A stretch of DNA of 64,000 nucleotides from Halichondria panicea (Eukaryota; Porifera; Demospongiae; Suberitida; Halichondriidae), in NCBI RefSeq assembly GCF_963675165.1, contig NC_087380.1:5092071-5156070 (forward strand), given 5' to 3'. Below are positions 1-64,000 of this stretch, piece by piece. Every line of letters starts with the position of its first letter. Within the stretch, counting starts at the first letter, position 1. The notes under the pieces were generated by a model. It did not search any database. It was not told the origin of the DNA and saw only the letters and a program-made list of their open reading frames with translations. The position numbers were made by a program, and so were the translations under genes.

Positions 1-3000
1 TCTTTGCAGCAGTGAGTCATCTCTGAAACCAGACTGGATACGAGCGTTAGCAGCAAACCGTCCAGTTTTGCGCATGCACATACTCTGAGACAATCGGACA
101 CGAAACTGATAATGGCTGTTTGTTGCAAGTGTGAGTCATTGATACCAGGTAAGCGAGAAAGTCTTAACTTTGTAGTGGCCGCAGTGGGAAACTTCAACTG
201 AAACCCAATGATCTGCAGAACATTCTCTACAGCAAGCTGATGTGAAAGGATGTTCAATTCAGCATATTCCAATCCCATAAGCCTGCTGTGACGAACAATC
301 ACGGTCGCCAGCAAAAATGCTTTCTTCCAGTCCCCAACTTGTTGTAAGAATGAGCAAGCCTCAATCCAGAACTGAGACATAATGAGGAGCTCTAGAGTGT
401 GATCAAGGGTCCAGAACTTCGCTACTGGGTCCTTTTGAACAGCCTCCGATAATTTTGTTCTAGAAAGAATGGCTTCATGGGGTGTGTGTGATGGAATAAG
501 AATAAACTGAGCCCCCTCACAAAAGAATGATGTCATTACTTTACATAGAACGAGAATAACTGGTTTAAATCGTTTCGATAATTTGAAGGGTACCAGTTCT
601 GACTCAACAGCCTCACTGTAGTTTATGAGGGAGTGCACATACTGTAATGCTCCTTGTATATCGTACTGCTCTAGTTTAGAAATCAGTACAGACACTTTTC
701 TTTGTTTTTTTGGAAAGTTTGAAGTGATCGGGTTGCCAATTTGCATTTGGGTTGACGAAATCCATCTAATCTGTGTGTTGACGTACTGTATTGTAACTAA
801 AGCACTATTCAAACATTCTGATAGCTTGTTATAAAGAACACTCATTTCTGTAGCTTGATTTCGACTTTCTCCAACAGCAGAAGTAATCTGTTTCTTGACT
901 ATCTGTTCGCAAGTGTTGACATCTTGATGAAACCTTTGTGAAACTTTGAGCAGCCAGAAACATGCTGGGGCTAGTGCACTTATTGTGCTAGAAAGATGAT
1001 TTCTGCTTCTATTTCCAAGGAAATTAGGAGAATAAAAACAGTTTGATCCATCGTTAACAGGCCTCAAGCTGTATGTGTTTTCAATAATGGCAGTGAGTGA
1101 GTCTAGAAGGTCTGAAATTTCAGAAATATTGTTGTTCATGCTGTTGATATAGTCGATCATTTTGTTTCCCTGCTTTAGTGGTAAAAAAGTATTGTAGAAT
1201 CTCGTCAATCTTGCTACTAGAATTTCATTAGCTAGTGTAGCTGCAGTACTGAGGTGGCTTTGAGCAATGGAGTCAAATGGCAAAAGACTGAACAAAACAT
1301 TGATGAAAATCACAGCATCATTTTGTCTGTCATCCTGGATTTGCAAGACATCGAGAATAGATCTTATCAAAAGCATTGTAGCATTTGTCATATCATTTTG
1401 ACTTGATTGAAGGCTACTTGAATCATTAGTAACAACTGTCGGACAGCAGGTCAGCACCAGCCCCCAAGCACAGAGAAGATTCGTTACTGCATCTTCAAAA
1501 TGATTACCCACTGGAGCAGGAAACTCAAGAGTTGAGCCTAGTCCAGCGAAGTGTATTCCACCAATGTCCACGCCACTCAGTGCAGGCATGTATCCACCAA
1601 TAGCAGAAGTGTCCACACTATTAGCAAGGGTATCACCCAATCCAGTGCTTTCTGAAAAACTAGCGGCTACATTGAGAAGGTCAATAGATTCTGTTTGCTT
1701 AGTCGGATCGGAGTGCGAAAAAACTGAACTTTTCAAAGGTGCTATTGATTGCAGACCTAGCATTTTACGTACATTGCAGACAATGGTCGAGAGGAGAGAC
1801 GGTAGTGAGAGTGTGGGGAGTTTGAGGACTGTGAGAGAATAGCCATCAGAACAGAGAATAATTGGTAGGTTGGGATGAGTGGCCACTGAGAATCTTTGAC
1901 GAAGGGTGTCCCTCTCGGAAGACTCAGAAGTCTCGTGACCGGTAACCTTCCGCGATACACCACTGGAAGTTGAAGAAATAATTATAGTTATTACTACAGG
2001 ATACACGTACAGTAGTACATTAACCTAAATGTGCACATTGTATATGCCTACACCTACACTGTACAATGCATTCACATGAGTATAATACATGTATTTCTCA
2101 AGATAGCAAAACATCCCATTTTCAGAAAATTCAGGTGCTTAGATTACAGGGGAAAAGTCTCAGTACATAGATTCCTAGGTAACTTTCCCCGACATTGTGT
2201 GCATACATGTATAACTTCACAGAAGCAATTCCGTTAAATATATGCATGCATATAACATGTGTATTTAGGGTAAACACTCACACGACAGTGACGAGTGGGT
2301 GCAGTGGTAGGAACTGACGTGGTCCCATCTCGATGGAGCACCCCCTGGCAAACAGTCTGAGTGGAGGGCCACACCTCGGGAGAATGAGCAGGCTACCTCT
2401 CTTGGACACACACACCAGCAGCAGGCCATCTGCAGTCCATGCCATGTCTGCTAGCCAGAACATTCTGCATGGATGTTTAGATAACGGTTGTTCATTACAA
2501 ATCGTCACTTCGTGTGGATAATTTTTCTAACTTTCCTAACTTGTCGATCACCCCTTAATATAAGAACCCACATTTTCTTTGCAGGGCCCCTGAGTATACA
2601 TGTACGACAAGTGACAATCTCATAAAAATGTCCTTCTATAGTTACACCTGTTTGTACCTAAAACATCGAACATCATGACATTTAGTTTACAAACTTTAAG
2701 TAAACTCGGCTACATGTAATATTATGTAGGAAAAAACATTAACATATTAGTCTCATGGCATTGTAATTACCATATCCTAGGTGATTTTTGAGCCATGGTC
2801 ATATTTTACTTCCTGTACAGGCACTATTGCTCTGTTCCTAGGCAGATTTTTTTACCGGTATTTTTTCTCCTTCTGTTCTAGAAAAATTGGCCTGCATAAT
2901 TTCGAGCGAAGTAAGATTATGTTCGGGTCCCTTTTAAGATTTTCTGTAGCGATGGCAGTGGTTGACAAGGAGCAAAAAGGAGCTACACCTGGACTCTGGT

Positions 3001-6000
3001 AAACATGTAGGCTTTGAAATTCGGCGTGGAGTCTTTGCAGGTCCTGAAGGACGTCGGTGAACCAGCCTGAGAAACATTCAGGAGTGGCTAATCTGGAGCC
3101 CGGGCGGTTGCACTTAATTCTAGCTTTCTTGTCGACCATTAATACATCTTTATATACCTAACTGGATAAATAGATCCTTTCTTATGTGATGATTATTAGG
3201 AAATCCAACTTTAGATGTGGACTACCACATTTGTTTGTTATTATTGATTACTGTCCTGTGAGATGGGATTCTGCTGAGATCAGGTGAATCTCAATGGGTG
3301 TCCTTGCTGCGTGTCCCACTGACGATCTTGCACCTCTGATTGCTTGAATGACTGAGCGTAGAAGGGAGAAGGTTAGACGATATCTTAACCAGCACAGAGT
3401 TTTATTGTAGGTGATGTCCCATTGCTGGGCGAGTAGTGAGCTCAGGCATTTGTAGAAAAGTGATGCTTCTACGCCCAAGCCTCCTGTAACTGATAAGACT
3501 AACGGTGTGAAGGAGGACTGTTCAACTTCCGAATTCTTTGCTGGTATATATGCCCGTTTCTTTTCCAGTTCGTATTTTCTGCTTGTGGTTGGTTTCTGTT
3601 GGAGGGGGCGAGCGGGTTGAATACTCTCACATCAAAGTATGTTTTTTGAAATCTGCCCCCCCCCAAACACTATTGGCCGATATATCCAATCGTGCGTTTT
3701 CTTGACTGTTCGCTGAGGCGCCGTTGAGTTGGTCCGCACTCACAGGTTGTAGGTTGGGCTCCACACACACTTCACTGCATACTTCCGTGAGAAGGGATGC
3801 TGTGGTATTTTTTATTTCGTTGTGCCTTAGCGTAGGAAACCCTCCTTTGGCACAGGAGAGGGTGTGCTCCACATTGAAGTTTTTGCCACAGTCGCATTTT
3901 GAGGGCAAGCGAGTTGGGGTCCAGCCATGGCGTAGTGCCAGGGCGTCTTGGAAGGCCGACTTGTGCAGTGTGAATCCGTGTTCCGATAGTGGGAGAACCG
4001 TGAGCCAAGTGGAGGCTCCTTTCGTCTTGGATAGCTCCACTGCCTTCTGGAGCCAGCCTGGTAGCTGTTGACGTATAGAGGCTGCTTCTTCTTCTTGTCT
4101 ATTCCTGTTGTCCTTACTAGTAATTACACATGCAATAGTAATTACACATGCAAAAGTATACGGTGTACTATGCAGTCTAGAGAGTAGAGATTACCACACA
4201 TTTGTGAGTATATATAGTTATATCAGTGGTGGATCCAGGAAAAAGGAAAGGGGGGTTATATATATGTGCGCTCAATTTTTGGGGGGTTACGCTCACTTCC
4301 GGTTATACGGTGCAGTAAGACTAGGGAAAATCTCATTCTCAGCCAGGGGAAGTCCCATAATAGGCTTGCATACAGTTAGCTAGCTGCTACAAACAGTCAA
4401 CTAACTAGCCTAGGATAACCATTGACTTTAAACACTCTTTTGGCAGTTGATACATCAAAACAACAGGTACAGTCATTGAATCAAATTACAACAGCTACAA
4501 AAAGCTAGCTGGTAGCCACAATAGACTGAAGGGGGGATCCGTGGTACCCTGGGATCTCCCCCTGGATCTGCCACTGTATATACTATTTTAAATAATACCA
4601 TGATACCATTATGTAAGGTGAATAAATAAGCTACAACATATCCATTTCCATGGCAACAAAAGGTGGTGGGTTAACAGAACAGCAAAAAATTGTTATAGTG
4701 GGTAATCGGGTAGGTGCATGGAGAAAAGACCAACGGTTTTCGTCTGTCTATAATTATACAGTTTGGCTATCTTATGAAGATTCAATGCTTACATATCTAC
4801 ACGTTCTCCGCAATGCTCAATTTTTTTATGTTTTTTCCCCGGTTAGGTGAATATCTAACGGCTATAAGGTCCAAACTAAACAGAGTGAAATTGTCTAACA
4901 ATATATAAATTGTCTAACAATTTAAAAACTTATCCAGAAATACTTCACTTACTTACTTGATATTGTAGAATTACCTCGTTTGTGACGTCACGTCCAAAAA
5001 CCGAAGTGTGTGTGTGTGTGTGTGTGTGTGCATGTGTGACTTGCTATAAAGAATGAACGTGTGGGATTTTTGACGTTAAAAATTTTCAAAACGTCACTAT
5101 TCAAGATGGCTGCTCACAGCGAAGTAAGTAGCGCTTTTGGCGCAAAATTAAAAAAGATCGGCGCAATCCACAGCCTTAATAGAGCTAGTGTTTTTACACT
5201 GCTGGCTGAGATTAATTTGTCATTTTAGCAACACTTCCTAGAAACCGCACATGCTGATTGCGCAGTTGCACAATGACTCAGTGATACACAAACCACAGAC
5301 CACACTTTACTACATGTATTCTAAACCCAACCGCAGCCGACTATATACGGGCCTCAAGTATGTGCAGTAGGGAGTTTCTCTGGGGAATCCCCAGCTACTG
5401 ATGAACACATGAAAAAAGGAGGTATATAATTATACCTATCGATGAATTTCAAGAGGCTGTGGAATAATGGCTGCTAGTTCTGTGTTTGGTAAGATCTCTG
5501 TCTATACAGCTATAGATCCCCATAGTTCTGCTTTCTCTATAGAAGGCTCCCTGCTCTATATACAAAGTTTGCTATACTATACGTAGCTAGATCTAGATTT
5601 ATTGTATGTATTGGGTCTCACTTTTAATTTAGCAGGTGGAAAGTCATTTCTTTTTGCTGAGTTTCATTTTCTTTTGGCACAACACCTGGTGCAATGGGGT
5701 ATTCAGCCTAGGAAACTGTGCAGACTGCTTGATAGGCATCTATCACGGAATGGTTCAGGCAAGCATTATTCTCTGAGTGAATCATTGCAGAAAAATGCAC
5801 GAAAGAAGACACAAGACCCAGTGCTACTAAACGCTTATTTTGTCAACCGCTGGGCACATCAGATTCAGCCAGACAGTGAAAAATTGGCTCAGGTATTCAA
5901 TTCTTGTGATGCAAAAATTCGATCAAACATCTCAGAATTATGGTAAGTTGTTATCATGCAGGATGTCATTGAGCATCACAATGCATTTCATATGCATGCA

Positions 6001-9000
6001 TGATGTCTATTTGCATGCAGTGAAGCGAACAGTTTGGATTTTAGCCGGACTAAGTGTGATGAAATACCTAAGCTGTAAGTACATACTTTATATACTATAA
6101 TAACGTAGGCTTGTTTTTCACTGCATGGTACAAGTACAATGTATATCATAATACATTCTTTTTTTAGACAGATCTCCAAAGAAGGGAAACTATTTTCCTT
6201 TTGTGCCAAACATGATATGACGGATTATTCTCAGTATCGTCAATACGGAATCAAACAAAACCGACCTTGGTGTTTCTACTATAAATTTAAGGGTAAACAT
6301 TTTTATCTTTTATCGTGATGTGATGTAGATGCACAATTCGAATCACTCATAATTAACTCGAGATGCGTAGGCGGCCACGGGTTATAGCATTCCGTTGGTT
6401 TGTTTGCTTGTCTGTCTGTTTGTCTGTGTATTCTGAGTCTGCTCACCTGGGCCGTAAGCGCTGCGTTCACAGCATGAATATATAGCTTTTCTTTTAGCTG
6501 GGAACCTAGCCTCAACAAAACAGGTAGAGGTACCTGAGCTTGTAAATTTTTTTTAATAGTGGAAGATTTTGACAGCAAAGCTTTGATCGTTGTCGAATAA
6601 AAACGAGCAATTGCATATTGGCTATAGCTAGCTAGGTACGTAGCTAAATATGCGGCTTTAGTTTGAGCATAGATGTTTTGAGGCACACCATTACACATGC
6701 ACACAGCCATGTGGAGCCCTATTTATTTTCATGGGAAGACTCTTCTTAGCTAACTATACTGTGAGCCTACTCCAGTCCCAGTGCAAAGCCAGATACATTA
6801 CTTGTAACACTCCAGGATTCTTTGCTGATTCTACTGTGATCTTACACTATATGCCATGTACAGCCGTTTTCAAAGCCTTGTCCTGATACCGTTCTAATTT
6901 GCCACATAGTTAGTTTCATTCCCCCTGTTAGTTGCTACTATCGGTTTCCATGTTTATAGATACTTCAAAATCAAGTAAAAAGACAAAGGCTAAGTCTACT
7001 TCTGTTTCCATGTTGATGGCTGCACCTGATGTTCACACCAGTCAAAGACTATCCATTGCTAGGTTTGCTAGAAAAGTTCTCCGGAAGTTTACACTTAATT
7101 TCAGGATAACACAACAAGGTGTAATGATACGTATATATTTTAATAAATTTGATAAAGTTTATGCTGCTTTAGAAAATGCTGTTGAACGTTTTGCCATACG
7201 GTTGTTGGATAAAGCAAATATTGTGGCTTTCAATGATGGCAGAGAAACTGTTCTACTAAAAGATATTTGGTAAGAGCTCTTCATAATTATGAATGTGAAG
7301 CTATGTATGTCTTCAAGGCCTTAATTGTGAGCACACGCATATAATTATGTACGCACTAGTTTTGTTCAATGAAGTACTAATAATGGCAATGTGTCTACTC
7401 TGTATAATGTGGACCAACAATAAGTTGTATGGCATATGCATCATGTTACATATGTACAGCACAGTCATGTTTTTTACAGGGCTGCACTTCACGTAGAATC
7501 TAGCGACACCTTCGAGATTGTTGATTGTAACTCCTCAACCAAACAGAAAGACAGTGCAAAGTGTGGTGTGCCTGAAATCAATCACACATGTGACAGTGGC
7601 ACTGAGAGTTCAGGTGAGAGATTGAGCGAGGTATGTCTATAGTAATAATGAGACCAAATCTCAGTTGTGAGTCGAAAAGAGTTTGAAGAGTTGCCAAACA
7701 GGGATTGTGATGACTCAGGTAGATTATAATGGCTGTCGATGTACCACAATTATGATTCAAACTGAGTAAATCAGAGAGTTCTAGTGCTTGAGTTTTGTGG
7801 TTATCTATAACATGTACACTATATATCACATGTATTTATGTTTTGTATAGATGATGATATTGAAGAAACGTTTCGAAAAGTAAAGCCACCTATGATTGGT
7901 AAAGTACATGTACCATTCTATGCTGACAAAGCTAACCTGACTTCGTCCAGCAGTTGTGAGCAATTAGAGTGCAGTTTAAACGATTATATTAATTAATAAC
8001 TTATGTAGGCTCAAAAGTCAAACGGGGATGTGAGTTACCGAAACGGCTAAGAAAAAGAAAACGACGATTGGTAACCAGCTCAGACTGTGAAGGTATAACA
8101 GTTGGACATTTTTCTTTAATTAAAGACATAATTTTATAGGCTGTAATCTGACGAGTCCCAAACAACCTTGCATTGTTTATTTTGATTCTGTACAATTACG
8201 TATAAAACTGATAGATTTTCGTTTGTTCAGAAAGCGACGTGGATAGTGAAAATTCAGTTCCATCTACATATTCTATTGGCACATGTAGTTCTGATTATCA
8301 ATGCCATGTGAAGAAAAGAAGTAAGTTAGTGTAACCTTAATCAAGGGAAAACAAATTTGCCCTGTACTGTTATATTCAGGAAACAAGCAACCCCTCTCGA
8401 TAATTGAAAACAAAAATGTTGCTGCTGCACCTGTGCACAAAAGTCAAGGAGTATCCATTGCTACTAGGAAATTTCTCCAGAAGCCTAGACTTGATTTAAG
8501 GAGAATATATTCTTTTTTGCAAGGTGCATATAAGCGATAGTGTTTTACATAATTAAAAACTCGTATTCCAATCCAACAGAAGTTGTCAAACGTGTACTCT
8601 ATAAGGCAAATATTGTCACTGCCTGTGGACCTAGGTAAGAGCTCTTCAATGGCATATGAATGTGAAGCCTCGTCCCCAGGCCGAAAATTAGGCCTGCAGA
8701 CTGTTCTAAAATTCACTCTGCATGGTGTTTTATTCTTATTGTCATTCAAAAAGAATATATTTGGACTAGTTCTTAATGTGGTTGTGATGGACTAATCCAA
8801 TTGCAATTCCTATCCATATTAACTATCATTGAAAGATGTACGGCAACACACATATTCACTTTATAATCACAACAACATGCTTGTAAATAAACAAGGCCAA
8901 TTTTTCAGCTACATGTACATGTAAGTGTTTTGTTAGTGAATGGCCTGGAGATGAGGCTATAAAGGTACATGTAACAATTTTGTTTTACAGGGCTGTACCT

Positions 9001-12000
9001 AACGATTGCCCTCTCCACAACCAGACGGAAGTATGTAGCAAAAGTGGTGTGCTTGGAATTAATCATGATGTGGCAGATGGTGGCACCGAGAGCTCAGGTA
9101 AACTTATCATTAGAGTAACATTGTATGTGTATATACCATATATCTTCTTATTAGACACTTCAAATTATCCCAGACACTGTTCTGGGAAATTTCTAATAAT
9201 TCCGTTCTAATACACTCTAGTGCTTTAATTTTACATTAATTTTGTTCTAAATATCCGGGTAATACCTTGAAAGTTGAGATACATTCCAAGCACCGTAGCT
9301 TTATAGCTAGTTGCAGAGCTCAAGGATTAACTAGTTTTTAGTACAACTGTTGAGTCGCACACTGTATGCTACTAATCTTTAGCTAGCTCACATGCAGCTG
9401 CATGGCCTGTTCTATGATTATTCCAGGCATCAATAATCATAGTATGATGTCAGTCAGTGACTCGGAAATCACATTATTGATGTTGTGCATGATGCACTTG
9501 TGAAGTACTTGGTGTGACCTTGACTTTGAATCTTTGATATAGATGATGATATCGAAAAAGCATTTCGAAAAGTGAGGCCACCTATGATTGTTAAAATCTA
9601 TGCTGACAAAGTTAACCTGAAAAATTGTGAGTGCAGATTATAGCGTCAGTTTACCCCGAGTTTATAACTTAAGTAGGCTCAAAAGTCAAAGGAGGACATA
9701 AGTTACCGTCACGGCTAGGAAGAAGAAAACAACGATCCAGCTCAGACTACTGTGAAGGTATAACAGTTTGATTTTATACGCTTATAGACTGCGATCTGGC
9801 AATTTTCAAACAACCCTGCATTGTTTATTCCGATTGTGAAGGTATGTACAGCTGCGCACTGTATAGCTGGAAATTTTCGCGGGTGCATATTTTCGCTATT
9901 TGGCTCGAGAGCCCTCAGAAGAAATGTTCACGGTTCAATGCCAGGAAACCACCCTACCAAGAGCTTTGCATGTGAAATGCTGGTGCGTGGTAGTTTCTCC
10001 CAGTTTTAATTTTCGCACAACTGCTCTGCCCCCCTAGAAAAATGCGAAAGTTTGCACCTTACGAAAAATTCCCGCTATACAGTACGTAATTATGACTTCA
10101 TTTACTTAGACAGGCAAAAACGGGTTCCATCCACCTCTTCCTCACTGCTAAGAAAAGGGCGACGATTGGTATCTAGCTCAGATGATGAAGGTATATAATT
10201 ATAACATCCTGCCACATTTTTTTGCTTTTTGTGCACACGTTTCTCACATTCCTTACAGACTTTGATCTGACAAGTCCCAAACGACCCTTAATTGTTTATT
10301 CTGATTCCGAAGGTACATGTACTTATGTATGCACATACGTAACTGAGATTTTCGTTTATTCAGAAAGCAACATGGGCAACGAAAATTTAGTTCCATTTAT
10401 CTATTCTAGATCTGTCAATGAGAAGAAAATATGTAAGTTAGGAATTAGCTTCATTATCATAACCATAATTATTCATGGATAGCTTATATTCAGAAGCAAT
10501 AAATTAGTAATTTGAATAATAGGCACAACTGCTGAAAGATTTGACTGTTCCCTGGATATGATGGACACTTGCTAAGTGTGAACAATGAACTGTATTGTTA
10601 TACATGTACATAAATAATTATACACGTAGAAGCATTGCAAGTACTGAGTTATTTACTCTTGTATGTTGCACAAAGAGCACTATTTTTGCACACTAAATTG
10701 TTTCTTTAAGGTTACAGTAAACAGTTTGCTCATGAATATTCATGATTTTTTTTATAATGATTTTGTGAAACTATGAAAGAAGTTTGAAGGACATACATGA
10801 TAAATATATTGGTGTATCATTCTGTATGCAAACTATCCATCTTCAAAACATCTTTCAGTGGAAGCTCTGAGCAATCATCAAGTTTACTAGAAATAACATA
10901 AACTTTTAAACACTTCTAGCTCTGTGTTCTTGCTTTTATACATGTACAATGCTTCTTACCATTCTAGAGGGCGACTCGAAGCGTTTTTTCTTTCCAGGCC
11001 AAGAAACTCTCACAAAATAATAATATGTTAGACTAACTCCACTTAAAATGGCAGTACATGTTCATGTATAACGTCTCAAAACCAGAGTGTTGCAAATTAT
11101 GTAAAAAGCAGTAGTATCAATACCGTATAGTGGGTAATTTTCAATATTTTCGCAGATTTAAACCAAGCTTCAACCGCAAACACACATGTTCAATATAAAT
11201 TATGTCCGCTAAAATAATATGCGAAATTCACAAATTGCCAATTTGTGAAAAATGCCTATCGGCAACGAGCATGATATTTGCTTCTACGTGAATTATCGCA
11301 CCCACACATTATTATACTTCATGGCATACAGACGGTACATAGAGACTCCTGAGGCCTGCAACAGGTCAGAGCAGATGAATGCTAGAAGGTTGCATGTTTT
11401 CTTATTGTTCACTGATCAGTGACGTTGCACCCAAATCTTTTGGCATACTAAATTACAGTTACATCCATCTACGTACTACTGTGCATCATTTTTGGCCACA
11501 TTGTTAAGATGCTGAACTTTCTCTCATAGATACTCTATAAAACTATCATTTTCTAATCATTATTGGTTGTGATACATGTACATGTATATTTGCATATTGT
11601 ATAGCATCTTTTCGAGAACCATATAATTATTTCGCCAATTGCTCAAAAGAACGAACTTTATTTTTGATAGTCCCTTATTATCACTACTTGGAAGTATAAT
11701 GATTTCAAATTTTTTGAGATGCATAATTTTCAAGGTTCAAGTTAATCCGCCAAAATTATGCACCTCGAAAATTTGCCGTTATACGGTAATTATTTGTACC
11801 TTCCAGTCAATCCCTCAATATTCTTTGGAAAAACACGAACACTCAGTTCAGCATTCGCTAGAGGAGAGAAGAAAAGCATCTCTGTGTCAGTAGCCTGGGG
11901 ATAGTTGACCGCCAGTGCCCCCAGAGAACAAGAGGGGGAGAGTCGAAGCACATAGGACCCTCGACCTGTGAGGGGTGTGATGGGGTGACGGGTAATTGTA

Positions 12001-13881
12001 CGCCAGGAAGTCTCAAATGGGGGGACGTGATCTTGCGAGGATAGTTGATCAAAGTACGTGTGGGATGAATCTTCCCAGAATTTCACCGTTGAGGAGACAT
12101 TTGTTACATCTTGTAGAGGGATTGACAATATTTTGCCGCTGTGTTCTGTGTGGTGATCACTTTGATGATTCTGTACACTCACAGCTGTATTTTGATCGAT
12201 TGCAATGTCAGTTTCAATTTCTCTCTCCTGGGTGTTAACGAATGGAGAGGTAATCAGTTCACTGCTATAAGGCTGTGTGTTGGTAAGATGGCTGTAGAGT
12301 TGGAATGCTGGGCTGGGCCAGTTTATAAGGAGTGTTGTGAGCACTGTTTGGCTAGACGAGTGGTCCGTGGATGCAAAGACACAGGTGCAGCATTCACCAA
12401 GCGTCTGTGGGGGGTTGGGAATATATCAATGACATCTCTTAACAGTAACATGCAGGAAAATGTTGTAAGAATTGTAATACAAGGACTTGTATGCTCATTG
12501 CTGCACGGTGGGACCCAATTGTTTGCTCTGCAATAATGGATATGAGGCACCACCACTGCACTTGTACACGTACAACATCAATGTGAAAAATTTATAAACC
12601 ATCTACCCAGCAACTGAAATGAAAAATTGTGATGATTACACATTTTCCAAACAAAATATAATGCTCAAGAACAAGTTACCCCCTTTTTGTGCTAAAACTG
12701 GTTAACTTTAGGTGCTCAAAATGGGCTTCACTGAAGTGCTGGATCTTAGCTTACTCTTTAGTCCTCTTATTTTGTTTAGATACATTTCGTAGCCAACTCA
12801 CAGTGTTTGTATGGAACACAGAGTCCACAGTGCTTTCTCTATCCGCAGGACTGGGCAGCTGTACCCCTTGAGGGGGGAGTAATCTCCACCAGACAGAGTG
12901 GCCCTCTTTACACTCCCACAGGTATAGCTCCATCTTTTTGCTCACCAACAGTCCAAGCTCTCCACCGTCACTGAGAAAGAACCGTGTGCCTACATTGGGG
13001 TGATACTTTTCTAAAACAGTGCATAGAAGTGCACTAATAATTATAGCGTTCTTTAGATGATGATGCAACTGTACGTAGCATCATTGGATGGTCACATAGC
13101 ATACTATCAACTTGTGCGATTTGAATGGCAAAAAGCTTGTCCAGATAAGAGCTATGTGTACCTTTCAGTGCTGAAGCATCCATTTTCCCATGCCCCATTT
13201 TTGACAGTGGAGTTACAAAGATTGTGAGCTGGTCATTTGATTTATCCCAGACAAAGAGGTCTCCTTCAAGTAAAAGTCCACCTAGATGTGAACCAGAGGG
13301 AGTGGAGACAGTTAGCCCCACCCTATTCTGAATAGACGAGAGAGTGGGGAACTTTCGTTTTGTTTTACCGGACGTCAGGGAAAGTTGACTCATTCGACCA
13401 CCCTCACTGAATAGGTAGAGCCCATGAGGAGGTTCAGGCTGTGTGCATGTGATGGTGAATAATGTATAGCTACAGAACATCTCTTTACAGGGGTTTTCCT
13501 GAACCAGGCAACACTGACATTTTAAAATTAATGTAGCATTTCTGCATTTCTGCTTTTTACTTTCTCAAAAATGAGGTGAAAAGGGTTGTTTGTACTGTCT
13601 ACAGGAGAAAAAGATCAACTCTACCACCATCATACATACTTGCGCCTAGTACAGGTAGGTCTATTAACCTGTAAGCAGGTATAAGTTATATCTACGCATT
13701 ATGTAATAATGATGTTGTGCATTATACATTTATAATGGTGCTTTGCCCAACTATGTATTTAATAAAAGGTACACATCTAGATTCGAATAGAACTACTCAC
13801 TTCTTCCAGCCACGAGAACCTGGACCAAGGCTTCTTTCTCTGTATGGAGAGGGAGGACAACACATTTAGCTCCAACTCCAT
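1..13881 (-). CDS. CPLANE1: CPLANE1 (C5orf42/Jouberin-17 family) N-terminal half, multi-exon, runs off the left edge
   Basis: Six coding exons are supported, in transcript order: 13801-13881, 13162-13438, 12802-13010, 11800-12404, 2282-2464 and 1-1962 (open to the window edge). Every junction has GT/AG ends and compatible phases (0, 1, 0, 2, 2). The start MELELNVLSSLSIQRKKPW matches the conserved vertebrate CPLANE1 N-terminus. Later landmarks also match: a SGKTKRK segment, LFVWDK, ELYLWECKEG, GECC, a KRGSLLIL...GCSIE...PLHPL block, and RQRFSVA...SDGY. About 1,105 residues are visible; the vertebrate protein is over 3,000, so the C-terminal part lies to the left. In vertebrates CPLANE1 acts at the ciliary base in ciliogenesis and Hedgehog/planar polarity. 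The last visible exon is unusually long (at least 1.96 kb, intronless). Intron 4 (2465-11799) holds a whole gene on the other strand. Family assignment rests on remembered similarity, not a search. Confidence 0.88.
3250..4103 (-). mobile_element. Decayed retroelement fragment (C-terminal region downstream of a reverse transcriptase)
   Basis: On the minus strand a reading frame with a few breaks carries ELSKTKGASTWL, a finger-like CDCG...H...C motif, RHNEIKN, a FTPLV..S.TGG block and WLRYRLTFSLLRS. I recognise this order from the C-terminal part of reverse-transcriptase retroelement proteins that are abundant in sponges and cnidarians. No RT catalytic motif is present, so it is a 5'-truncated remnant. 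It sits in CPLANE1 intron 4, on the same strand as CPLANE1. The class (non-LTR or other) is left open. Confidence 0.6.
4224..4576. mobile_element. MITE with CAGTGG...GATCCAGG terminal inverted repeats
   Basis: The left end CAGTGGTGGATCCAGG and the right end (reverse complement CAGTGGCAGATCCAGG) are imperfect inverted repeats of 16 bp about 353 bp apart. Both flanks show TATAT, a possible short target duplication. The CAGTGG start resembles hAT-type MITE ends, which is inference. It lies in CPLANE1 intron 4. Confidence 0.6.
5006..5030. repeat. (GT)n microsatellite
   Basis: A run of about 12 GT dinucleotides lies upstream of the nested gene that starts at 5467. Confidence 0.9.
5467..10495 (+). 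CDS. Unrecognised protein with a histone H3-like fold, nested in CPLANE1 intron 4
   Basis: Nineteen exons can be joined in frame with GT-AG introns: 5467-5488, 5636-5942, 6021-6074, 6168-6292, 6960-7269, 7480-7613, 7851-7955, 8009-8092, 8231-8320, 8380-8523, 8580-8634, 8991-9097, 9543-9626, 9677-9757, 9788-9841, 10110-10190, 10259-10312, 10364-10432, and 10494-10495, where the stop codon spans the last junction. The model gives about 653 residues. Residues roughly 200-275 contain ALENAVERFAIRLLDKAN, then GRETVLLKDI, which line up with histone H3 helix 2, loop 2 (R.T) and the KDI start of helix 3. The N-terminal ~170 residues are unfamiliar. The C-terminal part repeats basic-acidic motifs such as KRRLVTSSD and IVYSDSEG. 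Exons 5-9 were duplicated to give exons 10-18. AATAAA occurs at 10498. An alternative short first exon (ATG at 5104, followed by GTAAGT) is possible. The function is unknown. Confidence 0.68.
8140..8190 (+). pseudogene. Probably dead exon in the first exon block of the nested gene
   Basis: This segment matches the exons at 9788-9841 and 10259-10312 (NLTSPKQPCIVY-type peptide) and keeps its acceptor AG. The GAAG that precedes the donor in the other copies is missing, so splicing at the remaining GT would break the frame. Skipping it joins 8092 to 8231 in phase. I therefore left it out of the model. Confidence 0.5.
9858..10084. mobile_element. MITE, CGTATAGCGGG-type ends, family A
   Basis: It begins with ACTGTATAGCTGG and ends with CCCGCTATACAGT, and its interior matches the element at 33737-33967 (both share ATTTTCGCTATTTGGCT and ATGCCAGGAAACCA). 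It lies inside an intron of the nested gene. Confidence 0.75.
11121..11300. mobile_element. Partial MITE with a TACCGTATAG left end
   Basis: The sequence starts TACCGTATAGTGGGTAATTTTC like other elements in the window, but no clear matching right end is seen, so the end coordinate is approximate. The rest of 10504-11596 shows no convincing gene. Confidence 0.4.
11597..11787. mobile_element. MITE abutting the CPLANE1 exon 4 donor
   Basis: The left end (TTGTATAGCATCTTTTCGAG) and right end (reverse complement TACCGTATAACGGCAAATTT) are a degenerate inverted pair of the CGTATAGC group. The right end stops 11 nt inside the intron, next to the CPLANE1 splice donor at 11799. Confidence 0.5.
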
Positions 13882-14036
13882 TGCAGCAGACTACCGATAT
13901 AGGGTTTTACTCAGAGTAAATTTCTTACAAGTCTAGTTAATTCTGATCGATTCTATGGAAACATCAAGTATCTCAAGTCTCTTAGCCCCACCCCCTTTAG
14001 TATGCCTGACCTTTGAACCCACACTCTTTCTGGACA
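13882..14036. promoter_or_regulatory. Divergent promoter shared by CPLANE1 and SREK1IP1
   Basis: Only 155 bp separates the CPLANE1 start codon (minus) from the SREK1IP1 start codon (plus), so both 5' UTRs and core promoters must fit here. It contains a C-rich box (CCCCACCCCC near 13987) and, at 13949-13962 read on the minus strand, GTTTCCATAGAATC, an imperfect RFX X-box-like motif. An X-box would suit a ciliary gene, but the second half-site is mismatched. Confidence 0.6.
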
Positions 14037-16644
<2,608 letters not shown>

Positions 16645-17234
16645 TCATTGACTTTACCGCTGTTCGTATAGTACAGTCACATGTTCACCTTGGTATAAAT
16701 TACTCAATCTGTGATTATAATTATTATACCCACTCCATATCCACTGAACTGTCTCATCATGGAATTGGCATGAATGTGAGTCTGATAAATACCTCATCAC
16801 TCAATACAGGTACATATAATTATAGTTTTAAGGGTACATCGTATAACCAGGAGTGCATCACATAGCCCATGCATGCAGGCCCCGACTTAATAATAATTAT
16901 GCATGGTCATACTCTTTTATTCTTGACAATTAGTTTTGTATTATTTCAACATGAATTTGCCACTATGATTACATGTATACATTTACACCATATGAATGAA
17001 GTGTCAAGCCTCTACCTATATATAATTATAGAGAGTAAAGACACGTATACAGCTATAGCAGCAAACTGTACTCCTGGAGTCCTGATACAATGCATGCCAT
17101 TAACACAAATTAAGTCCGTTGAAAACGAAATAGTGATCTTACATCTTCCACTTGATCAAGAAATTGAATTTGCCTTAAATACATTTGTCTTGTTGTTTGT
17201 ATAGACTTCACTGATCCACATATTCCTTTTGCAT
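16645..17234. other. Convergent 3' spacer between SREK1IP1 and F-box 1
   Basis: No gene is seen. A TTTATT at 16916-16921 reads AATAAA on the minus strand and is conserved in units 2 and 3 (39832, 45916), so it is a likely polyadenylation signal for the F-box genes. Confidence 0.5.
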
Positions 17235-18986
17235 CTAGCAGTACAGTGCCTGTGATTGTTGTCCAGGCATATATCTACACATCACATAACACTCACAGAG
17301 ATGACGAAAATTACTCAATTCAGAGTTAACAAAATGATCAGCGTCTGTCATACTCAGGCACAGGTGTGTCAGAGATCGAGACTGAGAGAGGGCTTTAAAA
17401 ACTTCAGACTGAGCAGTGATTTCTGACAAACAATAGATGTACATTTTTTTCAAAGAAGAGTAACAGTCTGGGTCCGTGGGTAAAGTCAATTGCGGTAAAC
17501 TATCCTGTGATCTAATGGCCATATAAGTGAGAGACGGTAGATTTGGTAGGATATTGGTAAGATCGACTGTTCCGTTTGAGTTGGTTAGGATTCTTAAGTG
17601 CTGCACCCGTACCAGAGCTGGCAAAAGCATTTCAAAATCAAGTGGAAGGGGTTTGTAAACATTCTGACTATAGTCAATTTCAAGTGAAAACAAATTCATC
17701 CGTACTACACTAAGGTGAATACGAGAACGACTTTGCACGTCAAACGGGGGTAAGTGGGACACACGTTCACCGATAGTACTTGGAGGTGTAACACTTCTGT
17801 CAGGAACACACAAGCAATTCTTTAATGCCAAATAGCGAAGTTTCTTCATCACTGCTAGCACTTCCCAGAGAGAGGCCATACTTTCGACTTTGTCAATACC
17901 CTTGAGATTCAGAGCAACCAATCCTGAGCAATTTGAGCTAATGTCAGCCAATCCTTGTAGATTGAGAAGGACATTCTCACAACGACTAATATCAAAACAG
18001 ACCAGAATGGGACAAGACTCAGAGAGCAACGTAAGATCAGTAGAAGATAGCTCCTTTAATCCAGCCAAAGAGAGGTATTTGATGCTGGGGGGTAAAAATG
18101 AGACAGTGAGGCCGGGTGAAGGGATGCCTGATTTGTACACTATTGCACTGACAGGATCATTACTTGGAGATAGAACCAATGAATACGAGGCATGACAAGA
18201 TGAGCAAACTGATTTAGCAGGACATGTCACAATTTCGACGCTCGGATGTAACGACACCTTTAGGATTGGGTATTTATTTATCATATTTCCAGCAACTGGC
18301 GAACAATTGGAATAAATTGAAAGAAGAGCTGGGTGGTCACAACTTGTTAGTTGGCCAAGGACAACTTCAAAGGAAATGTATGAAACACTAAACTCCAGAT
18401 TTGGCGGCAAATAGTTATTCTCCCTCCAATGTTGAACAGCTAGTGGTACATAATGTGCGGCACGAAAATTAACTGTAGACGTTTCAGTAATGCGTACTAT
18501 TTGAAGGTGCTGTATTTTGGAGGCTGCACAAACGATCTGGTTAACTTCAAGCTTTTGCCTCACTGATACATTGACATAGTACAGAGACGGCAGTGCAGAG
18601 AGCAGTTTTTCCAGCATTGAGAGCGTTATAGGCATGCCAATCAGTGAGAGATATCGGACTTGTTTACAGCTGTGGATTTTGGGGATAAACTTAGAAAGAG
18701 GAAATTTTAGCGAGTTAGGATTATACGATACATAAATATTTTGAACATAGGAACAAGACAGTCCCAACAATAGCCTGAGAGCCTTGAAGTCTTCATCTCT
18801 TCTGCGGCAGTCTTTCCACACCAGGGAGTTCCAGGCACGAGGGTCGCTGAGGATGGAATAGAATGTGTCTCCGTATCTCTTGCAGGAGATACGGAGACAC
18901 AGTTTCTCATAACCAGTCAGAGTGTCAGTTATCTTGATCAGTACCTCTGTGGGGAGACTGAGCAGGTCTTGATCTTGAGGTTCCAT
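17235..18986 (-). CDS. F-box/leucine-rich-repeat protein, array copy 1
   Basis: A single-exon frame of 583 residues starts at MEPQDQDLLSLPTEVL. Residues about 10-58 form an F-box (LSLPTEVLIKI...CLRISCKR...WNSLVWKDC), the part that binds Skp1 in SCF ubiquitin ligases. The rest is a chain of LRR-like segments (YLSLIGMP, LQHLQIVRI, YLSLAGLKEL, LVALNLKGI, LRYLALKNC), expected to recognise substrates. ATG at 18986 is chosen because it is shared by copies 2 and 3; an upstream TTG would only add residues not shared by the other copies. Two features set this copy apart: a 12-nt insertion within the F-box (adding about four residues) that forms a perfect hairpin, and a 4-nt insertion near 17251 that truncates the tail that copies 2 and 3 keep. 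No orthologue was recognised. Confidence 0.8.
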   Translation of the reverse strand: MEPQDQDLLSLPTEVLIKITDTLTGYEKLCLRISCKRYGDTFYSILSDPRAWNSLVWKDCRRRDEDFKALRLLLGLSCSYVQNIYVSYNPNSLKFPLSKFIPKIHSCKQVRYLSLIGMPITLSMLEKLLSALPSLYYVNVSVRQKLEVNQIVCAASKIQHLQIVRITETSTVNFRAAHYVPLAVQHWRENNYLPPNLEFSVSYISFEVVLGQLTSCDHPALLSIYSNCSPVAGNMINKYPILKVSLHPSVEIVTCPAKSVCSSCHASYSLVLSPSNDPVSAIVYKSGIPSPGLTVSFLPPSIKYLSLAGLKELSSTDLTLLSESCPILVCFDISRCENVLLNLQGLADISSNCSGLVALNLKGIDKVESMASLWEVLAVMKKLRYLALKNCLCVPDRSVTPPSTIGERVSHLPPFDVQSRSRIHLSVVRMNLFSLEIDYSQNVYKPLPLDFEMLLPALVRVQHLRILTNSNGTVDLTNILPNLPSLTYMAIRSQDSLPQLTLPTDPDCYSSLKKMYIYCLSEITAQSEVFKALSQSRSLTHLCLSMTDADHFVNSELSNFRHLCECYVMCRYMPGQQSQALYC

Positions 18987-19048
18987 GATTAGTGATTCAC
19001 GGGATGCCAATTTTGTAAAAATTAATTGTTCCCCAAAATCGGGTTTTT

Positions 19049-19140
19049 TGGGGGACCAATTTTCGTAGGGAAAGAAGTTGAGTCACGTGCGAACAGACAA
19101 GAGTCTGTGCTGTTTTTTTGTCTAGTCAGCAGTTTAAAAA
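19049..19140. repeat. Half copy of the 62.5-63.1 kb inverted-repeat element
   Basis: The segment with CAATTTTCGTA, AAGAAGTTGAG and AGACAAGAGTCTGTGCTG matches the left terminal repeat of the element at 62511-63113 and sits at the same place relative to F-box 1 as that element does to F-box 4. The right half is missing here. Confidence 0.65.
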
Positions 19141-19510
19141 ATAGCTACGGCGATCTAACCAGAGTGCTCTATTATCTAACCACAGAGCTAGAGATCTCTG
19201 ATCTAACAGTCTGACCCTTCTTCACTCTTCACTCTATTAAGCTCACTGCACCAACTTCTAGGATAATCACATTCATGACACTTGTACTCTCCAGGCCAAT
19301 CTACCACAAAATCCAATATCAACAATCAAAAGGGATATACGTTTCCACTGTTTAATTAATAGGGACTCGCTTCGCTCTCTATGCTTGGCCTATCTCTATC
19401 AGTCTATGTTTGGACTATCAAACAACTTTATGTTGGAATAAGCAATTTTCCCACAAACAATTTATTTTTAGGAGGAAGTGGGTTTATTAAACTGTGACCC
19501 TCATGCATAC

Positions 19511-19608
19511 CTTTGTGACACTGTTGTGATCTATATCTTGTGGAGATGACAATTGGTAGTCTAAGAGTATGTTTGCTACTTCTTCAGCTGCCTGTAGTGG
19601 CTCAGTGC
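19511..19608 (-). pseudogene. Isolated exon-like segment of unknown origin
   Basis: On the minus strand an open 98-nt stretch is bounded by CAG and GTATGC and encodes TEPLQAAEEVANILLDYQ and the following LSSPQDIDHNSV. The composition is protein-like, with an amphipathic helix. I see no partner exons nearby, so it may be an exon relic or part of an unresolved gene. Confidence 0.25.
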
Positions 19609-19823
19609 CTGTCAGTTTAGTTCTCAATAAAGCCAAGGGAAAAAAACAAAGAGAAGGTAGGTCACTCAACATAATTATATCTATAAATAATAGACTATAA
19701 ATTTTAAATATAAGTTTGCTGTGCTACCAAATAAGTTTTTTGTGCTCTGAATGGTTTGTGTTAAACTGCCTACAATGAATTCCGTATGAAATCGATTTTT
19801 GACAATTCTTTCTCCACTATTAC

Positions 19824-20616
19824 CATAGATATATTAAAGAAGGGAGAGGGATGGGAAATGCTACGTAAATAGCATTGACGATCCGCGTTTCGGTCAATGT
19901 TTTCTTCTTTATTTCCTCCAACCCATGCTTTTAGCTAATACTAGGCTATAAACTAGCTACTGAGCTCCATGTATTAGCAATGGCTAGTGGAACAGTCACA
20001 ACAAGGTAGCAGCAATAGTTAGTGAGACCCTCCAAGCAGTAAAAAGCAGCTTGGACAGCAAATTCTTGAGAGGAGCTCTGTCTGTACCGTTGAGTATTCC
20101 AGTACAGTCACAGACATGATAGAGAATTATGGAAATGTAGCAAAGTTCTGTCGTAAATTACTGTGCCGATACAATGAACCAACTATCAATGAATACAAAG
20201 AGACATTTACCTACATTCAATCATTGATGTATCTTTCTAAATGGGTACACAAAAAGTCTGCTTTTAAAAACCAGCTTACTAAGACAAAAATGAACATCAC
20301 TTACCAACCTAAAGCCAAGTGGCTTTGATTTTACAATGCTGGAGCCGAAATGATAATACAACACTCAAAAAACTGCCTTTGAAAGTTTTCAAGCTCTTGG
20401 TGAGATACACAACACTTCTATATGATGCACAGTAGGTGTGGATGCTCAGCACAGTACTAAGAGTCCCAGTGGAGAGCTGTGAATGATAGTAATAACATTT
20501 CCCGCTGGGTTGGCGGGGTGTCTAGAGCCGAAACGCAGATCAACCTTTTGCCATTACACAGAAGTGATTGTGCGCACGTGCTTCGTTTCCCATCCCTCTT
20601 CCTTCTTATATCTATG
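19824..20616. mobile_element. 793-bp non-autonomous DNA element with a 7-bp target duplication
   Basis: The ends, CATAGATATATTA then AGAGGGATGGGAAA on the left and the reverse complement CATAGATATAAGAAGGAAGA then GGGATGGGAAA on the right, form inverted repeats. Both sides are flanked by CTATTAC (19817-19823 and 20617-20623). The interior holds only a short open frame (20116-20328) without recognisable domains. Confidence 0.65.
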
Positions 20617-21142
20617 CTATTACCAAGGTGACGAAATTTTGCGAAATTTAGTAACTCCCAGATATTATTATTAAAACAACTAACGAGTAATTGGCAAGTT
20701 ATGAATGTCATTAATTTCACAGATAAAAAATATGTACACAATGGTAAAAATACTAGATCTACCAGTCCTGTCGGAGTGCATGAATTCCTGGTCCTGTTAA
20801 GTTAATAACTAGAGCACTGAAGGGCAGAACTCTCAGTGTTATCGTCTTTGTTCTAATTACAGCACCAATTCGAATCTGGACGACAAAAGAATTCTTAGAA
20901 TAGGGTGGAGCTAACAAAAAAAACACATTACAGTGACTTGGTTGCCTCGAATATAGCCGCTCAAGTTTCAAGTCCTTAAACGTTTGTGATCTAGGGACTC
21001 AAAGTAGTATTCTACATATCGAATGTGTACAGCAACAGCAGCATTTAGCTGAGCCTGGCTTGCAGACTATGTCCTTGAAACCGTGCTAACTGTATTTTAT
21101 AACTGTATATAGGTTGTTGGTTATGGTCGTGCTAACTATAAC

Positions 21143-21640
21143 TACCTTATTGTTACTATTATAAACGGGTACTAATTTTAGCAAATTTTAGCAAATTTGT
21201 AATTAACGCTAAATTAAGTATGCGCTAATAATAAAACGCAATTAGGTGATGTAGTTTTAAGCTGCAGTTTCAGTAAAATAATTAGCCACGGCCGTTATTC
21301 GAACGTACGGTCGTCAAGACAGTAATTACTGCCTTGACGACGTGCAATTACTGATACGTGATTAATCACTGTACGAATCACAGTGAATAATAGGACAACA
21401 TGCGATTAAAAAAATTATGAATCTCATTAAAAAAATAAAAAATTTTTCTTTTTTCTAATGTACTTTTGTAGAATGTAATGTACTTTTGAGAGTATGCTAA
21501 GCAAACTAGCCCTTTTTCATCTGTATCTGACTCCATACTTGTACATCTTTTGAGGTATTAGCTACAAATCCGCCAAAATTAGTACCCTGAATCTGAAAAT
21601 GCTAAAATTACTACCCGTCTATAATAGTAACATTAAGGTA
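21143..21640 (+). mobile_element. MITE, TACCTTA-TTACTATTATA-ACGGGTA family, first copy
   Basis: It has terminal inverted repeats of the form TACCTTATTGTTACTATTAT and, at the other end, ATAATAGTAACATTAAGGTA. A second copy in the opposite orientation begins 172 bp further on, so together they form a large imperfect palindrome. Confidence 0.75.
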
Positions 21641-21812
21641 ATAACTAAGCACCACAATAAAATAATTACGAAATGGAAATTGTTCATAAATAGAACAAAA
21701 AATAACTGACAGTTGGTTCTTCTATTGGAGTGATTCTGTAATTAGAACAAAGATGGTAGTTGGAGCTGTACAAATTTTTAACGTGAACCAAAGCACACCT
21801 ATCACGTGATGT

Positions 21813-22374
21813 ACACCTTAATGTTACTATTATAGACGGGTAGTAATTTAGGGTTTTCAGATTTTTCTCTGTTTTTAGGGGTACTAATTTTGGCGGATTT
21901 GTAGCAAATTCATTACCACAATATTATAATTACTGTAATTTTTGTGGGGTCAAAAATTTGTTATTTTTGTGGACAAGCTGACCTCCACGAAATTTTAACA
22001 TAGGCGTGGCTTACCGGAACGTATGAATGCAGTGCAGACAACGAGACTAAACGACATTTTTACTCATGAAAACCATCGTTTTCCAGATAAATGAATTTTT
22101 ACCCCATGGAAATTACCCGCTATACGGTAGTCAAAAGATGTACAAGTATGAGTTTTAAGGTTGAATGGAAAGTTTTGAGTCAGATACAGATGAAAAAGGG
22201 GCTAGCTTGCTTAATATACTCTCAAAAGTACATTACATTATACAAAAGTACATTAGAAAAAAGAAAGGTTATTTAATTGTGTTTTATTATTAGCATGTAT
22301 ACTTAATTTAGCGTTAATTACAAATTCGCTAAAATTTGCTAAAATTAGTACCCGTTTATAATAGTAATAAGGTA
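21813..22374 (-). mobile_element. MITE, same family, inverted second copy carrying a nested MITE
   Basis: Read in reverse it repeats 21143-21640, including TAACGCTAAATTAAGTAT and the TTTTCATCTGTATCTGACTC segment. It is interrupted at 21931-22129 by a family B MITE, so this copy predates that insertion. Confidence 0.75.
21931..22129 (-). mobile_element. Family B MITE nested in another MITE
   Basis: It ends in AATTACCCGCTATACGGTA and contains TGACCTCCACGAAATTTTAA, matching the reverse complement of 44085-44292. The outer TIR is shortened at its left end. Confidence 0.7.
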
Positions 22375-22388
22375 TACAGAGTATGCAT

Positions 22389-23071
22389 GCGCATGTAGGG
22401 CCACTATAAACCAGAACGCCACTAAACAGAAACAACCGGAAATGAAACCAATAAATGGGCGTGGCTATTGCGAGGTCATTATTCAACACGTGGGCTAATT
22501 ATTGAACTGGGAATGGAGCTGTATATACTCTTCCAAGACATGGTGACCGATCAAGTAGCTAGAGAGTGTCACTGTAGTGTAGCTGTGCTAGCTATAATAG
22601 TCGGATTATAGAGCTTACTAGCTATAGAAATGTTGCTTAAATTCATTAACACATTACTGGTACGTCTAGTTTGTTTTGGAGAGGAAGATGCTCCTCTGCT
22701 ATGATCATATATACATAATAAGTCGTCTGGGTGCCTGGTCAAGTTACACAGCCTGTATCTTGGCCTCTAGGGGGTGTTCCTAGTTTTGTGTGACGCTAAA
22801 CAGGAACACCTATATGACTTATTATGTATATATATTCATAGTAGAATCATAGTAGAGGAGCATCTTCTTCCCCAAAACAATTTAAGCTATTCAGCTCTAT
22901 GTAGTTAGTACAGCTACAATACAGTGACACAGAGAAGCTACTTGATCAGTCCAGCTCGATAATTAGCCCACACTCTCAACAACAACCCTGCAATAGCCAC
23001 GCCCATTATTGGTTTCATTTCCGGTTGTTCCTGTTTAGTGTGCGTTCCTGTTTAGTAGCCCTACATGCGTA
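22389..23071. mobile_element. 683-bp foldback element
   Basis: Long inverted arms (about 22389-22715 and 22805-23071) share CATGTAGGGC, AACAACCGGAAATGAAACCA, GGGCGTGGCTATTGC and, nearer the centre, GAAGATGCTCCTCT with CATAATAAGT. No open frame of interest is seen inside. Confidence 0.75.
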
Positions 23072-23167
23072 GGACTAGATAGTTTGATGTCTCAAATCTA
23101 GCTTTTGCTCGCTTTTGTTCAACAACGAATTTTTACATGAGAAAATCTGAATCTGCCACAATTAAAC

Positions 23168-23363
23168 TACCGTATAGCGTGTAATTTTCGCATGAACGAC
23201 CTATTTGAATATTAATTTTCATATTTAAATATTCGTACAGCTCAGATAGTGACGTTGAATCTATTGCGGTAGAATAATTTCGTAGTTTTAATTTTTGTAT
23301 GATGCTCTTCAATACGAAATATACGAAGATTTCCACCATACGAAAATAACTCGCTATACGGTA
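23168..23363. mobile_element. MITE, CGTATAGCG-type ends, family C
   Basis: The ends TACCGTATAGCG and CGCTATACGGTA enclose a 196-bp AT-rich interior that differs from families A, B and D. Confidence 0.75.
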
Positions 23364-23435
23364 ACTGGTTGTGTTGAGGCTATTGATGCTGTAAACGCAC
23401 CACTTGGGCATATCTAGGTGAGCAGACTTAGAATT

Positions 23436-23707
23436 AGTTAACCTCTTAGTTGGCCAGAGGTTGGCCTCTGGCCAGTCATAGGTCGGGTTTCAAGCCTATC
23501 TAGGATTTGTTCTGCTGATTGCTGTCTATGATATTAGTTGGCTTGACCACAAGTGAATGATACTGCACATGGCAGTTTTGCAACTACATGTGGAAGTGTA
23601 ACCAATCATGTGAGTAATCTAATAGGGCGCCACTTTAGTAGCGCCAGCACTAATCCAAGATAGGCTTGAAACTCGACCTCCAGAGGTCCGGCTCCGCCAA
23701 ACTAACT
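23436..23707. mobile_element. MITE with AGTTA...GGCC ends
   Basis: The two sides share inverted segments AGTTAACCTCTTAGTTGGC / AGTTAGTTTGGCGGAGCC and TTTCAAGCCTATC, giving an imperfect hairpin of about 272 bp. Confidence 0.6.
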
Positions 23708-24541
23708 CAAAAATCACTAGCAAACAAACAGACTGCTGTAACCCATGGATGGTGTGATATTAGTGTCAAAATTAGGGTGATCGCAAAAGGTTTTCAAGGT
23801 AGCCTCGTCCCCACGCCCACTTCCTCTCATTGTTAATTGCTTGTTCGAGAGAAGAGGGCCTGGTATCGACTGCTTACGCATGTGCTAACTATTATGTCTA
23901 ACTCAGGACAAAAACGTGTATGCTCAGTAAAACAAAACAGACTAAAGTGGTGATCTAGTAGTAGCAGTAATGTTTACTCTGATAGCTTCTCGTAGCTCTA
24001 ACAAAGACTCACACCTGCCTACAACAATTAACAGTGTGAAAAACCATCCTCAGAACAGGGTGAAAAGCTGACACTATAGCCTAGAAAAGCCACATAAAGA
24101 AAATGAGTTGCACAGTGAAGTGCTCCAACAAATCTACATTTGACTAATCTAAGTCAACTCCTCTGTCTCTAGCTACAATGTAGCCGAGTCTATGTACCAT
24201 GCACACTGACTTATATTATTTATTCGAGTGATGAAAAAATTAATGTTCAGTAGATTTTACGAGAAAGTATCGCACATGCGCGCGCAAACAGTCAGTAGCA
24301 GGCCTTCTTTCTTAATTCCTTCAAGGCTTGCGTAGGAGGCTAGTATGTGGTTGTTTTTTCTGCCAGAGGGTGCTTGCTAATCCTTATGAGAGTATACTTT
24401 TTGCCAGATCATTGCTGATCCTAGGGAAGGTATGTCTTCATAGTTGAAGACACTGATAGTACATGATAACAAAGGGGATCAGAGTTCCATGCTTGCATGA
24501 TTATACTAGACCATTCAAGGTATACAAGTCCAATCATAGAC
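23708..24541. other. Gene-free stretch
   Basis: I see no gene. A fragment at 23800-23890 (GCCTCGTCCCCACGCC ... GGGCCTGGTATCGACTG) belongs to a dispersed repeat that recurs at 36170, 38155, 39640, 44758 and 50738. Confidence 0.4.
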
Positions 24542-25052
24542 AGAGTAGAGAGGGATTGGAAACGGAAGTACCCTCAAAGTACCATCCGTGTATCTCCGCG
24601 GTTTTAATCGAGGCTTATATTTTAACACTAGGGCTAACGTGAATAATTTATAAGAATAATTTTGCTCTCTGTAAAAAGTCCACGAGCAGTTCTGCTGCTA
24701 AACGTCAACTTTCATATCATACTTGAGGCCATTTGGGACACAGTACACTATTTAGTTACACAGCCTTAGCTATATCAAAGGTACTATAGGAACACAAGCA
24801 TGAAAAAGCGCTTTGTGTACCTTTAGCTACTTCACGACAATCGAGATTATATTTTCTTCGTTTCCAAATGATACCTACCATCAGGAGGAGTGTGATTCAG
24901 TAATGGGGGTAGCTCTGAGATGTATGCACAATAAGTTTCCCGGGCTTTTGCGGGAGTAATGAAGAGATACATGGATGGTCCCAGAGCCACTACGTAGACT
25001 TCATTGTAAAACATCACGTGACTCACTTCCGTTTCCAATCCCTCTCTACTCT
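24542..25052. mobile_element. 511-bp MITE with a perfect 28-bp terminal inverted repeat
   Basis: AGAGTAGAGAGGGATTGGAA and the next eight bases at 24542-24569 are repeated exactly in inverse at 25025-25052. The terminus resembles the ends of the 19824-20616 element (AGAGGGATGGGAAAC), so the two may be related families. Confidence 0.8.
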
Positions 25053-25540
25053 ATATCTATATGGTCCAATACATGACCACCAGAGTCACTGTATGCATGG
25101 CTCAAAGAATGACACCCTTGATTGATTGTATTGTCGTTTCCAGATCATTTTTCAGTCGAGTGAATATATAGTGAAGCTTAAATCTCTAATAAAAAGCATG
25201 TGGTAGAACGAATAGCTACCCTTATGCCAATTAAAGCAGACTATATACAATACTTATAGCAACTTAGGGAGAATTGTTTAACACGTGATACTTTAGTTAT
25301 ATGTCTGTGTTACACTTGTTGAAACATCAACTAGCACCAAGAAGTTTCACCTTTCAAAGGTATCCTGATGCATATAGTACATATTTCCTAGCTTAAAATT
25401 TTGCCATTTTAATTCCTGATAGTTTTTGAGTAACAGTATCTGACCTATCTAGCCAGTACTTATACCAGCTCCTACAATTGTTTTACCCTTCAGCCCTAGA
25501 AATGTCAATAAGATCGTGATGTCATACAAGTAAGTATAAG

Positions 25541-25640
25541 TACCGGTATAGGTTTTTGCGATTTTATTTTTGCAAAGCGATCAACACTCGCAAAATTCGC
25601 ATAATTATTATGTTTTTGATGCTCGCAAAACTATCAAAAT
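25541..25640. repeat. Dispersed repeat fragment, GCGAAGCGATCAAC family
   Basis: Sequence with TTTGCAAAGCGATCAACACT and GATGCTCGCAAAAC recurs at 30609-30703 and 32868-33056. The rest of 25053-25806 shows no gene; the 5' end of the DEATH-ROC gene must lie somewhere upstream of 25807. Confidence 0.45.
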
Positions 25641-25806
25641 CGATTTCATGTTGTAGATATAACTATGCTACTTACAGTTTACCTGAATTTTCTCGACAGT
25701 GTCGTTCTGTGCCTGTCACAATCAGTGCCTATATAATCGCTTGATATTGTGAACTATGCAGTCCAGCATGACATTGCGTACTAACGTCCATTTTAAAACT
25801 ATACAG

Positions 25807-28800
25807 CTCCAAGACTCACACTTTCAAACCTAGTGTCTGCTCTGAAAAGTGTTGAAAACAGATGGAATGATTTGGGTGCTGATCTGCGATTCCCTGAAGC
25901 AGTATTGCAAAGTATCGAGAAGCAGAATTGCTCCTCACTAGAGAGATTAACAGCTGTTCTCAAGCATTTTCTCCAACTACATCCATTTGCTTCTTGGCGA
26001 AGGATCATTCGAGCTCTTGAAAGGCTGGAAGAGAATGGGATAGTTAAGCACATTAAAACTTATTCTGAGCACATTTTAGGTGAGTAAATTCCTTTAATAT
26101 AAATCATACTCACACAACAGTTAACGGTTGTTTTTCACTACAGACCCAAGTCTTACTGTTGAGAATGTTGCTAGAGTGATTGCAGCTACCACTGATGATT
26201 GGGCAGATGATGTATATACTTATCATCTGGCAGGAGAGCTTATGGTGCCAATCACTATACAAGATAGAATTAAGAAACAATACTCCTCTGTTAAAGATCA
26301 ACAAACTTCTCTAGCCAAGTACTGGGTGAGAATGCTTTTCAATGCTTCATGGTCTACTCTAGCTGGAGCATTGCATTTCCTGAAGGAAAAGGAAGCTCTT
26401 GCCATTTGTGTGAAGGATTACCTTGACATTGAGAATGGTTTGTGATGTATGTGTTGTCACGCTATTAAATCTCTCGTGTGTACAAGAGAGGCATCAATGA
26501 TTTTAATGCATGAGAACTGTATATGACGGAATGTGTTTATTCCTGCAGATGAAACCCTAACAATGGAAAATTTACTAGCCGCGTTTGAGGGTGTGACAAA
26601 ATGGGATGAAATTGGATATCGGCTAAGGGTACCTACAACCCAACAGAATGAGATTAGATCATCTTTTCAAACAGACGATGAGAAAAAAGAAGCTATTTTA
26701 AATCATTTTCTTCAACACAACCCATCTCCCACCTGGAGAGAAGCTGCATTAGCTTTGTATAGAATGAGGCACCATGATTTAGTCAAGACCCTATACGAGA
26801 AGAAATATCTTATTGGTATGCTTGCACTTTACACTAGATATAATTATATATACATTGGGTCAAAAAAATGCACAGTCTATAAATTTATTTATTGCAGCAC
26901 CGGAGGATCAAAGGCTACTGGACATATTCAATTATACAGTGAAGCAAAGAGGATACTTAAATCAGACTATAATGCAAGCAACGATACAAGGAAATGCCCG
27001 GTCTGGAAAGACGTCGTTAATCAAGGTTCTACAGGGGAAACATGCTTGCCCTGTTGAACCAAGTACTGCTGTAATGGAAGAATCAGCGCGTATAGAGCTA
27101 AGCCAGTCTACTGTGCTTGTTGAAGGTATTCTCTGGACTCCAATCGAAGATTTGCATGAAGAAGCTAACCTTGTTGTGCGTGAGGTGATGACTGCTGAGC
27201 AGCTTCAATCGAATAATGCCAATGAAGATGACGAAGACAATATTATCATTGCAGACACTATTGGAGAATCAGTTTATCCTGGAACAGTAACTTCTATGGT
27301 TGATTCAGAATTACCCACTAGGAATACAACCAGGTATATATATATATATATATAGACTTATTGATTAGCTCCTTAATTGTCTGTATATGGGATAACTATA
27401 TAGCACAAAATAATATTACTGAGTCAGGCAAGTTTACATTGAGTTCAATGTGAAATTTGTCAGCTAACTCACTCGTTACTAGTTATAGAGAAGTCTGAAA
27501 GTAGGAGTTTAGCTTGCCCAGTACTATAATTATATATTATAATTAGAACTATTAATATTTTGCAGTATACCTTGCCCCGACCATGCAGCCTACTTGTTTT
27601 GTGATGCTACAAGCTGATGAGAGTCATCAATAGTAGAATCTCTCTTAGCTCCAGACATTCAGTCTGTGTGACTAGTAGGAGCTCACAAACCTACTGGAAG
27701 TGCTTATAATCTCAAGGATAGCTTCAGTTGTGGACAGTATATAATTATAGTCTAGCAGTCAGAGTGGCACAGAGAGCCTTGCAGCTCTCTTCTCACTCTT
27801 GAAGCTACCAATAGCTAGCATTCTAGTGCCGGCAGAGCTAACTACTAAGTAGAGTAGCAACACTCCATGGACAAGTTTTGCTATGCACTCTTCTGAAAAG
27901 GCTGCAATTGCATTCCAAGTAAGCAAAACTAGGCATAACTCGAAAACGAAGTATTATTTTGCAAATCCTTGAATTAACAAGAAAACATATAGAAGCCTAT
28001 AATAGAAACTCTTACATGCAGTTTATTGATCCCTGAGCAGCTGTAGCAATCTACAGAGACACAAACACACTACCAAATACCTCGCTTGCGCATGCGCACC
28101 AAGCTGTAAGTGTGTGTCTGTGTAGACTGCTACAGCTGCTCAAGGATGAATCAAGTGCAAGTAAAAGTTTCTATAGGCTTCTAATCATGTTTTCTTGGAT
28201 TTTAATTCGTGGATTTGCAAAATAATGCTTCGTTCTCGAGTTATGCCTAGTTTTGCTTACTTGGAATGCCATTGCAGCCTTTTCAGAAGAGCACGTAGCC
28301 AAACTTGTTTACCGAGTGTTACTACTCTACTTAGTAGTTAGCTCTGCACTAGAATGCTAGCTATTGGTAGCTGCAAGAGTGAGAAGAGAGCTACAAGGCT
28401 CTGCTGATGGCAGCCATTAATTTTAGACTTGAACTTTTGGCATCTATCGTTTTTAACAACAATCATAGTCGATCATTATACCCACTCTTTGAGTTCGCAT
28501 GCAGTAAAATATTGCAAAAAATAAGCTATTAGTAGCTTTATGTTATGTAGCTTTGGCATCTCCACCGAGGCATCAGCACCTGCGGTGCTTTAATTATATA
28601 CAGTGAAACTTACAAAATTAAAAATTTGGCCATTATCCGTATAGGTGTCTTTAGTTATCATCCAGAACGCTTTGGAAAAAGAGGCTGACATTCTGTTTTA
28701 GTTTAAATCTGGATCTGAGCCTTGGGCTGCTGTTATATAATGGGTGGTTGCTCTTCAGAGTATAAAGAGTATAATGTTTTCATGCAAAATCATGTATAGT

Positions 28801-31800
28801 ATTAAGGACGATCCTTTTTCATTTTAGCACTATCAAAACCTTCAACAGTAGTCTCTTCACTGAAACATTTGAGCAAGGTCCAGATAATTCTTCAATATTG
28901 AATTTATTCAAACTTGCCATTAAGAAAGCAAAACTCGAAATGACAATGATTAAGGACCCATGGACTCTATACATTTCAGATATAGGTGGCCAGCTTGAAT
29001 TCCAAGAACTGGTGCCAGCACTAACAAATGGCCCTAGCCTTCATATTATAGTCATTGCTGCTCACTGGGGTCTCAACAACAAGTGTCCAATTGAGTACTT
29101 ACACAAAAATGGACAGTCTGCCGTATCATATAAAGCAAACTATACGGTAAAAGAAAATGTTCTGTTAACTCTGGCAACGATAATGTCTACAGGACAACAC
29201 AAGCAACTTCCTAAAGCAATGTTTGTCATTACGTTTAAAGATTTGGTTACTGTAGAGGAACTACTTGTAATGGATGAAGAGCTACAAAGAACTGTGAAAT
29301 GCACTGAAGCATACCGCTCTGGAGTGATTGAGTTTGCCACAGAATCACACTTGTGTCATACCATTAATAATTTAATTCCAGATACAGATGACATTGCATG
29401 TATCCGTAAGACTGTGGAAAGAATAGGAATGCGAAATGATGATTACCAAGTTCGAACTCCCTACACTTGGCTTTGCTTTAGTCTTGCTCTACGCCGTATA
29501 AAGAATAGAGTGCTGCACTATTCAACTTGTGTGGAAGCTGGAAAACAATGTGGGATTGAATCGATTGAAGAATTGAATGCTGCACTGAGATTCCTGCATT
29601 ACAACATTGGTGTAATTCGGTACTTCAGTGATGTTCCTGAATTATCAGACATTGTTATAAAAGATCCCCAGATGTTGTTTGACTGTGTTACAGAATTGGT
29701 TCTCAATACTTTCACTTTTGATCGTGTTAATTATTCTACTAAAGAAGATTTCGAGAAGAAAGGATTGTTTCCAGTTGAAATGGTTAGCAAAGTGTCTACC
29801 AATTCAGAGCTTTTTACAAACCAAAAATTGATCGCTTTTCTGATGTACCATCACATAATTGCACCATTGGAGAAAGATGGTGAAACCGTAAAATATTTTT
29901 TGCCTTGCTCTCTTGTTCATGCTGAAATTTTTGAAAATGATGCTTCCTTTAATGTACTCCCTCCAATGGTGATCATTTTTGATACTGGGTACACTCCACG
30001 CGGCATTTTTGGATTTTTAGTGAGTGATATTCTAACTGACAAGGGTCATGAGATAAAAATCGTGTTGGATGTAGATTGTATTTATCGTGACCAGCTAACA
30101 GTGTCTGTAGGTCCTTACGTAGACAAATTTTACTTCTCCCTCCATGCAACGTATATAAAGATTGATGTGCAGCCTTCGAAAATCGAACGAAAATTTCCCT
30201 TTGGAGAAATTTGCTGCTATGTTCGGAATCGTGTGGTTGAAGCATTGACTGACATTGTTAGCAAGTTGAATTACAATTGTAAAGCCACTCACTCTTTAGC
30301 ATTCCTCTGTCCTGACAAATGCCATGGAGAACAAGTTCATGCAGCAACCATATTGTTTTATCGGGGGGAGATGCAGGCTTTAAAGTGTATCATTAGCAAG
30401 AATGCAAAAGCACTCCCAAAAGGTCATGAAGTGTGGTTCAATGAGGTACATTTTCAGTTTAGTAAGCATTCTATGGTTTTGCATTGTATACACCGTATTA
30501 CTAGAATATTTTGCTGGTGAAAAACCTTTGCGAATGAGCTAAGTCAGCAGAAAAGTTGACCCTTTTGTGATCTAACTATTGCGTTCTGGCAAGGATCATG
30601 TGTATTTACTAGTACAAAATAGGTTTTGCGGATTTTAATGTTGCGAATTGATCAACCATCGTAAAGTTTACAAAATGTTTGATGCTCGCAAAACATTCTA
30701 GTAATACCGTAGAGTTTGTTGCACACACATTATTGAAGATAATGATAATTGAGAATCATTAAGTGTATTGTTCTACAGGATGTGTGTATTTCTACGAGTA
30801 GAAAAAGACCAGCTTCAGAAGTTGCTTTACGTAAGTTGTATTTATATGGGCTATATATAGTACACTCTGATCTAATGTGTATACTTTCTTCTAGCATGCT
30901 CCAAACGTGTTGAATATGACTACTCGGAATTACATTTATCTTCAACCAAGTACTGGGTGAGCTGTTTAACAATTCAACTATTATTAATGATTTTTTGTCT
31001 TGCTACAGGACGGCCACAAAAGTACCTCAGGTATACCATTACTATAATTTTAATTTTCGAAACCATGCATATAGAGCAGCAGTTGCTCTATATGCATGGT
31101 TCTGAGCATGTTCCTCACCTCAAAATGTGGTGTGCTAGTATGTATACTTGCACTATGTCGACGTCTGAAGCACTTTATATGGCTTTAGAATGATTTTTCC
31201 TATCATTATAGATCTAGGTCAAATTTGGTATTTGGAAACTGCATGTGTATAGCTGCTTATCCCTCTGTCTTCTCCTTCTCTACGTAATTATGTTATTATA
31301 CTATAGCTAGTATGAAGCAAGATTGTTCTCTCAGATTGTCTGACAGTTAGTCAGCTGCCTTTATTACGGGTCTGCATTTGGAGAGCCAGAGTGGAGTGGG
31401 AAAACATAGGTACTGCTCTACACATCGATTCATCTATATTGAAAGCAATTGGATTGAGGAACCATTACAAACCTGAGGAATGCTTCACTGAGGTCCTCTA
31501 CTACTGGCTATGTCAGGAGCCTCCACCTACCTTGAACGTCCTTAAGAAGTGTATGATGTCACTTTCTCTGAGAGAAAGTTGTCCTCGACTGGATGAAGAT
31601 TTGGAGAGAAATTTTAATCAGGTTTGTGTTACTTACGCAATTAACACTATACGTTTTCAGTGTATATATTTATCCTTCAGTTTGAGCTTTCATGCCCAGA
31701 CACTTCTGCGATGGATGAAAGTGAGTTCTTGTTTACATTACACTTACTTAATGTCACTAGACCTCTAATAAAAAGTTTACTTTTCCAATTGAGTACTGTT

Positions 31801-33699
31801 TGGAGTGGTGGAGGTCACACCACCGTAGCTCACTTGCCTTTGTTGCTTCCTTTGCCTGTGATAAAAAAAAAACCAAGTACAATAGAGTCTAACTTCACGT
31901 GTTCATAATTTACCTCATGCCCGTCTGGAGTGGTGGGAGGTAGTGGCTTATGACCGTCTGGAGTGGTGGGGGTTGAGGTGGACGGTGTGGTGTTTTCTGT
32001 GGAATTGAATCATTGTTAAATGAATGGCGCAAGCACCTGTGGTGTAAAATACCTCGGTGCAAGTGGTCAAGTCTGCTCGTGAGACTGAGATGCCTCCTTA
32101 TTTACACTCAACGACCATGTGCTATCCTTTGTACTGTCTAAAATAAGGGAGTGATAAATGCCAAGAGTATCGTTTACTGCCTTAAAATCGACCAAAAAGC
32201 ATAATTCCCTACGTAATACTGTCAAACCTGTTTGTACAAGCCAGCAAGAGTACATTAATGTACTCCTGGTACTAGAATGGAAGCAAGTTAACGCGGCGTG
32301 GAATTGAGGCTACTTGCATAATTCAAACAAAAACTGATGAGTATCACCAACATTTTCAAGGGGCTCATAACTAAGAAGCCATACGACACATGGGTTAAAT
32401 TGGGTGTGGTTATTATAAGGTATGTATATGCCAAGTTTCGTTGAAATCGGAGGGGGTGCTCATTTTTTTGTGTTGAGTTGACATGGAATGTCCCAGTATT
32501 TTTGTGTCGATCATGTGACCTATAGCCAATGACATTTATCATATGCAGTCGTGTGACTGTACTGCAAAATTTTTAGGAATATACCCAATATGCCATGATA
32601 GATTTGGAAGCCTGCTGAAGGTACATGCCTTCTCCCGCCTTTGGCGTAACTATGACAGAAGCACTCATTTTTTACTGCGGATGCGCACATTGGTAAAAAT
32701 TTTCTTCGTGAGAAAAGTCAAGTCTGAGAGATCATCTTACTTAGGCTACTGGTGCTTAGTGTAAATGTAGGAGCACATCTTGCTGAAAATAACGTTGAGT
32801 AGACAGGGTACAGCTAGGTAAAATCAATCATCTACGAATAGCCGACTCCTATTTATACTTTCCCATTATTATTACTAAAACTTTTGTGAGCATTAAACAT
32901 ATGCGAATTTTGCGAGCGTTGATCGCTTCGCAAAATAGAATCGCAACGGTAATTTGTATGGCATCACAATCCTTGCCAAAATGCGATCGCAAAGTGTTCA
33001 AATTTTCTGCTGCATTCGCAAAGGTTTTTCACGTGCAAAACATTCTAGGCCAGTGATCCAACTTGCTAAAAAAACAAAAGTAACTAACAGCTCTTTTTTT
33101 TTTAACCCTTTTCTAACCCAACCTTACCTCTATGTTATAGAATGCTAATACCGTGCATATGCAAACATTTTGCAATCCCATATCACACATGCAGACGTAA
33201 GAAGACTGTAGAATTCAGCTGTGATCCTTCCCTGCTTAGTAATAACTGCAAAAGGGCTAAAAAGTGTGCTGCTACCAATCCTAGTGTGAACAGTTCATGC
33301 ACGAGCAGATATCTTTGATATGAACCCCATTAATTTTACCACATTAATTTCACCACAACATAGCAACCATACCATTTTATTAACTGTCGTCTTTGTTCAT
33401 TTCCAGCGTTTCAACTTGCACCTAGCCATCTGAAAATCATCGTCAATACTGTTTGGAGGGCCAGAGTAAAATGGTTTGACATCGGTATTTTTTTGCTGAA
33501 TGATGTACCCGCCTTGGAATGTATCCGGACTAAGTGCCATCATGACCCAGACGAATGTGTAAGAGAAATGTTCAGCTGCTGGTTGAGTGGGGGTTGTGCA
33601 AATCTTCGAGACCTCAAGAATAGTGTGCAATCACTGCCTGTGCGGGAGAATTATCCTGGTCTCGGAAGAGATTTGGAAAATGCTCTGCTGAAACAGTAA
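25807..33699 (+). CDS. DEATH(x3)-ROC GTPase-COR-DEATH(x2) protein
   Basis: Eleven exons join in phase: 25807-26079, 26144-26437, 26549-26815 (each encoding one DEATH-like helical domain, all phase 1 to 1), 26898-27333, 28828-30445, 30779-30830, 30895-30956, 31009-31030, 31335-31621, 31681-31720 and 33407-33699 with stop TAA. About 1,214 residues are visible. The GTPase has a P-loop GNARSGKTS, then an unusual acidic insert, then switch II DIGGQLEFQEL in the next exon and a G4-like TFKD. A COR-like region follows (LRFLHYNIGVIRYF ... IVIKDPQMLFD). The last two domains share VWRARVKWFDIG / IWRARVEWENIG and a C-terminal LP/LS-RE-PGLGRDLE block. The family (ROCO proteins with death-fold domains) signals through GTP-controlled assembly, probably in innate immunity or cell death; that role is inference. 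The first coding exon, which must end in phase 1, was not found. Confidence 0.78.
27773..28402. mobile_element. 630-bp foldback element inside the GTPase intron
   Basis: Inverted arms (about 27773-28060 and 28120-28402) share AGAGCCTTGCAGCTCTCTTC, CTAAGTAGAGTAGCAACACT and AAGTAAGCAAAACTAGGCAT. It sits in the 1.5-kb intron between the P-loop exon and the switch II exon. A single arm of the same element occurs at 38596-38880. To its right, 28430-28600 matches (inverted) sequence found at 38380-38560 and 44945-45090. Confidence 0.7.
30609..30703. repeat. Dispersed GCGAAGCGATCAAC-family repeat
   Basis: CTAGTACAAAATAGGTTTTG at the left and an inverted CGCAAAACATTCTAG at the right bracket this copy in an intron of the DEATH-ROC gene. 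Confidence 0.45.
31061..31101. repeat. Perfect 18-bp hairpin with a 5-nt loop
   Basis: AACCATGCATATAGAGCA is followed by GCAGT and its exact reverse complement. It lies in the intron between the exons ending at 31030 and starting at 31335. It may be a small transposon remnant or a structured RNA; nothing decides between them here. Confidence 0.8.
31800..32867. other. Long intron part without a recognised gene
   Basis: This is within the last intron of the DEATH-ROC gene (31721-33406). Degenerate copies of TGGAGTGGTGG occur at 31800, 31925 and 31960, and a GCACCTGTGGTG/ACCTCGGTGC motif at 32034-32060 recalls the end of the repeat at 44945. No coding exon was recognised. Confidence 0.4.
32868..33056. 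repeat. Dispersed GCGAAGCGATCAAC-family repeat, longer copy
   Basis: It contains TGCGAGCGTTGATCGCTTCG and CGTGCAAAACATTCTAGGCC, matching 30609-30703 and 25541-25640. Confidence 0.45.
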
Positions 33700-33736
33700 G
33701 TGGAGCAGTTGAGTATGCATCACTTTGCTTGAGCAG

Positions 33737-33967
33737 TACCGTATAGCGGGAAAATTTCGCGTGCACATTTTCGCTATTTGGCTAAAAATCCCTCAGAAAA
33801 AAATTTCGCTGGTTGTAATATTCGCATTTAAATGCCAGGAAACCATACCCACCAAGTGCTTTGTATGTGAATTACTGGTGCGTGTGAGTTTATCCCAGTT
33901 TTAATCTTCACGTTAACTGCTCTGCCCTCAAAAACACGAAATTTTTCACCTCACGAAAATTCACAGT
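33737..33967. mobile_element. MITE, family A, full left end
   Basis: It starts TACCGTATAGCGGGAAAATT and shares TTTTCGCTATTTGGCT and AATGCCAGGAAACCA with 9858-10084. The right terminal repeat has been lost. It begins 38 bp after the DEATH-ROC stop codon. Confidence 0.7.
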
Positions 33968-34152
33968 CTACTAAATTGAATTATAGTGGCTGGAATAATG
34001 TTTCATTCATAATTCCATGCGTAGAGTTAATTACACACTTGGCACAGAAGTTGTAAATTACTTGCCTATACATCCCACTCATAAATATCAACACAAGGTT
34101 CAGGGATGTGCCCCACATGTCGGTGATGGTTAGTACTACATAATAGTTAGAC

Positions 34153-34285
34153 ACTGTTTTGGAGGTGTCTATACAAGATATATAGGATTTAGAAGCCCAA
34201 AGGCACCAAATTAGTATCCCGAGTGTAGTGAGGACACTACAAGTGGCTGAGGGCTTCTAAATCACATAGACACCGACAAAACAGT
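34153..34285. mobile_element. Small foldback MITE
   Basis: ACTGTTTTGGAGGTGTCTAT and, inverted, ATAGACACCGACAAAACAGT enclose a further inverted TTTAGAAGCCC / GGGCTTCTAAA pair. Confidence 0.65.
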
Positions 34286-34588
34286 CATTTAGATACTAGT
34301 GCGCATGCGCAAACCTTGCTTCGAGGCTTTACTACAATACAAACAGTTTACTTAGTATAATTATCTCCTTGAGGCAATTTTTTCCCATGTACTTCCATGT
34401 AGATCTTATCAGCTAGTGTCCTAAACAAAAATTACCACACCACTAGAATACGAAGACTTTGGATCTCACGCAACTACAAACGACTCTATACTAATTTTGG
34501 ATATTTTAACTGTCCTGGTCTACTCTTACGGCACCCTTACTTTTTATGCCTCGAGGCGTAGCCGCACGAGGGATACGGTAAAGCTGAC

Positions 34589-35053
34589 TACCGTATAGCG
34601 GGTATATTTCGAGGGTATAAATGTTCGTAGTTTTCACGGATTGAGCCTGTACCACGAAAATTTATATCCACGAAATTTTATATCTTATTGAATAGTAGGC
34701 GTGTTCAGTATTATTGACCACACCTATCGACAATAAGAGGAAAGAAAAAGGAATCTAGAGACAAGGACACCGGTATAGCCAGCTAGCTTGCTCTACATCT
34801 ACTGTACATCTACTGTATCCCCTGACCATGGCCTGCACAGTAAACGTTCTGCTAGAGGTGGAGGACATAGTGCCTCACTGATTCACAGGCTAGGCATGGA
34901 TTCGAGGCTAACGGTGTGGAGGTACAGCTGCATATTGATGTGCGCATGCGCCAAAAGGCTGGAACTCAGACCACGAAAATAAAATCCGCGAAATCCTTTG
35001 TAGAGGTCCATCCGCAAAAATTTATACCCTCGAAATATACCCGCTATACGGTA
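34589..35053. mobile_element. MITE, CGTATAGCGGG-type ends, family D, long copy
   Basis: The terminal repeats read TACCGTATAGCGGGTATATT and, at the other end, CGAAATATACCCGCTATACG. The interior carries CCACGAAAAT and CCTCGAAAT-type repeats. Confidence 0.8.
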
Positions 35054-35055
35054 TA

Positions 35056-35261
35056 TACCGTATAGCGGGTATATCTTGAGGGTATAAAACTTTCGCTGAA
35101 CTGTTAGATAGGTTTTCGTGGATTTAATTTTCACTGAATAGCAACCTTTTGTATGTGATATTAAATTCATGGGTATAAAATGTTCGCGATACATGCTTAA
35201 TCAGCGAAAACCGCAAATTAACATTAATTTTATACCCTCGAAATATACCCGCTATACGGTA
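35056..35261. mobile_element. MITE, family D, second copy 2 bp from the first
   Basis: It has the same termini as the neighbour and begins after a shared TA dinucleotide, which suggests TA target duplication. The interior is 206 bp and partly related. Confidence 0.8.
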
Positions 35262-35367
35262 GCTTAATTATACCTTTCATAGTAGACACAGTGCATGTGT
35301 ATGTTGATATTGGCAAGTTTATGCTTCGAGGGGTAGCCACACTAGGATATAGAAGGATATAGTAAAG

Positions 35368-35370
<3 letters not shown>

Positions 35371-35418
<48 letters not shown>

Positions 35419-35434
35419 CGTGTGCGTGCATGTG
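35371..35434. repeat. (TG)n-(CG)n microsatellite
   Basis: About 20 TG units pass into five CG units and then TGTGCGTGCATGTG; alternating purine-pyrimidine of this kind can adopt Z-form. Confidence 0.9.
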
Positions 35435-35522
35435 AAGGCTGTTCAAGTGCAGTCTCTTCAGAACTGTCCCTAGCACTTCTGTCTATGCTAGCATAATCTG
35501 CTTGCAGCGTAACTGGGGCCGA

Positions 35523-35579
35523 AGGTCAAAGGTTTTTGGTAATTATGCGTGATATGCCAATGACCTTTGACCTTTGACC
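35523..35579. promoter_or_regulatory. Clustered DR1-type nuclear-receptor half-sites
   Basis: AGGTCAAAGG at 35523 is followed by TGACCTTTGACCTTTGACC at 35561-35579, which is three tandem AGGTCA half-sites (minus strand) at 1-bp spacing. HNF4/RXR-type receptors bind DR1 elements. No start codon is close, so any role is speculative. Confidence 0.35.
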
Positions 35580-35876
35580 CTATTGCTGTCTGATCATTGA
35601 TACATGAGTAACTCAGCAGAAATAATTGCTGCATGGACATACAAGCGTTTTGCAACTCAACTTTGGGAGTTTTATTGTTTAGTTATCGTCCTTACATAAT
35701 TACTATGTGACTCTCAGCCAGTGCTATTTTCATCTTCAGAATCTACTAAGTAAACCTCTGTTTGTAACAGCAGTAGTAAGAGCAATGGCTATAACATCTT
35801 GCAACTAGCTAGCACGTTAATTAAGTATCACAAGAAACCACGCCCTAATATCTGCACTTTGTGCGATCTGGTAGCT

Positions 35877-36003
35877 TTGCTAAACATTGACCTGGTTGCT
35901 AAACATCGATCTGGTCTCTAAACATCGATCTGGTCTGCAAAGATCTGGTTGCTAAACATCGATCTGGTAGGTAAACATCGGCCTCGTTGGTAAACATCGA
36001 CTC
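35877..36003. repeat. Minisatellite, unit about 20 bp
   Basis: Six to seven imperfect copies of GCTAAACATCGATCTGGTT are arranged head to tail, with variants in the second half. Confidence 0.85.
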
Positions 36004-36357
36004 TTTATTAGTTTTGAGACAAACGGCACCCCATAGAAACGGTACGTTGTGTCTGATTATCAATTTTTTTTGTCTGTTCTTACCGTTTATCAGACACTAG
36101 CACATTTTCAGCTTTTGAAGACATATAGTAGTTGATATTTATCAATTCTTTTTTGCATACATTATAGTAGCCTCGATTCCAGGCCGCTGAGAAAAGCGGC
36201 CTGGTATACACTGTTTACGCATGTGCCAGAATTACCAAGAATCTTGGTAATCGTAAATTGTAGTATATTTATCAGTATTCTTATTCCGCATTTAGTTTTA
36301 AAACATTGATATCCGTTTCATTTATTAATGATGTCATTGATCTAGTCCAAGTTGTGT

Positions 36358-36620
36358 AATGGCTGCTACCTTCTCTTCTGCTCTCGCGTACGCGTTATCC
36401 ATGTGTTGGAAAACCAGGTCTAGTCTTGAAAGACAAGCAGCTGGAGGCGTTGAAGTGTCTGTACGCTGGGGTGTTTATGTGGGTACCGTACCGACCGGCT
36501 ATGGCAAGTCCTAGAGCAAGTCCATCTGCTTTCCAGACACTCCCTTTCTTGATTGATGTAAAGCTTGACAGGACCAGTGCACCTCTCTCTGAAAGAAGTG
36601 TTGTGATGAAAGAAGTGTTG
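36358..36620 (+). pseudogene. RecQ-like DEAD-box helicase relic
   Basis: Across two plus-strand frames the segment encodes LKDKQLEALKCLYAG, then after a one-base shift PTGYGKS (Walker A of RecQ-type helicases), then QTLPFLIDVKL. The order fits the N-terminal edge of a RecQ helicase core. The frame is broken, no DEAH motif follows, and the fragment ends in a low-complexity region. Confidence 0.45.
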
Positions 36621-36764
36621 TGATGGTGATTTCTCCTCTTGTAACTTGTTTCTCTGAGTGAAGCCATCTTCAAAGTGCTGGTGTGTCTGTTCGACGTTCA
36701 GTGCCATTCTCTCTGGAAGGAAGTATTGTTGTGATATTTGCCGAAAATTGGTCACAGAGTAAGT

Positions 36765-36895
36765 ACGTGGTATCTGATCCGAGAACTGTGTGGCCTGAAT
36801 GTGTTTACAATCCGAGGGACTTGTGTGTATCCGATCCGAGGGACTTGTTGCTTGAGTGTGTATCCGGACTTGTTGCTGGAGTGTGTATTAATGGA
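36765..36895. repeat. Short tandem repeat with GTGTATCCGATCCGAGGGAC units
   Basis: Several degenerate copies of TGATCCGAG...TTGTGTGTATCC occur here, with one stray copy at 37035-37060. From 36900 to 37587 I see no gene; from about 37490 the sequence resembles the CWC27 upstream region of units 2 and 3. Confidence 0.6.
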
Positions 36896-37587
36896 TAGTG
36901 CTTTCAATGGTAAATCTATTGTGTAAATCAATAAGTAGTCCTCACATTATGTTACGTCACAGCCACTGTACTTATCCACATTTATTTTTTACCCACAGGT
37001 TTAACTAATTTCTTATGAGATTAACTTGTCGCCTGAGTGTGTATCCGATCCGAGCCTCAAGTTAATGAATAAATCTACAGAGCTGATGTTTTACTTAGCT
37101 GTCTCTGTCTACAGTATATACAGAGAGGTAGCCTCTCCTTTTTTTTTTCTGTTCTTTATCACAATAAGATAAAATACTGTTTTAACGTTCAATGAGATAA
37201 AATACGGTAAATAATAAATTAATTGTCCACCCACGCGCCAACAGTAAATACCAGGCCCACTATTCAAGGGGCTGGAGTCGAGGCTAACACATGCTTGATC
37301 AGATGGTGCAAAAGAAATTTTTTTTATCACTGCTTGTTTCCTTAGAATGAATGTCTGAACATACATTAATTGTGTCTGATTATAGATGCCTTACTCTAGA
37401 ATGTAGAATTTAGATTGCAGAGAACGACACGAGTACACTCACGATCACGTACGTATAAAAGAGCTGCGCACAAAACCCAGAGCAAAAAACCTGTATTTGT
37501 AACTTTATCGATCGTCATAACTTTGGTTTTCTGTACCCTTCCTATACCCTACCCTAGGCTAGATCCCAGTGTTCCTCAGAAAACCAT

Positions 37588-38044
37588 CAGTATGATTATG
37601 TCAATGAGCCTTCGACTAATGAAAAGGTATTGATTAGTTTATTGTGATGTCAGATATAGATTATTCACTTGTAATTATTTTATAGCACCCATCAATGTGT
37701 TGCCCCACTACCCCCCCCCCCCCGGGACGTACGAACTCTAATTTGACCTGTATATACTGGGGGATTTGACCTGGCTTTGCGTATAATTATACCTCTCCAC
37801 CTCTTCTTGAGCGAAAACAAAACAAGGGCGAGAGGCATTAGCACAGCGGCTGCGCAGCTTGCACCACTCGTTGTTAATTGTTTTAATTGCCATAAGTAAT
37901 TATTATTTGCTTTATCGATTTCAATTTATGTACCAAATTTGAGCAGTGGTCTTTGTAGGAGCTAAAGATTAAGAGCAGCCACGATGTGCTCACAGAGGAC
38001 TCCAAACTCAGTGCTCAATCGGCTGTCGACCAATCAGAATTGAG
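37588..38044 (+). pseudogene. CWC27 relic, array unit 1 (exon 1 and exon 6 only)
   Basis: 37588-37626 matches CWC27 exon 1 of units 2 and 3 (YVNEPSTNEK before a GT donor), but the start codon is lost. 37959-38044 matches exon 6 (LKIKSSHDVLT-like peptide before GTATGTC). Exons 2-5 are deleted. A poly-C tract (37711-37724) lies at the deletion. It cannot encode a working protein. Confidence 0.65.
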
Positions 38045-38595
38045 GTATGTCATAGACTATGCATGGTTTCCAGATGATCATGTACATGTATATAATTATA
38101 ATGTACATCAACTACAGAACCTTTGACTTCAATATAATTATAGGCTTAGCTAGTCTCGATCACACTGAAGATGGGCCTGGTACCGACTGTTTGCACATGC
38201 GCCACATAATTCCCACATAATTCCCCAGAAAGTGGGGAATTCGGATAGCCTCGTATGTATTGTATGCTCAGTAAAACAATGACGTCACAACGAACGGAAG
38301 TGGATTGAAAAAGTAGAAAGAAGTTCGATTGTGAAGGTTTCTAGCCCATTTGATAGCATTCTAATAGCCACCCATAACCTGCTATGCTAATGAAAGGAGG
38401 TGTCAAAGCTAATAACATAAAGCTACTAGCTATTATAGCAATAGCTTTTGTACACACATTATAATCATCATGATGAACATTTTTTAGCTGCATGCAGAAT
38501 CACAGAGAAACTCAACGAGTGGGTAATAATCGACCGTGATTGCTGTACAACGATAGATGCCAAAAGTCCAAGTCTATTATGAATGGCTGCATCAG

Positions 38596-38880
38596 CAGAG
38601 CCTTGCAGCTCTCTTCTCACTCTTGCTACCAATAGCTATAGCGTTCTAGTGCAGAACTAACTACTAATTAGAGTAGCAACACTCCATGGACAAGCTTTAA
38701 TTGCTACGCACCCTTCTGAAAAGGCTTCAATGTAAGCAAAACTAGGCAGAACAAAGCATTATTTAGCAAAATCAACGAATTGAAAATGTTACTAGAAGCC
38801 TTTACAAACTCTCAGTCTAAACACACACACACACAAACACACAAACTACCATATACCTCGCCCGCGTATGTGCACCAAGG
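38596..38880. mobile_element. Single arm of the 27.8-kb foldback element
   Basis: AGAGCCTTGCAGCTCTCTTC, AGAGTAGCAACACTCCATGG and GTAAGCAAAACTAGGC match one arm of 27773-28402, but no opposing arm follows. Upstream flanks (from 38390) are shared with 28430-28600 in reverse. Confidence 0.65.
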
Positions 38881-38955
38881 CAATAATCGACAATAAAATT
38901 TTGAAAGGCATTTGCAGGCTGTTAACTTGAGCATAAAAGGAATAGCATATAATAG

Positions 38956-39150
38956 GTAATATCAAGGGCAGAAGAGAGGGCGTGCAACTCACTGTCTAGT
39001 ACACGTAATGAGCATAATTCAAATGTGAGCGGATGAATATGTGAATTTGCATGAAGTGCTAAAAATAGCACATTCGTGCACATTCATCCGCCCACAATTG
39101 AATTTTGCTGTTGCATGCCCTCTCTTCTTTTATATGCCCTTGGTAATATC
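38956..39150. mobile_element. Foldback element at the unit 1/2 junction
   Basis: Inverted segments GAGAGGGCGTGCAAC / GTTGCATGCCCTCTC and GAGCGGATGAATATGTG / CACATTCATCCGCCC make an almost complete palindrome. The same element recurs at 45098-45252 and 51078-51232, each just before an array unit. Confidence 0.75.
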
Positions 39151-39402
39151 TCGAGCATAATCATAATCACATGATCTACCAACCCCTAATCTGTAGTTAG
39201 CCTCGTCCCCAGTCCGAGTGATCTCTAAAATAACGCTAGGTCGGGTACTTTTCATCGTCCGGTCTATTAAAGAAAATCAGCCTATGAACGAGGCTAGTAT
39301 AAGATCTCATAGAGTCTCGGTGTACGAGTGGACACATAATGAGAGTAGGATCAGATTAGTGGGGACTTTACCAACACTGCAAATTGGCTCACTCCATTGC
39401 AG

Positions 39403-39563
39403 GTGGTGAGGAGAGGTCTTCAAGAAGGAGGCTGAAGCCCAAGAGGAAGTCGCACAAGCACAGCTCTGACAGGAAGCACGAGAAACACCAACACAAATCG
39501 TCCAACAAGAAGAATAAACACTCCTCACATACACAATCATTGACTTTACCGCTGTTCGTATAG
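39403..39563 (+). pseudogene. SREK1IP1 last-exon copy, array unit 2
   Basis: It keeps the acceptor (TTGCAG) and the SSRRRLKPKRKSHKHSSDRK frame of the SREK1IP1 final exon. The stop is CAA instead of TAA, so the frame runs to a TAG at 39561. No upstream SREK1IP1 exons accompany it, so it is a duplicated orphan exon. Confidence 0.8.
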
Positions 39564-40016
39564 TACAGTCACATGTTCACCTTGGTATTATAAGTTTATG
39601 TTATACCCACTCCAATCCTAGCCTCCTTCACCGGCCGGGAAGTGCGGCCTGGGATCGAGGCTACTCCAATCCAAGCTATATCCACTGAACTAGCTGTCTG
39701 ATCATGGAATTGGCATGACTCTGAGTCTGATAAACACAATATACAATACAAGTATAATTATAGTTTTAAGGGTACATCGTAATATAGCCCATGCATGATC
39801 TCCCATGCCCCGACTTAATAATTCACACTCGTTTATTCTTGACAATCATGAATTGAATTTGCCACTACAATCATACGTTTACACCATGAATGAAGATAAA
39901 GTGTTCACTCTATACTTATTCTTTTTACTCTAGAGAGTAGAGACACGTATACAGTTGTAGTGCTAGAAATAAATTGTACTCCTGACACAATGCCAATGCC
40001 ATACATTTCACACAAT

Positions 40017-41891
40017 TTATGAGGAAGTCCGTTGAAAACGAAATAGTGATCTTACATCTTCCACTTGGTCAAGATATTGCATTTGCCTTAAATACATTTG
40101 TCTTGATGTTCGAACAGACTTCACTGATCCACATATTCCTTTCGCATCTAGCAGTGCCTGTGATTGTTGTCCAGGCATATATCTACACATCACATAACAC
40201 TCACAGAGATGACGAAAATTACTCAATTCAGAGTTAACAAAATGATCAGCATCTGTCATACTCAGGCACAGGTGTGTCAGAGATCGAGATTGAGAGAGTG
40301 CTTTAAAAACTTCTGACTGAGCAGTGAATTCTAAGCAAGGTATAACACTATAGATACAAATTTTTTTCAAAGAAGAGTAACACTCTGGGTCCGTGGGTAA
40401 AGTCAATTGCGGTAAACTACTCTGTGATCTAATGGCCATATAAGTGAGAGACGGTAGATTTGGTAGGATATTGGTAAGATCGACTGTTCCGCTTGAGTTG
40501 GTTAGGATTCTTAAGTGCTGCACCCGTACCAGAGCTGGCAAAAGCATTTCAAAATCAAGCGGAAGGGGTTTGTCCCGACTATAGTCAATTTCAAGTGAAA
40601 ACAAATTCATCCGTATTACACTAAGGCGAATACGAGAACGACTTTGCACGTCAAACGGGGGTAAGTGGGACACACGTTCACCGATAGTACTTGGAGGTGT
40701 AACACTTCTGTCAGGAACACACAAGCAATTTCTTAATGCCAAATGGCGAAGTTTCTTCATCACTGCTAGCACTTCCCAGAGAGAGGCCACACTTTCGACT
40801 TTGTGAATACGTTTGAGATTCAGAGCAGCCAATCCTGAGCAATTCGAGCTAATGTCAGCCAATCCTTGCAGATTGAGAAGGGCATTCTCACAACCACTCA
40901 TATCAAAACAGATCAGGTTGGGACAAGACTCAGAGAGCAACGTAAGATCAGTAGAAGATAGCTCCTTTAATCCAGCCAAAGAGAGGTATTTGATGCTGGG
41001 GGGTAAAAATGAGACAGTGAGGCCGGGTGAAGGGATGCTTGATTTGTACACTGTTGCGCTGACAGGATCATTACTTGGAGATAGAACCAATGAATACGAG
41101 GCACGACAAGATGAGCAAACTGATTTAGCAGGACATGTCACAATTTCGACGCTCGGATGTAATGACACCTTTAGGATTGGGTATTTATTTATCATATTTC
41201 CAGCAACTGGCGAACAATTGGAATAAATTGGAAGAAAAGCTGGGTGGTCACAACTTGTTAGTTGGCCAAGGACAACTTCAAAGGAAATGTATGAAACACT
41301 AAACTCCAGATTTGGCGGCAAATAGTCATTTTCCCTCCAATATTGAATAGCTAGTGGTACAATATGTGCGGTATGATCCTGAAAATTAACTGTAGACGTT
41401 TCAGTAATGCGTACTATTTGAAGGTGCTGTATCTTGGAGGCTGCACAAACGATCTGGTTAACTTCAAGCTTTTGCCCCACCGATACATTGACATAGTACA
41501 GAGACGGCAGTGCAGAGAGCAGTTTTTCCAGCATTGAGAGCGTTATAGGCATGCCAATCAGTGAGAGACATCGGACTTGTTTACAGCTGTGGATTTTGGG
41601 GATAAACTTAGAAAGAGGAAATTTTAGCGAGTTAGGATTATACGATACGTAAATATTTTGAACATAGGAACAAGACAGTCCCAACGATAGCCTGAGAGCC
41701 TTGAAGTCTTCATCTCTTCTGCGGCAGTCTTTCCACACCAGGGAGTTCCAGGCACGAGGGTCGCTGAGGATGAAATAGAATCTCTTGCAGGAGATACGGA
41801 GACACAGTTTCTCATAGCCAGTCAGAGTGTCAGTTATCTTGATCAGTACCTCTGTGGGGAGACTGAGCAGGTCTTGATCTTGAGGTTCCAT
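40017..41891 (-). CDS. F-box/leucine-rich-repeat protein, array copy 2
   Basis: A single-exon frame of 624 residues begins MEPQDQDLLSLPTEVL. The F-box occupies residues about 10-54 (without the four-residue insertion of copy 1) and LRR-like segments fill the rest. The tail GQQSQALLDAKGICGSVKS and SLFRFQRTSS is complete, unlike copy 1. The start codon lies 199 bp from the CWC27-like start at 42091 on the other strand, so the pair shares a promoter. It is highly similar to copies 1 and 3; small differences (HTAHIVPLAIQYW) are spread through the gene. An open frame of this length argues for selection or recent origin. An SCF adaptor role is inferred from the F-box. Confidence 0.82.
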   Translation of the reverse strand: MEPQDQDLLSLPTEVLIKITDTLTGYEKLCLRISCKRFYFILSDPRAWNSLVWKDCRRRDEDFKALRLSLGLSCSYVQNIYVSYNPNSLKFPLSKFIPKIHSCKQVRCLSLIGMPITLSMLEKLLSALPSLYYVNVSVGQKLEVNQIVCAASKIQHLQIVRITETSTVNFQDHTAHIVPLAIQYWRENDYLPPNLEFSVSYISFEVVLGQLTSCDHPAFLPIYSNCSPVAGNMINKYPILKVSLHPSVEIVTCPAKSVCSSCRASYSLVLSPSNDPVSATVYKSSIPSPGLTVSFLPPSIKYLSLAGLKELSSTDLTLLSESCPNLICFDMSGCENALLNLQGLADISSNCSGLAALNLKRIHKVESVASLWEVLAVMKKLRHLALRNCLCVPDRSVTPPSTIGERVSHLPPFDVQSRSRIRLSVIRMNLFSLEIDYSRDKPLPLDFEMLLPALVRVQHLRILTNSSGTVDLTNILPNLPSLTYMAIRSQSSLPQLTLPTDPECYSSLKKICIYSVIPCLEFTAQSEVFKALSQSRSLTHLCLSMTDADHFVNSELSNFRHLCECYVMCRYMPGQQSQALLDAKGICGSVKSVRTSRQMYLRQMQYLDQVEDVRSLFRFQRTSS

Positions 41892-42090
41892 GATCAGCCT
41901 TTGGTGTCGATCGGCGTTATTTTAGAGACAAATCCGCCCGGGAACAAAAACGTGTGTAGATTTATTGCATTATCGATGATCGATCATAACTTTGATGATC
42001 CTAGACGTACCTAGTACCTATAGCGCTATAGCATGAGCTAGATATCCATGATCCAGTACATGCAATAGAGAGAGAGATCAGCAGTGCAGT

Positions 42091-44651
42091 ATGAGCCAAA
42101 TTTATGTCAATGAGCCTCCGACTAATGGAAAGGTAGATTATTCATCTGTAATTTTATATGATTGACCTATCAATGTGTGGCCCCGGCCGGGACCGGACAT
42201 GGGGGAATTTGACATGAAATTCTAGCCTTGCATAGCCGTAAAGACTTCTTTTACATGATTTGTGCCACTGCTTGAAGTTCAAAAACACATGTTGACTGGA
42301 GAACGTTTTGGGGATTTGAAGACAAAATCCTTCCAACCATGTGGGGAATTTGACTTGGAGTATGGTCAAATCCCCCATGTTAGCCGCACCCTTCCCGGAG
42401 GGGGGGGAGGGGGTTAGTGGGGCATCATTGATAGGTGAATTATAATCAATATTTGCTGGAATGTAGGTTCTGATAAAGACAACTCTAGGAGATGTTGACG
42501 TGGAGTTATGGTCCAAGGAGGCGCCTCTGGCTTGTCGAAACTTTGTGCAGCTGTGCATGGAAGGCTACTACAATGGAAATATCTTCCATAGGATAGTCAG
42601 CGGTAAAGACAATGTGCAGGGTGGTGTGGTTAGTGACGCCCTGCCATGTATATTAAAGCAGTCCATTTCCCTTTTTACTGAATCAGGCACATTTAAGTTT
42701 CAATAGAATTTCCAGCTAACCAATCACATGAACACATCCTGATTCTAAGAGTTGGTGACCACTACTACTTTTAATTGTGTGGTAACTCCAAGTACATGTA
42801 CGTTGTGTTCAAACTCTCTTGTACAGAGTTTATTGCTCAAACTGGTGACTCCACTGGAACTGGAGAGGGCGGGGAGTCCATCTATGGCCACACCTTCAAG
42901 GTGAGCTCTGCCGGTCCTTGTTTGTGGCTTGATTTAAAAAGTGAACAGTGACTCTTCTTGAACTTGAATTATCGTTTTGGCTTTACCTTCATCAGAAGTA
43001 TACACATACTGTATATTTTCATCCCTCTGTTTGTTCGTTTATCGGCCAGGATGAGTTTCATTCTCGGCTGAGGTTTAAGCGGCGAGGGCTGGTGGGGATG
43101 GCTAACGCTAGCAAAGACGACAATAGCAGTCAGTTTTTCTTCACTCTGGGCAGAGCAGACGAGCTCACTAACAAACACACTCTATTTGGCAACGTGAGTT
43201 GGTGGGTACACAGCTTTGAGTGGTGTAAAATTAAAACTGGGTCACAATAAAGCGGCACTCTTTGGTATGGGGAAGAGGGCCTTCAGGGATCAGTGTGAGG
43301 TCACAGATTGTGTAACGAGAGAGTGCCTTAGTTACTGTGGCATAGTACACGTATGCTACATGTAGGTCCGAACGTGACAGTTTACATGTGCATGCACCTG
43401 CTTCTGTTAGCTGGGTACAGCTGTTTCTTGTTTGTGTGTAGGTGTCTGGTCCCACACAGTACAATATACTTCGTCTAAACGAGGTACCCTCGAACAAGGA
43501 GGACCATCCCCTCGACCCTGTGCCCAAGATTCTCAAGACCGACGACATTGTTCTGCGAGTAGACCCAAGAAAGCTGGACAAGACGAGGGAGAAGACAAAA
43601 AGCCAGTCAAAAGCAACAAAGTAAGTACTCATCTAGTGGGGGGGGGGGGGGGGGTGAACCTCCCCAGTCAAAAGCAACAAAGTAAGTGTTTGAGCTCTTT
43701 CTTGGTACGGACAAATAGCTAGACAGGTTAGAAACGGGTTCTATTCCGGTATATGCAATTTAAATACTGTAGCTAAGCTATAGCAAGCATTCATGCAAAT
43801 TAACTTGACTGCTATGCCAACAATTGAATCACAGGGGTGAACTTCCCCCCCCCCCCCAGATGCTCAGCTTCCCCAAACATTGTAGAATATCATTACATTA
43901 GTACTGTCTATGATGAGCAATACGTTACTAGACCAACTGTGATGCACTAGCATGTAATAGGGGGTGGTAATAACAAATGTGGGAGTGGCTAAATATGTTG
44001 CGGCATGCTTACGCGTGCCCAAACCTGCCCCCCCAAACTTTAATCCTAGATGAAACCCTGCAGTCATGTCCGAGTTTAACTTACTACCGTATAGCGGGTA
44101 AGTTTCGTGGGGTAAAAAATCGTTCAACTCGAGAAACGGTGGTTTTCGTGAGTAAAAATTTCGTTTAGTCTCGTGGCTGCACGGCATTCCTACGTTCCGA
44201 TAAGCCACGCTTACGTTAAAATTTCGTGGAGGTCAGCCTGCCCACAAAAATAACGAATATTTTACCGCACGAAAATTACCTGCTATACGGTATCTACATT
44301 GCAAGTTATAAGTGTGTCCCATATCGCTTTTCAGCTGTTCATATTGAGCGGTACAATATTTTGCTTACTGTACATGTACCTCGGTAAAGGTATTGGTGTT
44401 TTTAGCACACCTGTGACTGAATTGCGTGTCATTATGCCTCGGTGCGCATGCGCAAGCAAGGTATATGGTAGTGCAAATTTATGGCAATTAACAACGAGTG
44501 GTGCAAGCGCAATTTGTTTTTTCGATTTCAATTTACGTACCAAATTTGAGCAGTGGTCTTTGTAGGAGTTAAAGATTAAGAGCAGCCACGATGTGCTCAC
44601 AAAGGACTCTAAACTCAGCGCTCAACCGGCTGTCAACCAATCAGAATTGAG
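42091..44651 (+). pseudogene. CWC27: CWC27 (spliceosome cyclophilin) 5' half, array unit 2
   Basis: Exons 42091-42132, 42467-42602, 42827-42900, 43050-43193, 43442-43620 and 44566-44651 match spliceosome-associated CWC27: MSQIYVNEPPTNGK, VELWSKEAPLACRNF, GEGGESIYGHTFK, RGLVGMANASKDDNSSQFFF, GRADELTNKHTLFG and the KSSHD segment. Phases agree up to exon 5, which ends in phase 2; joining it to exon 6 would give an immediate stop, and the exon that should encode the conserved FSLLSFGEEAEE-type segment is absent. The C-terminal half of CWC27 is missing from the window. The conserved QGGD is altered to QTGD. It may still be transcribed from the promoter shared with F-box 2, but it is best read as a truncated duplicate. 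Confidence 0.75.
44085..44292. mobile_element. Family B MITE, full-length, only in unit 2
   Basis: It has TACCGTATAGCGGGTAAGTT at the left and AATTACCTGCTATACGGTA at the right, and lies between CWC27 exons 5 and 6. It is absent from the matching place in unit 3 (around 50385), where a larger piece is missing. Confidence 0.8.
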
Positions 44652-45097
44652 GTATGTCATATAGACCATGCATGGTTTCCAGATGATCATGTACATGTAT
44701 ATAATGTACGTACATCAACTACAGTACCTTTGACTTCAATATAATTATAGGCTTAGCTAGTCTCGATCCCAGGCCGCACTGGTATCGACTGTTTGCACAT
44801 GCGCCACATAATTCCCCAGAAAGTGGGGGATTCGGATAGCATCGTATATATTATATGCTCAGTAAAACAATGACGTCACAACGAACGGAAGTGGATTGAA
44901 AAAGTAGATAGAAGTTCGATTGTGAAGGTTTCTAGCCCATTTGATAGCATTCTAATAGCACCGCGGGTGCTGATGCCTCGGTGGAGGTGTCAAAGCTAAT
45001 AACATAATAAAGCTACTAGCTATTATAGCAATAGCTTTTGTTCACACATTATAATCATCATGATGAACATTTTTAGCTGCATGCAGAATCACAGAGA

Positions 45098-45252
45098 AGA
45101 GAGGGCATGCAACTAACTGTCTAGTACACGTAGCGAGCAGAATTCAAACGTGAGCAGATGAATATGTGAATTTGCATGAAGTGCTAAAAATAGCACATTC
45201 GTGCACATTCATCCGCCCACAATTGAATTTTGCTGTTGCATTCCCTCTCTTC
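45098..45252. mobile_element. Foldback element at the unit 2/3 junction
   Basis: This is the same palindrome as at 38956-39150 with a few substitutions; it lies between the CWC27 fragment and the next orphan SREK1IP1 exon. Confidence 0.75.
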
Positions 45253-45527
45253 TTTATATGCCCTTGGTAATAATTATCTCGAGCATAATTATAATCACAT
45301 GATCTACTAACCCCTAATCAGTTAGCCTTGTCCCCAGTCCGAGTTATCTCTAAAATAACACTAGGTCTGGTATTTTTCACCGTCCGGTCTATTAAATAAA
45401 ATCAACCTATGAACGAGGCTAGTATAAGATCTCATAGAGTCTCGGTGTACGAGTGGACACATAATGAGAGTAGGATCCGATTAGTGGGGACTTTACCAAC
45501 ACTGCAAATTGGCTCACTCCATTGCAG

Positions 45528-45700
45528 GTGGTGAGGAGAAGTCTTCAAGAAGGAGGCTGAAGCCCAAGAGGAAGTCGCACAAGCACAGCTCTGACAGGAA
45601 GCACGAGAAGCACGAGAAACACCAACACAAATCGTCCAACAAGAAGAAGAAGAAACACTCCTCACATACACAATCATTGACTTTACCGCTGTTCGTATAG
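45528..45700 (+). pseudogene. SREK1IP1 last-exon copy, array unit 3
   Basis: It has the same structure as the unit 2 copy. A KHE repeat is expanded (KHEKHEKH), a length change within the lysine-rich tail. The frame closes at TAG 45698. Confidence 0.8.
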
Positions 45701-46061
45701 TACAGTCACATGTTCACCTTGGTATTATAAGTTTATGTTATACCCACTCCAATCCAAGCTATATCCACTGAATTGTCTGATCATGGAATTGGCATGACTC
45801 TGAGTCTGATAAACACAATGATAATTATACAATACAAGTATAATTATAGTTTTAAGGGTACATCGTAATATATAGCCCATGCATGATCTCCCATGCCCCG
45901 ACTAATTCACACTCGTTTATTCTTGACAATTTTATTCAATCATGAATTTATCATACGTTTACATAGAGAGTAGAGACACGTATACAGTTATAGTGCTAGA
46001 AATAAATTGTACTCCTGACACAATGCCAATGCCATACATTTCACACAATTTATGAGGAAGT

Positions 46062-47930
46062 TCATTGAAAACGAAATAGTGATCTTACATCTTCCACTTG
46101 GTCAAGATATTGCATTTGCCTTAAATACATTTGTCTTGATGTTCGAACAGACTTCACTGATCCACATATTCCTTTCGCATCTAGCAGTGGCTGTGATTGT
46201 TGTCCAGGCATATATTTACATATCACATAACACTCACAGAGATGACGAAAATTACTCAATTCAGAGTTAACAAAATGATCAGCATCTGTCATACTCAGGC
46301 ACAGGTGTGTCAGAGATTGAGATTGAGAGAGGGCTTTAAAAACTTCTGACTGAGCAGTGATTTCTAAGCAAGGTATAACACAATAGATACAAATTTTTTT
46401 CAAAGAAGAGTAACACTCTGGGTCCGTGGGTAAAGTCAATTGCGGTAAACTATCCTGTGATCTAATGGCCATATAAGTGAGAGACGGAAGATTTGGTAGG
46501 ATATTGGTAAGATCGACTGTTCCGTTTGAGTTGGTTAGGATTCTTAAGTGCTGCACCCGTACCAGAGCTGGCAAAAGCATTTCAAAATCAAGCGGAAGGG
46601 GTTTGTGAACATTCCGACTATAGTCAATTTCAAGTGAAAACAAATTCATCCGTACTACACTAAGGCGAATACGAGAACGACTTTGCACGTCAAACGGGGG
46701 TAAGTGGGACACACGTTCACCGATAGTACTTGGAGGTGTAACACTTCTGTCAGGAACACACAAGCAATTCCTTAATGCCAAATGGCGAAGTTTCTTCATC
46801 ACTGCTAGCACTTCCCAGAGAGAGGCCACACTTTCGACTTTGTGAATACCTTTGAGATTCAGAGCAACCAATCCTGAGCAATTTGAGCTAATGTCAGCCA
46901 ATCCTTGCAGATTGAGAAGGGCATTCTCACAACCACTCATATCAAAACAGACCAGGTTGGGACAAGACTCAGAGAGCAACGTAAGATCAGTAGAAGATAG
47001 CTCCTTTAATCCAGCCAAAGAGAGGTATTTGATGCTGGGGGGTAAAAATGAGACAGTGAGGCCGGGTGAAGGGATGCCTGATTTGTACACTATTGCACTA
47101 ACAGGATCATTACTTGGAGATAGAACCAATGAACACGAGGCAGGACAAGATGAGCAAACTGATTTAGCAGGGCATGTCACAATTTCGACGCTCGGATGTA
47201 ATGACACCTTTAGGATTGGGTATTTATTTATCATATTTCCAGCAACTGGCGAACAATTGGAATAAATTGAAAGAAGAGCTGGGTGGTCACAACTTGTTAG
47301 TTGGCCAAGGACAACTTCAAAGGAAATGTATGAAACACTAAACTCCAGATTTGGCGGCAAATAGTTATTCTCCCTCCAATGTTGAATAGCTAGTGGTACA
47401 TTATATGCGGTACGATCCTGAAAATTAACTGTAGACGTTTCAGTAATGCGTACTATTTGAAGGTGCTGTATCTTGGAGGCTGCACAAACGATCTGGTTAA
47501 CTTCAAGCTTTTGCCCCACTGATACATTGACATAGTACAGAGAAGGCAGTGCAGAGAGCAGTTTTTCCAGCATTGAGAGCGTTATAGGCATGCCAATCAG
47601 TGAGAGATATCGGACTTGTTTACAGCTGTGGATTTTGGGGATAAACTTAGAAAGAGGAAATTTTAGCGAGTTAGGATTATACGATACGTAAATATTTTGA
47701 ACATAGGAACAAGACAGTCCCAACGATAGCCTGAGAGCCTTGAAGTCCTCATCTCTTCTGCGGCAGTCTTTCCACACCAGGGAGTTCCAGGCACGAGGGT
47801 CGCTGAGGATGAAATAGAATCTCTTGCAGGAGATACGGAGACACAGTTTCTCATAGCCAGTCAGAGTGTCAGTTATCTTGATCAGTACCTCTGTGGGGAG
47901 ACTGAGCAGGTCTTGATCTTGAGGTTCCAT
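46062..47930 (-). CDS. F-box/leucine-rich-repeat protein, array copy 3
   Basis: A single-exon frame of 622 residues starts at the ATG shared by all copies (MEPQDQDLLSLPTEVL); the longer frame that begins upstream uses TTG and is not supported. The F-box lies at residues about 10-54 and LRR-like segments follow to about 570. It ends SLFRFQ, four residues short of copy 2 because of a changed stop position. The CWC27-like start codon lies 125 bp away on the other strand. Sequence features VNFQDRTAYNVPLAIQHW and VICKYMPGQQSQPL distinguish it from copies 1 and 2; the latter motif recurs in pseudogene copy 4. Function is inferred as an SCF substrate adaptor. Confidence 0.82.
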   Translation of the reverse strand: MEPQDQDLLSLPTEVLIKITDTLTGYEKLCLRISCKRFYFILSDPRAWNSLVWKDCRRRDEDFKALRLSLGLSCSYVQNIYVSYNPNSLKFPLSKFIPKIHSCKQVRYLSLIGMPITLSMLEKLLSALPSLYYVNVSVGQKLEVNQIVCAASKIQHLQIVRITETSTVNFQDRTAYNVPLAIQHWRENNYLPPNLEFSVSYISFEVVLGQLTSCDHPALLSIYSNCSPVAGNMINKYPILKVSLHPSVEIVTCPAKSVCSSCPASCSLVLSPSNDPVSAIVYKSGIPSPGLTVSFLPPSIKYLSLAGLKELSSTDLTLLSESCPNLVCFDMSGCENALLNLQGLADISSNCSGLVALNLKGIHKVESVASLWEVLAVMKKLRHLALRNCLCVPDRSVTPPSTIGERVSHLPPFDVQSRSRIRLSVVRMNLFSLEIDYSRNVHKPLPLDFEMLLPALVRVQHLRILTNSNGTVDLTNILPNLPSLTYMAIRSQDSLPQLTLPTDPECYSSLKKICIYCVIPCLEITAQSEVFKALSQSQSLTHLCLSMTDADHFVNSELSNFRHLCECYVICKYMPGQQSQPLLDAKGICGSVKSVRTSRQMYLRQMQYLDQVEDVRSLFRFQ

Positions 47931-48055
47931 GATCAGCCTTTTAGTGTCGATCTGCGTTATTTTAGAGACAATTCGGTCCGGGAACAAGCTATAGCATGAG
48001 CTAGAGATCCATGATCCAGTACATGCAATAGAGAGAGAGAGATCAGCAGTGCAGT

Positions 48056-50623
48056 ATGAGCCAAATTTATGTCAATGAGCCTCCGACTAATGGAAAGGTA
48101 GGTTATTCATCTGTAATTTTATATGATTGACCTATCAATGTGTGGCCCCGGCCCTGGGACATGGGGGAATTTGACAAGAAATTCTGGCCTTGCATATAGC
48201 CGTAAAGACTTCTTTTACATGATGTGTGCCACTGCTTGAGGTTCAAAAACACATGTTGACTGGAGAACGTTTTGGGGATTTGAAGACAAAATCCTTCCAA
48301 CCTTAACCATGTGGGGAATTTGACCTGGAGTATGGTTAAATCCCCCCACCCTTCCCAGAGGGGGTTAGTGGGGCATCATTGATAGGTGAATTATAATCAA
48401 TATTTGCTGGAATGTAGGTTCTGATAAAGACAACTCTAGGAGATGTTGACGTGGAGTTGTGGTCCAAGGAGGCGCCTCTGGCTTGTCGAAACTTTGTGCA
48501 GCTGTGCATGGAAGGCTACTACAATGGAAATATCTTCCATAGGATAGTCAGCGGTAAAGACAATGTGCAGGGTGGTGTGGTTAGTGACGCCCTGCCATGT
48601 ATATTAAAGCAGTCCATTTCCCTTTTTACTGAATCAGGCACATTTAAGTTTCAAAATGGAATTCCTAGCTAACCAATCACTAGCGTCGAATCCAGGCCGA
48701 TTAAAATTCTGCCTGGCATGTGTAATTAATCATAGGCGTGGTCCATACACGCCCACGTACTATCTACTATGTGCTTTATAGCCTAGCTAGCTAGCTGTGG
48801 CACTCTATGGTGTTGTCGAGAAGGCTTGCACACTAGTCTGAAACCAGAAGAGGCTCTCATCTACCTCTATGATGGTTGGATGGTCGTGATGTTTTGAACT
48901 TGGTTTCTGTACAAATGAGAGCTTCTTCTGGCTTTAGACTAGTGTGCAAGTCTTCTCGACAACGCAATAGAGAGTAAAAGCCACAGCTTCACAGGAGACA
49001 AGTATTTGATACGGAGTAAACAAACTAGTTTCCGGTATAATTTTACAAAGGTTTACTAAAGTATAACGAGTCACCCAGATTCTGGGTGACTCAGTTCGCG
49101 CATGTGCACTATGACCCATGCAATAGAGACCAGGCCGTATTTTAATCGGCCTGGTCTCAAGGCTAACCAATCACATAAACACATCCTGATTCTAAGAGTT
49201 GGTGACCACTACCGGTACTACTTTTAATTGTGTGGTAACTCCAAACATGTACACAACGTTGTGTTCAAACTCTCTTGTACAGAGTTTATTGCGCTCAAAC
49301 TGGTGACTCCACTGGAACTGGAGAGGGCGGGGAGTCCATCTATGGCCACACCTTCAAGGTGAGCTCTGCCGGTCCTTGTTTGTGGCTTGATTTAAAAAGT
49401 GAACAGTGACTCTTCTTGAACTTGAATTATCGTCTGCCTTCATCAGAAGTATACACATACTGTATATTTTCATCCCTCTGTTTGTTTGTTTATCGGCCAG
49501 GATAAGTTTCATTCTCGGCTGAGGTTTAAGCGGCGAGGGCTGGTGGGGATGGTTAACGCTAGCAAAAACGACAATAGCAGTCAGTTTTTCTTCACTCTGG
49601 GCAGAGCACACAAGCTCACTAACAAACACACTCTCTTTGGCAAGGTGAGTTGGTGGGTACACAGCTTTGAGTGGTGTAAAGTTAAAACTGGGTCCCAATA
49701 AAGCGGCACTCTTTGGTATGGGGAAGAGGGCCTTCTGGGATCAGTGTGAGGTCACAGATTGTGTAACGAGAGAGTGCCTTAGTTACTGTGGCATAGTACA
49801 CGTATGCTACATGTAGGTCCGAACATGACAGTTTACATGTGCATGCACCTGCTTCTGTTAGCTGGGTACAGCTGTTTCTTGTTTGTGTGTAGGTGTCTGG
49901 TCCCACACAGTACAATATACTTTGTCTAAACGAGGTACCCTCGAACAAGGAAGACCATCCCCTCGACCCTGTGCCCAAGATTCTCAAGACCGACGACATT
50001 GTTCTGCGAGTAGACCCAAGAAAGCTGAACAAGACGAGGGAGAAGACAAAAACCAGTCAAAAGCAACAAAGTAAGTACTCATCTAGTGGGGGGGGGGGGG
50101 GGGGGGACAGGGGTGAACCTCCCCAGTCAAAAGCAACAAAGTAAGTGTTTGAGCTCTTTCTCAGTACGGACAAATAGCTAGACCGGTTAGAAACGGGTTC
50201 TATTCCGGTATATGCAATTTAAATACTGTAGCTAAGCTATAGCAAGCATTCATGCAAATTGACTTGACAGCTATGCTAACAATTGAATCACAGGGGTGAA
50301 CCTCCTCCCCCCCCCCAAATGCTCAGCTTCCCCAAATATTGTAGAATATCATTACATTAGTACTGTCTATGATAAGCAATACGTGTGACTGAATTGCGTG
50401 TCATTATGCCTCGGTGCACATGCGCAAGCAAGGTATATGGTAGTGCACATTTATGGCAATTAACAACGAGTGGTGCAAGCGCAATTTGCTTTTTCGATTT
50501 CAATTTACGTACCAAATTTGAGCAGTGGTCTTTGTAGGAGTTAAAGATTAAGAGCAGCCACGATGTGCTCACAAAGGACTCTAAACTCAGCGCTCAACCG
50601 GCTGTCAACCAATCAGAATTGAG
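48056..50623 (+). pseudogene. CWC27: CWC27 5' half, array unit 3, frameshifted
   Basis: Exons correspond to 48056-48097, 48418-48553, 49283-49358, 49501-49644, 49893-50070 and 50538-50623. Exon 3 has gained two bases (GCGCTC against GCTC), shifting the frame at once. Exon 5 has lost one base. Exon 4 carries substitutions at conserved sites (DEFHS to DKFHS, MANAS to MVNAS, RADEL to RAHKL). A 485-bp MITE is inserted in intron 2. It is clearly a pseudogene and more decayed than the unit 2 copy. Confidence 0.82.
48681..49165. mobile_element. 485-bp foldback MITE with a 9-bp target duplication (Mutator-like)
   Basis: The ends TAGCGTCGAATCCAGGCCGA and the reverse complement TAGCCTTGAGACCAGGCCGA are inverted repeats, and ACCAATCAC flanks both sides (48672-48680 and 49166-49174). 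Unit 2 has the uninterrupted site with a single ACCAATCAC. A second inverted pair near the middle (CTTGCACACTAGTCT / AGACTAGTGTGCAAG) makes the whole element foldable. A 9-bp duplication suggests the Mutator group. Confidence 0.8.
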
Positions 50624-51077
50624 GTATGTCATATAGACCATGCATGGTTTCTAGATGATCATGTACATGTATATAACGTACGTACATCAACTACAGTACC
50701 TTTGACTTCAATATAATTATAGGCTTAGCTAGTCTCGATCCCAGGCCGCACTGAAGATGTGCCTGGTATCGACTGTTTGCATATGCGCCACATAATTCCC
50801 CACTTTGGGGAATTCGGATAGCATCGTATATATTATATGCTCAGTAAAACAATGACGTCACAACGAATGGAAGTGGATTGAAAAAGTAGATAGAAGTTCG
50901 ATTGTGAAGGTTTCTAGCCCATTTGATAGCATTCTAATAGCACCGCGGGTGCTGATGCCTCGGTGGAGGTGTCAAAGCTAATAACATAAAGCTACTAGCT
51001 ATTATAGCAATAGCTTTTGTTCACACATTATAATCATCATGATGAACATTTTTTAGCTGCATGCAGAATCACAGAGA

Positions 51078-51232
51078 AGAGAGGGCATGCAACTAACTGT
51101 CTAGTACACGTAGCGAGCAGAATTCAAATGTGAGCAGATGAATATGTGAATTTGCATGAAGTGCTAAAAATAGCACATTCGTGCACATTCATCCGCCCAC
51201 AATTGAATTTTGCTGTTGTATTCCCTCTCTTC
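51078..51232. mobile_element. Foldback element at the unit 3/4 junction
   Basis: This is the third copy of the 38956-39150 palindrome, in the same position relative to the next orphan SREK1IP1 exon. Confidence 0.75.
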
Positions 51233-51491
51233 TTTTATATGCCCTTGGTAATAATTATCTCGATCTACCAACCCCTAATCTGTAGTTAGCCTTGTCCCCA
51301 GTCCGAGTTATCTCTAAAATAACACTAGGTCTGGTATTTTTCACCATCCGGTCTATTAAATAAAATCAGCCTATGAACGAGGCTAGTATAAGATCTCATA
51401 GAGTCTCGGTGTACGAGTGGACACATAATGAGAGTAGGATCAGATTAGTGGGGACTTTACCAACACTGCAAATTGGCTCACTCCATTGCAG

Positions 51492-51667
51492 GTGGTGAGG
51501 ACGGGTCTTCAAGAAGGAAGCTGAAGCACAAGAGGAAGTCGCACAAGCACAGCTCTGACAGGAAGCACGAGAAGCACCAACACAAATCGTCCAACAAATC
51601 GTCCAACAAGAAGAAGAAGAAACACTCCTCACATACACAATCATTGACTTTACCGCTCTTCGTATAG
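51492..51667 (+). pseudogene. SREK1IP1 last-exon copy, array unit 4
   Basis: It is like units 2 and 3, but a KSSN repeat is duplicated (KSSNKSSNKK) and one codon change gives KLKHKRK. The frame ends at TAG 51665. Confidence 0.8.
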
Positions 51668-53594
51668 TACACTCACATGTTCACCTTGGTATACCCACTC
51701 CAATCCAAGCTATATCCACTGAACTGTCTGATCATGGAATTGGCATGACTCTGAGTCTGATAAACACAATGATATACAATACAAGTATAATTATACTTTT
51801 AAGGGTACATCGTAAAACTAATATAGCCCATGCATGATCTCCCATGCCCCGACTTAATAATTCACACTCATTTATTCTTGACAATTTTATTCAATCATGA
51901 ATTGAATTTGCCACTACAATCATACGTTTACACCATGAATGAAGATAAAGTGTTCACTCTATAATTATTCTTTTTACTCTAGAGAGTAGAGACACGTATA
52001 CAGTTATAGTGCTAGAAATAAATTGTACTCCTGACACAATGCCAATGCCATACATTTCACACAATTTATGAGGAAGTCCGTTGAAAACGAAATAGTGATC
52101 TTACATCTTCCATTTGCTCAAGATATTGCATTTGCCTTAAATACATTTGTCTTGATGTTCGAACAGACCTCACTGATCCACATATTCCTTTCGCATTTGG
52201 CAGTGGCTGTGATTGTTGTCCAGGCATATATTTACATATCACATAACACTCACAGAGATGACGAAAATTACTCAATTCAGAGTTAACAAAATGATCAGCA
52301 TCTGTCATACTCAGGCACAGGTGTGTCAGAGATCGAGATTGAGAGAGGTCTTTAAAAACTTTTGACTGAGCAGTGATTTCTAAGCAAGGTCTAACATAAT
52401 AGATACAATTTTTTTCAGAGAAGAGTAACACTTTGGGTCCGTGGGTAAAGTCAATCACGATAAACTATCCTGTGATCTAATGGCCATATAAGTGAGAGAT
52501 GGTAGATTTGGGGTTTGTAAACATTCCGACTATAGTCAGTTTCAAGTGAAAACAAATTTATCCGTACTACACTAAGGAGAATGACTTTGCACGTCAAACG
52601 GGGGTAAGTGGGACACACGTTCACCGATAGTACTTGGAGGTGTAGATCTAACACTTCTGTCAGGAACACACAAGCAATTCCTTAATGCCAAATGGCGAAA
52701 GTTTCTTCATCACTGCTAGCACTTCCCAGAGAGAGGCCATACTTTTGACTTTGTGAATACCTTTGAGATTCAGAGCAACCAATCTTGAGCAATTCGAGCT
52801 AACAATCCTTGCAGGGTGAAGGGATGCCTGATTTGTACACTATTGCACTAACAGGATCATTACTTGGAGATAGAACCAATGAACATGAGGCAGGACAAGA
52901 TGAACAAACTGATTTAGCAGGACATGTCACAATTTCGACGCTCGGATGTAATGACACCTTTAGGATTGGGTATTTATTTATCATATTTCCAGCATAGATA
53001 CTATCTAGTATCTATGTTTCCTGCAACTGGCGAACAATTGGAATAAATTGAAAGAAAAGCTGGGTGGTCACAACTTGCCAAGGACAACTTTAAAGGAAAT
53101 GTATGAAACACTAAACTCCAGATTTGGCGGCAAATAGTTATTCTCCCTCCAATGTTGAACAGCTAGTGGTACATAATGTGCAGCACGAATCCGAAAATTA
53201 ACTGTAGACGTTTCAGTAATGCGTACTATTTGTATCTTGGAGGCTGCACAGACGATCTGGTTAACTTCAAGCTTTTGCCCCACTGATACATTGACATAGT
53301 ACAGAGAAGGCAGTGCAGAGAGCAGTTTTTCCAGCATTGAGAGCGTTATAGGCATGTGTTGTATCTGTTAATTGTCTTCACTTTAACACAGATAAATATT
53401 CTTGATTGCAGCAAGGGTAGAATAGAACACACACACAGAGCACAGTACAGAACCTTCTTATATACAAAGCTAAGTAACTTTTAGATGTTACCACTAAGTA
53501 CAGTTCCAATTCTAGCTAGATTGTTTTAGATCATTACAGATACATTACAGCTATACTTCTAGATAGTTCCAGTGGATACTATATTCCTCCACCC

Positions 53595-53972
53595 TTAGAT
53601 TGAAGGTTCATCTGTAATGGGAATTGAATATCCGTAACGTTCCGGTTGTCTATGACCTCTAGTAGATCGTCTGAGAGGCTCTTGAGCTTGAAGTTGCTCT
53701 TCTTCTTGTGAATCTTCTGGTTGAGCTGGTTCTTCTTGGTTTTGTGATTCTTCTGGCTGAGCTGGTGATGAGGGTATGTCTATCTCATCGGGCATTTCTT
53801 CTTCAGTTTGCGGCGGTTCATCGGAGGATGAAGAGCGACTTTGAACATGATCCACATGTCTCCTAACTAGTCGTTCGTCTTCTAGTCTCACTCCGTACGT
53901 TAGATTTCCTTGTTTCGATACAATCACTCCAGGCGTCCATGGTGAATTGGTACCTGCTTCTCTAACATACAT
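53595..53972 (-). pseudogene. Outer gypsy: integrase C-terminal tail
   Basis: A 125-residue frame with VRRHVDHVQSR and an acidic, Pro/Gln/Glu-rich tail (EEPAQPEDSQEEE) matches the tail that follows integrase in gypsy elements. The same RRCHVDQVRNR-type motif is present in the inner element. It is separated from the integrase core by frameshifts. Confidence 0.65.
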
Positions 53973-54173
53973 TGTGGGAAGAATGAGCGTTCTTTCACTC
54001 TGACGTCATGAGATGACTTCTGCGAGAGCTGTTTGTTTTCTACCTTAGCTGATGTTTGGCCTTAACAAGTCCAAGCATGTTCGGAGGGAACGTCCCATGA
54101 GTAGTTCTGCTGGAGTCTGGCCAGTTGTAGAATGAGGCGTTGTTCGATAATGGAGCTAGTTTGGTATTTTTAA

Positions 54174-55331
54174 CTATCCAGATCCACTTTTCTTCATTGC
54201 TGTCTGGACTGCTCTTTCTGCAAGACCATTTGTTGATGGGTGGTATGGTGCAGATGTTAAGTGACAAATTCCATTGCTCTTGGTAAATGTCTTGAACTCG
54301 AAACTTGTAAATGGAGTGCCATTATCAGACACTATGACTTCGGGTATCCCGTGGGTAGAGAACACTTGTCTAAGTGCTGTAACTGTCTGAGTGGAGTTGG
54401 CAGACGACACAGGCATAACTTCTAACCATTTTGAGTAAGCATCCACAATTACGAGAAACATTTTCCCGATAAATGGTCCAGCGTAGTCGATGTGTAGTCT
54501 TGTCCATAGCCATTCCCAAGGATGTAAAGGGGCAATTGGAGGAGACTTTTGGTGAAGTGCACACATCTCGCACGTTTTTACCTTGTTTTCGATATCCGAA
54601 TCGATTCCTGGCCACCACACGACACTTTTTGCTAGTAACTTCATCTTTGTTATTCCTGGATGTCCATCGTGTAGAATTTCTAAGGTCCCTTCTTCTGGAC
54701 TAACAACTCTTTTTCCCCGCAGCATACAAGAATCCTGTACACTAAGACTTAATTCCTTGTGACATTTTTGGTAGGGTTGCAACTTCTCGTCATCTGAGAA
54801 TTTCCATCCTGACAGTATTAATCTTCTGACTTTAGACATTACTGGGTCGTGGTCTGTCCAGAAGCGAATTTTCTTGGAATCGACTGGTGCACTATGAAGA
54901 GTTTCCATTAAAAGAACTGTTTCTCCTGGCAGACTCGCTTCTTTCACTGTCTCTGGAAGAGGTAGGCGGCTTAGGACATCTGCGTTGCCATGTTGTTGTC
55001 CTGGTCGGTATTCGATCTTGTAATTGTACGCACTGATAATCAGAGCCCATCTCTTAATCCTGGCAGATGCCAACACCGGTATCGGCTTGTTTTCACTGAG
55101 TTGCAGTGGTTTGTGATCAGAGAGAATGATGAATTTTCGACCTTGTAGATACTGCTGGAACTTCTTTACTCCAAATACAATTGAGAGTGCTTCTTTGTCC
55201 AATTGGGCATATTTTCTTTCAGCCGGTGCCAATGATCTGCTGGCAAAAGCTATTGGCTTCTCACTTCCGTCATCCAGTCTGTGTGAAATAACTGCTCCTA
55301 ACCCATAAGGTGAGGCGTCACATGATAGCAA
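54174..55331 (-). pseudogene. Outer gypsy: RNase H and integrase
   Basis: The 385-residue frame opens in RNase H ([20 protein letters not shown]). The integrase follows: an H-H-C-C finger ([11 protein letters not shown] ... CEMCALH), a core with [14 protein letters not shown] and the [11 protein letters not shown] glutamate motif. The start is an artefact of the broken frame. The connection to RT upstream is disrupted between 55331 and 55558. Confidence 0.75.
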
Positions 55332-55557
55332 CAGGGTCTTTTCGGGGTTGTAGTGTGTGAGTACATGCGTAGACGTCAGTTGCTGCTTAGCTTCCTTGAA
55401 TGCTAACTCCTGTTCTTTTCCCTTCTGCAGGAGCTTGTTCAGTGGTGCCAGCTTACTGCATGGACAGATTGGATAAGAACTTTCGATAATAACTGATAGC
55501 GCCCAGAAAAGATCTCAATTGTTGGAGATTGTTGGGAGCTGGTGCTTCAAGTAGAGC

Positions 55558-56266
55558 TCAAACCTTCTCTTGGCTAGGTTGTATGCCTTTAGCTGAGATG
55601 ACGTGACCCAAATACTGAATGCTTGGTAGCATAAAGGCTGATTTGGCAGGGTTGATTCGGAGATCTGCTCGTTCCAATCGTGTGAGTACCTTGTCCAGGT
55701 TTTGCAGATGCTCTTGTTCTGTTTTTCCGGTGACAAAAATGTCATCAATGTAAGCTGCTACTCCATCGAGACCGCTCAAGACTCCATCCATAACTCTCTG
55801 GAATATGGAAGGTGCTGAAGAAATACCGAACGGAAGTCGAGTATACTGGAAAAGACCTTTGCTCGTGTTGATAGTTGTGAACTTCTTGGGCTCGGTATCA
55901 AGTGAGACTTGCTGAAAAGCGTTAGATAAGTCGAGTTTAGAGTACGTTTTACCTCCTTCCAGCTGAGAGAATAGATCTTCAATCCTGGGTAATGGGTACT
56001 TGTCTAGCTTCGATGCAGAATTGACTGTCACTTTGTAGTCACCGCATATACGAAGAGAGATCCATTGGGCTTGATCACAGAAACAATGGGTGCAGCCCAT
56101 TCAGAAAACTCTACAGGCTCGATGATGCCTTCATTCTGAAGTCGGTCTAGTTCGGCATTGACCTTTCCCCTCAGAGCATAGGCTACAGGCCTTGCCTTGC
56201 AGAATCTCGGTGATGAGGCAGGGTCAACATGAATCTTTGCTGAATAACTTTTGACTAGTCCAAGTC
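55558..56266 (-). pseudogene. Outer gypsy: reverse transcriptase fragment
   Basis: The frame holds KLDLSNAFQQ, FQYTRLPFGISSAPSIFQ and the catalytic AAYIDDIFV (YIDD). Upstream to 56266 the reading continues in another frame (EGIIEPVEFSEWAAP) up to the inner element's left LTR. The remaining upstream piece is found beyond the inner element at 60684. Confidence 0.75.
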
Positions 56267-56441
56267 TGTTGTGGTTTAGTTTACTTCCTGTTCTATGTGT
56301 ACTATTTATGTACGTGTGTTCTCAATGTTTTTAGTCTCTATTAAACTGTCAACTGTAAACCCGTACTGAGTTGGTAACTTAGCGGTGAGTCCAGACCTAG
56401 CTAAGTTACGACATAAATTGGCGACGAGGAGTTAGAACTCT

Positions 56442-58985
56442 ATGATGGCTACAGGACTGCTTGGGCACCTCGAGCAATTCGATCCAGCGTTGGAGGAATG
56501 GCCGCAGTATGTGGAGAGACTCGAACAGTTTTTTGTTGCGAACGATATCACTGGAGATGGTAGTGCTGTGAAGAAGAGAGCTACCTTTCTCGCAGTAGTG
56601 GGCCGTAGTGCCTACAATCTGCTGCGAAGTCTAATTGCACCAGCAAGGCCTGCAGAGAAAACATTTGAGGAGCTGGTGGAAGTGCTTACTGCACACTACA
56701 GTCCGAGGCCTACCGAAGTCATGCAACGTTTCCGATTCAACTCTAGAGCGAAGAAAGAAGGAGAGTCTATTGCTGACTATGTAGCTGCGCTGAGGAAGCT
56801 AGCCGAATTTTGTAATTACGGTGCTGCATTGGACAAAGTGCTACGTGACAGGCTAGTGTGGGGAGTCAAGGACACCTACATACAGAAGAAGCTGCTAGCA
56901 GAACGAGAGCTGACATTGGCTACGGCTATTCAGATTGCTCAAGGTTCTGAGACTGCAGAGAAGAACCTTCGTGAGATGGGAAGCGAATCCCATAAAGAAG
57001 GAGTACATTACGTCCAGAAACAGACGCCGAAACCGATTAAAACTAACTCGAAGTGTTATCGATGTGGCAAGACGAGTCACAGTGGCAATGACTGCCCGTA
57101 CAAGGACTTTGTGTGTAGAGGATGTCATAAAGTGGGACACTTGCAAAAGATGTGTCGAGCTGCCAAGGGACGCCCAAACCCGAAGAAGTTCCCCCGACAT
57201 GACAAGTATAAGAAAAGGGCTGGAATAAACCAAGCAAGAGAGTCTGGAGAATCAGATGACGAAGACTTCCTGCTGATGGTAGAAGAAGTTGGAGGAATCC
57301 ACAGGATCTACCAGCCCCCAATAAAAGTACCCGTGAGTATAGAGGGTACTACTGTGTGTATGGAACTAGACACAGGTGCCTCAGTATCTCTAGTATCAGA
57401 GTCACAGTACAAACAGTTGTGGCCAGGGAGGAGCTTAGACCCATCTGATATCAACTTACAGACCTACTCAAAGGAACCCCTTGTAGTAATGGGAAGTTTT
57501 GATGTTGAGGTTGTGTATGATAACAAAAAGGTGACCTTACCTCTTGTTGTTGTTCAAGGGAATGGACCTTTGTTGTTTGGCAGGAACTGGCTAAATGCTA
57601 TTAAGTTGAATTGGTCTAACATTCACTATACCCAAGCTCCAGGTTTACAGGACTTACTGGCCAAGTACCCCGATGTGTTCCAGAAAGGACTGGGTACGTA
57701 CCAGGGACAAGAAGCCTCCCTTGTAGTGGACGCTGATGCTGTTCCCCGTTTTAACAAAGCCAGACGTCTTCCATATGCTATGCGAACGAAAGTTGAAGAG
57801 GAACTGGAGAGGCTGGTTCAGGAAGGCACTCTGAAGCCCGTGGACTATGCTGAATGGGCCGCACTAATTGTGGCAGTGTTAAAGAGTGATCGAACGAGTG
57901 TGAGAATATGTGGCGATTTCCGAATGACAGTTAACCCCGTTTCTAAACTCCATCGTTACCCCCTGCCGAAGGTGGAAGATTTATTTGCAACCCTGGCTGA
58001 CGGAAAGATCTTTACTAAATTAGATCTGACACAAGCTTATCAACAGTTAAAGCTTGACACCCAATCTCAGAACTATGTGGTAATCAACACCCTAAAAGGG
58101 TTGTTCCAATACACGAGATTACCTTTTGGAGTGTCATCAACCCCTGGCATTTTTCAGAAGACCATGGAGACCCTGCTACAGGGTATTGCTGGGGTAGTGG
58201 TGTATTTGGACGACATTTTGATCTCTAGTGCAACCGAAGCGGAGAACCTGAAATCACTCGAGGAAGTGTTGAAACGCCTATTCGAAGCTGGTTTGCGAGC
58301 CAAACGAGGCAAGTGCACGTTCATGGCTCCATCTGTCGAGTTTTTGGGTCACCTGGTTGACGCTAAGGGTATCCGACCCTTACCTGAGAAAGTCCGTGCT
58401 GTCCAGCAAGCACCTACCCCTACCAATGTGACGGAACTGAGGTCCTACATTGGATTGATTTCTTATTATGGGAAGTTCCTACCGAATCTAGCCACTCGTT
58501 TAACACCATTGTACAAGCTGTTAAACAAAGATGTGCCATGGAAATGGTCATCTGAGCAAGAACTTGCTTTTAACAGGTCGAAACAGCTGCTGACATCAAC
58601 AAATCTGTTAGCTCATTACAACCCCCAATTACCTATTGTTCTGGCCTGCGATGCCTCTGCATACGGAATTGGAGCCGTACTTGCTCACCAAATGCCTGAT
58701 GGTACCGAGAGACCGATAGCCTATGCTTCTAGGACTTTGAATTCGGCTGAAAGAAATTACTCGCAACTTGAAAAGGAAGTCCTGTGTTTTTGGAGTAAAG
58801 AAATTCTATGCATACCTATTTGGTCGAAAATTCACACTAATTACGGATCACAAACCGTTATTGAGCCTGCTGAGTGGACAGAAACCAACCTCATTACAAG
58901 CCTCCGCAAGGATTCGTCGATGGTCATTGGCACTGTCGATGTACGAGTACGAGCTGAAGTTCCGAAACACTACAGCTCACGGTAA
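56442..58985 (+). pseudogene. Inner gypsy gag-pol, first part
   Basis: The 847-residue frame encodes a gag domain (to about residue 190), two CX2CX4HX4C zinc knuckles at about 205-240 (CYRCGKTSHSGNDC, CRGCHKVGHLQKMC), aspartic protease with LDTGAS near residue 310, reverse transcriptase with VVVYLDDILI near 588, and the start of RNase H (CDASAYGIGAV). Gag and pol are one continuous frame. Near residue 783 (about nucleotide 58790) the reading leaves the conserved RNase H path, so residues after that are out of frame. Confidence 0.85.
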
Positions 58986-60429
58986 TGCAGATGCTTTGAG
59001 TCGTCTGCCCTTAACTGACACTGTTCCTGATGACCGAACACCACCAGAACTGGTGCTCTTACTGGAACATCTCGATTCCTCACCGATCACGGCTGCACAT
59101 ATCAAAGAGGCTACCAGACGAGACCCAGAACTCTCTACTATTCACCAGTATGTGCAACAAGGATGGCCACACCGTTCCGCCATGGAAACCAGTCTAATGC
59201 CCTTTTATGAGCGACGAGAAGAACTTTCAGTACATGATGGTTGCTTGCTGTGGGGAAATCGTGTGGTGGTACCCAAGACCTACCGAGGTGATGTGCTCGT
59301 ACAACTGCACGAAGGACATCCTGGCACCACTCGCATGAAAGGACTATCGCGTATGTATGTGTGGTGGCCTGGTATTTCGAAAGACGTCGAAGAGACGGTA
59401 CAAGATTGCATTCCCTGTCAACAACAACAGTCAAAACCACCTGTTGCCCCACTCCATCCTTGGGCTTGGCCTACACGCCCGTGGGCCAGATTGCATATCG
59501 ATTATGCTGGTCCCATTCACGGACAAATGTTTTTGATTATCATTGATGCCCATTCAAAATGGATTGAAGCAATTCCAACATCTGGCTCGACATCCCGAGT
59601 AGTGATCGAAGAACTACGGTTTTTGTTTTCTCAATTTGGCCTACCAGAGTGTGTTGTGTCTGACAATGGCACATGTTTCACTAGTGCAGAATTCAAAGGA
59701 TTCCTGAAGAAAAATGGTATCAACCAAATTCTGTCTGCCCCTTATCACCCCTCTACAAATGGCCTGGCTGAACGAGCAGTGCAAGTAGTTAAGAAGGGAC
59801 TTAAGAAGGAAACAAAAGGTTCGATGCGCAGTAGACTTGCAACGGTGTTATTTGCTTACAGGTTAACTGCACAGTCAACCACTGGACAATCCCCAAGTGA
59901 ACTTTTGTTAGGTCGTCGACCACGATCTCGTCTAGATCTGCTTAAACCGAACACAGCAGAGAGAGTTGAACGTCAACAAGCAAAACAGGTGAAACAACAC
60001 GACAACCGTGCTCGCGAAAGAAGTTTTGAGCCCGGAGATCTGGTGTATGTCAGAAATTACCAGTCAGGAAATCGTTGGTTACCGGGTGTGATACAGGAAA
60101 AGACAGGACCAGTATCGTTTCGAGCGAAGATGCAGAATGGTCAAGTGCGAAGGTGTCATGTGGACCAGGTTCGGAACCGAACAGTAGACGAACCTACCGA
60201 GCCAGAAGAGGTCCCTATTCCGAATGCAATTCTTCCTGACGAATTGACCACACCGTATGCACCTCAAGCTGATAGTACTCCTGGAAACAGCTCCCCGTCA
60301 CCTGAAGTTGGTGTAGAACCACCTGTCGACGTCCCTAGTCAAGGTGTTGTCTCAAAACCTGCAACTGCGATTAAAGTATACCCTAAGCGTAACCGTAAGA
60401 CTGTGGATCGATATGAACCTAAATGGTAG
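58768..60429 (+). pseudogene. Inner gypsy pol, second part (RNase H end and integrase)
   Basis: In the next frame RNase H resumes (VFGVKKFYAYLFGRK, ITDHKPLL). The integrase follows: HHCC finger (HEGHPGTTRMK ... CIPCQQ), core [27 protein letters not shown], and a GPVSF/RRCHVDQV C-terminal module, then a Pro-rich tail ending at the stop. A single small indel near 58790 separates it from the first part; all other motifs are intact, which fits recent insertion. Confidence 0.85.
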
Positions 60430-60683
60430 TTATTGATTGGAAACTGGTATTTTATTGGTATTGTTTTGTCATTAGTTGGATGATTTTTGTCATTAGTTAA
60501 TTTTGTGAGTCCTCACTAAAGGAAGGAGGAATGTTGTGGTTTAGTTTACTTTCTGTTCTATGTGTACTATTTATGTACGTGTGTTCTCAATGTTTTTAGT
60601 CTCTATTAAACTGTCAACTGTAAACCCGTACTGAGTTGGTAACTTAGCGGTGAGTCCAGACCTAGCTAAGTTACGACAAAGTC

Positions 60684-61875
60684 CTTCCTTGAAAACATTG
60701 GGATGTTTCGCAATAACAGCTTTCAGTGTGTGTTCCTCTTCCACTTTGTGCACTAACTTATTCGATCCAGTTTAGGCGGATCTTTTTCATCCAGTCTTTT
60801 CCAAGCAGACTTGGACCATTTGCAACGACTACTAGAAGAGGAAGCTGCTCCTTTTGACTCTCGTAAACCACTTCAATCGTCGTGGTTCCCAGTACCTTGA
60901 TGATTTCTCCTGAGTAAGTACGTAACTTGACATTTGTCTTCTTCAGTGGAGGTAAACGACCTCGCCAGAGTTTCTTGTAAGTAGCTTCACTGATGATGGA
61001 AGCTGAAGCTCCGGTGTCCACTTCCATTTCAAGGTCAGCTTGATTTGCTTTCACGGTAACAGTGATCGGCTCAGTAGTGTTCGTTCTTGTACAGTGTAGT
61101 AGTAGAATTTCATCTTCAGTTCCTTCCGACTCACTTTGTTCCTGACTGACTTTATGAGTGCTCCTAGTTGACTTGCTTTTTGTCTTCTCGAGCAATGCAT
61201 GTGTCCTTTCTTCTTGCATTCACGACACTCAGCTTCTCGGATTCGACAATCCCTTTGGGCATGGTTTCCTCCACAGCGGTAGCAAGGTCCAAACGTTTTG
61301 CTCTTGCTTTCCTTTAGACTTGTTTTAGAGTGCTGGACTTTGTGTAGAGCTTCCGTGTTCTGTGTCTTGCTTGCTTGGAGTTCTTGAGAGTTGCGAGTTG
61401 CTGCCTCTGCCGCTAATGCTAATTCCATAGCTTTTTGAAGGGTGAGATCTGTTTCTGAGAGTAAACGCCTCCTATCTCTGACTCCACAAACGAGTCTATC
61501 TCGAAGCATGTCATCCAGAATAGCTTCGTATTTGCAGTACTCTTCTCAGGCTGGCCATGAATGCTGAAATTGTCTTTTCTGGCTTCGCATATTAAAATTG
61601 TATCGCTGCACGATAAACGATGGTGGAGGCTGGTGGTGTTCTTTCACGAGTTGTACTACCTCTTGGAAAGTCTTGGTGCTTGGCCGTTCTGGAGCCACTA
61701 AGTCTCTGATCAGTTGATACGTTGATGCTCCACATACACTCAGTAATATAGCCCTCTGCTTCTCTGCAGCGTCGACCTCATTCGCCTGAAAATACTGCTC
61801 TAGTCTTTCAGTGTAGGATATCCAGTCTTCTTTGTCTGGACAGAATTCTCCAAAAGCGCCATGCTGGGTAGCCAT
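60684..61875 (-). pseudogene. Outer gypsy: gag, zinc knuckle and protease
   Basis: Three overlapping frames cover gag (start MATQHGAFGEFCPDKEDW at 61875), a zinc knuckle CYRCGGNHAQRDC, and protease with VDTGASASIIS and LLGKDWMKKIRLNW. Frameshifts near 61540 and 61200 break it. The inner element's right boundary cuts the reading at 60684. Confidence 0.75.
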
Positions 61876-62510
61876 AGCTTCTTCTTGTCTTCTGAGTTAA
61901 TCCTTGTCGCCAATTGTTGTATCTGTTAATTGTCTTCACTTTAACACAGATAAATATTCTTGATTGCAGCAAGGGTAGAATAGAACACACACACAGAGCA
62001 CATGCAGTACAGAACCTTCTTCTTATATACAAAGCTAAGTAACTTCTAGATGTTACCACTAAGTAACAGTTCCAATTCTAGCTAGACTGTTCTAGATCAT
62101 TACAGATACATTACAGCTACTTCTAGATAGTTTCAGTGGATACTACAGCATGCCAATCAGTGAGAGATATCGGACTTGTGTACAGCTGTGGATTTTGGGG
62201 ATAAACTTAGAAAGAGGACATTTTAGCGAGTTAGGATTATACGATACATATAGGAACAAGACAGTCCCAACGATAGCCTGAGAGCCTTGAAGTCTTCATC
62301 TCTTCTGCAGCAGTCTTTCCACACCAGGGAGTTCTAGGCACGAGGGTCGCTGAGGATGGAATAGAACCTCTCATAACCAGTCAGAGTGTCAGTTATCTTG
62401 ATCAGTACCTCTGTGGGGAGACTGAGCAGGTCTTCATTTTGAGGTTCCATGATTAGTGATTCACGGGATGCCAATTTTGTAAAAATTAATTGTTCTGGTT
62501 TTTTGGGGGG

Positions 62511-63113
62511 GGACCAATTTTCGTACAGAAAGAAGTTGAGATCACGTGCAAACAGACAAGAGTCTGTGCTGTTTTTCTGTCTAGTCAGCAGTTTTAAAAT
62601 AGCTACGGCATGGCATAGAAGACAGAAATCCGTATAAATCCGGAAAAAACTGTATACTTGGAGGCTCTGATTACTGCTTGCAAACTTCCAGTTCGATCAT
62701 GTGGCTAGGCTGTCGTAGATCTCTGCGTGGGCAGTCCAACATCTCTAACTCAGCATGCCCACGCTCATTTTCACCCTTCTACCCTCACGCGACTTCCCAA
62801 TACATGCAGGCTCTCCTTTTATCTAACTCTACCTCTATTTCTTTCTTTATTCCTCCAATTAATACCGTATTTTTACAATTATTATTTTATCTCGTTAAAC
62901 GATCAGTTTTAAAGTGTAGTAGGTGGGAAATAATATTGTTTTGGAACACCTATATCAGTTACCTCACTTAAGTCAATTTTTTTACACTCCGTTCATTTCT
63001 CACATGTCTCATATGGTCACTATAAAGAATATAAACTGCTGACTAGACATAAAAACAGCACAGACTCTTGTTTGTTCGCACTTGATCTCAACTTCCTTCC
63101 GTACGAAAATTGT
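62511..63113. mobile_element. Inverted-repeat element next to F-box 4
   Basis: Left arm 62511-62600 and right arm 63032-63113 share, inverted, CAATTTTCGTAC, AAGTTGAGATCA, ACAAGAGTCTGTGCTG and GTCTAGTCAGCAG. Between them (62600-63030) no gene is seen. A lone left arm at 19049-19140 next to F-box 1 shows the insertion predates the split between copies 1 and 4. Confidence 0.7.
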
Positions 63114-63227
63114 AGCCCCTACACATGCAGGGGCTCTCCTTTTTCTGTTGTTTATCACAATCGTTCAATAAGATTAAATTTATACGTAGTATTTAGGGTA
63201 TTGTGCATGCAACACGGCAATATTATC

Positions 63228-63347
63228 ATGGCTACTAAAGCAGATTCAAAAATTAAGCCAGTATATAGCATGCAGTTACAGTCCACCCTTATCAATGTAA
63301 GGCAAGGACATGCGATATTGCTGGAGGACGTTAAATATGGCTATAAG
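63228..63347 (+). CDS. Possible first exon of an unrecognised gene at the right edge
   Basis: A 40-codon frame starts ATGGCTACTAAAGC and ends at AAG before GTATAC. A second open stretch, 63845-64000, follows a pyrimidine-poor AG and stays open to the window edge in one frame (SIGPPPVTSYDIITMKWLSE). The phases of the two do not agree with the splice sites I can see, so either an exon is missing or one is not real. Confidence 0.25.
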
Positions 63348-64000
63348 GTATACGCACACGCATGAAAAGCCTCTCACAGAGACTTCAGCGGCGGGGTTGC
63401 AACCCCACCAAACACTCATTCAGCACCATGCACCTCCGTTTTACTGCAGGGTGCACGTGAAGCCGAGTGTTTGCAACTGCAGAGCACTGCATGTGCTAAT
63501 GTTTTTTACCTACAATTATAATAAGCAGTGAAATACGAAACACAAAGGATAGAAGATACCAGCACCTATAACGACCATGCCCAGCTGACTTCATTCTTAC
63601 AGAGAGGAATAAAGAGGATGTCTGCCATGATTTTGTAAAACGTCCTCCATGAATTTACAAAGCTATTCAATGCTAATAATTAACAAAGAGATGGGCGTGA
63701 CGCTGTCACAGTATACATGTACATGTAGTAGTATACTACTACAGTGCAACAACCAAAGAGAGTAGATTTTTGTTATTTTTCACATTTTTCACATTTTGTG
63801 GCATATCTTCTGAAGTAAAAGTGATATGATTTATTTGAGTGCAGGTACTGAAAGTTCAACTATTGGCGCTTCCATTGGACCACCACCTGTTACATCATAT
63901 GACATCATCACTATGAAATGGCTGTCTGAAGATGTGTACCTCCAAAAATATGTTAGGAATAGAAGTATAGCTTATTTGTTTGAGTTAAGATCTGAAATTT

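What the first reader, a model, noticed from the sequence alone, without database searches (positions are those of the whole stretch)
5467..10495. Uncharacterised gene with a histone H3-like fold in a long multi-exon protein
Seen: exon 6960-7269 encodes a segment whose helix 2, loop 2 and helix 3 start (ALENAVERF, GRETV, KDI) follow the H3/CENP-A pattern closely, ahead of long C-terminal repeats. Known: canonical H3 genes are short and have a different tail, and CENP-T-type folds lack this loop. Inference: this is a divergent H3-fold protein, perhaps lineage-specific, with chromatin or kinetochore roles possible.
Basis: partly seen in the sequence, partly recalled or inferred. Interest (0 to 1): 0.82.

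Follow-up and report, generated by a model that had tools for sequence, protein, structure and literature searches.

The report
Histone H3 fold inside long protein
A single-copy gene in an unnamed, probably animal genome, separate from that genome's ordinary H3 and centromeric-type H3 genes, appears to carry a very divergent histone H3 fold in the middle of a much longer protein, which would make it an unusual chromatin protein if transcripts confirm the exons.

Summary
The H3-like segment is real. Read straight through, exon 6960-7269 matches Pfam Histone weakly (21.6 bits, cut-off 26.4). Leaving out an in-frame 39-nt GT..AG stretch, 7119-7157, gives 34.9 bits (E 2.1e-8) and a gapless 68-residue alignment to the genome's own H3, 19 identical; 0 of 1000 shuffles score as well. 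H3 is the nearest of six own-genome folds compared. The genome also holds ordinary H3 genes and a separate CENP-A-like gene, so this is an extra H3-derived gene. H3's tail and alpha-N are not recognisable. A tandem duplicate of the fold-plus-tail exons follows; its fold has decayed. My 20-exon model gives 640 residues. The N-terminal exon models, at low confidence, as a death-fold-like bundle, but a profile test did not support that. Splicing of 7119-7172 is open: signals favour a 54-nt intron, protein homology the 39-nt one. Whether exons 1-4 belong to the same gene is unproven. Function is inferred; nothing found points to the kinetochore.

The parts
5467..5488 (+). exon 1 (MAASSVF), candidate start
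   Evidence: ATG, GT donor, phase fits exon 2
5636..5942 (+). exon 2: six-helix bundle in the model, possibly death-fold-like
   Evidence: AF2 single sequence pLDDT 65, pTM 0.60; top Foldseek and VIA rows death domains; sequence profile not supportive
6021..6074 (+). exon 3
   Evidence: splice signals and phase
6168..6292 (+). exon 4 (no Pfam match)
   Evidence: splice signals and phase; Pfam
6960..7118 (+). exon 5: basic linker, H3 helix 1 and loop 1
   Evidence: Pfam Histone together with exon 6
7119..7157 (+). 39-nt in-frame GT..AG stretch; probable intron or 13-residue insertion at the start of H3 helix 2 (rival intron 7119-7172)
7158..7269 (+). exon 6: H3 helix 2, loop 2, start of helix 3
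   Evidence: Pfam Histone, PDB phmmer, own H3 alignment
7480..7613 (+). exon 7: end of helix 3 (AALHV) and start of tail
7851..7955 (+). exon 8: tail module, unit 1
   Evidence: direct repeat D3 with exon 14
8009..8092 (+). exon 9: basic tail module, unit 1
   Evidence: direct repeat D2 with exon 15
8231..8320 (+). exon 10: acidic tail module, unit 1
   Evidence: direct repeat D4 with exon 19
8380..8523 (+). exon 11: decayed copy of exon 5 (unit 2)
   Evidence: direct repeat D5; no Pfam match
8580..8634 (+). exon 12: decayed copy of exon 6, much of helix 2 and loop 2 lost
   Evidence: direct repeat D7
8991..9097 (+). exon 13: copy of exon 7
9543..9626 (+). exon 14: copy of exon 8
9677..9757 (+). 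exon 15: copy of exon 9
9788..9841 (+). exon 16: CIVYSDCE module
   Evidence: direct repeat D1
10110..10190 (+). exon 17: RLVSSSDDE module
   Evidence: direct repeat D6
10259..10312 (+). exon 18: LIVYSDSE module
   Evidence: direct repeat D1
10364..10432 (+). exon 19: copy of exon 10
   Evidence: direct repeat D4
10494..10499 (+). exon 20: stop codon completed at 10494-10495

Best explanation
The gene encodes an H3-derived histone fold built into a long protein. Shown by sequence: homology of exons 5-6 to histone H3 over helix 1, loop 1, helix 2, loop 2 and the start of helix 3; one copy found; no recognisable H3 N-terminal tail or alpha-N; tandem duplication of fold plus tail, the second fold decayed while reading frame was kept in the exon pairs compared. 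Inferred: the fold pairs with H4 or an H4-like partner and binds DNA through the retained H3 positions R69, R72, R83, R116 and T118, while the basic flanks, the tail modules and the N-terminal helical domain bring other proteins to that site. It would act as a chromatin adaptor anchored by a histone fold rather than as a bulk nucleosome histone, since H3-H3' interface positions are changed (H113 to N, L126 to A) and the H3 tail is missing. Residue roles are recalled from nucleosome structures, not tested. If the 13 residues of 7119-7157 are sometimes retained, they would disturb the start of helix 2, so splicing could switch the fold off.
For: Pfam Histone 34.9 bits, E 2.1e-8, over cut-off; PDB phmmer best rows CENP-A 1.8e-5 and H3 7.6e-5 over helix 1 to helix 3; z 13.1 against own H3 versus 7.6 own CENP-A-like, 3.6 H2B, 3.4 NF-YC-like, 2.9 H2A-like, 1.5 H4-like; gapless 68-residue map with 19 identities; a search of the own genome with the spliced fold returns this locus and two H3 genes (3 candidates, all scored). 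In 6 of 6 unit-1/unit-2 exon pairs compared the length difference is a multiple of three, so unit 2 seems to have stayed coding; dN/dS between units 0.60 for tail exons 7-9 against 0.98 for the fold exons.
Against: No RNA, no orthologue. The 39-nt intron needed for the full fold has an acceptor scoring -1.8, below all 25 reference acceptors (lowest 1.54; 18 of the 25 come from this same gene model) and lacks the pyrimidine at -3 that 25 of 25 have. A 54-nt intron 7119-7172 has an acceptable acceptor (2.72) but cuts five helix-2 residues and drops Pfam to 20.2 bits. dN/dS is 3.55 for exon 9 versus 15 alone (about one synonymous change). One repeat copy, 8133-8196 (D1), was left out of the model because I saw no donor in matching phase there, so not every duplicated module stayed usable. 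AF2 of the read-through exon was poor (pLDDT 48, pTM 0.22) and showed no histone fold. No DNA or H4 binding was tested.
Confidence: 0.6

Rival explanations
1. A decaying histone-fold gene: an H3 copy was captured into a fast-evolving gene, its fold is now being lost (intron or insertion in helix 2, second copy already degenerate), and the functional parts are the tail modules and the N-terminal domain.
For: The unit-2 fold has lost much of helix 2 and gives no Pfam match; fold exons dN/dS 0.98 between units, tail exons 7-9 0.60; splice signals favour a 54-nt intron that removes VYAAL.
Against: Unit 1 keeps R69, R72, F78, R83, R116, T118, K122 and D123; pentapeptides matching H3 as well as VYAAL occur at 0.0015 of 8415 AG sites of the window, so that stretch looks like retained H3 coding sequence.
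Confidence: 0.25
2. Two neighbouring genes rather than one: exons 1-4 (helical domain) end inside what I call intron 4, and the histone-fold gene starts at an ATG at 6950, 7010 or 7016.
For: Read on past exon 4, the frame stops at 6318; an AATAAA lies at 6596 in the 667-nt intron; in-frame ATG codons at the front of the exon 5 frame.
Against: Exon 4 donor and exon 5 acceptor share phase 1 with usual signals; exon 11, the copy of exon 5, is also an internal exon entered in phase 1. Phase agreement alone has about a one-in-three chance, and the DNA just upstream of exons 5 and 11 shows no homology (359 of 500 shuffles as good).
Confidence: 0.3
3. A second centromeric H3 or kinetochore histone-fold protein.
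For: PDB phmmer ranks CENP-A marginally above H3 (28.4 versus 26.4 bits).
Against: The genome has a separate CENP-A-like gene whose four best PDB rows are H3/CENP-A chimeras; this fold is nearer own H3 than own CENP-A-like (z 13.1 versus 7.6) and its loop 1 is two residues shorter than CENP-A's.
Confidence: 0.05

Closest known systems
Histone H3 (H3.3-type and canonical)
   Same: Gapless fold alignment once 39 nt are left out; 19 of 68 identities; helix 1, loop 1, helix 2, loop 2, helix 3 start
   Different: No recognisable H3 N-terminal tail or alpha-N; in my 640-residue model 197 residues before and 375 after the aligned fold; many exons; H3-H3' interface positions changed (roles recalled)
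CENP-A / CenH3
   Same: Divergent H3 fold; top PDB rows
   Different: Loop 1 two residues shorter than CENP-A's; the genome's own CENP-A-like gene is elsewhere (G000:C8:6786307)
NF-Y / archaeal histone family (Pfam CBFD_NFYB_HMF)
   Same: Second Pfam match, 25.4 bits, over its cut-off of 21.4
   Different: Lower score than Pfam Histone; z 3.4 against own NF-YC-like fold versus 13.1 for H3
Death-fold domains (DD/CARD), for exon 2 only
   Same: The ten best VIA-align rows are death domains or complexes holding them, Z 9.0-6.5
   Different: Model confidence low; no Pfam match; comparison with a profile of 20 own-genome death domains no better than shuffles

Membership tests
Histone H3 family | H3-type histone fold, nearest to H3 among histone-fold families | tested here: met
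   over Pfam's cut-off only for the reading without 7119-7157, below it for the other two readings
Histone H3 family | H3 N-terminal tail and alpha-N helix ahead of the fold | tested here: not met
   Alignment to own H3 starts at residue 63-64 and no RYRPGTVALREIRRYQK-like block precedes it; a weak KST-containing similarity upstream is possible (runner-up)
Histone H3 family | Incorporated into nucleosomes with H4 | not testable with these tools
   needs biochemistry
CENP-A / CenH3 | Longer loop 1 than H3 | tested here: not met
   Two residues shorter than CENP-A after KFT, a place inside exon 5, upstream of the doubtful intron; gapless with H3
CENP-A / CenH3 | Is the genome's centromeric H3 | tested here: inconclusive
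   A separate CENP-A-like gene exists; localisation untested
TAF / CENP-T type histone folds | Match to their Pfam models | tested here: inconclusive
   Only Histone and CBFD_NFYB_HMF among histone-fold models matched at E<=10; a missing match is not proof
Death-fold superfamily (exon 2) | Six-helix death fold | tested here: inconclusive
   for; (no positive control run) and Pfam do not support

The most novel reading that the evidence does not exclude
A protein that joins a death-fold oligomerisation domain to an H3-type histone fold in one chain, in a genome rich in death domains, with SUMO-binding-like LIVYSDSE modules in its tail: an adaptor that would assemble death-fold signalling complexes on chromatin, with retention of a 39-nt intron switching the histone fold on or off.
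Probability: 0.12. Interest if true: 0.85.

Novelty: new variant of a known kind. Interest (0 to 1): 0.5.

Why it matters
Animal H3-family proteins are, as far as I recall, nearly all short. An H3-derived fold inside a long, multi-exon protein, beside intact H3 and CENP-A-like genes, would show that the H3 fold was reused as a chromatin-anchoring module. It also shows how a mini-intron or small insertion can hide a histone fold from domain scans: the genome-wide Pfam Histone search did not list this locus among its 24 places.

Tried and rejected
The 39-nt removal as uniquely best: of 34 in-frame, stop-free GT..AG removals of 25-150 nt in the exon it scores highest against own H3 (87; read-through 69), but an unrelated 30-nt removal at 7012-7041 scores 86, and an unrestricted 39-nt removal starting at 7124 scores 92, so score alone does not prove the intron. 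Homology between 7119-7157 and intron 8524-8579: not significant (238 of 500 shuffles as good). Exon 2 as a death domain by sequence: not shown (hhalign probability 0.59, against 0.12-2.69 for 8 shuffles; no leave-one-out positive control was run, so the negative is weak). A weak hit of the N-terminal protein at C17 (20.7 bits, two stops inside) was looked at only as DNA and dropped as probable chance. Viral origin: a viral-contig scan with H3 and one with a three-row H3 alignment found the same single H3-like locus, L016; the N-terminal part plus fold found nothing there; the introns also speak against it.

Papers: PMC3412847, PMC4432959, PMC2939574 and PMC12909245, passages only; all others search listings with starts of abstracts only. 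No paper on an H3 fold in a long multi-domain animal protein was recognised in the listings; the library holds open-licence papers only.
Full report
Observation. The ORF 6932-7273 and the quoted motifs are present. Read through, the exon gives Pfam Histone 21.6 bits alone and 22.8 with exon 7 added, both under the 26.4-bit cut-off. Without 7119-7157 it gives 34.9 bits, E 2.1e-8, and matches CENP-A and H3 chains of the PDB from helix 1 to helix 3 (best E 1.8e-5 and 7.6e-5); for the read-through the best row was 0.071 and covered only the second half. Against the genome's own H3 the alignment is gapless, 68 columns, 19 identities, z 13.1 with 0 of 1000 shuffles as good; the other own-genome folds score lower: CENP-A-like 7.6 (0 of 1000), H2B 3.6 (7), NF-YC-like 3.4 (12), H2A-like 2.9 (19), H4-like 1.5 (100). 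The family labels of these comparison genes are mine, from their sequence; for the CENP-A-like gene the best four PDB rows are H3/CENP-A chimeras at 129.1 to 123.7 bits, against 118.4 for the best plain H3.

Genome context. The window lies at G000:C4:5092071-5156070 of a 131-Mb assembly in 39 contigs. A Pfam Histone search gave 24 places, among them H3 genes (L002, L003, L005) and a CENP-A-like gene (L004), but not this locus. The fold and the N-terminal part were found once; one search lists, besides this locus, two H3 genes at E 6.5e-4 and 8.3e-4, besides this locus, one weak place with stops. Such searches score only the best candidates, so a very divergent second copy could be missed.

Gene structure. 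A model of 20 exons has matching phases and GT..AG signals and codes for 640 residues; the stretch aligned to H3 is residues 198-265. From 8380 on, the exons are in the main a tandem copy of exons 5-10. In the 6 pairs compared (5/11, 6/12, 7/13, 8/14, 9/15, 10/19) every length difference is a multiple of three. Modules 16 and 18 have a unit-1 counterpart at 8133-8196 (D1) that I left out because I saw no donor in matching phase; exon 17 has its likeness only in the end of exon 9 (D6). The second fold has lost much of helix 2 and loop 2 and no longer resembles H3 (822 of 1000 shuffles as good), though it clearly resembles the first fold (0 of 2000). dN/dS between units is 0.98 for the fold exons and 0.60 for tail exons 7-9 (0.28, 0.44 and 3.55 taken singly); these are small samples.

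The stretch 7119-7172. Three readings remain. Read-through adds 13 residues at the start of helix 2. A 39-nt intron restores exactly H3's length; introns that short exist in a demosponge (shortest of 312 ribosomal-protein-gene introns of Amphimedon 37 bp, median 68; PMC3412847, passages), and intron retention is reported as pervasive among its alternatively spliced transcripts (PMC4432959, passages). Its donor scores 6.81, within the reference range, but its acceptor is worse than all 25 reference sites, 18 of them from this gene model and 7 from myosin genes. A 54-nt intron to 7172 has a usable acceptor (2.72), a length common here (five of the eight myosin introns measured are 51-57 nt), and ends two bases before the intron position Q93|E94 of the genome's own H3.3-type gene, but it removes VYAAL. 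Only 0.15% of 8415 AG sites of the window, both strands, are preceded by a pentapeptide that matches H3 as well, so VYAAL is more likely retained H3 coding sequence than intron. My own weighing, not a computation: 39-nt reading 0.45, 54-nt 0.3, read-through 0.25.

N-terminal part. Exon 2 has no Pfam match and no PDB sequence match at E 10. Its single-sequence AF2 model (pLDDT 65; the other four models 44-49) has death domains as its six best Foldseek rows, none significant (best E 0.77), and as its ten best VIA-align rows (Z 9.0-6.5), a range that the tool warns may mean only a common helical arrangement. A profile of 20 death domains from the same genome does not recognise the sequence (no positive control run). 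The genome is rich in death domains (150 matches from 503 candidates, of which 150 were scored). One of them lies in the window at 25818-26063, and frames nearby give sub-cut-off matches to Death (15.7 bits) and COR-A (33 bits). The death-fold reading stays a lead.

Mechanism. Retained positions R69, R72, R83, R116 and T118 are those that, from recalled nucleosome structures, touch DNA, and R116 with D123 is the usual loop-2 pair; H113 and L126, recalled as H3-H3' interface positions, are changed. I infer a DNA-binding H3-type fold that pairs with an H4-like partner and serves as a chromatin anchor for the rest of the protein. The tail holds two modules, CIVYSDCE and LIVYSDSE, that resemble SUMO-interaction motifs (pattern recalled). 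None of this was tested biochemically.

Verdict. A real, divergent, H3-derived histone fold, outside the ordinary H3 and CENP-A-like genes of this genome, in a long multi-exon gene whose exact splicing and 5' extent are open. It works, if it works, like an H3 fold; it is not a conventional histone H3 (no recognisable tail or alpha-N) and not CENP-A by the features tested.

Noticed in passing
window 25818-30520: A death domain at 25818-26063 (36.0 bits; an equally scoring place at G000:C4:5242638), followed by frames with sub-cut-off Pfam matches to Death (26527-27057) and COR-A (28775-30520), looking like a death-domain/Roc-COR protein.
   Followed up: partly
window 17235-19082, 40017-41921, 46062-48071 (minus strand): Three very similar long ORFs; Pfam run on one of the three gave only sub-cut-off F-box-like and leucine-rich-repeat matches.
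   Followed up: partly
window 54174-61545: Gag-pol-like frames of Ty3/Gypsy-type retrotransposons on both strands (label from recall).
   Followed up: no
L016 (IMGVR_UViG_3300013005_002754): A viral-contig H3-like protein, 43% identical to own H3 in its best segment, with extra residues around loop 1.
   Followed up: no
L008 (G000:C11:2229200-2230400): An H4-like frame in which a shortened H4-like copy precedes a second one in the same 298-residue open frame.
   Followed up: no
L005 (G000:C17:107300-108900): An H3 gene with an 88-nt intron between Q93 and E94, the only intron-bearing one of the three H3 genes read here.
   Followed up: partly
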